NCBI GenBank assembly: GCA_946699065.1 | Contig: CAMPDV010001539.1 | Coordinates: forward strand, 45,171 to 109,170 | Reading direction: 5' to 3' | Origin: Loxodes magnus | Lineage: Eukaryota; Ciliophora; Karyorelictea; Loxodida; Loxodidae | DNA length: 64,000 nt | Part shown: piece after piece, positions 1-64,000 of the stretch | Position numbering within the stretch: position 1 is the stretch's first letter | How the letters are laid out: each line of letters opens with the position of its first letter | Notes under the pieces: generated by a model | Databases searched by the model: none | Told to the model about the DNA's origin: nothing | What the model saw: only the letters and a program-made list of their open reading frames with translations | Position numbers and translations under genes: made by a program

Positions 1-1058
1 ATTAAAAGAACATGTGACTTTAAGAAGTCATTTGTCTAGCTTTATTACTGAAAACCTTGATAGTTTCTCAGAACTTAACTGAAAAGATAGCAATTAGAAT
101 TGCAAATTCCAGTCAACATTTTATTATTTTAAAGACTAAATTCCCTTAAATACCTTAAATTATATAAAACATTAAATAAAATCAATTAATATTAGCTTTA
201 TCTTCTATAACTGTAAAAGCTAATTGTTTAAATAAGAAACAATTAAATCATTTTATACTCTAACTCTATAAACCTAAAACTAATTAAAGTCAGTTAGCTT
301 TAAATTAAGTCTATTAAATAGATTTAATTCTTAAATATAGAAAAAAGAAAAAGAATCTAATGAATCACAATTAAAAGTTAATAAATAGATAAGACAAAGT
401 ATCAAATTGAAAAACAGCTAATTTATACATGCTAAGCATTTCTTAAATTTATTAATTTTAATAGGCTTTGTTGATATCATCTTACTTGATATCCAAATAA
501 ACTTATAAAATAGCCAGATATTTGCTTATTTTTGACATAGCTTAAAATAAATCTAATAATTAAGTCTAAAAGCTTTTATTTTCTATTTAACTGAGAGTAT
601 TTTAAGTTCCTAACTGAAAAACATAATTAAGATACTAATTGTAATACTAATTGAAGAGATTCTACATAATTAAATAAATAATTAGTTTCATAATAAATTC
701 TTCCCTAAAAAAGAAAATCTAAAGAAGACAGTCTTTTAATAAGCTCAAAAAATAGATTTAAACTAAAAAAGCTTTTTATTAGTTAAAGAAGGAAAATGAT
801 TACTATTTAATATACTCTTTTCACTAAAATTTCTTAATCATAAAAATTAAATAAATAAGCAAAAGAAGCTTATTATTCTAATTAAATAAGCTTTAAATAA
901 AGCTTTTAATAATAGTAGAATCATATATCTAATAACATAAAAATATAATAATTTCTATAATTAAGGTAATAATAATTAAGATTATATATATTATATCTAA
1001 TAAAAAGTAAAGCATAAGATAAAATAAAAACTTATTTTAACTAGTTATATTTATTTAA
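1..1058. other. Left flank of the tandem array, no gene seen
   Basis: AT-rich DNA with many short A/T runs. It does not resemble the tail of the 9.2 kb unit that precedes copies 2 and 3, so it appears to be the outer left boundary of the array. No protein motif or RNA gene was recognised on either strand. Confidence 0.5.
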
Positions 1059-1068
1059 ATTGTATTAG

Positions 1069-1618
1069 AATTGGAGACTTAACTTATTAAATAAGAATGA
1101 TTATGATAACTTGCAAATAATAAAGTTTAAGGCATAAATCTAAAAGAAATTAACAGATATTACAAAATTAAAGTCTTAAGATTTTAAAGATTTACTTAAG
1201 CTATTAGAAACTATTTTTTTAAGAGAAAAAGGATTAATTGGGCAGAATAAGTATAAATCACTATAAAATATTCGATAAAGCAAAATCTAAGAAATATAAA
1301 ATAAACAAGAAGAAAGTATTATAATCAGATTAAATTTCATTTAGAGATTCAGAAAAATCTTCAAAAAAGGAAAGGAACGCCTCATTAAATAATTACAAAA
1401 ATGACAAAAAAATAGATATAGAAAAATAATTTAAGACCATAAAAATGAGCTACGGCTTTCAATTCTATAAATGGAAAGAGAAAAATAGAATTTAAAGAAA
1501 GATATTTAATGTAAGAAAAAATATAGGAAATAAGACATAGATAAAGACAACTAATATGAAATCAATCTAGAAAGACAATTTTAATTTTCTCTAATAATAT
1601 CCTGTTAGCATGTACTGA
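1069..1618 (+). pseudogene. Decayed coding stretch A of the unit, copy 1
   Basis: Read with TAA/TAG as Gln, one frame is open from 1,069 to a TGA at 1,402 (about 111 codons). It includes LTDITKLKSQDFKDLLKLL and the Lys/Gln/Ile-rich KSLQNIRQSKIQEIQNKQ. A second frame is open from about 1,270 to TGA 1,616-1,618 and carries FRDSEKSSKKERNASLNN and MSYGFQFYKWKEKNR. The simplest reading is one gene of roughly 180 residues broken by a frameshift near 1,330. Charged, amphipathic composition fits coding DNA, but I recognise no domain. Open length alone is only moderately significant in such AT-rich DNA. Homologous stretches occur in copies 2, 3 and the inverted copy. Confidence 0.4.
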
Positions 1619-2984
1619 TTGAAAGTGTCTGAAGGATTTTTAACAATGATTTCACAAAATTATTTAAGATATCTTAATTTTAACCTAGGAAATTATAAAA
1701 CTTACCTTTGGATATTTGCAAAAACTGAAGAAATGTAAAAAAGATTAAAGCTAGAATATAAATTTTAACTATATTTAATTATTGTTCTTTACAATCTTTA
1801 AAATATAAACTTTATAAATAATAGATAAAAGAAGCACTAACTAATCTATAACTATTTAATGTATTAATTATAAGGAAATGTCTATAGGTAAAATAACAAA
1901 GTATTATAACTAAATAAAGGAAATTAATAATAAAATTAAAGTTAATAATAGCATTAGTAAGCTTATATATGTAATTTAACTAAGGCTTAATAACTATTAC
2001 TAAGAAGCTTAGTATTTTAAAAGTAACTAATAAATTAAATATTCCTTTCTTAAGTTAATCTTAATCAATAGATATCTTATATTACTATCATTACTATTTA
2101 TTTTAATAGCATATTATATTTTACTTATTAAACTATATTTCCATTAAAATAATTGAATGAACTACATTAGCTGATAGCTATCTTAAAATATTAGAAAGAT
2201 ACTAAAGATTTTAAAATAAAATATATGAAATACTGTGCTTGATACACAGTTAGAATAATTAAATAAAATAATTATAGATATAATCACTAATATAACAAAC
2301 AATTATTAATTCTTTTACCTCAAGTATTTAAATAGTGTCTTAAATTTGGTTGTTAGTTTGATTAATAGAATCTACAGTTAAGCCTTAATTATTTATGTGG
2401 TTGTCTCACAAGAAAGAATTTAAATAAAAATAAGAAATACTTATAAATTTAGAGAAACAAATAAAAATATAAAACTTAGAATATTAAAACCTAACTGGTG
2501 ATTATTATTTCTATAGAGCTAATATCTTCCTTTAATTTTAAGAATATTTTTATTTAATTATATTAATATATTTAAATAACTTTAATTATCTCTTAACTTT
2601 AATATTACTCTAAAAATTTGCTTTAGACGTAATCTAGCTTAATAACTTTTTTAATTCTAATTAATTTTAAAATTCGAAAATCAAATAAAATGGATAATAT
2701 TCAAACTAAAACATAGAAAAACTAACCCTCAGCAAAAGGTAAAGACTAGCAACCATTTAGAAAATAAAGAAGGGATGAAAGATTAATCTTTCTATTTAAA
2801 ATAACTAAATTGATAGAAGATTCTTACTCTATAGTCCATCTGATACTTTTACTATTAAAAATACTATGAAAGTTTAATCTAAGTAAAAAGAGCTTTAGCT
2901 AAAATAGAATTAGGAGATTGAGGAAAAACTTTAGTGAATTTTCTTCTGATTGATCAAGATGAATTACATTTTATCTCCGGGAAA

Positions 2985-4570
2985 AGAATCTCCTTAAAAG
3001 CATAATTTTATAATATTAAAGAGAAGGAAAGCAAATAGATTGGAACTATCTTTAGATCAAAAAATACTTAAAGGCAAAAGGGGATAAGGCCTGAAAATTT
3101 TAATAGGAGTAGAATTAAGTTAATGACTTTAGGATGAGTTAATCTTAGCAAACATTGAAAGAGCCAAAGGTTTTGTCAAATTTTGAGACATTTTAGAAGA
3201 GTCTGAATTTTCCATACCAATTAAAATTCTGAAAACCACTAAGACTTCCTGTTGATACTAAATTAAACTGAATCTCATTAAGTTCATAAAAAAGTAGAGT
3301 TTATGCATATCTTATAGCAAATAAAGAATACTGTAAGTATTATTTATTTAGATCCTAGAAAAATATCTTCTTATTCTCGAACTTGCCAAGCTTTTTGATC
3401 TTAAAAGTTCAAGAGGCTTAGTTCTATAAAAGCTGAAAAAATAGCAGCTACAAAATCAAAAAGCAATTAAGAGCTTAAAACGGATTCTAAGAGATAATTT
3501 ATAGCTTAGCAGCAAAATTTAAATAAATTTAAAGAGACATTAGAAAAGCAACTCTTTCTTTTTAACAAGCTAGACTTCAAGTGCTCTTAATTCCTCACAA
3601 GTAATTTTGAATTTTTTAAGTTAATTTATAAAGTACAGATCTAATTAATAAAGTAGAGAAAACTTAGTAAAGATAGAGATATTAAAGCTTGGCAGAAAAA
3701 ATTATAAGTGTAAGTGAAACTTGTAAGTTTCTTTGTAAATTCTAAAGAATTAAGAAAAAAAAATTCATGGGTCCGAGTGCTAGGGATAGAATTGATAGGT
3801 TGAAATAGTTAGCATGATTACTTTAGAAAAATTGCCGACTGAAAATAGTCACTAGCTAAATATGAAGAAGAAAACTCTATTGTTTCTTTAATAAACTTAA
3901 GAAACATCTGGATTATTACCTTAGCATAAAAAAGAAATTTACCTTGAATAAATATGGAATAGTCAGTAGCTTTAAACAAGCACTAAAAGATTAAAGCAAA
4001 CTAAATTAGAATTTTTAACATTCAAGCTTAAACTTACGTTAAGATTATATACGTTAGTTCTAAGAAGTTTGATTGCTGATCCTTGAGAAATAAAATTAAT
4101 ATTGCTGACAATAACTGGCAAGACTCTAAATAATTGAATCGGGTTTGGGAGTTTATCTATTAAAAGATATATGAAGCTTACTTAAAAAAGACATAAATAA
4201 CTAAAAAATTTAACTTAGAGAAAAGTGTATGGCTTCAGCTTTATATTACTAGAAAATAGAAAAAAGTACTCAGTTTACTATAAGAATATTCTGGCAAGGT
4301 GGAAACATGTCAATTAGTACAAAATTAGAAAAGACTGAACAAAAAATTGACTAAACAAAAAATTTAGAAACAACTGCTTCAGCGATTTTTAATGGCTACG
4401 ACTAAAATAGAAACTTATCTACTAGGAGTTGAAGATAATTAGCCACTAACTCCATAAAATACTTGAGGCCTCGAGAAGATTAGCTTCAGTAAATTCAGCC
4501 AAAAAAAAAGTAAAAAATAAATCATACAAAATAAAAAGAGCATATTATTCCTGGTGTCTAAATACATGTG
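2985..4570 (+). pseudogene. Decayed coding stretch B of the unit, copy 1
   Basis: This block is less AT-rich than its flanks and reads as protein in several successive frames. Examples are DWNYLQIKKYLKAKGDKA near 3,037, an open run of 153 codons from 3,256 to TGA 3,715-3,717 with LLILELAKLFDLKSSRG, NKYGIVSSFKQALKDQS near 3,950, and VWEFIYQKIYEAYLKK followed by EKSVWLQLYITRKQKK near 4,150-4,260. At least four frame changes or TGA codons interrupt it. Composition is rich in K, Q, L, N and S, as in ciliate proteins. I could not assign a family. The inverted copy and copy 3 carry the same stretch with independent changes. Confidence 0.45.
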
Positions 4571-5869
4571 AATAACTCAGGGATACTTTTAGAAAAAGCT
4601 TAAAAATAAATTAACGAGATATGGTCACTTAATTAGATAGATCTGAAAAAATATCTTGCTTTAATTTAATCCATAGCTTAAATTAGATCAAGGACTGAAA
4701 ATTATAAAAGTAAGTTTATCATTTTGATTGAATTACGCAAAATCTTTAAAAGATTTAATAATCATGCATAAATTCTTAAATAAATTTTTTAAAGTTGCTC
4801 GAAAACATCTTTTAGCTTTAAAACTTTAGGACTAATTCCTTTAAGATTGGTTATTAAATAATAGCATTAATTTTAATTATTAATATATTAGTTTTAGAAG
4901 CATTTTACTTACTCTTTTAACTAAACTTATATAACTCTTAGATTTCTTTTATATTAGTAGCTTTATCTACCTATTTTAAATAATCTACCAGTCTAATATT
5001 AAACATATAATTAGTATAATTGTAAGATTAATTAGCTTAAGATATTATAAAGCTACTTATTAATATTCCTACTAATCAATATTACTAACTACTCTAATAC
5101 TCTAGTCATCCTTTAAAATCAAATCTATTATCTACCTATTACCAAATTATTTAACACTTTAACCAAAAAAATCTAATTTTGGAACTAAAATTAATTAGCT
5201 ATAATGAAAAAGCAAGACTGACTTACAAATAATTATTATAAATTATTAACCTGGAATACAATCTTCTTTATGCTTAAAATATAAGCTATAAAGGTACAAG
5301 AAATTTAGATATTTAAAATAATTCTTTGAAGCAAAATTAGTTGAAATATATGAAGAGTAGATATAATGAGAGGGTTATTCTTTTCTAATTAATACAAATT
5401 TATTAAGACTAAACATAAAATTAAGGAATAAGCAAGTCTATTAAGATAAGCTTATATTTAAGTTTTATTTACTTAGCCTATATTTATGTTAATAAATTAC
5501 AGTATCTATCAATTATAACATTTACATAATATTATCATATCTTCTTAAAATTATAAACTCTTTATACTCATCTAATATTGATATACTTATAAGATACAAA
5601 TAAATAGTAAAATTAATATTAAAGTCTACAACTCTTTTATTTAAAAAGGCGGGAGATTTAGTTAAAGATAGCATTCAAAAATTAACAATAGAGTGTCTTT
5701 GTATTTATTAAAGATAATTAATAATTAGATACTTCTTAATTATATTAGCTTTTAACTATTTCCTCTTCATCTTTTGCTTTTTATTTAAATACATACTAAC
5801 TTAAATAGCAAGCTATTAGATAAGTAGCTACTTTTTTGTTAGTTTTATCCTTCTTCATAGCTTTATTAC

Positions 5870-6640
5870 TTTATAACTTTTCCTCAATTTTTAGATTAAG
5901 ATTCTATTAATATAAGCGCTAAATTCTTATGAATCAATCTTAAATCACTTCAACCAATCTAGGTAAAATTTTACATTTTCCAAGATATTACAGAAAAGAG
6001 CATGTTTAATAGTGCTGAATGAACAAGTTTATTTTAATTTGTTTACTTCAAATGCATCTAGTTTTGTTAAATGGAATATTCTTCCCTTTATGTTATAAAG
6101 CTTTAAAATTTTCTATTATTTGGTAATTCCAAAATCATTGACTTCTACAAAAGTGTTTCTTCTACCAATTTGCATTGCAAGGAAAGTTACTTCATGACCG
6201 AATAAATAAAGCGATATTAAGAGTAGTGGTATTAAAAGAAAGTAGCCTCCCATTTATTTTGTACTCCTTCGTCGCTCTACGTGTCAGACTAGAGTCAAAC
6301 TCAACAGGATCTTTTTTCTCATCTGATCATGTCAAGCCCGTTCCCTTGGCTGGTTGTTTATTAATATGTCTGAGTTAGAATAATCAAAGTTCTTAACACT
6401 TCTAAAATATTTGATTCTTCCTGCAAAGTTCCTTGAAGAACTGGCAGTTACTCTTTTAATAGATCCTTATTAATAAATGTGAGAAAGTTCTACTTTCTTC
6501 TAGAAAATAAATAAAGCAGTGGTTTGCAAGAATAACTTGGATTCTTTTAAACTTCTAATAATTACCATGTATTTGGCATATCTTAATAAAAGATTTCTTA
6601 GTTTGAGTTGATAATTTAAAATTAATTTAATTACAGTTGA
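5870..6640 (-). pseudogene. Nuclear LSU (26S/28S) rRNA gene fragment, copy 1
   Basis: The minus strand from 6,353 downward reads CCAGCCAAGGGAACGGGCTT, then CCTGTTGAGTTTGACTCTAG and TCTGACACG, later TGGGAGGC and ACCACTACTCTTA. These are the strongly conserved eukaryotic LSU rRNA segments in their normal order and spacing. Upstream, GAGTAACTGCCAGTTCTTCA (near 6,460) sits where the conserved GAGTAACTATGACTCTCTTA belongs. Weaker matches continue to about 6,640 on one side and to an AAAAGTTA near 5,880 on the other. Many C-to-T and G-to-A-like changes and indels rule out a functional rRNA. A 67-codon standard-code ORF on the plus strand (6,175-6,378) is only its antisense shadow. Comparison is against LSU sequence I remember, so boundaries are approximate. 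Confidence 0.85.
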
Positions 6641-8018
6641 ATTAAAAATTAGGTTTAACTTTAGTAGAGTTGTTCTTGACACCTAAAATAATGATGGTTA
6701 ATTAATAAGGTAAAAAATAGGTAAATATGATATAATTAAATAGATTGAATTAAGAATTTGAAATAGATCTAGCATATATGGATATACACTTGAATATTAG
6801 ATATCTGTAATTATAATTTGATAGTTTATATTCTTATAGTATCTATTAATAATCATAGAGTTGCTTATTAATTATACAATTGCTTTAATAAAGCTAAATA
6901 GTTTAGAAGCTTATAATTATTTTTTAAGAATCTTGATAGTTATTAAATTATTTACAGCTAGTATATTTAACTAAATTATCTCTTACTCTCTTATAATATC
7001 AGCGTTGTTATGTTTTATGTAGTTATAGAATCTTTTAAATTTAATGACTATCTTATTATTATTAACTATAGATATACTTCAGATTAAAACCTATTTTATA
7101 AATATCTCTTTAATTAATTCTTAAAAATAGAGTAATTGAAAACTAGGTTAGTTATATCAATGTATATTAATGCTAGTTAGATTATAAAATAGCAATAAAG
7201 CTATTTATTTTAAATATAATATAAGATACTAATTAATATAGTATAACTAAGATTAATAAATGTAATACTATAATTAACTAATATTAGCTTACCATATACT
7301 ATAGAGACTATTATTATACACATAGTTATTTATTTTTATATTTAGTTAGTTTATGATATTCTATTATTAGCTATTATTAGAAGTCTAACTTTTATCAATT
7401 CATATCATTTATTCATTATTTACTTTTAACCATTTCTTCTCTTTTTCACATCTTTTAACATTTTTCAACCTACCACTTAAAAATATCAACCCTATTATTT
7501 TTACTATTATTAGGCAAATTATAACAGTAAAACAAACCAATTACTCAGTTTTAACAAAACTATCAATTATGTTTTAAATATATAGATAAGTAGAAGTCTA
7601 TTCAGAGACTTTAAATTACTATCAACCATTCAAATAATCTAATTAAGCTTTAGGACTAGATTCTAGGATAAAATAGAGTCAAGTCATAAAAAACATTCAT
7701 TAAGACAACAACCAAAAGATAAAGAAACTTTATTATAATATGACAAAGGCTTTAATCATTTAAAATTTGAAATCTAAAGGTAGAAAGTAACTATGCTTAA
7801 GACAAAAAATTATAATCAGTAAGTAAATACTTTAAGAAGATATCATTCCAAAATTATCTTACTACCTGATTTAGTGGAGACAAAATCCCTTGTGTTGTTA
7901 GAAAAATACAAGATGAAATAAGTGTTTCAGTAAAGCATCATAAGCTAAAGTCTAAGTTTAGAAACTAATTTTAAAAGAGGAAAAATATAAGTAATTTGGA
8001 GAAACAAAAAGAAATTAT

Positions 8019-8372
8019 ATGACTGCAGAAAGCGTAACGTTTAACCAAGACAAGCTTACATTCGCAAGGATTTTTATTTAAATAAATGGAAAATCAGGAG
8101 TTATGATTAAAGTTAAGAGATACTAAAAATAATAATTAAAAAAGAAGTTGTAAGAACTAAGGAAACAACTTAGTTCTCCTAAATAAAAATAAAATAGCTA
8201 GAAATATTCCAACGCGACATTCGAATTGAATAAAAATAGCATAAAAACTCATAATGAAAGAGATCTCTTTAAATTAAATGAAAAATAAGCAGAAATTGAA
8301 GAGTAATTTGCAAGAGGATGCTTAGATAATTAAAAAATGCAGAAACTTAAACTGTTTAAGGATTTTCTCTGA
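8019..8372 (+). CDS. Coding stretch C, 117-residue open frame, copy 1
   Basis: ATG at 8,019 to TGA at 8,370 is open under the ciliate code (118 codons). It begins MTAESVTFNQDKLTFARIFI and continues with a basic Gln/Lys-rich helix (KKKLQELRKQLSS) and an acidic segment (LNEKQAEIEEQFARG). Composition is typical of a soluble ciliate protein. Frames up- and downstream also look coding (DKIPCVVRKIQDEISVSVKH near 7,880-7,935 and SCNKQLKAKDINQALTKIKS near 8,390-8,450), so this may be the middle of a longer gene broken by frameshifts. No family recognised. In copy 2 an additional T near 17,275 shifts the frame. Confidence 0.45.
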
Positions 8373-8529
8373 TTTTATTTGAAATTTCTTGTAATAAACA
8401 ACTGAAAGCTAAAGATATTAATTAAGCTTTAACTAAAATCAAGTCAGAAAGAAAAAAAGATATTTCTAGAATTTAAAAAGCAAGAAGAGAAACGTGAATG
8501 TATCATCGAAGATCCTTACTTAGATAATG

Positions 8530-10284
8530 CTAATAGCTTACTTTATAAAGCATTATATTAATTATATAAAATTTTATTTATATTATATTGATAACTTGAT
8601 ATTTAGTATTAATCATACAGGCCAAAAAATTACAGTTCTTGCCTTAATTTAAGCTTAGATTATTATTATATTGATACCTTCAACTTAATTAAGATGAATT
8701 AAACATATATTAGAATGAGATTGTAGTATTATTATTTGCTTTACTAATAATCACAATAAATATTATAAATATATCTTGTACATACTTATTATAATCTCTC
8801 TAAAACTAATTTAAATCAAGATATCCTCTTTATAAATAATAAAACTGGATACAACTGTATCTTTAAGGATATACTTGTAATTTGCAAATTTTTTATTTAG
8901 TTGCTTTAATTTTATTGGATATTCTAATTTAATTAAGTCTAATTAAAAGATTTTATAACCATCCTATTATTACCTTAATAATTTCAGTTTTTTTTGAGGA
9001 TCTAAACTTATATTAAAGATCTGCAAATTTCAGCTTAAGTATTTATTTTGGTTTAGTGATTTATTCTTTTAAACTTATTTTAAAGCTGACTATTGATGAA
9101 ATGGTATTTCAATTATTTTATATTATTTTAGACTATTTTTCTTGCTTAATTTAATTTTAACTTGGTTTAAATAAATCTCTTACCTGTCCTCCCTTGTATC
9201 TTTCATTAAATATCTTCCTTAAGATTTGTTTTAAGATTTCAATTTATCAAACTAAATTGTTTTAATAATCTTTTTCATAATTCTTTTATTCTTTCTTTAA
9301 TTAGATCTTGCTTATATTTATAATTCAAGAGTTATTTTTAGTTTCTCTTAAAGGTTTTTCCACTATGCAAGAAAAAATAAGATTGATAGTTCTATCTAAT
9401 AGTTTGTTCTTACCACTTACTATTTACTTTTAGAGAGCATTTTCTCATTTTATAACTCTTTATTTGAACATTATACTTATTCTGTTAGATTAGTCTCTCG
9501 ATTCTAGTATCTTTCTTCCTATCCAATAGCTTCGATAAATTCTTTAAATAGGAAAATTTAAATTTTTGGTATGTTGAATATCTTACTCTTGATTTAAGGG
9601 TTTTTTGATTTGACTAGGTGTAACTTAAGTTTGGTTGATTTTGATGGTGATTTTCTAATCTTAGGGAGAATTTGTTGTGTTACTGAGGTTGTACTGTTAG
9701 AAATAGGATTGTATAGAAGTGAAACCTCAACAGGCCGGAACATCAAGAACTCAAAAATTAAAAATAACTAAGAGGGAGTTGAGGTGGAAAAAGGAATAGT
9801 TTAAGATCATAATATAGATAGGAATAATGTCTTAAGCTTACAAGTTAAATTTGATTTATCTAATAATTTTTAATTTATTGAATTATTTAGAATAAGATCA
9901 TTAGCTTGCTTGATTATCTTTCAAACATTATTTAAATTTTAATCTTCTAGTTATAAGCATTAAACCAAAATAATAGAATCATATTAATATAAATAAGAGG
10001 TTTATTAAAATAATAATAATGAGACTAAAGTTTAGATAAAGAGAGTTAGTATAATTTAAGGATAATGTAAATAATAATTAATTGACTATTAAGCTAAAAG
10101 TACTTCTATTATTAATATATTAATATATCTTTAATTTAATATATATCTTAATTAAATTAAAGAAAACTTCCTTCTTCACTTTAATTAAAGAATAGAAGAC
10201 TTAACTGGGAGCAATCAAAGTTTGAATGCCTTAGAAATTTTAATTAAAATATTATCTGCGTCTAAACTAAATGAGAAACTATTC
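8530..10284. other. Tail of the repeat unit, no gene seen (copy 1; copy 2 at 18,008-19,763)
   Basis: AT-rich DNA with a short T/G-richer patch (about 9,596-9,720). It is repeated at 18,008-19,763 with about one difference per 50-100 bases, and partly in inverted form at 41,060-41,490. No convincing protein or RNA signal. Confidence 0.5.
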
Positions 10285-10293
10285 TAAAATTAG

Positions 10294-10852
10294 AATTGGA
10301 GACTTAGCTTATTAAATAAGAATGATTATGATAACTTGCAATAAAGAAAGCCCAAATCATAAATCTAAAAGAAATTAACAGATATTACTAAATTAAAATC
10401 TTAAGACTTTAAAGATTTACTGAAGCTATTAAAACTATTTTTTAAGAGAAAAAAGATTAATTGGGCAGAATAAGTATAAATCACTATAAAATATTCGATA
10501 AAGCAAAATCTAAGAAATATAAAATAAGCAAGAAGAAAGTATTATAATCAGATTAAATTTCATTTAGAAATCCAAAAAAAATTTCAAAAAAAGAAAGGAA
10601 CGCCTCATTAAATAATTACGAAAATGACAAAAAAATGATATAGAAGAATAATTTAAGACCATAAAAATGAGCTACATCTTTCAATTCTATAAATGGAAAG
10701 AGAAAAATAGAATTAAAGAGAGATATTTAATGTAATAAAAAATAAGAAATAAGACATAGATAAAGATAACTAAAATGAAATCAATCTAGAAAGCCAATTT
10801 TAATTTTCTCTAGTCAAATTTTGTTAGCCTGTACTGATTGAAAGTGTCTGAA
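10294..10852 (+). pseudogene. Decayed coding stretch A, copy 2
   Basis: This copy matches 1,069-1,618. It shares LTDITKLKSQDFKDLLKLL, then reads LKLFFKRKKINWAEQVQ because it has six instead of seven T residues in the run corresponding to 1,213-1,219, and stays open to a TGA in the run MTKK. The homopolymer difference shifts frame relative to copy 1, so at least one of the two copies is frameshifted, or the run length is a sequencing error. No domain recognised. Confidence 0.35.
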
Positions 10853-12218
10853 GGATTTTTAACAATGATTTAACAAAATTATTTAAGATATCTTAATTTT
10901 AACCTAGGAAATTATAAAACTTATATTTGTATCTTGCAAAAGCTGAAGAAATATAAAAAAGATAAATGCCAGAATATAAATTTTTAATTTAACTATATTT
11001 AAATTATTATTCTTAGCATTCTTTAAAATATAAACTTTATAAATAATAGATAAAAGAAGCACTAACTAATCTATAACTACTAAATGTATTTAATTATAAG
11101 GAAATGTCTATAGCTAAAATAATAAAGTATTATATCTAAATAAAGGAATCTAATAATTAAATTAAAGTTAATAATGGCTTTAGTAAGCTTATATATGTAA
11201 TTTAACTAAGGCTAAATAATTAATACTAAGAAGCTTAGTATTTAAAAAATAACTAATAAATTAAATATTCCTTTCTTAAGTTAATCTTAATCAATAGATA
11301 TCTTATATTACTATTATTACTATTTATTTAATTACCATATTATCTATATTTTACTTATTAAACCACATTCCATTAAAATAATTGAATAAACTACATTAGC
11401 TGATAACTATCTTAAAATATTAGAAAGATACTAAAGATTTTAAAATAAAATATATGAAATACTGTGCTTGATACACAGCTAGAATAATTAAATAAAATAA
11501 TTATAGATATAATCACTAATATAACAAACAATTATTAATTTATTTACCTCAAGTATTTAAATAGTGTCTTAAATTTGGATGTAAGATTGATTAATAGAAG
11601 CTACAGTTAAACCTTAATTATTTATGTGGTTGGCTCATAAGAAAGAATTAAAATAAAAATAAGAAATACTTATAAATTTAGAATAACAAACACAAAAATA
11701 AAACTTAGAATATTAAAACTAGAACGGTGATTATTATTTCTATAGAGCTAAGATCTTCCTTTAATTTTAAGAATATTTTTTATTTAATTATATTAATATA
11801 TTTAAATAACTTTAATTATCTCTTAACTTTAATATTACTCTATTAATTTGCTTTAGATGTAATCTAGCTTATAACTTTTTTAATTCTAGTTAATTTTAAA
11901 ATTCGAAAATCAAATAAAATGGTTAATATTCAAACTAAAACATAGAAACACTAGCCCACAGCAAAAAAGTAAAGATTTGCCAATATTTGAAAATAAAGAA
12001 GAGATGAAAGATTAATCTTTCTATTTAAAATAACTAAATTGATAGAAGATTCTTATTCTATAGTCCATCTGATAGTTTTGCAATTAAAAATATTAGAAAG
12101 ACCCAATCTAAGTAAAAGAGCTGGAGCTCAAATAGAATTAGGAAATCAAGAGATGTCTTCAGCGTATTTGCTTCTAATTAATCAAAGATTAAATTACCTT
12201 TGATCTCCAAGAAAAAAA

Positions 12219-13804
12219 GGAATCTCCTTAAAAGCATAATTTTATAATATTAAAGAGAAGGAAAGCAAATAGATTGGAACTATCTTTAGATCAAAAAATA
12301 CTTAAAGGCAAAAGGGGATAAGGCCTGAAAATTTTAATAGGAGTAGAATTAAGTTAATGACTTTAGGATGAGTTAATCTTAGCAAACATTGAAAGAGCCA
12401 AAGGTTTTGTCAAATTTTGAGACATTTTAGAAGAGTCTGAATTTTCCATACCAATTAAAATTCTGAAAACCACTAAGACTTCCTGTTGATACTAAATTAA
12501 ACTGAATCTCATTAAGTTCATAAAAAAGTAGAGTTTATGCATATCTTATAGCAAATAAAGAATACTGTAAGTATTATTTATTTAGATCCTAGAAAAATAT
12601 CTTCTTATTCTCGAACTTGCCAAGCTTTTTGATCTTAAAAGTTCAAGAGGCTTAGTTCTATAAAAGCTGAAAAAATAGCAGCTACAAAATCAAAAAGCAA
12701 TTAAGAGCTTAAAACGGATTCTAAGAGATAATTTATAGCTTAGCAGCAAAATTTAAATAAATTTAAAGAGACATTAGAAAAGCAACTCTTTCTTTTTAAC
12801 AAGCTAGACTTCAAGTGCTCTTAATTCCTCACAAGTAATTTTGAATTTTTTAAGTTAATTTATAAAGTACAGATCTAATTAATAAAGTAGAGAAAACTTA
12901 GTAAAGATAGAGATATTAAAGCTTGGCAGAAAAAATTATAAGTGTAAGTGAAACTTGTAAGTTTCTTTGTAAATTCTAAAGAATTAAGAAAAAAAAATTC
13001 ATGGGTCCGAGTGCTAGGGATAGAATTGATAGGTTGAAATAGTTAGCATGATTACTTTAGAAAAATTGCCGACTGAAAATAGTCACTAGCTAAATATGAA
13101 GAAGAAAACTCTATTGTTTCTTTAATAAACTTAAGAAACATCTGGATTATTACCTTAGCATAAAAAAGAAATTTACCTTGAATAAATATGGAATAGTCAG
13201 TAGCTTTAAACAAGCACTAAAAGATTAAAGCAAACTAAATTAGAATTTTTAACATTCAAGCTTAAACTTACGTTAAGATTATATACGTTAGTTCTAAGAA
13301 GTTTGATTGCTGATCCTTGAGAAATAAAATTAATATTGCTGACAATAACTGGCAAGACTCTAAATAATTGAATCGGGTTTGGGAGTTTATCTATTAAAAG
13401 ATATATGAAGCTTACTTAAAAAAGACATAAATAACTAAAAAATTTAACTTAGAGAAAAGTGTATGGCTTCAGCTTTATATTACTAGAAAATAGAAAAAAG
13501 TACTCAGTTTACTATAAGAATATTCTGGCAAGGTGGAAACATGTCAATTAGTACAAAATTAGAAAAGACTGAACAAAAAATTGACTAAACAAAAAATTTA
13601 GAAACAACTGCTTCAGCGATTTTTAATGGCTACGACTAAAATAGAAACTTATCTACTAGGAGTTGAAGATAATTAGCCACTAACTCCATAAAATACTTGA
13701 GGCCTCGAGAAGATTAGCTTCAGTAAATTCAGCCAAAAAAAAAGTAAAAAATAAATCATACAAAATAAAAAGAGCATATTATTCCTGGTGTCTAAATACA
13801 TGTG
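12219..13804 (+). pseudogene. Decayed coding stretch B, copy 2
   Basis: Reads identically to 2,985-4,570 as far as I could follow, including the positions of the interrupting TGA codons. The lesions therefore predate the duplication or were copied by conversion. Product unknown. Confidence 0.45.
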
Positions 13805-15103
13805 AATAACTCAGGGATACTTTTAGAAAAAGCTTAAAAATAAATTAACGAGATATGGTCACTTAATTAGATAGATCTGAAAAAATATCTTGCTTTAATT
13901 TAATCCATAGCTTAAATTAGATCAAGGACTGAAAATTATAAAAGTAAGTTTATCATTTTGATTGAATTACGCAAAATCTTTAAAAGATTTAATAATCATG
14001 CATAAATTCTTAAATAAATTTTTTAAAGTTGCTCGAAAACATCTTTTAGCTTTAAAACTTTAGGACTAATTCCTTTAAGATTGGTTATTAAATAATAGCA
14101 TTAATTTTAATTATTAATATATTAGTTTTAGAAGCATTTTACTTACTCTTTTAACTAAACTTATATAACTCTTAGATTTCTTTTATATTAGTAGCTTTAT
14201 CTACCTATTTTAAATAATCTACCAGTCTAATATTAAACATATAATTAGTATAATTGTAAGATTAATTAGCTTAAGATATTATAAAGCTACTTATTAATAT
14301 TCCTACTAATCAATATTACTAACTACTCTAATACTCTAGTCATCCTTTAAAATCAAATCTATTATCTACCTATTACCAAATTATTTAACACTTTAACCAA
14401 AAAAATCTAATTTTGGAACTAAAATTAATTAGCTATAATGAAAAAGCAAGACTGACTTACAAATAATTATTATAAATTATTAACCTGGAATACAATCTTC
14501 TTTATGCTTAAAATATAAGCTATAAAGGTACAAGAAATTTAGATATTTAAAATAATTCTTTGAAGCAAAATTAGTTGAAATATATGAAGAGTAGATATAA
14601 TGAGAGGGTTATTCTTTTCTAATTAATACAAATTTATTAAGACTAAACATAAAATTAAGGAATAAGCAAGTCTATTAAGATAAGCTTATATTTAAGTTTT
14701 ATTTACTTAGCCTATATTTATGTTAATAAATTACAGTATCTATCAATTATAACATTTACATAATATTATCATATCTTCTTAAAATTATAAACTCTTTATA
14801 CTCATCTAATATTGATATACTTATAAGATACAAATAAATAGTAAAATTAATATTAAAGTCTACAACTCTTTTATTTAAAAAGGCGGGAGATTTAGTTAAA
14901 GATAGCATTCAAAAATTAACAATAGAGTGTCTTTGTATTTATTAAAGATAATTAATAATTAGATACTTCTTAATTATATTAGCTTTTAACTATTTCCTCT
15001 TCATCTTTTGCTTTTTATTTAAATACATACTAACTTAAATAGCAAGCTATTAGATAAGTAGCTACTTTTTTGTTAGTTTTATCCTTCTTCATAGCTTTAT
15101 TAC

Positions 15104-15874
15104 TTTATAACTTTTCCTCAATTTTTAGATTAAGATTCTATTAATATAAGCGCTAAATTCTTATGAATCAATCTTAAATCACTTCAACCAATCTAGGTAA
15201 AATTTTACATTTTCCAAGATATTACAGAAAAGAGCATGTTTAATAGTGCTGAATGAACAAGTTTATTTTAATTTGTTTACTTCAAATGCATCTAGTTTTG
15301 TTAAATGGAATATTCTTCCCTTTATGTTATAAAGCTTTAAAATTTTCTATTATTTGGTAATTCCAAAATCATTGACTTCTACAAAAGTGTTTCTTCTACC
15401 AATTTGCATTGCAAGGAAAGTTACTTCATGACCGAATAAATAAAGCGATATTAAGAGTAGTGGTATTAAAAGAAAGTAGCCTCCCATTTATTTTGTACTC
15501 CTTCGTCGCTCTACGTGTCAGACTAGAGTCAAACTCAACAGGATCTTTTTTCTCATCTGATCATGTCAAGCCCGTTCCCTTGGCTGGTTGTTTATTAATA
15601 TGTCTGAGTTAGAATAATCAAAGTTCTTAACACTTCTAAAATATTTGATTCTTCCTGCAAAGTTCCTTGAAGAACTGGCAGTTACTCTTTTAATAGATCC
15701 TTATTAATAAATGTGAGAAAGTTCTACTTTCTTCTAGAAAATAAATAAAGCAGTGGTTTGCAAGAATAACTTGGATTCTTTTAAACTTCTAATAATTACC
15801 ATGTATTTGGCATATCTTAATAAAAGATTTCTTAGTTTGAGTTGATAATTTAAAATTAATTTAATTACAGTTGA
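15104..15874 (-). pseudogene. Nuclear LSU rRNA gene fragment, copy 2
   Basis: Identical by eye to 5,870-6,640, offset 9,234; the diagnostic CCAGCCAAGGGAACGGGCTT lies at 15,568-15,587 on the minus strand. Same decay, same boundaries. Confidence 0.85.
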
Positions 15875-17079
15875 ATTAAAAATTAGGTTTAACTTTAGTA
15901 GAGTTGTTCTTGACACCTAAAATAATGATGGTTAATTAATAAGGTAAAAAATAGGTAAATATGATATAATTAAATAGATTGAATTAAGAATTTGAAATAG
16001 ATCTAGCATATATGGATATACACTTGAATATTAGATATCTGTAATTATAATTTGATAGTTTATATTCTTATAGTATCTATTAATAATCATAGAGTTGCTT
16101 ATTAATTATACAATTGCTTTAATAAAGCTAAATAGTTTAGAAGCTTATAATTATTTTTTAAGAATCTTGATAGTTATTAAATTATTTACAGCTAGTATAT
16201 TTAACTAAATTATCTCTTACTCTCTTATAATATCAGCGTTGTTATGTTTTATGTAGTTATAGAATCTTTTAAATTTAATGACTATCTTATTATTATTAAC
16301 TATAGATATACTTCAGATTAAAACCTATTTTATAAATATCTCTTTAATTAATTCTTAAAAATAGAGTAATTGAAAACTAGGTTAGTTATATCAATGTATA
16401 TTAATGCTAGTTAGATTATAAAATAGCAATAAAGCTATTTATTTTAAATATAATATAAGATACTAATTAATATAGTATAACTAAGATTAATAAATGTAAT
16501 ACTATAATTAACTAATATTAGCTTACCATATACTATAGAGACTATTATTATACACATAGTTATTTATTTTTATATTTAGTTAGTTTATGATATTCTATTA
16601 TTAGCTATTATTAGAAGTCTAACTTTTATCAATTCATATCATTTATTCATTATTTACTTTTAACCATTTCTTCTCTTTTTCACATCTTTTAACATTTTTC
16701 AACCTACCACTTAAAAATATCAACCCTATTATTTTTACTATTATTAGGCAAATTATAACAGTAAAACAAACCAATTACTCAGTTTTAACAAAACTATCAA
16801 TTATGTTTTAAATATATAGATAAGTAGAAGTCTATTCAGAGACTTTAAATTACTATCAACCATTCAAATAATCTAATTAAGCTTTAGGACTAGATTCTAG
16901 GATAAAATAGAGTCAAGTCATAAAAAACATTCATTAAGACAACAACCAAAAGATAAAGAAACTTTATTATAATATGACAAAGGCTTTAATCATTTAAAAT
17001 TTTAAATCTAAAGGTAGAAAGTAACTATGCTTAAGACAAAAAATTATAATCAGTAAGTAAATACTTTAAGAAGATATCA

Positions 17080-18008
17080 TTCCAAAATTATCTTACTACC
17101 TGATTTAGTGGAGACAAAATCCCTTGTGTTGTTAGAAAATATAAGATGAAATAAGTGTTTCAGTAAAGCATCATAAGCTAAAGTCTAAATTTAGAAACTA
17201 ATTTTAAAAGAGGAAAAATATAAGTAGTTTGGAGAAACAAAAAGAAATTATATGACTGCAGAAAGCGTAACGTTTTAACCAAGACAAGCTTACATTCGCA
17301 AGGATTTTTATTTAAATAAATGGAAAATCAGGAGTTATGATTAAAGTTAAGAGATACTAAAAATAATAATTAAAAAAGAAGTTGTAAGAACTAAGGAAAC
17401 AACTTAGTTCTCCTAAAGAAAAATAAAATAGCTAGGAATATTCCAACGCGACATTCGAATTGAATAAAAATAGCATAAAAACTCATAATGAAAGAGATCT
17501 CTTTAAATTAAATGAAAAATAAGCAGAAATTGAAGAGTAATTTGCAAGAGGATGCTTAGATAATTAAAAAATGCAGAAAATTAAACTGTTTAAGGATTTT
17601 CTCTGATTTTATTTGAAATGTCCTGTAATAAACAACTGAAAGCTAAAGATATTAATTAAGCTTTAACTAAAATCAAGTCAGAAAGAAAAAAAGATATTTC
17701 TAGAATTTAAAAAGCAAGAAGAGAAACGTGAATGTATCATCGAAGATCCTTACTTAGATTATTAGAATGAAGAAACCTTAAAAATTTAAAATAATTATTA
17801 TAGTTGAGAAAATGCATAGAAAAGAAGTTGAAGATTTTATCGAATGAGCAAATATTTTAAATTAAATGACAGTCTATTAATGTGTCTATACTTGAATATC
17901 TTAAAATTAAATTTTAGGGTTTATTATTAGGATTATTAAGTTAATATATGAGAATACTTTTGTTTCTCTTATTATTATTATTTTTACCTAAGATATCTTA
18001 AACTCTAA
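17080..18008 (+). pseudogene. Coding stretch C, copy 2, frameshifted but longer
   Basis: Same gene as 7,850-8,525 with one extra T (acgttttaacc against acgtttaacc) early in the frame corresponding to 8,019, plus one A fewer near 17,138. Downstream it continues past the point where copy 1 jumps: CIIEDPYLDYQNEETLKIQN is read across the 17,763 boundary into the 246 bp absent from copy 1. That extra DNA is thus part of the original gene, and copy 1 has a deletion. Product unknown. Confidence 0.4.
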
Positions 18009-19772
18009 TGCTAATAGCTTGCTTTATAAAGTATTATATTAATTATATAGAATTTTATTTATATTATATTGATAACTTGATATTTAGTACTAATCATACA
18101 GGCCAAAAAATTACAGTTCTTGCATTAATTTAAGCTTAGATTATTATTATATTGATACCTTCAACTTAATTAAGATTAATTAAACATATATTAGAATGAG
18201 ATTGTAGTATTATTATTTGCTTTACTAATAATCACAATAAATATTATAAATATATCTTGTACATACTTATTATAATCTCTCTAAAACTAATTTAAATCAA
18301 GATATCCTCTTTATAAATAATAAAACTGGATACAACTGTATCTTTAAGGATATACTTGTAATTTGCAAATTTTTTATTTAGTTGCTTTAATTTTATTAAA
18401 TATTCTAATTTAATTAAGTCTAATTAAAAGATTTTATAACCATCCTATTATTACCTTAATAATTTCAGTTTTTTTGAGAATCTAAACTTATATCAAAGAT
18501 CTGCAAATTTCAGTTTAAGTTATCTATTTTGGTTTAGTGATTTATTCTTTTAAACTTATTTTAAAGCTGACTATTGATGAAATGGTATTTCAATTATTTT
18601 ATATTATTTTAGACTATTTTTCTTGCTTAATTTAATTTTAACTTGGTTTAAATAAATCTCTTACCTGTCCTCCCTTGTATCTTTCATTAAATATCTTCCT
18701 TAAGATTTGTTTTAAGATTTCAATTTATCAAACTAAATTGTTTTAATAATCTTTTTCATAATTCTTTTATTCTTTCTTTAATTAGATCTGCTTATTTTTT
18801 ATGATTCAAATGTTATTTCTAATTTCTCTTAAAGGTTTTCCGCTATGCAAGAAAAAATAAGATTGATAGTTCTATCTAATAGTTTGTTCTTACCACTTAC
18901 TATTTACTTTTAGAGAGCATTTTCTCATTTTATAACTCTTTATTTGAACATTATACTTATTCTGTTAGATTAGTCTCTCGATTCTAGTATCTTTCTTCCT
19001 ATCCAATAGCTTCGATAAATTCTTTAAATAGGAAAATTTAAATTTTTGGTATGTTGAATATCTTACTCTTGATTTAAGGGTTTTTTGATTTGACTAGGTG
19101 TAACTTAAGTTTGGTTGATTTTGATGGTGATTTTCTAATCTTAGGGAGAATTTGTTGTGTTACTGAGGTTGTACTGTTAGAAATAGGATTGTATAGAAGT
19201 GAAACCTCAATAAGGCGGAACGTCAAGAACTCAAAAATTAAAAATAACTAAGAGGGAGTTGAGGTGGAAAAAGGAATAGTTTAAGATCATAATATAGATA
19301 GGAATAATGTCTTAAGCTTACAAGTTAAATTTGATTTATCTAATAATTTTTAACTTATTGAATTATTTAGAATAAGATCATTAGCTTGCTTGATTATCTT
19401 TCAAACATTATTTAAATTTTAATCTTCTAGTTATAAGCATTAAACCAAAATAATAGAATCATATTAATATAAATAAGAGGTTTATTAAAATAATAATAAT
19501 GAGACTAAAGTTTAGATAAAGAGAGTTAGTATAATTTAAGGATAAGGAAGATAATAATTAGTAGACTATTAACTAAAAGTATTTCTATTATTAATATATT
19601 AATATATCTTTAATTTAATATATATCTTAATTAAATTAAAGAAAACTTCCTTCTTCACTTTAATTAAAGAATAGAAGACTTAACTGGGAGCAATCAAAGT
19701 TTGAATGCCTTAGAAATTTTAATTAAAATATTATCTGCGTCTAAACTAAATGAGAAACTATTCTAAAATTAG

Positions 19773-20330
19773 AATTGGAGACTTAGCTTATTAAATAAGA
19801 ATGATTATGATAACTTGCAATAAAGAAAGCCCAAATCATAAATCTAAAAGAAATTAACAGATATTACTAAATTAAAATCTTAAGACTTTAAAGATTTACT
19901 GAAGCTATTAAAACTATTTTTTAAGAGAAAAAGGGTTAATTGGGCAGAATAAGTATAAAACAATTTAAAATATTCGCTGAAAGTAAAATCAAGAAATATA
20001 AAATAAAAAAGAAGAAAGAAGAAAGTATTATAATCAGATTAAATTTCATTTAGAGATTCAGAAAAATCTTCAAAAAAAGAAAGGAATGCCTCATTAAATA
20101 ATTACAAAAATGACAAAAAATAGATATAGAAAAGCAATTAAAGACCATAAAAATGAGCTACAGCTTTCAATTCTATAAATGGAAAGAGGAAAATGAATTT
20201 AAAGAAAGATATTTAATGTAATAAAAAATAGGAAATAAGATATAGATAAAGATAACTAAAATGAAATCAATCTAGAAAGACAATTTTAATTTTCTCTAGT
20301 CAAATTTTGTTAGTCTGTACTGATAGAAAG
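19773..20330 (+). pseudogene. Decayed coding stretch A, copy 3
   Basis: Third copy of the same open stretch. It starts as copy 2 does (KLKSQDFKDLLKLLKLFF), then reads VNWAEQVQNNLKYSLK and reaches SDQISFRDSEKSSKKERN in the same frame. A small insertion (an extra agaag near 20,010) joins the two frames that are separate in copy 1. This supports the idea that both halves belong to one original protein. No domain recognised. Confidence 0.35.
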
Positions 20331-21689
20331 TGACTGAAGGATTTTTAACAATGATTTCACAAAATTATTTAAGATATCTTAATTTTAACCTAGGAAATTA
20401 TAAAACTTACCTTTGGAAATTTGCAAAAAACTGAAGAAATAAAAAAAAAATAAAGCTAGAATATAAATAATTTAACTATATTTAAATTATTGTTCTTTAC
20501 AATCTTTAAAATATAAACTTTATAAATAATAGATAAAAGAAGCACTAACTAATCTATAACTACTAAATAAATTTAATTATAAGGAAATACCTATAGCTAA
20601 AATAATAAAGTATTATAACTAAATAAAGGAAATTAATAATAAAATTAAAGTTAATAATAGCATTAGTAAGCTTATATATGTAATTTAACTAAGGCTTAAT
20701 AATTAATACTAAGAAGCTTAGAATTTTAAAAGTAACTAATAAATTAAATATTCCTTTCTTAAGTTAATCTTAATCAATAGATATCTTATATTACTATTAT
20801 TACTATTTATTTTATTACCATATTATTTATTTTTACTTATTAAACCACATTCCATTAAAATAATTGAATGAGCTACATTAGCTGAAAGTTATCTTAAAAT
20901 ATTAGAAAGATACAAAATATTTTAAAATAAAATATATGAAATACTGTGCTTGATACACAGCTAGAATAATTAAATAAAATAATTATAGATATAATCACTA
21001 ATATAACAAACAATTATTAATTTATTTACCTCAAGTATTTAAATAGTGTCTTAATTTTGGATGTAAGATTGATTAATAGAATATATAAGTTAAGCCTTAA
21101 TTATTTATGTGGTTGGGTCATAAGAAAGAATTTAAATAAAAATAAGAAATAATTATAAATTTAGAATAACAAACACAAAAATAAAACTTAGAATATTAAA
21201 ACTAGAATGGTGATTATTATTTCTATAGAGCTAAGATCTTCCTCTAATTTTAAGATTCTTTTTTATTCAAATATATTAATATATTTAAATAACTTTAATT
21301 ATCTCTTAACTTTAATATTACTCTATTAATTTGCTTTAGATGTAATCTAGCTTAATAACTTTTTTAATTCTAGTTAATTTTAAAATTTGAAAATCAAATA
21401 AAATGGTTAATATTCAAACTAAAACATAGAAACACTAACCCTCAGCAAAAAGGAAAGATTAGCAAATATTTAGAAAATAAAGAAGAGATGATAGATTAAT
21501 CTTTCTATTTAAAATAACTAAATTGATAGAAGATTCTTATTCTATAGTCCATCTGATAGTTTTGCAATTAAAAATACTAGAAAGACCCAATCTAAGTAAA
21601 AGAGCTGGAGCTCAAATAGAATTAGGAAATCAAGAGATGTCTTCAGTGTATTTGCTTCTGATTAATCTAAGATTAAATCACCTTTGATC

Positions 21690-23530
21690 ACAAGAAAAAA
21701 GGAATTTCCTTAAAAGTATAATATTTATAGTAATAAAGAGTAGCAAAAGACATTAATTCTGGAACTATATTTCAATCAAAAATAAGAATAGGTAAAAAGG
21801 ATAAGATCTGAAACTTCTAATATGAGCAGAACTAGTTCAGTGACAAAAAGATGGGTTAATTTTAGTAAACATTGAAGTATGCCCAAAAATTTTCAAACTA
21901 AAAGATGTTTTAGGAAGAATCTGAATTTTTCATAACAGTAAAATTTCGAAAAACACTAAGGTTTCTCACAAATACTAAATTAAACTGAGTCGCATTTAGT
22001 TCTTAAAAAGTAGAGTTTATGCATATCTTATAACTAAAGAATACTGTAAGTATTATTTATTTAGATTCTAGAAAAATATCTATTTATTCTAGAAATCAAG
22101 CTATTAGATCATTGAATTTCAAAAGGTTTAGTTCTATAGCAAACTGAAAAAAACAGAAGCTATTCTTTCTAAAAAGCACTATGAGCCTAAAAATAGATTC
22201 TAAGAGATAATTTATAGCTTGGCAACAAAATTTGAAGTATATTAAAAGAGATATTAGAAAAAAATTATTTCCTTTTAAAATCGACTTCCAATATTTTTAT
22301 TTCCTCACTAGTAGGTTTGTAATTTTTAGCATAATATATAAATACAGTTATAATTAATAAAGTAGAGAAAAATCAGCAAAGTAATAAAATAGTAGCACTC
22401 GACATTAAAAATTCAAAGAAAAAGTGAAGCTTTAAATTTCTTAGTCAATTCTTAAGAATTAAAACAACAGATTCATGGTGTTGAGTGCTAGGGATAGAAT
22501 TGATAGGTTGTAATTACTTTAGAACATTTGCCGAATGTAAATAGTCCCTTTATAAATAGGAAGAAGAAAACTTTGTTGTTTCTTTAATAAACTAAGAAAC
22601 ATCTGGATTATTAATTTAGCATAAAAAATAAAATTTCCTTGAATAAATGTTGAATAGTCAGTAGCTTTAAAAAAGCACCCGAAGATTAAATTAAACTAAA
22701 TTGGAGCTTTTAACATTCAAACTCAAACGTGCGCTAATTTTATGCAAGTTAATTCTAAGAAATTTTGATTGACATTCCTTAGAAATAAAAGTACAAAAAA
22801 AGAAAGCAATTGATTTGACTCTAAACAATTTAGTAGGACTTGAGAGCTTATATATTAAAAGATATCTGAAGTTTTACTCAAAAATGATATAAATAACTAA
22901 AAAATTTCACTAAAAGGAAAGTGTATGGTTTTTAACATATCCTGCTAGGAAATCTAAATAAGTGCTCATTTTACTATAAGAATATTATTGCATTAAAAAT
23001 TGTGACAATTAGGACAAATTTAATAAAGGCTGTAGAAAAAACTACTTATCAAAAAATTTAGAAACGACAAATTGAGAGATTTTTAAATGATTGCAATTAA
23101 AATAGAGACTTAATTACTAGGAGTGGAAAAAAACTAGCCACTAACTTCATAAAATATTTGAAGGACTCAAGAAGATTAGTAGTCATTAAATTCAATCAAA
23201 AGCGTAAAAAATAAATCCTATGAAATAATAAAATCATATTATTCTGGCGCTTCGGTTTTTATAGGGAACTCAGGGATATTTTAGAAAAATTTTTCAAGAA
23301 ATTAACGAAGCATAGTATTTAATCAAATAGATTTTATCAAATATTTTGATTATTTCAGCCTAGCTTAAATTAAATTGAAAGCTAAAAACTTCAAAATTAG
23401 TTTATCATTTTGATTGGATAAAGCAAAAGTTCATAAAAGAAATAATAATCTTACCAAAATTCTTAAAAATAAATTTTTAAAGTTGCTTGAGAATTTCTCA
23501 AAAGAGTCATTGAAAGCAATTTTTGGCTTT
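21690..23530 (+). pseudogene. Decayed coding stretch B, copy 3
   Basis: Diverged counterpart of 2,985-4,570. Homology is clear at landmarks such as gtagagtttatgcatatctt (22,010), tgctagggatagaattgata (22,486) and agtgtatggttttt (22,919), with numerous substitutions and indels between them. More eroded than copies 1 and 2; no intact frame of useful length was found. Confidence 0.4.
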
Positions 23531-24239
23531 TGCTAACATTTAGAATCAAAATTTTACTAATTATATAGATCCTCTACATAATATTATTAACTCTTTTATA
23601 TCTAACAATCATATTATATAAAAGCCATATAACTAGTTATTAAATAAACAGCGCTAATCAATTTATTATTATTATATCAACATATCTTTAATATTCTAGT
23701 TTATATACTTAAATCTATCCAATTTTATTTATTCTCAAATTATTCCATAACTTCCAGCTATATCTTTAACTATACCAATTATTCAAATTATCTTCAAAAC
23801 TAAATCTATATGGCTTATTAATAATGCTTCTTCTTAATTATACTTATAACAACATTACAGTTCATCATTTACTAGTCTCTATTTATTATACATATTTATT
23901 CCTTATTTAAATCATTACTTCCTAACTAACCTTAGTCAAACTAACCTTAACACTCAAATTTCCACTTCTACCTACTATTATTACTACCTTTTTCATCTCT
24001 TTTCAAATTATCAAAACAACCTTATTTTATGCTAATTGTAAAACAAATATCATAAACATATGAAAAGATTCAACTCTATCATTAACTTTATTCTATACCA
24101 ACCATTCATCATTAACATTTACCATATAACAGACTCTTGCTACATCATTTATATATAACAACTAGTTAAAAAGAGCTAAACTACAAGGGAATATTTATCA
24201 AAAATCCTATTGCTATACTTATTAGAAGGTTTCAGGCTG

Positions 24240-25930
24240 ATCTAAGAAAATAACTGGAGAGCTAACCGTTTAGAAATTAGAAATTTCACTTCAAGACTAG
24301 TGCTAATAATATAGAAATCAAGAAATTTGGAAAATATTGAAGCTTTAATAAACATTTATTGACTAAATTTATCTGATAAAGTGCTAGAAATTTCAGTATT
24401 CTTTCTGGCTTTTCATTTCCTAATAATAGGAAAGCAATCTTTTGCAAGCTAATCATTAGTAAAATTACCAAGTATACTTAAATTCTGAGTTTTGAATGCC
24501 TTAGGCTTTTTCGCGAATCTTAGTTTATTTCTTGGAATAACTAAAATTATTTTAGCTGAATTTTTTCAATAATGATTACGATAATCCAAAATTTAAGCCT
24601 ACTTTAGTATTTCCTTCAAGAACTCTCTACTATTAAAACTGTATGTTACTGCTATTTAACCTAAAATCTTTCTTACTTTATATGGCTCTTTATCTAAGTT
24701 TTTTAATCTTTATTCCAGCTTGAATTATTTTTAAAAGAAAAAGATAATTCAGTAGTGTTAATGTCAAAATTTCTCTTTGCTTATAAAATTCTTCTACCAT
24801 ACTTAATGACAGATAATAGTCGATCAAATCTAGCTAATTTTATAGATCAGCAGGCAGAAATCTTATTATTAAATGTAGAGCTGAACGAGCAAGTTTACTG
24901 GTAATTTTTAACTTCTAAGGCATCTAGTTTTGTTAAATGGAATATTTCTTCTCCTTTTGTTATGAAGCTAAAATAGTTTCTATTATTTGGTGAATTCACT
25001 AATCACTGATTTCTTCAATGCAGTTTCTTCTACCCAGTTGCATTGTTAGAAACTTACTTCACGACAGGATAAGCAAAGCGACTTTTAGAGTATTTTTTTT
25101 TCAAGACAGCGACCTCTTTCTATGTCTTCTACGTCTCTTTACACGCCAGATAAAAATCAAACTCAACAGAGTCTTCTTTCCCTGCTGGTCATGCCAAGCT
25201 CGTCTCCTTGGTTGGTTGAGACACTTTAAATTCTTGTATATTCTTACTAATAAATCTAAGCTAAAATAATAAAGCTCTTAACGCTTATTAGTATTCTAAA
25301 ATATTTGGAACTTCTATCAAAGTACCTAAAAGAGCTAGCAGTTGATCATATATTAGATTTTTATTATTAGATTGAGTCAATTCAAATTTCTTTTAGAGCT
25401 TAAATATTTCCAATTTAAAGTAGTAATTAGCAAGAATACCTTTGATCACTTTATAGCATATTCGTTACAGAAAGACTAGATTTTCTCTAAACTTCATCTT
25501 TAAGTAAAAATTTAGAAAATTCTACCGTAAGCTGAGATTATTCCTTTTTAGTTACCAAACTTCTACATTAATTAGAAACCATTTTAGCTTACCTAAACTT
25601 ACTATTATATATTTAGACTATTTTAAAATTAGTTAGAATCTTTCTTTATCCAAAATCCTTATTGTAAAGAATCCTTTTATAATAAAATAATTTTCCATTT
25701 TATTTGGAATAAGAGAAACAAAGCAACAGTTAATCAAAGGCTTGAGAAACTTAAAATGAAGATACTTGCTTATTAATTCTATTGCTATTTCCGTTTCTAT
25801 TCTGTAGCATGACATATCACTTTTTTATTTTAGAAGAAAAAATCCCAGATAACTCTTGTCCAAAGTTTTTTAGAGTCTAGAAATCTATTAATTCTAATGA
25901 TTTAATCTTCTCTTCCCTTGCGCTTCTAAG
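24240..25930 (-). pseudogene. Nuclear LSU rRNA gene, longer degenerate copy
   Basis: The core is unmistakable: minus strand from 25,215 reads CCAACCAAGGAGACGAGCTT, GGGAAAGAAGACTCTGTTGA and GTGTAAAGAGACGTAGA, with AACTGCTAGCTCTTTTAGG (near 25,355) in the AACTATGACTCTCTTAAGG position. This copy decayed independently of copies 1 and 2 and in places stays closer to the rRNA. It also has about 500 bp (25,430-25,930) absent from the others that seems to continue the LSU: AATAGTAAGTTTAGGTAAGC then TAAAATGG near 25,590. Downstream, TTTTGGATTATC (near 24,580) and TTGAAGTGAAATTTC (near 24,295) resemble the regions near the LSU 3' end with roughly correct spacing. Outer parts are moderate-confidence. 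Confidence 0.75.
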
Positions 25931-26150
25931 CATTTACCAAGTATTTGGTATATCATTATAAAGATTTTTTTAGGCTTAAGTTGATATTTCAATTTATTTA
26001 GTTACAATTTAAAAATTAGCTTTAATTTTTAATAGTTTCCATTTAAAGCCTACACTAATAGTAATTTAATTAATAAATTAAAAAAGTAGCTACATAGTAA
26101 ATAATTTGAACACATTGAGTTAAGAATTTTAAATAGATTTAGCATATATA

Positions 26151-28297
26151 GATATATAATACTACCTATAACTAAACACAGTACCTAACTAATTATATTA
26201 TTACTTCATTCCTTAATATCTTTATACATACACCCTTCTTATTACATTATTATATACTACTATATTCCAAATTACAATCTATCATAAACTTAAGATTAAC
26301 AGATCTTTATTATACTGCTCTCATTATCATCTAGAATCTTACCAATACATTATAAATCTCTAAGTCAAAATGACATCTATTAAAATATTAAAAGGTATAG
26401 ATAGTTTAATTATTGTAAGCTTACTATTATGAAGCTCTTATTTTGCTTATTTACATTTCTTTCTAAAATTAAGATTTCTATTTATGCTTCTTAGTTTAAC
26501 TTATATCATTAAGATTTATACCTCTTCGTAGTATACAGAGATTACCTACTAAGATAACTCTAGACTGTATATCATAGTGATAGAATGTCTTAATGATAGA
26601 TTGAGAAAGAAAGTTGCTAAGTTTTAGGTAAAAACTATCTTAATATAATGAGGTAATTAAAAAGAAGTAGAAGAAACGTGTCAATTCCTTAGATCTATCA
26701 TTACGTTATAAGAATAATAAATTCTAGTATGAATATTCCTTGAACTTAAAGTAAGTATTTATTTAGGATACAGAAAATAAGACAATGTTAAAGTGATCTT
26801 AAATATAATGTGTAATAATTTAACTGGAGTTTCTAAAGAAATACAGACTAATTACTAAAACATAGTAAATCCAGCTAATGTCTTTATAAAGCCGTCAGTT
26901 ATTTCTAATTCAAATTAGTAAATTATCATTTTCTTGATAGAACATCCTGTCCATGCTTCCTTCTTTGCCACTACTTTATTAATGTAAGATAATGCTTAAA
27001 TACATGAGTGAGGAAACTACTAAATATTAATTACCGAAGAATAAAAAATGATTAAATAAACAGATTAAATATTTATTCTTTGAAAAGAACTCGGTCATTT
27101 TAAAGCTTAATGGAGAGTTCTCAAGATTGAAAAGTATGAGACACTTTAATACTTTAAAGCACGATATTTTTATTTAGAAGGATGATATCCCTTAAAATAT
27201 CAATTTTTATATTTAATAACATTCAATCTAAATTTACTCAAAAACAGATAGAGTTGAATAATCTAAACAAAATGGGCAATTAATAATAGAAAAGTTATAA
27301 TATTTTCTTCAATTTTTCTAAATACAATAAATCTAACTTGATGTTCATTTATAACTATTAATATATTTCAATAAATTACAAATAGCATATAAATTGAACA
27401 CTTTCTAGTTGAAGCATATAAAAGATTATTTATCTTTAGCAGACATTGCGAATCTTTTTAATGATTCAATTATCTTAAATTATTTTTAATTTAATCTATT
27501 TTGTCGTTAAAATTTGGTATTATTCATTTAATAGAATGATTAGATTTTTCTTTTAGCTTAAATGTTTTAAAAATAATTTTTTTAGTTATACTTTTAAAAT
27601 TCTTATTTTTAACAAACTTTATTTATTATTTGCACAACCTTTAAGATTATCGTGTTATTTAAATTAAAATGTAAATATGAGAATTAAATTGTTCATACAA
27701 TGCTTATTTAGTTTCCTTCTATTAAAAACTTAAGGATATAAAATTCTCTTTCACTATCTTTAGCTATTATCCTTTAAGATCTTATATTTAACCATCTGTA
27801 ATCATCTAAAATTTAAGATATTATTATCTTAAAAAGCAATATATACAAAGAATTTAGTTAAATTAATGCTAAGCTGTTATTTATGAATTACAAGAATTAC
27901 AATTAAAAGTATCAAGTTATAATACTTTTTACCTTAATGCTAAATTATCAAATTTTAGCAAATTTTATTTTACATTTTGCTGGTTTTAACTTTACGATTA
28001 AGTTTATACTTTCATTGATATTAGAGCAAACTTAATCATTTGCTAGATTATTAAATCCTTTATTGGACATTAATTTCTTCTAGTTATTATCAATAAATCT
28101 TCAACTGCTTTTTAGTTTTTAGTCAGAAGTTTTTCTTTTTCCTAGTTATTTTGATAGGAAATTAACCAAATTTAATCAAATAGCTTTTATTTGTGCAACT
28201 AGAAACTCCAAGTCTATTATTATTATTTCACTTTTACTTTTATGAAGTTAAGATTTTTTACTATTTAAATCTTATCTTCATATCAATATTAAAAAAC
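26151..28297. other. Unassigned spacer right of the array
   Basis: No homology to the unit seen beyond 26,150. Open frames are short and low-complexity on both strands. I looked for the 5' half of the LSU rRNA here, which would be expected next to the 24,240-25,930 piece on the minus strand, and could not recognise it. Confidence 0.4.
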
Positions 28298-28669
28298 ATG
28301 CCAACTATCCGTTAAGGCTTTCTAGAAACGAAAAAAAAGAGTGGTAAGCTCGTCAAATAACTCTTCCACACAAGCCCTAAAAACAAAAATGGAAAACTAG
28401 AACCATAATACAGAAAAACTAAAGAATAAACTAATCTCAAAAGCTAGAAAAAATAAATTCATTTCAAGTGCAGGAACGCTAATACTACGAGACTGAATGG
28501 GATAAATATTGTGATGCTTCTTAAAAGGTGGAAGAACTTCGAAAAAAAGAAATATATGAGTTAAAAGAATATATTGTTTGAAGAATAAGTGGTATAAATA
28601 TCATAAGAAACCAGTGGATTTTTAAGACATTCAAATTTTTATATATTACTTGAAAAAAAACTAAACTGA
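28298..28669 (+). CDS. Unidentified 123-codon open frame
   Basis: ATG 28,298 to TGA 28,667-28,669 is open under the ciliate code. It begins MPTIRQGFLETKKKSGKLVK and has Lys/Gln-rich continuation. A second frame inside it (QVQERQYYETEWDKYC, then KVEELRKKEIYELKEYIV, about 28,465-28,575) looks at least as protein-like, so the real gene may be a frameshifted one using both frames. The local base composition is less AT-rich than the flanks. A tRNA relic lies 190 bp downstream. No domain recognised. Confidence 0.35.
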
Positions 28670-28858
28670 AAAGCTCGGAAATCGAATGTTTAATGCTAAT
28701 TATACTAATTTCTTACATAGTGATGAATAAATATCTTAAAGAGTTAATAGAATTTCTAGTTTTAACTAAAAAAAATGTTATTTCATTAATTTTACATAGC
28801 TAAAAATATCGAGTATAAAGCAAATAAAAGTAAATATTTAAGAAATTTAAGTTATGAA

Positions 28859-28924
28859 ACCCAGCTAGCTCAGTAGGTAGAGCGTCAAACTCTTGATCTT
28901 GTGGTTTAGAATCACCCGCTAGGT
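28859..28924 (+). pseudogene. tRNA-Lys (CTT) relic, shortened
   Basis: The 5' half is a normal eukaryotic tRNA: ACCCAGC acceptor strand, TA, D-arm GCTCAGTAGGTAGAGC, then an anticodon loop CTCTTGA with anticodon CTT. The acceptor 3' strand GCTAGGT pairs 6 of 7. The 3' side of the anticodon stem, the variable loop and the start of the T-stem are compressed: only 66 bases against about 72-73, and two mismatches appear in the anticodon stem. Most likely a decayed tRNA-Lys gene. No A/B-box test beyond reading was possible. No intact partner occurs in this window. Confidence 0.75.
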
Positions 28925-29319
28925 ATTTTAAATTTTATAAATTTGATATAATAATAAAATCTCTACAAACTCTAATTTGTAACAGACTTAACAAAGGTGT
29001 AGTAATTTTAATTAATAATTATTATTATACTTAAATTTATTTCTTTGCATAGTCTCAAGTTAAATAACTTTTTAGAAAAAAAAAAGTTTTAGATTTGTGA
29101 GTACTAAAGAAAAAATAATAATCTTTTGAGATTAAAGATATTTTACAATTCTCAAGAATATTTAAAATTATTATTCTCTAAATCTTAAATCATAATTCTA
29201 TCTATCAAATAATAAATTTAATCTAGTTTTATAAGAATATTTAAAGGAGAAAGGTATAAAATATGATAGAAACACAAGCAGATACTAGTAAATAGTTATT
29301 TCATAAATTTTGTATCTTT

Positions 29320-30240
29320 GCTATATAAAGATTATTTAAAAATCTTCAAAGTGAGTGAAAATTTCGAAAAAGTTCTAGGATGTAATCTAAAAGATTTTAT
29401 CAAAGATTGCTTTTATTTTTTGATTAAGATAGTTTTGAAGTTTTAAATTGCTGATATACACCTTTCGTTTTTCAATTATAAAATTTATATTACCTGTTTA
29501 GAAAAACTCCTAAGAATTGAATCTATTTAGAGTTATTTTACTAACTTATTTTAAAAGATTAATCTTGCTTATAAATTAAGAAAAAAATTAGGAAGAAATT
29601 ATAATAGTTCGCTCTTCTATAGATAAAGAAATTTAGAAATTCATTTTAGTATATAATTGATTATTAAGGTTTCATACTTTTGAGTAAATAGAAATTTTTT
29701 AGTCTTAAACACTTATAAATTTTTAATTAAACTTAGATATACTTGCAAAATGAATTTTAAACATAATCTTCTAAAGGAATTGGATAAATATAGCTGAAAA
29801 TAAATAATTGAAAAACCTAAATCAAGAAAAATCGTTTAGGTAACAGACTAAGAGAGTGTTAGATAATCATAACAGAAAAGTTTTAAAAGTTGAAGCTGAG
29901 TAGCAAAAAATATAAACATTTGATTATTATATGCAATAAAACTTTGGCTATAAACCAAATCCACAAATTTCAATCATCTGTTTTATGTATGAATGAAATA
30001 CTAAGAAGATTGTACATTTAAGACGAAGAAGAATATTTATGGAATACTAGATATGAATAAATAAGTAGATTTTGCTTAGGATCGAATGCTTTGAAATAAG
30101 CAAATGATTTTTTTAGCACTAGAACTTGCAAATATTTAAAATTAAATAAACTAAATAAAATTTTTAGTTAAATTTCTTATTTTAAATAGATATTACTAAA
30201 AGGAACTAATTTATAGCAATAAAAAGATTATTGAAAATTA
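29320..30240 (+). pseudogene. Decayed gene with weak PAS-like segment
   Basis: A frame open to TGA 29,681-29,683 reads DYLKIFKVSENFEKVLGC then NLKDFIKDCF near 29,325-29,410, which resembles the PAS-domain pattern of a residue-rich helix followed by a Gly. It continues LEKLLRIESIQSYFTNLF. Further frames (for example CMNEILRRLYIQDEEEYLWN near 30,000) are protein-like but in other registers. The PAS assignment rests on a short resemblance only; an alternative is an unrelated ciliate protein. Several frameshifts or TGA codons make it a pseudogene. Confidence 0.3.
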
Positions 30241-31023
30241 AATTTATTAGTTTATGTTTATTTTTGAGGCAGCGTAAAACTTAATTTTCTTTATCTTTTG
30301 CTAAAAGATAGAGTTAAGATGAAGTCTGTCAAATTTGATTCTTTTAATGGTAATTAATTATTTTGAAATTAAGTAACATTTATACCAGGAAATAAAAAAT
30401 TTGCACTTTATTTACCAATTTTATTTAAGTTAAACATTTTTGAATGATTTAGTCTTTAGTTGATAATTATAAATACCAAAATTTTTTAATATGGCTTTTA
30501 TAAAAGTGACAGTGATAAGATTCTAAATTAAGCTCTGAAAGACAAGCGCCTTAGATCCTTAGCTCCAATATCATTATAATAGGATTTTGCGATCTTCATA
30601 AAATAGATAAAGCAATAATAAGCAAAGCTTTCTACCTTTTAACTTCTGTTTAATGTATAAGATCTAATAGTTATATTTATAATCTAATTTGAATATACTC
30701 TAAAGCCTCTTTTAATATTATAATTTTTTAATTTTTATTAAGCATATTAATATTATATATAATGAAGTATTTAATTTATGGTTTTTTCCTTTTAACATTT
30801 ATTTATCATAAAATAATTTTATAAAATTATATCTTAAATTATTTATATTAATATCAATTTAATATTCATTCTTTTTTAATATTAATCATATATTTCTTCC
30901 TTGTATATTTAAATTTTAATAATGTAAGCAAAATTTGATTTAAATAAGATTGAAATTTAATAATATTATAAAATATTAAATTACTTAATATTTTACTATT
31001 CTTAATATATTTTGCAAAAAAAA
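30241..31023. other. AT-rich spacer
   Basis: Very AT-rich, no recognisable coding or RNA signal. A purine-rich leader (gcaaaaaaaa) sits directly before the start at 31,024. Confidence 0.4.
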
Positions 31024-31605
31024 ATGGAATAATCTATTCGCCTTTCCAAAAACCAAATTAAGAACGCAAAAAGGAAAGCTGCGAAACTAATGCAGAAACA
31101 ATAACAAGAAGAAGATAAATCAAGTTCCTCATCTGAAGGAAAAGTTATAATTGGAATAATAGAGACTAATCCAGTAAAAGTACAAAAATAATCAGAAATC
31201 TAAATATAAATTGACTAAATGAAAACAATAATACAAAATTATTAGGAAACAATTTACAATCAAGGGGAAAAAATAAGAGAACTAATGAATACTATCGAAG
31301 ATTAAAACAACGAGCTACTAATAATAAGACGACAATTTATTTAAAATAATTTAGTCACGGAATAGTAACTATATGAATAATCTCAATCGAATTTTAAGCA
31401 AGAACAAAATATGATTATTGAAAAAGTTTCTACATAAACAAACATCCAAGAAGAATAGAATGACGAAAAGATTAATATAGAATTACTCCAAAGAATCGAT
31501 TAACTTGAAAAAAAAGTATTTCTGAAGAGATTCAAGAAAAGACCAATCAAAAATTGCTATTATTGCAAATCAAAGTGGCACTTATTACAAAATTGCGATC
31601 AGTGA
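31024..31605 (+). CDS. Gag/ORF1-like protein with coiled coil and CCHC zinc knuckle
   Basis: ATG 31,024 to TGA 31,603 gives 193 residues under the ciliate code with no interruption, among the longest Met-initiated frames seen here. Order: a basic N-terminus (NQIKNAKRKAAKLMQKQ), an acidic-serine patch (EEDKSSSSSEGK), a long Gln/Glu-rich coiled-coil segment (QGEKIRELMNTIEDQNNELL), a basic stretch (LKRFKKRPIK), then CYYCKSKWHLLQNC, a perfect C-x2-C-x4-H-x4-C knuckle at the very C-terminus. CCHC plus coiled coil is the ORF1 architecture of non-LTR elements and of gag proteins, binding element RNA. No endonuclease or reverse transcriptase follows, so it is either a solo ORF1 of a broken element or a captured gene. 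Confidence 0.8.
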
Positions 31606-31793
31606 AGATAAATTTAGATGAAAGAACAACAAAGAACGTTAAGAATGCTTAGCAGACTCTGAATCACCGAAACGGGAATTTACGAGAAGAAGATATTCGT
31701 ATAAAAGACAGAAGATTCTCAGTGGTTCCATCCACAAAAAAAATGGCGTGGTATCCATCCACGCTAAAAAAATGGTAGCAAAAACCTGGTTGA
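31602..31793 (+). other. Open -1 frame directly after the CCHC gene
   Basis: The -1 frame is open from 31,602 across the TGA of the CCHC gene to TGA 31,791-31,793 (63 codons). It reads NHRNGNLREEDIRIKDRRFS and then a duplicated VPSTKKMAWYPSTLKKWQQK, from a short direct DNA repeat (tccatccac plus A-run plus tgg) at about 31,727-31,775. I saw no slippery heptamer, so a one-base deletion is more likely than programmed frameshifting. The KW/QxKPG ending resembles KKWHGGAQQQPGK in the retroelement at 53,460-53,510. Confidence 0.4.
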
Positions 31794-31799
31794 AAATCC

Positions 31800-33300
31800 A
31801 GGGAATGCTAAACTTTAATTACTTTTAGTTTACTATATATATATATATTTTTTGCTTATAAATTTTATTTTTATATTTTTATATTTTTATTTATTTACAT
31901 AAACTATTATTTTAATATTAACAAGCTTTTTAATTAGATGGAGATTAGTTTAATGAATTTAAATTTTAATTAATTACTTTTAATATTATAATTTATTTAT
32001 TTTCCTTAATTTATTTATATGCTTTTAATTTACTAAGTTTAGTTAATTTATATCATTAACATATTTTTATTATTCTTAATCTATTTAAATTTCTCTTATT
32101 TAAGCTTTTAGATTGGTTATTTGGAGAGAAATATCTTAATTTTTTAAGATTAATTATAATGTTGAGTGTTAATTAAGTAAATTTAATAAAAATAAAAATT
32201 GAAAAACATTAAAACAAAAATATTAAAAAATGTTATTAATAAAATATCTTTGATAGAAATAATTTAATATTAAATAAAATGATATATATCTTTATAAAAC
32301 TCTAGAGATTTAATAAAGTTAGTAGAAATAAACTAAGAATATGCTAAATAAAAATTTAAAGTTGATAAATTTAAAGCTAATTAGGCTACTCAAAAATTTA
32401 TTTTAATTCAAAATTGTTGTATCAATCATTTATAAAAAAATAGTCAATTTATACAAGTTAAAGACTTGGAATAAAAAATTTTTAAGAATTTTCTAATTAC
32501 TAAATTAAATTAAAAAAAGAAAAATATTTCTTTAAGATTAAACTATCTAGCTAGTTTTAATATTTTTTGTTTAATGAAAATAATTATTTTTTATATTAAA
32601 CATCTTTATAGAACTGTTTATATAAAATTTATAAACTGCTATCATAATAATCTTCTTTAAAAGAGTAAATTTAATTTTATAATTAAGTTTTTTCACATTT
32701 ATATATAATTTTTTTATTTTTGCTTATTAAACTATTTCTCCTAATTTATGTTTTACTTAATTATAAAATTCTAGTACTTTTTAATTTTAGAAAATAACTT
32801 TAAAAATTATTCTAGATTTTATCAATCAATTTTATGTATTTTAATCTAAAGCTAATTATCTAAGAATAATTTACTTGGAGGCAACAAAATATCTTAAATA
32901 AATTTATAGCAATTAAATTGTTTTTTATTAAAGAAATGAATGAAATAAAAAATAAAGGAAAATAAAAGATTATTTTGCAAAAATAAAATTAGATAAAAAG
33001 CAATTATAGGTTAAATAAACTTCATTTAATAAATATTTGTTTAAGATTCCAAATAAGAAGAATATTCAATGACAAATGATAATCTATAGTAATTATTTGT
33101 GCATGCTTAATTAAATTAAATTAAGATTTTTAATTCTAAAAATCTATATACTATAGATAAAAATAGAAATTTAGTTAAATCAAAATATAAAGAGATAAGA
33201 AAATATTTCAATTATCTTAAGAAAAAAGAAGTTAGTTATGTTAATATAAATATAGAAAATTAATTTTATTTAAAAAAGGAACAGAAAATAAAGATTGAAA
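31800..33300. other. AT-rich spacer with a TA microsatellite
   Basis: A short (TA)n run lies at about 31,835-31,850. Otherwise low-complexity AT-rich DNA; nothing recognised. Confidence 0.4.
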
Positions 33301-34879
33301 GATTAATATAAGGAATTAAAGGAATTTATCTCTTCTCAACCAATTGATTACAATTAAGCTATGTAAAATAATTCAGATATCTAAAGTCAATATAAAGCAG
33401 CAAAGAAATTCTATTTATATAGAGTTAGATAAATTTTAAATTAAAAGCTAATTAGTATATTAATTAATGCAGATCTAAAGTCTAAGCAAACTTAATACTA
33501 AAAGTTTGTAACGAGCTATTTGATATAACTTAATAAAAAACTAGAAATTTAAAGTACTATAAAGAAGAAGAAAGAGTAGGTAATAAACTAACTATAGCTT
33601 TTTTTTAATTAAAATAGTCAAAATGAAGAATTAGGTTAATAGTAGAATAGAGTTAAAAATCTCGAATTCATATTTAAAGGTAGCTAAATTAAAGAAAATA
33701 TTTAAGGTAAATTCATCTTCTAGTTATTAAAAAACAATTAAATAAGAGATATATTAATAAATTACTAAAAAGTCTATTTTAAATTAAAATTAGCATCCTT
33801 AGCCTTCCTTTAAAATAAATTTGTCGTAATTAAGAAGAAAATTTAATATAGCTATCTTAACAATATGAGATGGATAGGGAGAAATAGGATCTACTAATTA
33901 CACTTTGTAAAAGAGTAACTTGTGATAGACTAAAGAGAGATTATTCTTTAAAATATTTCTAATTTCTTTCACCCTAATAAGATATAGTTGAATATTTAAA
34001 AGGATAAACAATAACTAGATCAATAACCTTAAATTCAAAGAGCAAGAATCGAGTAGAGAAAGAATGGCTAGCTTTTAAATAATATGTCTAACTATATAAG
34101 CTTTAAGTCTAAATTTGTTAAGGAATTTCATTACTGAGATTTCTTAGAAAGAAAACTAAATCTTCGAAGACTTTAGCTCAAGGTAAAATAAGTCTGTATC
34201 AGAATAAATGGCAAGTAAAAAGCATTTCAAGTGGAAATAGAGCTTTTGATTGATGAAAAATAAATCTTTAGAGGAAGTAATTTTACTCGAAAGAGCTAAA
34301 ATGTTAATAGTAGATTATTCAACCATATCTAAGATAAATAAGATATTAAGAGGTATTCAGAACGGAGATACTAATAAATTTAAATGCTAGCGAATTTTAA
34401 AAAAGTACTGGCACATAAAAGCAGATATCCAAGTTCAATGAAAGGTATCTTTTTAAGTCAATTAAGATAAGTTTGTTTATAAAGTCGGTTTGTTGAGGAA
34501 TAATAGAAGGCATTTTCAAGCTTTGATATGAGACCTTAAAATAAAAATAAACTAATATGACTTTATAATTATTTTCTAAGGAATATAGCTTCTTAAGTAA
34601 CTACTACATTAGGAAAAATAGGAAAATAAATTATGTATTTTTAATAGGACACATTTGCAAAACTAGTCAATTTAGAATTAACTTTATATTAATCTAAAAC
34701 GAACATTATCATCTTAAAAGTTTAAAAAATTGAGTAAAAGTTTAGAAGATCTTTTTAAGAATCTGAAACTGAGGAAAAGATAAATCAGTATTCATAGAAT
34801 AGAAAGGATGAAATACACAAGTAGACGAAATCAATTAGCATCTCAAAACATAAAAGAATAAAAGTTAGTATAAACCATC
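33300..34879 (+). other. Weakly coding-like stretch, unassigned
   Basis: Composition becomes less AT-rich. Ciliate-code frames on the plus strand read, for example, VEIELLIDEKQIFRGSNFTR near 34,220 and FKKVLAHKSRYPSSMKGIF near 34,395, without a long uninterrupted frame or recognisable domain. It may be the upstream part of the decayed gene that follows. Confidence 0.25.
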
Positions 34880-36250
34880 TAGGACTAAATCCTTTACTTC
34901 GTTTCATTTAAGAGCATTTCTTAAAAGATCTTCTAAACAGAATTCCACTTATAAGAATTTTTGACATTGCAAGAAGCTCCGAGTGGCCTTTTTTAGTTAA
35001 AAAAGACTTTGCAATATTAGAACGCTAAATAAATGTAAATAAAGCCTTTTAATTACTAGAAAAATGCGATTCTAAGCTTTAACGATGAATTCGGAGAAAG
35101 AATAAATTCTAAAAAGCAACACGCAGACATTATGGGGAGAGTTCTGAATTATATATCAATAATACGCTACTCTGATACTAAACAGAATATTGAATCAAAT
35201 GAGGGCTCAAATTCTTTTAAGAACTGATTAATGAAGCTGAAAATAATAGTGATATATAATTAACAAGACTCCTACAATTAGTTCTTTCTAGCTGTAAAAA
35301 AAAGAGTGAAGATATGCCAGCCAATCATACAAATATTTCAAGTGCTAATTATTGGATAAAATCCTTAGAAGAAGAGCTAGTTTCCTCAAAATTTATTTTA
35401 CAAATAGAAAGAAATTTTTCAGGGAAATAAATAGATTATTTTAGGATTACAATAATATTTTTTGATCGTACTACTAAAGAATGTAACCTAATGCCTTCTC
35501 TCTTTAAGGTAACAAGTAACAAATCAACGTAATTCGAAATAAAGCCTAAGTAAGTCAAAGTCTTACAATAGCGAAACAATTGAAGAATTAAGGAAAAAAC
35601 AAACTTACTTAGAAAGAACATTTAAAGTAATCCTCTACAAATATCTTCAACTTATCCTTAGTAGGATCTAACTAATCATAAGCAAGAAAAAGAGATTTAC
35701 TAAAAGAATGCCATCAGAATAAGAGAATCCGTAATTACTCTTTATGAAGTCAGGATAACTGTAAAAGCTAATCTTGGCAATCTTTAATAGCAAGCATAAA
35801 GCATTCGCCCTTTGAATAATTATTTTAAACTCAATTAAATCAGATTCTTTTAGGAAGAAAAAGAAGGTAGCTTGTCTAATAATAAGATTTTCCAAACTAT
35901 CTTTTGTGCTGTGAAAATGATAAAGTACAAGGAAGTGGAGAGATGATTAGAGACTTGCTGAAGTAAATTAAATACTCTTAAAAAATCAGAAGCACTTCAA
36001 GAAATGGCTATTTGTATTCTAAAAAGTAGCTAAATAAATCTAGTATTGAAATTTCTTCAGATAAAGAAAAGAGTAAATATTACATTAGAGACGACCTAAA
36101 GAGTAAACTTTCTTTATTTTTCTTATTCATTTTATAAAATCGATTAAAGATATTCTCCAACTAAAATGGTTAAACATGAAAAGACACTATAATAAAATAA
36201 GTTTAAAGGATTTGAAGTGACTAACTTTAACTAAATTTCGTATCAAAAGT
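34880..36250 (+). pseudogene. Decayed PAS/histidine-kinase-like gene
   Basis: One frame from about 34,930 to TGA 35,225 reads LQEFLTLQEAPSGLFQLKK then NAILSFNDEFGERINSKK, a PAS-like sensor pattern. One frameshift later (35,221) a frame runs to TGA near 35,945 with a single in-frame TGA at 35,581: ELINEAENNSDIQLTRLLQL, then NYWIKSLEEELVSSKFILQ and IRESVITLYEVRITVKANLG. The last segment aligns with the histidine-kinase H-box pattern (ES..TLSHELRTPL.A.LGNL), with Tyr (35,743-35,745) at the phosphorylated His and RIT in place of RTP. No ATP-binding N or G box was recognised downstream. The family call is inference from order plus the H-box resemblance. Confidence 0.45.
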
Positions 36251-37269
36251 AATTTATGTCGTTACACCTTAACAGTGAAGATTCTTTAATATTTAATTTA
36301 AATTTAATAGTCTTTGTCTCATTATTGAATTATATTACTAAGTAATCTTTCTAACTTTAATATCTTCGATATTACCCTTCACCTAGTTAAGTATTTTAAC
36401 TTGTCCTATAGTTAGATTTCATTCTTACAATAAAATAATTAGTTATCATTTAACTGTCATTAATACATAATAAAATAAGTAAATCACTTTAAATAAAAAG
36501 ATCTAAGCGACGCTTTATATATTTAGGACTGGCTTTACATTATTAATTTCTCTATTATATTCTTAAATAATTTAAAAGTATTGTATTTATAAAATAGACA
36601 CTTTAGTATATTAAAACCTGTTTTCAATGAAGAGATCTTTAATTTATCTTAGTATTATTAATATCCATCTTGTGTATGTTTAATAATAATCTACTTATTT
36701 AAAAAGACTTAGAAAGTTATCTTTCATATATTAGCATTTATTAACTCAATTACTTCTATTATATATAATTAAACTAAATCTTATCTTATTAACATTTACA
36801 GCTTGTAGATTTTGATCATTATTTTTAGATATTCATTATCAATATTTGCTTACCAAGTAATTATAGAGCAGTTTTAATAAATTGATATCATCCTTAAACA
36901 AAATATTACTTCTATAACTTCTTCAATTGCTAGCCTAAAAAATCAATATCTATCAATTTAGTTATCTTAGACTTTTCTTTCAATGTCAATAGAAAGTTGT
37001 AAATATAAGATATAATGAGTAGAGTGGTATATTTATTAATATGTTCTACTATTGATACTAAAACTGGTAAATATGCTGCAATTTAGATACTAAAAGTTTT
37101 TAAACATAAGATACATGCTAAGAAGCTCTTAAAAGTAGAAAGATATTAAGATTTATTAAGCATAGAAACATATTAGTAATGTTCTGATATTAAACTATCT
37201 TAAGACAAGGAATTAGCAGATTCTATCTATTAATATTTTAGCTAACTTAGTGAGAATAGATAGAGCTGA
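36251..37269. other. AT-rich spacer left of the inverted copy
   Basis: No gene recognised; open frames are low-complexity. Confidence 0.4.
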
Positions 37270-40200
37270 TTATTAATCATGATAATTAGCCAATAATTTA
37301 TTATAATAATTTGATACTCTCGTGAGGCTATCAAAAGGAATTAGTCCTAAAGTTTTAAAGCTAAAAGATGTTCTCAAGCAACTTTAAAAAAAATTTTAAA
37401 GAATTTTGACATGATTATTATATCTTTTAAAGCTTTTAAAGCTTTTACTTTATTCAATCAAAATGATAAACTTAATTTTATATTCTTCAACCCTTGATTA
37501 ATTTAAGTTATGGCTTAAATTAAATCAAGATGTTTTTTAAGGTCTATGTTAATTAAGTGACTATATCTCCTTATTTTTTTGAAGAACTTTTTAAAAAATA
37601 TCCCTGAGTTCTCATAAGTAACTAGGCACTAATAATTAAAAAATCTTATTATTTCATGTGATTTGTTTTTTACTCTTGCTTATTATATTTATTTATTTCT
37701 AATATTCTTGAATCCTCCAAATATTTTAAGGAGTTGGTGTTTAATTTTTTTCAATTCCTACCAATTTAGTCTTGATTTTAGTTGCAGTCGTTTAAAAATC
37801 GCTAAAACAGTTATTATTATTTTTTTTGCTTCAATTTAGCAAATTTTTCTGCAATACTTATTAAATTTGCACTAATTGGCACGCATCCACCTAGCCAGAA
37901 TATTCTTATAGTAAGCTGAGTATTTATTTTAGATTTTTTAGCAAGATATATTAGGAACTGTGAATTTTCTTTAAGTGAAATTATGTAGATATTTATGTCT
38001 CTTCCTAATATAGTTTCAGATATCTTTTATCAGATAAACTCCCAAGCCCAACTAAGTTATTTAAAGTAGTTTTCTACAATTTTTCTTAATTTTATTTCTC
38101 AATAATCTGAATCAAAGCTTCTAAGAATTACATAAACTTAACGTTCATTTAAGTTTGAATGCTAAAATTCCAATTCAGTTTACTTTAATTTTTGGGTGCT
38201 CATTAGAGCTACTGATTACTCAATATTATTCAGGAGAAGTTAATTTTTTATGCTAAATAAATAATCCAGATTCTTCTAAAGTTTATTTAGGAAACTATAG
38301 GGTCTTCTTCATATTTATATAAGGGACTATTTTCAGTCGGTAAATGTTCTAAATTAATCAATCTAACTTTTTAAAAACTATCGCTATTCTTCCTAGAACT
38401 CAGTTCCATGAATCTGCTTTTTTAATTCTTCAGAATTGACTAAGAAACTTATGATTTTCACTTAAGCTTATAATTTTCCTTTCAAGCATTACTATCTATA
38501 GTACTTGCTAAGCTATCTCTCCTTTATTAATAGAGCTGGACTCTATATATTATCTTACAAATTCTAAAATTAATTGTGAGGAATTAAGAACACTTGAAGT
38601 CGAGCTTGCTAAAAGAAAAATCTTAATTTCTAATATCTATTTATAGGTACTTAAAAATTTAGCTGCCAAGTAATAATTATCTCTTAGAATCTGCTTTAAA
38701 ACTCATAATTGCTTTTTAGATTGAATAGCTGCTATTTTTTCAGCTTGCTATTGAGCTAAGTCATTTGAACTTTTAAGATCTAAAAGCTTGGCATGTTCTA
38801 TAATAAAAAGGGATTTTTCTAGCGTCTAAATAAATAATACTTACAGTATTCTTTAGTTATAAGATATGCATAAACTCTACTTTTAAAGAACTAAATGCGA
38901 CTCAGTTTAATTTAGTATTTGCGAGAAACCTTAGTTTTTTTTCGAAATTTTGACTGTTATGAAAAATTCAGACTTTTCTAAAAATGTCTCAAAGTTTGAT
39001 AAAATTTTAGGCATTTTCAATGTTTGCTAAGATTAACTCATCTTTTTGTCACTGAACTAGTTCTGCTCATATTAGAAGTTTCAGATCTTATCCTTTTATC
39101 TATTATTATTTTTTGATTAAAATATAGTTCCAGAATTAATGTCTTTTGCTACTCTTTATTACTATAAATATTATACTTTTAAGGAGATTCTTTTTTTCTT
39201 GGAGTTCAAAGAAATTTAATCTTTTATTAATCAGAAGCAAATACGCTGAAAACATCTCTTGATTTCCTAATTCTATTTGAGCTCCAGCCTCTTTTTACTT
39301 AGATTGGGTCTTTCTAATATATTTAATTACAAAACTATCAGATGGACTATAGATTAAGAATCTTCTATCAATTTAATTATTTTAAATAGAAAGATTAATC
39401 TTTCATCTCTTCTTTATTTTCTAAATATTTGCTAATCTTTCCTTTTTGATATAGGTTAGTGTTTCTATGTTGTAATTTGAATAATATCCATTTTATTTGA
39501 TTTTCTAATTTTAAAATTAACTAGAATTAAAAGTTATTAAGCTAGATTACAATCTAAAGCAAATTTTTAGGGAATATTAAAGTTAAGAGATAATTAAAGT
39601 TATCTAGTTGTATTATTATATATTTGAATTAAAAAAAACTTAAAATTAAAGGAAGATCTTAGCTTTATAGTAATAATAATCACCAATCTAGTTTTAATAT
39701 TCTAAGTTTTATTTTTGTGTTTTTTATTCTAAATTTATAGTACTTCTTATTTTTATTTAAGTTCTTTCTTATGAGTCAACCACATAAATAATTAGGCTTA
39801 ACTTGTATATTCTATTAATCAATCTTATATCCAAAATTAAGACACTATTTAAATACTTGAGGTAATAATTTATAATAGTTTGTTATATTAGTGATTATAT
39901 CTATAATTATTTTATTTAACTATTCTAGCTGTGTATCAAGCATAGTATTTCATATATTTTATTTTAAAATCTTTAGTATCTTTATAATATTTTAAGATAA
40001 CTTTCAGCTAATGTAGTTCATTCAATTATTTTAATGAAACTGTGGTTTAATAAGTAAAAATAAATAATATGGTAATAAAATAAATAGTAATAATAGTAAT
40101 ATAAGATATCTATTGATTAAGATTAACTTAAGGAAGGACTATTTAATTATTAGTTAATTTTAAAATACTAAGCTTCTTAATATTAGTTATTAAGCCTTAG

Positions 40201-41490
40201 TTAAATTACATATATAAGCTTTACTAATGCTATTATTAACTTTAATTTTATTATTAATTTCCTTTATTTAGTTATAATACTTTATTATTTTAGCTATAGA
40301 CATTTCCTTATAATTAAATGCATTTAGTAGTTATATATTAGTTTAGTGCTTCTTCTTATTTATAAGTTTATATTTTAAAGATTGTAAAGAGCAATAATTT
40401 AAATATAGATAACTTAAATATTTATATTCTAGCATTTATCTTTTTTACATTTCCTCAGCTTTTGCAAGATCCAAAGGTAAGTTTTTATAATCCTAATTTA
40501 AACTTAAGATATCTTAAAAAATTTTGTGAAATAATTGCTAAAAATCCTTCAGTCACTTTCTATCAATACATGCTAACAGGATATTACTAGAGAAAATTAA
40601 AATTGGCTTTCTAGATTGATTTCATTTAGTTGTCTTTATCTATGTCTTATTTCCTATATTTTTTATTACATTAAATATCTTTCTTTAAATTCTATTTTTA
40701 TCTTTCTATTTATAGAACTGGGGGCTGTAGCTCATTTTATGGCATTAAGTTAGCTTAATTTATTTATTTTTGCTAATTTTTCAATTATTTAATGAATTAT
40801 TTTTTTTTAATGATGATTCCTCTGGATCTCTAATTAAAATTCAAAATGATTATAACAATTTCTATTTAATTTAAACATCTTAGAATTTGCTTTTACCAAA
40901 TTATTTTTAGTAGTTTATACTTATTCTGCTCAATTAAATCTTTTTCTCTTTCAAATTAAAATAGCTTCCAATAGTTTCAGTAAATCCTTAAATTCTTAAG
41001 ATTTTAACTTTCTAATATCTATTAATTTTTTTAGATTTATGACTTAAACTTTCTTTATCCGAATAGTTTTCTCAGTTAGTTTAGATGCAAATAAGATTTT
41101 AATTAGAATTTCTAAGATATTAAAACTTGATTACTCCAATTAATGATTTTTAATTAAAGTGAAATAGGAAGTTTTCTTTAATTTAATTAAGATATATACT
41201 AAATTAAAGATATATTAATATATTAATAATAGAAATACTTTTAGTTTAATAGTCTACTAATTATTATCTTCCTTATTATTTATAATATTAACTCTCTTTA
41301 TCTAAACTTAAGTCTCATTATTATTATTTAATAAATCCCTTATTTTTAAATAGGGTGACAATATTATTTTGATTAAATAATTTATAAACAAAAGATTAAA
41401 ATTTAAATAGTATTTAAAAAGCAATCAAGCAAATTAATATCATTTTAATAAAACAAATTATTCCAAAAATTATTAGATAAATCACTAACT
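37270..41490 (-). repeat. Inverted partial copy of the tandem unit
   Basis: The reverse complement follows the unit from its tail (41,490-41,060, matching about 19,330-19,760) through its head into coding stretch B, ending near 37,270 (matching about 4,850 of copy 1). The junction between the tail of one unit and the head of the next is included, so this piece came from an existing tandem array. Around 39,000-39,190 it resembles copy 3 (21,700-21,860) far more than copies 1 and 2. The short head stretch containing ggagacttagcttattaaat is missing here. The LSU rRNA piece and coding stretch C are not included. Confidence 0.88.
37330..39190 (-). pseudogene. Decayed coding stretch B in the inverted copy
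   Basis: Minus-strand counterpart of the same stretch. Landmarks, reverse complemented, include agtagagtttatgcatatc near 38,865 and the motif around 37,345-37,400 matching 4,776-4,845. It shares copy 3-specific variants. Fragmented by many indels; product unknown. Confidence 0.4.
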
Positions 41491-42750
41491 AATTTATAAT
41501 CATAATCTAACATTATGTATAAAAGTAAATATATCTTTATTTAAAATACTTCAACAAAGATACAGAACAATATCAAAAATGAGAAAATTACAATTATAAT
41601 GAAAAAATGAGCAAGCGTTAGAGGGAAGCTAATAAAAATGATAAACAAGAAATACTTCAAAATTAATATTTTAAACTTTATATACTTTAAATTCTAGTAA
41701 TTTAGTAATTATGGATAAAGTTACTAAATTTGAAGATATTTAAAATATTTGAAGGTCATATAGTATTTGTTTAGTCAATCTACGACTAATAATATATTTT
41801 TAATGCTTTAGAAATGTGTTAAATATATTTTTAATCTGTATTTTTAGTAGTTTTCTATAGCACTTTAGTTTGAAAAAGATCTTGAATTGTAAAGAAATCC
41901 CTATATAAACATAAACTATGAAAGACAACTTTTAAATATCAACTCGTTGCTAAGGTATAGATTCTTCACAAAGGTGTCAAAATTCTTTTTTATATAATTC
42001 TTTTCTAAAATATGAGGTTCAATTTTCAGAACAATTAACTTGCACAATGTTTAAGTTTTAGATTCGTATAGACAATAATAACTATTTTTATTAATATCAT
42101 TTATTTATAAATATTATTTCTTATTCTCCATTTGTGGGTAATTAATATACTTTTGGCTAGTTTAACTTCTTTCTTTTACTTTTAAAAATAACTAATTTAA
42201 TTTTAAACTTCTATGATAGCATTTATTCCCTTTATATATTATACGTAGTATTTTCAATACTGTTATCATATAATCTATATTTTAGATAAATGCCTAGTCA
42301 TTGTTTATTTAGTAATCCTTTTATAAAAAATAACTTCTGCCTTATTTTATACATTATTCAAACTTTTATTGTCGTTATAACTTTAAAATTTGATCTCAAA
42401 CTACTTCTATATCAATAGATTAATTTGATATTACTTATTAATATCTTCCATTCAATTAAATGGCTACTAAGAGCAAGCTGCTTTTATTGCAGAGCCTAGA
42501 CAAATGAAAAAAGTAAAGTGCTAATGAGTTGTATTATAGCTAATTTTCAATCATATTATTTTTAAATAAACTTTAACTAGTTAAGATTATCTTTCAGAGG
42601 ATTATAGCTTACTAGAACTTTGTCTTAAATTATTTGATGCATTTATCTTTGCTCTTATTAAATACCTATGTATTCACAGATTTTAAACCAAATTTATGTA
42701 TTGCTCCTTTTATAAAAATAATAATAATATTAATTTTAAGTTTTCCGTTT
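41491..42750. other. AT-rich spacer right of the inverted copy
   Basis: Homology to the unit fades at about 41,490. No gene recognised on either strand. Confidence 0.4.
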
Positions 42751-42752
42751 TA

Positions 42753-42846
42753 GGGATTTCCAATCCCGTCAGGAAGACAGCAGTTCATGCTCCCTGCTGT
42801 TAAATAAAAGAGTTCGGGTCGCCAATTTTAGCGAGATTGGGAACTC
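42753..42846. other. Cluster of GC-richer hairpins
   Basis: Three consecutive inverted repeats lie within 94 bp: GGGATT/AATCCC (42,753-42,767, 3-base loop), CAGCAG/CTGCTG (42,778-42,799), and GAGTTC/GAACTC (42,810-42,846) enclosing a nested TCGC/GCGA (42,819-42,834). The stretch is strikingly GC-richer than its surroundings. It overlaps and follows the 3' end of the minus-strand ORF1-like fragment. Could be a structured 3' region of a retroelement RNA or an independent RNA gene. Confidence 0.5.
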
Positions 42847-43295
42847 GATTTTTCCAGGTTTTCCCTCCTTTAACTTGCCTTGGTTCCATCTTAATCTTGT
42901 ATATTGAACCATCCTGGTTGCAATACATTCTTTTCATTCTTGCTTCTTCTTTTTCTTCTTTTGTTGTTCTTTAATCCAATAGTTTCTTTATTTCTATTAG
43001 AATTTCTAACACTTCCGATAAAAATGTCATACGCTTCCACAGCAGAATCATTTCTTTTTTATTTTGAATTATTTTCCTTGATTTTTTTGCTCTTTCTAGG
43101 CTTCGATTTCCATTTGTATAGCTCCAGTTTCGCTTTACTCTTTCTTAAAAGTTTACAATTTCTCTTCTACTTTTCCGAGTCTGTTATCCAGTTCAGTCTG
43201 TTTCTAAAGCTAGTTTTAGGATTTGTTAATCTGATTTTGTGAGATATTCCAAAAGGCGTTAAGATCTCTTTCCTTATTGCTCCTTTTATTTAATA
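42785..43295 (-). pseudogene. ORF1-like coiled-coil fragment
   Basis: On the minus strand a frame from about 43,295 to TGA 43,050-43,048 reads NISQNQINKSQNQLQKQTE then NRLGKVEEKLQTFKKEQS, a clear coiled coil. It overlaps by ATGA a second frame (ATG 43,051, TGA 42,787-42,785, 88 residues) with KKLLDQRTTKEEKEEARMKR and VKGGKTWKNRVPNLAKIGD. A third register gives KLKEGKPGKIEFPIS, similar to the Trp/Pro-Gly-Lys ends of the other ORF1-like pieces in the window. No CCHC knuckle is visible. Likely a 5' piece of a non-LTR element. The long hydrophobic plus-strand frame here (42,904-43,242) is its antisense shadow. Confidence 0.4.
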
Positions 43296-43299
43296 TTTT

Positions 43300-44380
43300 T
43301 TTACATATTTTTTATTTTTAACTTTAACATTAAGTTTATTAAATAGCTTAAAATGTTTTCTTGATCTAGCAAACAAATAGCAATAGATTAATGTATTTTA
43401 GTTATTTTTATATCTTCCTTGCTAATAAGTTTTTCTTTTATATAAAACGAATTAAATCTTTATAATATCAATCACTTAACTTTAGTATGTTAATTTGTCT
43501 TTAGCATCTTAAAGGTAATCACTATTTAATTGATTTTTTATTAAAATTTTATATGATAATAATAATAAAAAATAGCGGTAAACTATTTTTATCCTTACCT
43601 TTACTTTTAAAATAACTAAAAATGTTTTGAATTATACTTTAATTGCTTGATTAAGATTAAATCTTCTTAAATAATTAGGATAGCTTTATTATTAATGCCT
43701 ATCAATTATAAGTAAGTAATTACTTATAGATATTTTTATTCTAAATGGAACTTTTTAATATATCTTTCTATAGCTGTCTATTAAGCTATTTTTGATTTAA
43801 TCTTTTTCTCTAAGATAATATTTTGTTGCTTTTAGGTGGCTAAACACAATATTTTCTTTCACCTAAAACTTTTATCTTCTATTTTCCAAATCTATAGCTT
43901 TAATTTCCTTCCAAATTATACAACTTAAATTTTAAAATTTGAAATGATATTTCATAAGCATATACATAGAAGCCTCTTTATTATAGACAAATTAAAAGAA
44001 ATAGCTTCTTTTATTAAGATAAAGGCATATTTATTATGAATATACTAACTTGAAAGGTTTGTATAATAATACTTATTAAGCTTTCAATTATAATTTAGGT
44101 TGATTAATCAGTTACTTTTACAATCTCTTAATTGAATTTAAGAGTTATAAGCAATTAGATCTTTAGTAAACTTAGACTCTTTATTAAGGTTATTTCTGTC
44201 TATAGAACTATAAATTGCTTTTAATTTTAAAATGCTTATGGTTTTTACTACTCAAAGACATTTAATTATCTAGTTCAAAATAGTAGAATCATATCTTTAC
44301 TATGAGATTATGGGTTAATAATATTCACATAGAGTAGTCCTTAATAAAATATCGGATATATAGATACTGAGTTGTCTTAA
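43300..44380. other. AT-rich spacer
   Basis: Nothing recognised. Confidence 0.4.
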
Positions 44381-44389
44381 GTGAATGAG

Positions 44390-45560
44390 GAATCAAATCA
44401 ATATTGAAGCAAGAGGAATTGATCTGAGGTAGAATTTGGATGTATAAAGAAGTAACCCTTTAAGCAGAAGATTTATATAATCATATAAAGAAATCGTTTT
44501 AGTTTAATACTTAAATCTCTAGCTTTGCTTCCTTAAGTAGTTTTTGGCTTGCTTTCAGAGTGAATAGCAAATGAATTAAAGAAAATTTGACAATCAAATA
44601 TGTAAAGCAATAATATTTCTAGGCATTAAGAGATTTGTATTAGCTAAAATACTAAGCTTAGAGTAACTAAGTTAGAGATAATAAGACAAAAATCAGATCT
44701 TAAGTAAAATTTGAATGAGATTAATTTTAGAAGTTCTAAGTCAGTCTATGAGATTTTAAACTTAAATCAGCAAAAACAAAATCACTGCCAGAACTTTTTT
44801 AATTAGATTAAAAATGTTTGAGCGGATTTAAAAGGAGAAATAGTGATTTAAGTCTTAGTAACAGTAATTTTAAAGTAAATTGCTTTGCGAAATTAAGAAG
44901 GGTAAATTTAATCTAGCAAAGTTAAAAGAAGTTTGAGATAGGTAGGCATTTTAATAAAATTAACCAATTATTTATCATTTTTGCCTGCTATAACTTCTAA
45001 TAACTAGAGTAAGAAGAAATAACACTTTAGATCTATTTATAAAAAACAGAAATCGGCTTTAAGAATCTCCTCAGGCTTGCTTGTATTAATTGAAAACCTA
45101 GAAGATAAACATACTGAAGTAATGATAAAAAACATATGAAAATGTAAAATAAGTACTTTAAGGAAAGAGAGTTATCCACACTTAAAACTATGAATTTCTT
45201 TCATAGTATCTAATATACCTTCTGACAATTATCAGAAATTAAAATATTAAGAGATAAAGGAAAGCACTGAATAAAAATGAAAAAGAGTAATTCTTCGGAA
45301 TAATAGCTTCAATGAATTTTTAAGAATGAGAGTGTTCTTAAGAACAAGATTCTAAAGCTACTTCAATTAAAGAAATTTCTAGTCATAAGATAAAAAATGA
45401 AACTAAAAAATCTTAGCTATTTTTAGAAAATTTAAGCTAGCATTTTAAAAGCTATTGCATTTTAAAGAATGCAGATTTGAAGCATCATAAGCAAACTTTT
45501 GAGTAATTAGACAGCAAATCTACATTTCTATTACCTAGTAATCAGAATAATTGGACATGC
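44390..45560 (+). pseudogene. Fragmentary coding-like stretch, unassigned
   Basis: Successive plus-strand frames read protein-like under the ciliate code: FDNQICKAIIFLGIKRFVL near 44,590, MRLILEVLSQSMRFQTQIS near 44,720 and SALRISSGLLVLIENLEDKH near 45,055. TGA codons or register changes separate them every 30-60 codons. No domain recognised, and each open run is short enough to occur by chance, so this is a weak call. Confidence 0.22.
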
Positions 45561-46849
45561 AATTAAATTTTAAAAAATTAGTCAAAAAAGTGGAGCTAGT
45601 ATAAGCTTAATAAAGGTTATTAAGTATTCAACTTATCTTGTTTTATCTATCTCCCTTCACTACTTTTTTACGAAATTTCATTATTCTGTTTCAAAATTTC
45701 TCGTAATTTTCTTATCTTTAACTACAAATCTTTTTAGTTAATAGAATTAAGGCTTATGGTCTATAGTTTTCATTACTTACTAAAATAAAAGTTCATTTTC
45801 TTTTTGATTTTATTTCTCTGCTTCATTAAATAAGCAAGAGTTTGGTGTATAAGCTCTATTTTTTTTGAGTTTCTGGTTTTAATAATCAACTAATAGAATC
45901 ATAGAGCTTTTCATAATTTTATAAATATAATCAATTTGGAAATTTTTTAAGAATTAGCTTTCTTTTTCTATCTTAACAGAAATTTAGCAACACCAAGATT
46001 TTAGTTTCTACAGCTATAGTTTTTGATTTCCAAGAGAAGATAATAGATTTTTAGCTTAGTAAAGAAAATAAAGATTTGATTTATTTAATATTAATAACTC
46101 TTTAAACAGCTCAATAAGCTTGGTAAAATAATAATATACTAAGCAATTAAGATAATAAGCAAACGCTATTTATCTTAATACAATAGAGATTAGTTAATTA
46201 ATAAACTTTAAACTTTAAACTTTTAATATCAATATGATTTAAAGGACTTTATTACTTTAATTAATAACTTTAGTAATAGATAGTAAATAGTAGTATTATA
46301 GATATGTTTTAGAGTAATCATTTTAATAATAATAACTTTAACTAAAGCTACTATTTATTTAAATATAATAGCTATTAACTTTAATTATGATAATAGATCA
46401 TATTACATTAGATTAAGTTACTTGCTTGATTTACTTTTAATCTAGTTTAACAAATCTTTTACTTAGTTTAATTTTTAAGCTGTTCTATTGTAAATAAAAG
46501 GTTAAGTAGCTCTTTAATTTACTGTCTCTTTAATTCGATCTTTAAAGAACATTTAATAAATAATTAAAAGGTTTTATAATAACTCTATCTTAAACTTTTG
46601 AAAGATTATTATTATAAGTTTCATTAGTTATAAAATCCAGATAAATTAACTTTTAATAATATTAGGAATTAAGCTATATTTAGTTAAACCATTTTTTTAA
46701 ATAGTAACTTAAGTTCCTTTGCTTATATTAGCTTAGTTTATTTAAATTATTAATTTCTATCTTTGCCAAATATCTTATGTTGATTCTTATAAAATACTGA
46801 AGTTATTAATTTTATAGATGTAATGATGATAGATGAATATCATATGATT
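45561..46849. other. AT-rich spacer
   Basis: Nothing recognised. Confidence 0.4.
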
Positions 46850-48635
46850 TTAACTTCAGAAAGTGATGAAGTTAATCAAGGATCTTTTAGTATTTTCTTG
46901 ACATTCGGTCGTTTGCTAGAGTTTAATACAAGCATTCTATTTATAATAGCCTTTGAAATTTCAATCAAGTATTCTCCTAATATAAAATCACCTTTGATAA
47001 TCTAACTGTAAAGCTCTGAAAGGATAAAATCCAATAAAGGTAACAAAAATAAGTACTCTAATCGCCTCAAATATATTCTGGTAAACCGCTATGCTCTTTA
47101 TCACCAATTACTTAAGGTGACATATAACTAAAAGGGCATCAAAACATTTCTACCTTCTAAACAGGTGGAATTTTTGTTGAAAAGCCAAAGTTAATAAGCT
47201 TGACGCCTAACTAATAATCCGATTTAATTGTTCTAAAGCAGAAAATTTCCTAGTTTAATTATCTCTATGCGCAATGTTTAAATCATAGCAATAATCCAGA
47301 GCTTATAGCGGCTACTTAATTATCATTTTTGCGATTTCTTCTGGAATCTGCGTTTAGTTTGTTTTTGAGAAATGTATACAATTCAAGTCCGTCATATATT
47401 TAGTTACCAGATTATTTGGTTATTTTAACTAACTACCTCTTATAGCTTCGCTATGTTAGGATACCTTAGCTTTTGTAGTACTAAAATTTCACATTTACTG
47501 ATTTCATTTCTATGTGTATCCATAAACTTAAACTTTTCATATACTTTTATAGCCAATTTTTGTTCACTGTACTTGTTTTTTTCATAAATCAGAGACGCAT
47601 AAACACCACGTCCAATTATTTTCCCTAGGCAGTAGTTATTAGTGAGATTTTGCTCCCTGTAAAATTGCTGAAGTATTTAGAATCAGCTTATATAACTTAT
47701 TTATCAGCTGGCTTTTCTTTCTCTACTTCATTGTTCTGAGCAAAATTTAATTGCCTCATATTGCATATTCCTGGATTATTTTTTTCTCTTATTATCTTCT
47801 TCTAATTTTGAACAAAGTACTTTGCTTAGATTTAATTTTTTGTATTTGATAGGAGACATTTTTGTTATTTATGGAATATGAGAAGACCTGAAACTGGTAT
47901 CAGAAGTAAAAGATGGAAATTAACGAGGTAGATTTCTCTCTGAAACCTAAGCGGCTGATGTTATTTTCTGCTTTCTATGTAATTAGCTCAGAAATCTGCT
48001 TAGTTTATTGAATGTAATTTAAGGCAGCTGCTTGATTTCCTCACTGTTATTCTCTTCTTTGGCAGTCTATATTGGAGTAGCTCTTATTTCCTCTTAGCTT
48101 TCCTTTATACTCTCTAATATATTCTCAAAGTAATTATATTCTGCTTAACTTCTTTATACTTCTTCGGAATTCGTTAGAGACTTGTTTCCTTTTCATTATT
48201 TTTGGAATTTGATACTTCTGCTTCTTTGGTGATTTCATTATATCTAAAATAAAATGTTAAATTAAGTACTTAGCTAAGTTGCCTTGATAATTATAAAGGT
48301 ATTTTTTAACTATGTACCAGATAAAGGGCGTTACAAAGCTTTTTGCCTCTGTTTGAAAATCTATTTGCTAGGTATAATTTACTATGGTTAAACGAGACAA
48401 TCTTGTTGATATCTTTAAGATAATATTCTTTCCTCTTCACAGTGCTAGAATTAGACTTTTAATATAGCTACTAGAAACTAAGGAATTAAGTATACCTCTT
48501 CATTGAAATTTAAATTTTTCCCTACAGTTTATTTAAGAGCAGTCTTATTAGAAGGCAAGTTACTTCTAACTCCTATTCCATTTCTATTATTTACAATAAA
48601 TAATCTTTTATGGTAGTAAGTTGTTGAACTGTCAT
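46850..48635 (-). pseudogene. Serine/threonine protein kinase pseudogene
   Basis: Minus-strand reading under the ciliate code gives a kinase domain in order: CLGKIIGRGVYASLIYEK (glycine loop, 47,594-47,625), KLAIKVYEKFKF (ATP-binding Lys near 47,550), CEILVLQKLRYPNIAKLQ (helix C region), IPEEIAKMIIKQPLQALDYC followed by NIAHRD (catalytic loop, 47,261-47,269), VKLINFGFSTKI (DFG changed to NFG, near 47,187), FSYMSPQVIGDKEHSGLP (activation segment, near 47,120), and INRMLVLNSSKRPNVKKILK (C-terminal lobe, near 46,900). Frameshifts fall before the glycine loop, after helix C, after HRD and before the C lobe. TGA stands where Trp is expected in EYI-TGA-G and DP-TGA-L. N-terminal Ser/Glu-rich regions extend to about 48,635 (ATG, MTVQQLTTIKDYLL). 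Pattern resembles CAMK-type ciliate kinases. Clearly non-functional. Confidence 0.9.
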
Positions 48636-48639
48636 AGCA

Positions 48640-49320
48640 GAGAGTTGTTTTATGTCTTATTTTTTTGAATGTGATAAGTAAATGATTCTAGAAGTTAGGG
48701 TTGAATGTAGCTAATTATTTACTTATTATCTCTAGTTGAATATTTAATTACCTAAATAGAAGAATTAAGAGATAGATGTGGATTTTATTTTCTAATTAAT
48801 ATAATTGCTCTTCAATGCCATTTTTATTAGATTTGTTTTTTATATTTATTATTGCATGAAAAAATTAAGATTGTTGCATTAAGTGTATTTGTATTTTCTT
48901 TCTTTATTCTTGTATTGCTACTAGATACTAGATATAAAGGCTATCCTTAAAATTTATATCCTTCTTATTGTTAATTTTGCACTGTATTTGAATTCGTTTT
49001 GCAAGTATTTAGTTTAAGAACTTGAATTTTCTATTTGAATATTCTACAGTTAATATTCAAATAAGTAATGCTTATTAATAAGGCTAAATAAATATAAGCT
49101 ATATACGATGATCTCACTTTAACTTTATTTTCTATATAAGATTTTATATTTTAGCTAAAAGTATTTAGCTTCATTCTTTTACCCCTTTCCTGTCTTAAGC
49201 TTTTAACTGTACCTTATCACTAGAATTATAATAAAAATAGAAAAAGAAAATAAGTGAATCTTAAGTCTAGAATATGGCTAAGTTTCATGCTTCTTTAAAA
49301 ATCTACAGAGAAGCAATTTA
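48640..49320. other. Spacer with possible minus-strand coding remnants
   Basis: Short minus-strand frames such as LGDKLLLCRFLKKHETQPYS (about 49,265-49,325) suggest that the gene upstream once extended here. The rest is AT-rich without recognisable features. Confidence 0.3.
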
Positions 49321-50299
49321 TCACCAAGAGTATGCTTAATTTAGGCTATTTTTAATTTTCAGCACTTCTTCTTTGTCTTCCTACTTCGGATTCGAATTAT
49401 AGAAAGTATATCTGAACTTCAAATGATTCACTATGGATTGATTAGACGAATTCATACAAAAATTATATGAATTCTTTAGATATTCCTGACATCCTTTTCG
49501 CCAAAATAAATCTTTCTAGCTTTTATTTTATCTGAACTGTTATATATTTTTCCTTGATGATTAAGTTATTCTGGGACTCTTTATCAATTCATTGTAGTGA
49601 TTGCCATTGTTTTTTTCGAGTTCAATTTTCATCCTTTACGTAAACTCTAAAAGTGCTTCTAGTTGAAAGATGCAAATTTTGGGGCTTGAACAAAGGGTTT
49701 TGCATTTCTTTTTAGTAATTGTTGCTGTATATGGCATAGTCTACATATTCCCTTTTAACTAATAAATTTACTTATTTTGCTAAATTTCTATTTCTAACCT
49801 CTAAGAAATCTCTAATGCCATTCTCTAAAGCTAGCATATTAAGCATATCCACAGTCTTCAGAGTCCTAGATCTGTAATCAATTTTATCTACAGTCAGTCT
49901 CTTGATTCTAGAGCCTGTGAATATTCATCGACTTTTAGGTTGATTCAAATACGAGTAAGTTATAAAAACTTCATTTTGTCTATTTGCGTTAAAATTCCTA
50001 GTTTCAGTTTAAATACGATGGCTTAGAATTAACTAGTCTTTCTCGACATTTTTTTTCTTAGTTAAATGCTCATATAAATTGCAGTTTCCTAGCTATTCGT
50101 AAGGGTTTTTTTTAGTATCCCCGAATCCTTTAGTGTTATTAAGACAAACACTAAGGAAAAGTTCTAAAGTTCAGGTTCTATTAGTTAGAACGTTTCTAGA
50201 TGAATGGTAAGAAATGCTTATAGATTATTGATTTCTAATCGCTTATGTTCTAATACATTTTCTGTTCATTAAGGACTTTACTATTTTAATCTCATTCAT
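49321..50299 (-). pseudogene. Decayed gene of unknown function
   Basis: Starts at ATG 50,299 (MNEIKIVKSLMNRKCIRTQ) and can be followed through at least four frame changes to TGA 49,323-49,321. Segments include KKKNVEKDQLILSHRIQTE, LKTVDMLNMLALENGIRDFL and LEVRNRNLAKQVNLLVKREY, NPLFKPQNLHLSTRSTFRVY, and NSYNFCMNSSNQSIVNHLKF near the end. The mixed, non-repetitive amino-acid composition and lower AT content make coding origin convincing. Family not recognised. Its start lies 25 bp from the divergent start at 50,325, too close for two independent promoters, so one of the two starts is probably not original. Confidence 0.5.
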
Positions 50300-50324
50300 T
50301 TTTATAAATTTAAAAACGATTGAA

Positions 50325-50934
50325 ATGGTAGATAACAATCTTTCTAGTGAATATAAAGCATTCAGATTGGAAAATAATAAAATGCCTGAGCAGGAAAAAT
50401 TGCATATATTAAATCCTCTTTATTACATTTTATTGGTCCTTCTATATCAAATATTAATTGTAAATACTGTAATTAACCATTATAATAGCATTGATAGTTC
50501 AATTCCTAGAGAGTAATAATTTGAGAGTCAGTTTAATGGATGTATGCATCTATTAAATGCTAGCCAATAATCTTGAGCAGAAATATGTCTGCAATGACGG
50601 ATTGGATTGCTAGGGTTCATGTTAGCGCAATCCTATATAGTCTAACTCAGCTACCTGCAGGATAGATTTGACTCCACAAGATAATCGTAGCTTTATCAGT
50701 GTACTTATCCACAAGGCGTAGGAAATATATAAGCTATGATAGGTTGTTCCTATTGGGTACGGTTGAATAACATCTTTCCCATACCAGACTAATACAGGGA
50801 TAAGTGTAGTTGCACAAAAGATATATTAGTAGTATTATCCAAAAATGGCTGGTTTCCCCAAATTTTGTATTGGAAAGTTTCAGTTTAACTCATAAGAAAA
50901 ATCTTTAAATACATTTATTGATGCTTCTATATGA
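50325..50934 (+). pseudogene. Decayed membrane-protein gene with Cys-containing ectodomain
   Basis: ATG 50,325 opens MVDNNLSSEYKAFRLENNK, then a hydrophobic helix (LYYILLVLLYQILIVNTVI, residues about 32-50) that would make a signal-anchor. The frame passes two TAA codons read as Gln and meets TGA at 50,573. In the adjacent register the text continues VCNDGLDCQGSCQRNP and CRIDLTPQDNRSFISVLIHK. A third register gives TNTGISVVAQKIYQQYYPKM and AGFPKFCIGKFQFNSQ, ending at TGA 50,932-50,934. A type II membrane protein with a Cys-containing outer part is the simplest model. All three plus-strand frames and one minus-strand frame are partly open here, so register choice rests on composition. Family unknown. 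Confidence 0.42.
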
Positions 50935-51423
50935 ATTATAATTACACACACATTCTCTTTATTATTTTATTTTTCCATATTACTTTTGGTATATTAAAAA
51001 TCTAAGTGTTCGTCAAACTTTAAAAAACAGTTTTTTTGATAAGTATATATAAAAAATCATGAGTAATGTGCAAAATTATGATAATTGTTTGATATTTATT
51101 GTTAATGTTTACAAATTCAGAAATAAGGACTATAAAAATTTATAGTTCCGATTTATAAAATAGGAATTTTAATGAATCTAAACTTTTCGAATTTATAAAA
51201 TTTCTCGGTTATTTTTAATGACTTTTAAATTTCATTTGTGAATACAATAAAAGAAGGCAGGGAAAGTAAATGATAAATTTTGTTGCTATTTTTCCATTAA
51301 GTTAATAATAATAAACTATCATTAGATTTAAATGAAATTTAAAGAAATTTTTTGTTTCCATTATCATCTCATGACCAAAATTAAATTTCGGAACCAAATC
51401 CTAGAAATGCAGACACCAAGAGA

Positions 51424-51885
51424 ATGAATTAATTCTGTTATAAGTTAAATTCACAAGGCAAAATCGAAAAGTTAAAGTACTTCATTATTCGTGCATTCCA
51501 TAAAATCGCCAGACCATCTTAAATCTATCCCATAGCTTGTCCATCCAAGGATAAATCCACTAACAAGCCAAAAGATGACTAGTAAAAAGATTCATAAAGA
51601 AAATCGTTTATTGAACCATAGACATAGTAAACTAATCTATTGTAGAGCGTTGAGTATGAAAATACGATAAACCAAGTCTTTATTTTATTTGTCACCATCT
51701 TAGTAAATTTTCATAATCATTCCAATAATCAAAAGTTACAGTAAAGCACTTATAGTTATAAGAAAGAACTACGATACTTAGTATCTCTGAAACAACATTC
51801 ACAAGTAATCAGTACAACTGAGGGTATGATTTTAAGTACTTATAATCAAATTATTGTAGGACGTTTATTAGTCTACTACTATTGA
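51424..51885 (+). CDS. Unidentified 153-residue protein, apparently intact
   Basis: ATG 51,424 to TGA 51,883 is uninterrupted under the ciliate code. It begins MNQFCYKLNSQGKIEKLKYF, then IARPSQIYPIACPSKDKST, a hydrophilic Lys/Asp/Gln-rich middle (KPKDDQQKDSQRKSFIEPQ), a hydrophobic helix (INQVFILFVTILVNFHN), and a C-terminus ISTTEGMILSTYNQIIVGRL. The open frame extends upstream to 51,272 without an ATG (ISEPNPRNADTKR just before the start), so the true start could lie further upstream or after an intron. Less AT-rich than its surroundings. No family recognised. Possibly single-pass membrane protein. Confidence 0.5.
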
Positions 51886-53279
51886 CTTTAAGCTTCTTCG
51901 TCAACAGAAGTCAATGGCTGAGAAGACATTTTGATTATATTTATAAGAAATATAAAGATGTGAAGTTTATAATTAGTTATTTGAATATAAAATTGGTTAA
52001 GGAAATTTAGGAAATTAGTATTCTTTTTTATTTAAAAATATAAAAAGGATATCTGACTAATGTTTTATTAAAGCTATTAAACTAATATTTTTTGTACTTG
52101 AGATATTTTTATTTTTACAGTTCATTTTATATAATTTTGTTCTAGTAAATTTTGAATTTTGCCTTTAAATAGACCAATAATTATGAGGAAACTATAGATA
52201 ATTTTATTTATCAAAGCGTAAATAAAATGATGAAAGTCATCCTTGAGAATTTAGTTATACTTAATGTCTAGCAATTATATTGAGTAATATTATTGAAAAA
52301 TTTATATTTCTCATTATTATTTGGTTGCTAGCAACTGTTTCTAAAGGATTAATAACTTTGTTATGAGATAAAGATCTTAGCAACCATATTAGAGCTATAA
52401 AATAGTTATTTGGCTTAGTTAACAACTAAAGATTAATAAAGAAATCCTTAGACTCCTATATCAGCAAATGCACTAATCGATCATTATCTTAAATAGCAAC
52501 CAATCATCCAATTCCTTCCATTTCAATCCCCATATAAAAAAAATCAAAATTCCCTTAAACCACATACTATTATTTCTATCTTAACTAGATAACACTAAGA
52601 GAATTTTAAATATTACAATGCAGAGAGTTAATTACAAATAAAGTAACCTAATCATAATTTAATTTTAGAAAGTAAATCATAAGACTTTGCTGTTATTACA
52701 ATACTTAACTCTACTTTCTTATTAACTTTTCATTCTTTTAGCCATTCAATCATATCTGAGAACATTAAGTAAGTATGATAATGAAAGTACCTTAACTATT
52801 AAAGGGTCATCAAGAAAGGGCTTTTTTACATTATCTCTTATTTGAAACTTAAATAGACCAATTAACTCAAATAAATAGACAAAAACTATAATTTTAGGGA
52901 TAGAAATAATAGATTGATGAAAGATATATTCTTAATTATTAATTATCTTCTTAAGCAGAGTGAATGCATAGGATAATGCAAGATTAATTCTAAGTTTAAG
53001 TATTAAAAAAGATACACAATTAAAAACACTGGAAATGATAAATATGAATACTATAATGCAGAATTATAAATACTTTATAGACTTTTTTATTATATAGTAA
53101 GATATTTTTCTGGTAGGGTGTGAGGATGAGGCTGAATAACTAAAAAATCACAAAGTTAAATTGATCTCTATTATGATTATAATAATAATATCATTAATTA
53201 ATAGAATGTCAAGCAATATTATAAGATCAATAAAGATATAATGATAAATATTAAAATATTTAGATAGCTCTACAATTTT
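51886..53279. other. AT-rich spacer
   Basis: No gene recognised on either strand. Confidence 0.4.
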
Positions 53280-54739
53280 GAAATAGTCTCTCGATTACCA
53301 GCGTGCCGCCAAAATTTAGTTGAGGACTATTCGGATAAGCACTCAAGGACGTGTAAAAGCTAATATTACGAAGTAATAAAAAGATCAAACTACAATAATT
53401 AAATTTTTAAAATATTCCCATAATTTGTGTATGTAGGAAAAAGAAGTAAGGAGTTGCTGGATAAAAAAAAATGGCATGGAGGAGCTTAACAACAGCCAGG
53501 AAAACTCTTGAATTCTTGAAATAATCACTCCAATTCAAAAGCAGGCTTTCGATAGATAGTACATAAAATATCCATTCATAAAGCATAGGAGTTGTTAATT
53601 TAAATATTATCTAAAGTAAAATAAAAAAATTATTTTATAAAATAGGAGATGTGCAAAAAGATGAAGTAATTAAGTAATTTCTCTAATATTTAAGACGAAA
53701 ATACGAATAATGCATTAAAATAATTAAACTGCTTCCTTGTAGAATTATCAATATCTTTTCAATAATAATAATCAATCGAGAATTCGCCTAAATAAAAAGA
53801 ATGACAATAAAGATGTAATCTAAACTCGCTGAAAAAAGAAAGTTCTAATAATTTTAAGATATCATTAAGATATTATCCATTACATTGGAAATTCGATATA
53901 GGCACTTGTTTTGAGTTAAATAAAGTTGAATCTATAGCATTTTGGAGCAATTAAAACAGACAGATATACAAATTGTAAAATAAACAACGTGAGTGAATGG
54001 AAATATATCCACATAATTAGAGTTACGTAATGAAGAAAATTAAAAAATCTCAAGGGAATTAATTTTAGAAGGATGGATTACTAAAATCAGTTATCCAACT
54101 TTTATAAATATGAAACATGCCAAATATCTGGACTCAAACGATAATAATGCAGAAGGAATGAATATATTAGACATAGTCAAAAGGCCGAAAAATTTTAAAT
54201 GCAAACTTTTCAATAAGTAAATAGAAGAGATGCTTCCTCTAAAAATAGTGAGAATTTGGAAAATATAGAAGAAGGAAATAATGTGAAAGTAAATGAGAAA
54301 ATAGCATAATAATAAAAGGTAAATTTGAGCAATAAAAGTAAGAATAAGTTCAATTTATATTGAACCTATTCACAGACAAAGATTATTTTTTGGAAGCGCA
54401 AAAAGTCCTTTAAATGAACGAGATATGAGAAAACATGGCTTAGACTTTCTTGGGAAGATGCAAAACATGAAGTAAAACATAGTAGTAAAATAAGGTAGAA
54501 AAAACAAGAATATAATGAAGAATAGAAATTTTTTAATAGAATAAAGATCGTTACCAAGAATAGACACAAATAAAGTATAATGGCAAAAAAGAGAAAAATA
54601 GTTATGCAATTAAAAAAACATGACACAATAGAAACCAAAAACGCTAGAAGATTTTGAATTTTGTAACTCAAAATAAACTAGATCAAAAAAGAAGAAATCT
54701 AAAATAAAGAAATAATAAATTAGACATAAGCAAGCATGA
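53280..54739 (+). pseudogene. ORF1-like region of the retrotransposon
   Basis: Near 53,295 a frame reads SRLPACRQNLVEDYSDKHS then RTC, a C...H-x3-C pattern like the second half of a C2HC finger. Near 53,460 it reads KKKWHGGAQQQPGKLLN. Later registers read KTDRYTNCKINNVSEWKYIH, NSENLENIEEGNNVKVNEK and a long basic tail (GSAKSPLNERDMRKHGLDF onward, open to TGA 54,737-54,739). Several TGA codons and register shifts break it. The final frame's stop overlaps the ORF2 start as ATGA. The hydrophobic minus-strand frames at 54,366-54,671 are antisense shadows. Confidence 0.5.
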
Positions 54740-55390
54740 TATTTTTAAATCAACTAAAATTAGGAACAGCAAACATAAGAGGAATAAAGTCAAACAAAAT
54801 AGAACTAAGTAAATTCTTGCAAGACAAAGAGATAGATTAAATAGCGATTTGAGAATTTTTTGTGAATAAATATCGAAATACCAAAGATCTTTGGTTATCG
54901 GGCAATAAAAAAACAGGATAAATAAACACAGTAAGGGAGTAACCTTCTATAAAAAGAGCAAATTATAAAAATAATAAAAGAATGAGATAACAATTGGACT
55001 TAATCAAGCTGAAATCATTTAGGGAGGAAGAATAATATGCTTGTGAGAGGATAATAGGATAGCAATAATAAATGCATACACGCCCACAAAACAGAGCTGG
55101 AATAGTTTAAATCTTTTTTATGTGGAATTAAGACAATTTATACACATGACAATTAATCAAGGATTATAGACATTAATTCTAGGTGATTTTAATGCCCAAA
55201 TTCTGTAATTCTTACCTTATGAATTAAATCTAGCTGGATAACAATTAACGGATTTAATGAAAGAATTTAAGCTAAAATGCAAAGATCCAATCCAAGTTCC
55301 AATTTTCTCCGATACATAAAGAAAAAGAAATTAAAAATCGACTACTTTCTAACTGATCAATTTGTTACTCCTTACATAATAATACTAAAT
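54736..55390 (+). pseudogene. ORF2 N-terminus: APE-type endonuclease, broken
   Basis: ATG 54,736 opens MIFLNQLKLGTANIRGIKS then LSKFLQDKEIDQIAI-TGA-E, the first conserved APE block (N-x-RG and the DxxxxQE-like Glu). After a frame change, RIAIINAYTPTKQSWNSLN and TLILGDFNAQI (GDFNA at 55,182-55,196, the catalytic D-x-N block) follow. After another, LKIDYFLTDQFVTPYI gives the C-terminal S/K-x-IDYFL block (55,337-55,351). All three reading frames are used, so at least two indels are present. The enzyme would nick target DNA to prime reverse transcription. Non-functional as it stands. Confidence 0.85.
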
Positions 55391-55399
55391 ATTACAAAA

Positions 55400-56480
55400 G
55401 AAGGGTTTATTTGCTTAAATAGTCGAAGATCTATGATTTTTATAATGTGATTAAAATTGATTTCGACCAATTGTTCTTAGGATATTCTATATTTCATTTT
55501 TTTTGAAACAGCACTAATATAAGATTCTTTAAGTTGTTACGGTATTTTCTCCGATTGTAAAATCTTCTGTATTTTTTTTGCTGCTAAATTTAAAAGATTT
55601 ACACCACCTGCTTATATTTAGTCTGATTCAGCAGCCTTTCATTTACTTAGTTATTTATATAAATTTATTATGTCTTTATCTGAATCTTTATTTTAGTTTT
55701 ATTTTTAAATTGATACGGTAATCTGCTTTCACCTTTCTTGATATAGTTCTTTTCAGTAATTTTATAAATTTCAAATGTTTTCTTCGTTTAGTAGTATTTA
55801 GAAAGCATATTTTCTTTATTTGAACCACTTTTTATAATTTTTAGAAGTATCATTTAGGCTTCCTTGATTTCCCTTATCAAGAAAAAATATTGAATTAATT
55901 TCTTCTGTTTTTTCTTCTTAAATTTTGTATCTACTTCTTTCTTCTAGTCTCAATTTTATTTAAACGATCTATGTAAAAGTTTCCTTATCTTATCAACCTT
56001 TTAACCTGCTTCTCTTACTTTCTAAATTTTTTTGTTGTCTTATTGTTTCTATAGAGTATTTTATTTTCTCATTGTGTATGCTATATATCCACATGTTTCT
56101 TAGATTCTTCCTTGCTTTTTTTTCCTATCATTTCTAATAGAAATATTTGCTGTCTAGATTTAAAAAATCTTAAATTCTATCTTTTCAGCTCATTTTTTTA
56201 ATTTTTTTCTGAACTTTTTGTCGTTTTAATCCTTAGCTTTTTAAATTTTGCGTTTACCTGCTTTTCACCATAGTTTTTATATTTAATTACTGTTTACTAT
56301 TAAATTTTATATAATTTTTTATTTAGGGGTATTTTAGATCAAGTTATTGATCAATTTACTTGCTTACTTTCTATTTTTCACTTTTTTAATTCTATTTATT
56401 CTATTTTTTTCTTTTTAGATATTAAATATTTGTTTCTTAATTTGAAAAGCTTAAGATTTTTGAGACCATTTTCTTAAACT
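55400..56480 (-). mobile_element. Non-LTR reverse transcriptase N-terminal fragment
   Basis: The minus strand reads NLYKQLSK-TGA-KAAESDQI, QAGGVNLLNLAAKKIQKIL (55,580-55,620) and EKIPQQLKESYISAVSKK, then KYRISQEQLVEINFNHIIKI and DLRLFKQINP near 55,405-55,435. This follows the start of LINE reverse transcriptases: KAPGPDGI..., then ...G.IP..W+.S.I.PI.KKG, then YRPISL...K+...RL. Upstream (55,700-56,480) is a Lys-rich linker region as found between endonuclease and RT. The catalytic FADD region is missing because the fragment ends at the junction with the plus-strand element. Frameshifts and TGA codons present. Confidence 0.65.
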
Positions 56481-57366
56481 TATTAAGTATTTATTTATAG
56501 ATTAGATTATTCTTTTTACTTTTTAACAAGTTTACCAGGGAGAAACTATTTCTTAGGTAATTTTTATTGCAATTATTTTATAAAAGACTAAAAATAGAAA
56601 AAATAAGAAATAATAAGCTTTAGAGCGGATTTGGAAAAAGATTAAAATTAACCATAAATCACTTCTTAAAAAAGCTAAATTCAAGAAATGTAGAACTTTT
56701 ATACTAATATCTGATACTTTGAGTGATAGGTTTTTATCAAAATTCTAGTAAATAAAATAAGATCCAAAATCTCGAGAAAAAGTAATAAAATTTTGCTAAA
56801 AGTAATTATGGTTATAATAAACAAAATTAAGTTGTTAAATATTATCCTAAGCTAAAAAAATAAAAAGAGTTATCAAGAATATTTTTCAGTAATTTATGCA
56901 ACATTGATAGAGATAAAAAGAAATAGCAACTCCTTTTAAAAAGTAACATTATCATTGATTTTCAAAAATCAACATGCATTATAGAGATTTAAAGAAGTTA
57001 GAAAATAATAGACATAAATTAAAAAAATTTGAATGAAATAGTAATAAGAAATTAGATAGATAAATTATTATATTTCATAGATTAAAAAGATAAATATAAA
57101 ATTCTAAATATCAGAATAAATTCATTTATGCATATATTATTTTTATTAAAAATAATTACTAAAAATATCTTTAAATTTAATTTTTAATAAAATGAAAGCT
57201 AAAAGTATTAAAAGGATGATTAAATAAAAGTGAAAAATTTATTAATAAATAGCAGTTTCAAAATAATATCTATGTATTATTTGACATATCATTAAATAAG
57301 AGTGTAAAAGAAATAAAATCTTTTTAATAAAATACTTTTTATCTAAAATAAAATAAGTATAAAAAA
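56481..57366. other. AT-rich spacer
   Basis: No gene recognised. Confidence 0.4.
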
Positions 57367-57507
57367 ATGCAAAAGAAGTTAATGTAAAAAGAATACAAAT
57401 TCCATGAAATAGCTTTTGATGTAAAAGAATAAGATTAGAAGCTAGTAGCAGCATTATTGCAAGAACCAATAAAAAAAGATTTTAAAAGTAAATAAAATTA
57501 ATTATGA
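57367..57507 (+). CDS. Possible small open frame
   Basis: ATG 57,367 to TGA 57,505 reads KKLMQKEYKFHEIAFDVKEQ and QKLVAALLQEPIKKDF under the ciliate code (46 residues). The open frame extends upstream to about 57,285 without an ATG. Composition is protein-like, but length is well within chance. The hydrophobic minus-strand frame over the same bases (57,242-57,469) is more likely its shadow, though I cannot exclude the reverse. Confidence 0.22.
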
Positions 57508-57796
57508 AGAATACACTATGCTAGTGTTCTTTTTGAGTCATGTCTTGTAATAAATATAATCGAAATGAATATAAATGACTTAAATCGATAGCATAATTCA
57601 TTAAATTATTATAAAATGCATCTCTAGTCTCTGTCTTATTTGTTAGATAACTTAATGTAATCATTTAATAATCGATTATGGCATGTTCTAATACTCGATA
57701 AAAGATAAAGTTAGTCAAAAAATGCAAATCGGTAAATATTAGAATATAAAAAAAAAAGATGATCTTAATAATAAACAGAATTAAATAATTTTTTTA

Positions 57797-60700
57797 TTTA
57801 CTTGAAAACTAAATTTAAGTCAAACTGATTTTAATTTCAATAAAATTAAATTTAAGTCTAACTGATTTTAATTTACTTAAAATCAAATTTAAGTCAAACT
57901 GATTTTTAATTTAATTAAAATTAAATTGTAATAAAACTGATTTTAATTTACTTAAAATTAAGTTTAGGTCAAACTTATTTTAATTTCAATAAAATTAAAT
58001 TTAATCAAAATGATTTGAGAAACAATAAAATTAAATGAAGTCAAACTGATTAAAATTTACTTGAAATTAAATTTATGTCAATACTTATTTTAATTTACTT
58101 AAAACAAATTTAAGTCAAAATGTTCTAACTTTCAATAAAATTAAATTTAATCAAAATGATTTGAGATTCAATAAATTAAATATAAGTCAAAATGATTTTA
58201 ATTTCAATAAAATTAAATTTATCAAAATGATTTGGGAAACAAAAAAATTAATGAAGTCAAACTGATTTTAATTTCAATAAAATTAAATTTAAGTCCAACT
58301 GATTTTAATTTACTTTAAATTAAATCTAAGTCAAACTGATTTTAATTTACTTAAAATTAAATTTAAGTCAAACTGATTTAATTTCAATAAAATTAAATTT
58401 AAGTCAAACTGATTTTAATTTACTTAAAACAAATTTAAGTCAAACTGATTTTAATTTTCAATAAAATTAAATTTAAGTCAAACTGATTTAATTTCAATAA
58501 ATTAAAATTAAATAAAACTGATTTAAATTTCAATAAAATTAAATTTATGTAAAAACTGATTTAATTTCAATAAAATTAAATTTAAGTCAAACTGATTTTA
58601 ATTTACTTAAAACAAATTTAAGTCAAACTGATTTTAATTATCAATAAAATTAAATTTAAGTCAAACTGATTTTAATTTACTTAAAACAAATTTAAGTCAA
58701 ACTGATTTAATTTACTTAAAATTAATTTTAAGTCAAACTGATTTTTAATTTACTTAAAATTAAATTTAAGTCAAACTCATTTTAATTTACTTAAAATTAA
58801 ATTTAAGTCAAACTGATTTTAATTTACTTGAAATTAAATTTAAGTCAAACTGATTTTAATTTCAATAAAATTAAATTTAAGTCAAACTGATTCTAATTTA
58901 CTTAAAAATATATTTAAGTCAAACTGATTTTAATTAACTTGAAACTAAATTTAAGTCAAACTGATTTTAATTTCAATAAAATTAAATTTAAGTCAAACTG
59001 ATTTTAATTTACTTAAAACAAATTTAAGTCAAACTGATTTTAATTTCAATAAAATTAAATTTAAGTCAAACTGATTTTAATTTACTTAAAACAAATTTAA
59101 GTCAAACTGATTTTAATTTCAATAAAAATTAAATTTAAGTCAAACTGATTTTAATTTCAATAAAATTAAATTTAAGTCAACTGATTTTAATTTACTTAAA
59201 CAAATTTAAGTCAAACTGATTTTCATTTCAATAAAATTAAATTTAAGTCTAACTGATTTTAATTTACTCTAAACAAATTTAAGTCAAACTTATTTTAATT
59301 TACTTAAAACTAAATTAAGTCAAACTGATTTTAATTTACTTAAAATTAAATTTAAGTCAAACTGATTTTAATTTACTTAAAACAAATTTAAGTCAAACTG
59401 ATTTTAATTTCAATAAAATTAAATTTAAGTCAAACTGATTTAATTTCAATAAAATAAATTTAAATCAAACTGATTTAAATTTCAATAAAATTAAATTTAA
59501 GTCAAACTGATTTAATTTACTTATAACAAATTTAAGTCAAACTGATTTTAATTTCAATAAAATTAAATTTAAGTCAAACTGATTTTAATTTACTTAAAAC
59601 AAATTTAAGTCAAACTGATTTTAATTTCAATAAAATTAAATTTAAGTCAAACTGATTTTTAATTTCTTAAAACAAATTTAAGTCAAACTGATTTTAATTT
59701 CAATAAAATTAAATTTAAGTCAAACTGATTTTAATTTACTTAAAACAAATTTAAGTCAAACTGATTTTCATTTCAATAAAATTAAATTTAAGTCAAACTG
59801 ATTTTAATTTACTTAAAACAAATTTAAGTCAAACAAATTTTCATTTCAATAAAATTAAATTTAAGTCAAACTGATTTTAATTTCAATAAAATTAAATTTA
59901 AGTCAAACTGATTTAATTTACTTAAAACTAAATTTAAGTCAAACTGATTTTAATTTACTTAAAATTAATATTTAAGTCAAACTGATTTTAATTTACTTAA
60001 AATTAAATTTAAATCAAACTGATTTAAATTTACTTGAAACAAATTTAAGTCAAACTGATTTTAATTTCAATAAAATTAAATTTAAGTCAAAATGATTTTA
60101 ATTTCAATAAAATTAAATTTAAGTCAAACTGATTTTAATTTACTCTAAACAAATTTAAGTCAAACTGATTTTAATTTACTTAAACTAATTTAAGTCAAAC
60201 TGATTTTAATTTCAATAAAATTAAATTTAAGTCAAACTTATTTTAATTTACTTGAAATTATATTTAAGTAAAACTGATTTAATTTCAATAAAATTAAATT
60301 TAAGTCAAACTGATTTTAATTTACTTAAAACAAATTTAAGTCAAACTGATTTTATATTTCAATAAAATTAAATTAAGTCAAACTGATTTAATTTCAATAA
60401 AATTAAATTTAAATCAAACTGATTTAAATTTCAATAAAATTAAATTTTATGTAAAACTGATTTTAATTTTCAATAAAAATTAAATTTAAGTCAAACTGAT
60501 TTAATTTACTTAAAACAAATTTAAGTCAAACTGATTTTAATTTACTTAAAAACTAATTTAAGTCAAATTGATTTTAATTTACTTGAAATTAAATTTAAGT
60601 CAAACTTATTTTAATTTCAATAAAATTAAATTTAAGTCTAAATTGTTTTTAATTTCAATAAAGATAAATTTAAGTCAAACTGATTCTAATTTACTTGAAA

Positions 60701-63700
60701 TTAAATTTGAGTCAAACTGATTTTAATTTACTTGAAATTAAATTTAAGTCAAACTGATTTTAATTTACTTAAAACTAATTTAAGTCAAACTGATTTAATT
60801 TACTTGAAATTAAATTTAAGTCAAATTTATTTTAATTAACTTGAAACTAAATTTAAGTCAAACTGATTTTAATTTCAATAAAACTAAATTTAAGTCAAAC
60901 TTATTTTAATTTACTTAAAACTAAATTTAAGTCAAACTTTTTTTAATTTACTTAAAACAAATTTAAGTCAAACTGATTTTAATTTCAATAAAATTAAATT
61001 TAAGTCAAACTGATTTAATTTCAATAAAATTAAATTTAAGTCAAACTGATTTTAATTTACTTAAAACAAATTTAAGTCAAACTGATTTTAATTTCAATAA
61101 AATTAAATTTATGTAAAACTGATTTTAATTTCAATAAAATTAAATTTAAGTCTAACTGATTTTAATTTAAATAAAATTAAAATTTAAGTCAAACTGATTT
61201 TAATTTACTTGAAACAAATTTAAGTCAATCTGATTTTAATTTACTTAAAAATTAAATTTAAGTCAAACTGATTTTAATTTCAATAAAATTAAATTTAAGT
61301 CAAACTGATTTTATTTTCAATAAAATCAAATTTAAGTCAAAACTGATTTTTCATTTCAATAAAATTAACATTAAGTCAAACTGATTTTAATTTACTTAAT
61401 ATTAAAATTAAGTCAAACTGATTTTAATTTCAATAAAATTAAATTTAAGTCAAACTAATTTTAATTTAATTAAAATTAAATTTAAGTCTAACTGATTTTA
61501 GATTCAATAAAATTAAATTTAAGTCAAAATGATTTTAATTTACTTAAATTAAATTTAAGTCTAACTGATTTTCATTTACTTAAATTAATCTTAAGTCATA
61601 CTTATTTTAATTTACTTGAAATTAATTTTAGGTCAAAGAGATTTTAATTTACTTGAAACTAAATTTAAGTCAAACTGATTTTTATTTATTTAAAGATAAA
61701 TTTAAGTCAAACTTATTTTAATTTCAATAAAATTAAATTTAAGTCAAACTGATTTTAATTTCAATAAAACTAAATTTAAGTAAAACTTATTTTAATTTAC
61801 TTAAAACTAATTTAAGTCAAACTTTTTTTAATTTACTTAAAATTAAATTTAAGTCAAACTGATTTTAATTTACTTGAAATTAAATTTAAGTCAAACTGAT
61901 TTTAATTTACTTAAAATTATAATTAAGTCAAACTCATTTTAATTTACTTAAAATTAAATTTAAGTCAAACTGATTTTAATTTACTTGAAATTAAATTTAA
62001 GTCAAACTGATTTTAATTTCAATAAAATTAAATTTAAGTCAAAATGATTTTAATTTCAATAAAATTAAATTTAAGTCAAACTGATTTTAATTAACTTGAA
62101 ACTAAATTTTAGTCAAACTGATTTTAATTTACTTGAAATTAAATTTAAGTCAAACTGATTTTAATTTACTAAAATTAAATTTAAGTCAAACTCATTTTAA
62201 TTTCAATAAAATTAAATTTAAGTCAAACTCATTTTAATTTCAATAAAAATAAATTTAAGTCAAACTGATTTTAATTTCAATAAAATTAAATTTAAGTCAA
62301 ACTGATTTTAATTTCAATAAAATTAAATTTAAGTCAAACTGATTTTAAATTTACTTAAAATTGAATTTAAGTCAAAATGATTTTCATTTCAATATATTAA
62401 ATTTAAGTCAAACTGATTTTAATTTCAATAAAATTAAATTTAAGTCAAACTAATTTTAATTTCAATAAAATTAAATTTAAGTAAAACTGATTTTAATTTC
62501 AATAAAATTAAATTTAAGTCTAACTGATTTTAATTTACTTAAAACAAATTTAAGTCAAACTGATTTTTATTTACTTAAAACAAATTTAAGTCAAAATGAT
62601 TTTCATTTCAATATATTAAATTTAAGTCAAACTGATTTTAATTTCAATAAAATTAAATTTAAGTCAAACTGATTTTAATTTCAATAAAATTAAATTTAAG
62701 TCAAACTGATTTTAATTTACTTAAAATTAAATTTAAGTCAAACTGATTTTAATTTCAATAAAATTAAATTTAAGTCAAACTGATTTTAATTTACTTAAAA
62801 CAAATTTAAGTCAAACTGATTTTAATTTCAATAAAATTAAATTCTAGTCAAACTGATTTTAATTTCAATAAAATTAAATTTAAGTCAAACTGATTTTAAT
62901 TTACTTAAAATTAAATTTAAGTCAAACTGATTTTAATTTCAATAAAATTAAATTTAAGTCAAACTGATTTTAATTTACTTAAAACAAATTTAAGTCAAAC
63001 TGATTTTAATTTCAATAAAATTAAATTCTAGTCAAACTGATTTTAATTTCAATAAAATTAAATTTAAGTCAAAATGGTTTTAATTTCAATAAAATTAAAT
63101 TTATGTAAAACTGATTTAATTTCAATAAAATTAATTTAAAGTCAAACTGATTTTAATTTACTTAAAACAAATTTAAGTCAAACTGATTTTAATTTCAATA
63201 AAATTAAATTTAAGTCAAACTGATTTTTAATTTCAATAAAATTAAATTTAAGTCAAACTGATTTTAATTACTTAAAACAAATTTAAGTCAAACTGATTTT
63301 AATTTCAATAAAAATAAATTTAAGTCAAACTGATTTTAATTTCAATAAAATTTAAATTTAAGTCAAACTGATTTTAATTTCAATAAAATTAAAATTTAAG
63401 TCAAAATGATTTTAATTTCAATAAAATTAAAAATTAAGTCAAACTGATTTAAATTTCAATAAAATTAAATTTAAATCAAACTGATTTAAATTTCAATAAA
63501 ATTAAATTTATGTAAAACTGATTTAATTTCAATAAAATATAAATTTAAGTCAAACTGATTTTAATTTACTTAAAACAAATTTAAGTCAAACTGATTTTAA
63601 TTCAATAAAATTTAAATTTAAGTCAAACTGATTTTAATTTACTTAAAACAAATTTAAGTCAAACTGATTTTTAATTTACTTAAAATTAAATTTAAGTCAA

Positions 63701-64000
63701 ACTGATTTTAATTTCAATAAAATTAAATTTAAGTCAAACTGATTTTAATTTCAATTAAATTAAATTTAAGTCAAACTTATTTTAATTTACTTAAAACAAA
63801 TTTAAGTCAAACTGATTTTAATTTACTTAAAACAAAATTAAGTCAAACTGATTTTAATTTCAATAAAATTAAATTTAAGTCAAACTGATTTTAATTTCAA
63901 TAAAATTAAATTTAAGTCAAACTCATTTTAATTTACTTAAAACAAATTTAAGTCAAACTGATTTTAATTTCAATAAAAATAAATTTAAGTCAAACTGATT
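57797..64000. repeat. 36-37 bp satellite array, two variant families
   Basis: More than 6.2 kb of continuous tandem repeats, roughly 170 units, running past the window end. The constant half is aagtcaaactgattttaatt. The other half comes in two main forms: tcaataaaattaaattt (unit 37 bp) and tacttaaaacaaattt or tacttgaaattaaattt (unit 36-37 bp). The two families alternate irregularly, sometimes in an A-B-A-B pattern (59,350-59,800), sometimes in runs. Units near the left edge (57,800-58,300) are more degenerate than those inside. Unit length is not a multiple of three and no spacer or cas-like gene occurs, so it is neither coding nor CRISPR. Candidate germline heterochromatin or centromere-associated DNA. 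Confidence 0.97.

Follow-up and report, generated by a model that had tools for sequence, protein, structure and literature searches.

An LSU rRNA-derived fragment carried by a long tandem repeat in the ciliate Loxodes magnus

Pseudogenes derived from rDNA are known in the human genome. They are also described, as rRNA pseudogenes, for filamentous ascomycetes in parts of PMC5555474. Like these pseudogenes and dispersed rDNA fragments, the sequence that we report here from Loxodes magnus would be a non-functional, decayed piece of the host rRNA gene lying outside the working arrays; unlike them, it is one short internal piece of the large-subunit (LSU) gene, multiplied within a tandem repeat of 9-20 kb. 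Satellite repeats with rDNA-derived segments are likewise known, and share with the Loxodes repeat the amplification of an rDNA piece through tandem array growth. The Loxodes unit differs in being very long, in having two diverged halves that make up a ~20-kb higher-order repeat, and in belonging to a karyorelict ciliate. SINEs derived from 28S rRNA (SINE28) form a further known class. A term for rRNA-derived SINEs occurs in sections of PMC8010984, and chimeras of LINEs with non-coding RNAs appear in sections of PMC13174262. These, like the Loxodes repeat, hold a short 28S-derived piece within a repeat family, but the Loxodes copies stand in tandem arrays, do not form a SINE-like unit and carry no recognised hallmark of retroposition. 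R1/R2-type non-LTR elements are rDNA-specific, and the Loxodes core presumably comes from the same LSU neighbourhood as their insertion sites, its start lying, we take it, some 15 nt from the R1 site; unlike these elements, the Loxodes unit gave no reverse transcriptase or endonuclease domain in a Pfam search of positions 1000-10304.

In its composition and behaviour, the locus is a fragment of an rRNA pseudogene that travels within a satellite-like repeat; fossils of this kind are ordinary in genomes, but the setting here is unusual. LSU-derived repeats in Loxodes received no mention in the literature searched, which included parts of PMC11441545. The same parts describe the interspersed repeats of L. 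magnus as mostly unclassified, at 366 Mbp in the somatic (MAC) assembly, and the present repeat reveals one ingredient of that large fraction. Its LSU core offers a marker for the growth of the repeat family, and also calls for caution, as short LSU probes or k-mers will match these arrays too.

Identity and extent of the LSU-derived core

We analysed a stretch of 64,000 nucleotides (the window; contig C1539, positions 45171-109170) and searched the assembly of 705,730,643 bases in 7843 contigs to which it belongs. The reference was a host rDNA unit, L046, whose LSU scores 1669 bits with Rfam and whose reverse-complement positions 201-5200 are N. Three LSU-derived cores were found in the window:

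6155..6352, minus strand: LSU-derived core, A-type copy 1 (82.9% match to L046; sub-gathering RF02543 match of 23.8 bits)
15389..15586, minus strand: LSU-derived core, A-type copy 2 (82.9% match to L046 over 199 nt, E 2e-47)
25020..25214, minus strand: LSU-derived core, B-type copy, the one initially annotated (aligns to L046 reverse-complement positions 6214-6414; nhmmer E 8.5e-18)

Both A-type matches to L046 (6352-6155 and 15586-15389) covered 199 nt at 82.9% identity with E 2e-47, and the B-type match (25214-25020) reached 78.6% over 201 nt with E 2e-41; three further matches between L046 and the window had E 0.2-0.6. A small LSU profile, which combined yeast 25S and the Rfam consensus with a piece of ciliate-like rDNA from a public record (L001), found the same cores by nhmmer on the minus strand, at 6352-6185 and 15586-15419 (E 2.6e-27) and at 25214-25056 (E 8.5e-18). 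The cores are therefore significantly similar to the rRNA gene of the host itself, as is expected of an rRNA pseudogene or rDNA-derived fragment.

The initial annotation had proposed a degenerate nuclear LSU gene at 24240-25930, from three conserved blocks on the minus strand. Two of these, CCAACCAAGGAGACGAGCTT at 25215-25196 and GGGAAAGAAGACTCTGTTGA at 25182-25163, were borne out as parts of one significant LSU match (25214-25020). The third, a AACTATGACTCTC-like block, stood at chance level: its best place in 24240-25930 carried three mismatches in 13 positions, and 52 of 200 dinucleotide shuffles did equally well or better. As this block is unsupported, the proposed interval is much broader than the secure match. 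The two A-type cores, absent from that annotation, are better LSU matches than the copy it singled out.

Using the readable part of L046 as query (E<=1e-3), we found 12 core places on contigs C2233 (70,000 of 70,459 b covered), C4917 and C1539, window included, and nhmmer recovered the same 12. Across alignments of 199-206 columns their identity to L046 was 78.1-85.4%, with E between 1e-39 and 5e-52, and every one started at L046 base 6208-6214 and stopped at 6410-6414, beginning at CAGCCAAGGGAACGG and finishing near GGGAGAAAC. At this threshold the rest of L046 outside its run of N was unmatched on all three contigs. With these bounds common to all 12 places, what can be claimed securely is a piece of ~200 nt from the interior of the LSU, which we take to lie around the domain IV/V junction. 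The almost invariant LSU sequence immediately upstream was not recognisable in eight copies aligned with yeast and L001. Eight tests of the 150-nt A and B flanks against the host LSU gave z of -1.5 to 1.3, with the core as positive control at z 54; early flank tests against the yeast LSU gave z of -1.2 to 2.0, and one reversed-LSU control reached 2.7.

Two other sources of an LSU-like sequence were considered. A mitochondrial LSU was set aside, since the core follows the nuclear LSU of the host and, on visual inspection, does so even where the host differs from yeast and L001. A piece of rDNA spacer was rejected for the readable part of L046, in which most of the host spacer is N: no other readable part matched the three repeat contigs, and among the matches listed no contig carries both the repeat and rDNA.

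Rfam gave no match at gathering thresholds across the whole window, and none at E<=1 in 23000-27000, LSU, SSU and 5.8S included. Within 5000-8600, at E<=10, a sub-threshold RF02543 match appeared at 6139-6280 on the minus strand (23.8 bits, E 0.0076; cut-off 50 bits), with a second piece at 6332-6352 on the same strand (13.1 bits, E 6.9). We rejected a functional nuclear LSU rRNA gene: no RF02543 match rose above gathering, and the core is more variable than its flanks (see below). The best core scored 23.8 bits with RF02543 against 1669 bits for the host LSU, part of which is N.

The initial annotation had suggested looking for SSU or 5.8S pieces beside the core, and none was found in the scans made. 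No Rfam SSU or 5.8S match was found in 5000-8600 at E<=10 or in 1-28000 at E<=5, a scan that also failed to detect the LSU core, and no place stood out in a scan with a yeast 18S sequence, less sensitive than the host SSU would be. Yeast 18S and 25S replaced the host SSU, ITS and much of the host LSU 5' part, which are N in L046. Nor did any standard aligner used deliver the single collinear LSU match of at least 700 bases that the initial annotation had named as support; ~200 nt were obtained. The same annotation had counted either the lack of an LSU covariance-model hit or a hit of under 60 bases against itself: at its own copy the covariance model found no match, and the aligned length was ~200 nt. 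What held of the proposed decayed nuclear LSU gene within a repeat was the decay, the LSU origin and the tandem repeat; the gene itself is, securely, an internal fragment of ~200 nt.

A protein-coding repeat was rejected, ten of the window's longest code-6 frames yielding one weak match below the cut-off (E 0.084). The 9.3 kb at 1000-10304, translated in six frames straight through TAA, TAG and TGA, yielded no Pfam domain at E<=0.01. ARAGORN detected no tRNA anywhere in the window, and two scans of viral contigs for eukaryotic LSU returned no match.

The tandem repeat and the decay of its core

The cores sit in a repeat with the following parts in the window:

1064..17762, no strand assigned: two tandem ~9.2-kb units with A-type cores (1064-8528 against 10289-17762, 97.5%)
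18006..30682, no strand assigned: part of the diverged second half of a ~20-kb higher-order unit, with the B-type core (8525-14039 against 18006-23493, 89.4%)
24876..26156, minus strand: B block homologous to the A block at 6010-6786 (blastn)

The two A units align over 7.5 kb at 97.5%. Contig C2233 carries the same organisation, with its positions 1-15989 matching window 13910-29924 at 96.7% and 16028-16783 matching 29925-30682 at 92.6%; there the higher-order repeat measures ~20.1 kb and holds A-type and B-type cores ~9.6 kb apart in the same orientation. Around the cores, A and B share homologous blocks of about 770 nt: blastn aligned 24876-25446 with 6010-6542 (70.9%) and 25923-26156 with 6552-6786 (75.1%), and the ~476 nt between (25447-25922) are present in the B block only and absent from A, a relation also seen in C2233. 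Each repeat half has one core, in constant orientation, in the three contigs scanned. The repeat is widely spread: the best 40 of 808 candidates for a B-copy query fell on at least 26 contigs, and the best 40 of 808 for an A-copy query on at least 15, at 94-100% identity in both cases.

The window also contains a diverged third copy of the tandem unit and an inverted partial copy. The latter, at 37334-41484, is 81-82% similar to a 3.7-4.2 kb part of the unit, and a further related block lies at C1539:7013-12532; no LSU core was found near either in scans of C1539. At 57805-64000 a 37-bp tandem array of about 168 copies, with 14-16% GC, reaches the window end; parts of PMC11441545 report low-complexity tandem repeats in L. 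magnus, with which this array is in keeping.

We favour as the probable history of this locus a non-functional host LSU fragment that was captured by the ancestor of the tandem repeat, duplicated with it into A and B, amplified, and left to decay passively. An internal piece of ~200 nt of the host's own nuclear LSU rRNA gene would have entered an ancestral form of what is now a long, AT-rich tandem repeat. Duplication of this repeat would then have given two halves, A and B, which diverged and were multiplied into the arrays now seen on many contigs. Throughout, the captured LSU segment would have been a passive passenger, drifting from about 51% GC toward its AT-rich surroundings. At 202 core sites compared between the A and B consensus sequences, seven derived states are common to both, 17 occur in A only, 29 in B only, and two sites differ in both. 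The seven common derived states, together with the homologous flanks, suggest a single capture that predates the A/B duplication. Amplification of the LSU piece along with the repeat may likewise have been passive.

Sequence variation among copies bears on whether the core is maintained. We assembled 20 A-type copies: 18 of the best 40 A-query matches and the window's two. Variable columns made up 36/203 of the core, 18/200 of the upstream flank and 14/154 of the downstream flank, or 18% in the core against 9% in the flanks. Both column classes contributed, with 25/88 GC columns varying in the core against 15/93 in the flanks, and 11/115 AT columns against 17/261. Because GC and AT columns alike vary more in the core, it is not evolving more slowly than its surroundings, and its excess is not due to GC content only. 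Among these 20 A copies, which include the window's cores at 6155-6352 and 15389-15586, AT columns vary about 1.5 times as often in the core as in the flanks, and GC columns about 1.8 times as often.

The 20 A copies are 80.7-85.6% identical to the host LSU. G>A or C>T accounts for 20 of the 38 segregating departures from the host state and for 10 of the 22 fixed ones. An earlier comparison of seven A and five B copies had also found the A core to be the most variable part. The A cores thus show no detectable constraint, and their drift toward AT is what a dead fossil would be expected to leave. A counterpoint to this explanation comes from the five B copies, in which the core (5/159 variable columns) is exceeded in variability by the 300 nt directly downstream of it (22/300); elsewhere the count is 0-5/300.

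Alternative origins

We next weighed whether the captured piece was once longer. In this possible but doubtful reading, what survives in the repeat is a fossil LSU copy that was larger, about 1 kb or more, perhaps from an old rDNA array, and has mostly decayed, whereas ectopic gene conversion from working rDNA refreshed the 200-nt core before the A/B split; such a refresh would make the core look young. The stretch in question is:

25289..26139, minus strand: possible relic of older LSU on the upstream side of the B core, faint but in register (anchored register test; suggestive)

An anchored test over 75-925 nt upstream of B gave a statistic of 2.18 against a null mean of 0.91 (sd 0.25; 0/682 controls), and other registers of the same stretch gave 1.39 at most. 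Other settings agreed (0/411, and 1/342 with 200-nt windows), as did a second host LSU copy (0/509 and 0/339). Against shuffled LSU, the part 232-709 nt upstream gave z 3.3 (0/100), and 709-915 nt upstream gave z 2.4 with an A/B profile (2/200). A global score over the B upstream gave 0/344, and weaker hints came from 700 nt upstream of B (1/300) and 433 nt upstream of A (8/300). The single, constantly oriented core in each repeat half of the three contigs scanned is also compatible with this reading. The B-upstream trace is suggestive; if genuine, it would put the original length of the captured piece at about 1 kb.

Several results point the other way, and the stretch was subjected to many tests. 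Substitution-model likelihood scoring of 500-700 nt upstream gave z of -0.3 to 1.0; the signal weakened to 1 to 17 of 856 when G>A and C>T were allowed to pass, and tight gaps with 100-nt windows gave 21/342. The nearest 232 nt upstream gave z -0.3 on the A/B profile, and an extension to 925-1561 nt upstream, specified beforehand, gave z 0.0. Upstream of the A copy the result was not significant. Downstream signals were weak and inconsistent: the 300 nt downstream of B gave z 2.1 by substitution-model scoring and 0.0 in the anchored test, those downstream of A gave 4/352 with tight gaps and 117/421 otherwise, and the A/B profile gave z -1.2. The covariance model found no match at the B copy (23000-27000), and an unanchored scan neither singled out the upstream stretch nor raised any SSU chain above others.

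Two further approaches were discarded. Transition-biased decay upstream of B was rejected, as a forced alignment had no excess of G>A and C>T over transversions, and letting 150-nt windows chain freely to LSU and SSU did not discriminate.

The broader proposal, that the ~20-kb repeat is itself a fossil rDNA array, an old rDNA paralogue that spread genome-wide and decayed save for a gene-converted 200-nt patch, seems to us unlikely. Were the larger reading true, a fossil rDNA array would extend across many contigs.

Retroposition would have reverse transcribed a piece of LSU rRNA and inserted it by LINE machinery, alone or as a chimera, with later amplification along with the repeat. Parts of PMC11441545 report about 2,700 RVT_1 and 1,200 Exo_endo_phos_2 copies for L. 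magnus, and the recognisable LSU piece is short and bounded at both ends, as a retroposed copy might be. We nonetheless think it improbable. The core lies inside a larger homologous A/B block, and the six-frame, read-through Pfam search of 1000-10304 (E<=0.01) detected no reverse transcriptase domain. Neither a poly(A) tail nor a target-site duplication was recognised by eye in alignments around A or B, although the age of the insertion is too great to expect them.

That the core has been retained by the repeat as a functional RNA element, for example one that mimics rRNA or yields small RNAs targeting it, is very improbable. In favour of such a role, nothing else gene-like was recognised in the repeat, and the Rfam alignment of the 6.2-kb copy preserves pairing in part of the LSU helix. 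Against it, the core is the most variable stretch among A copies and decays toward AT, and the window's B copy has no Rfam match.

Host rDNA

According to parts of PMC11441545, the L. magnus somatic (MAC) assembly spans 706 Mbp and is rich in tandem repeats, and its rDNA lies in chromosomal head-to-tail arrays. Our search for the host LSU used 235 nt of L001 as query and scored the best 40 of 674 candidates. Among the matches listed were tandem rDNA arrays on C377, C316 and C277, with further matches on C64, C415 and C177; the C377 matches within these best 40 are mostly 7.3-7.6 kb apart. The initial annotation had set the decayed LSU copy against the single-copy germline rDNA of Tetrahymena, and read it as a fossil of an ancient rDNA duplication or of rRNA retroposition. 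As the host is L. magnus, with tandem rDNA arrays, the argument from single-copy rDNA does not apply. Among the matches listed, the 29 repeat contigs (A and B queries combined) share none with the six rDNA contigs.

Some host rDNA matches deserve separate mention. On C277, at 69163-79200, four successive LSU matches lie 3.3 kb apart, against the usual spacing of about 7.4 kb, reflecting either a shortened rDNA unit or an assembly fault. L026 (C64:346521-349649), the sole C64 match among the best 40 of 674, holds an LSU that is 97.4-98.5% identical to the array LSU but lacks about 150 nt, and is possibly a young LSU pseudogene. L001 itself (BQJP01000067.1:8001-9948) comes from a contig labelled as a Thermodesulfobacteriota MAG, yet looks like the 3' end of a ciliate-like rDNA molecule: GGGGTTT repeats stand at its end, group I introns apparently interrupt the rDNA, and its Rfam LSU match scores 915 bits. 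It is probably contamination in a bacterial genome record.
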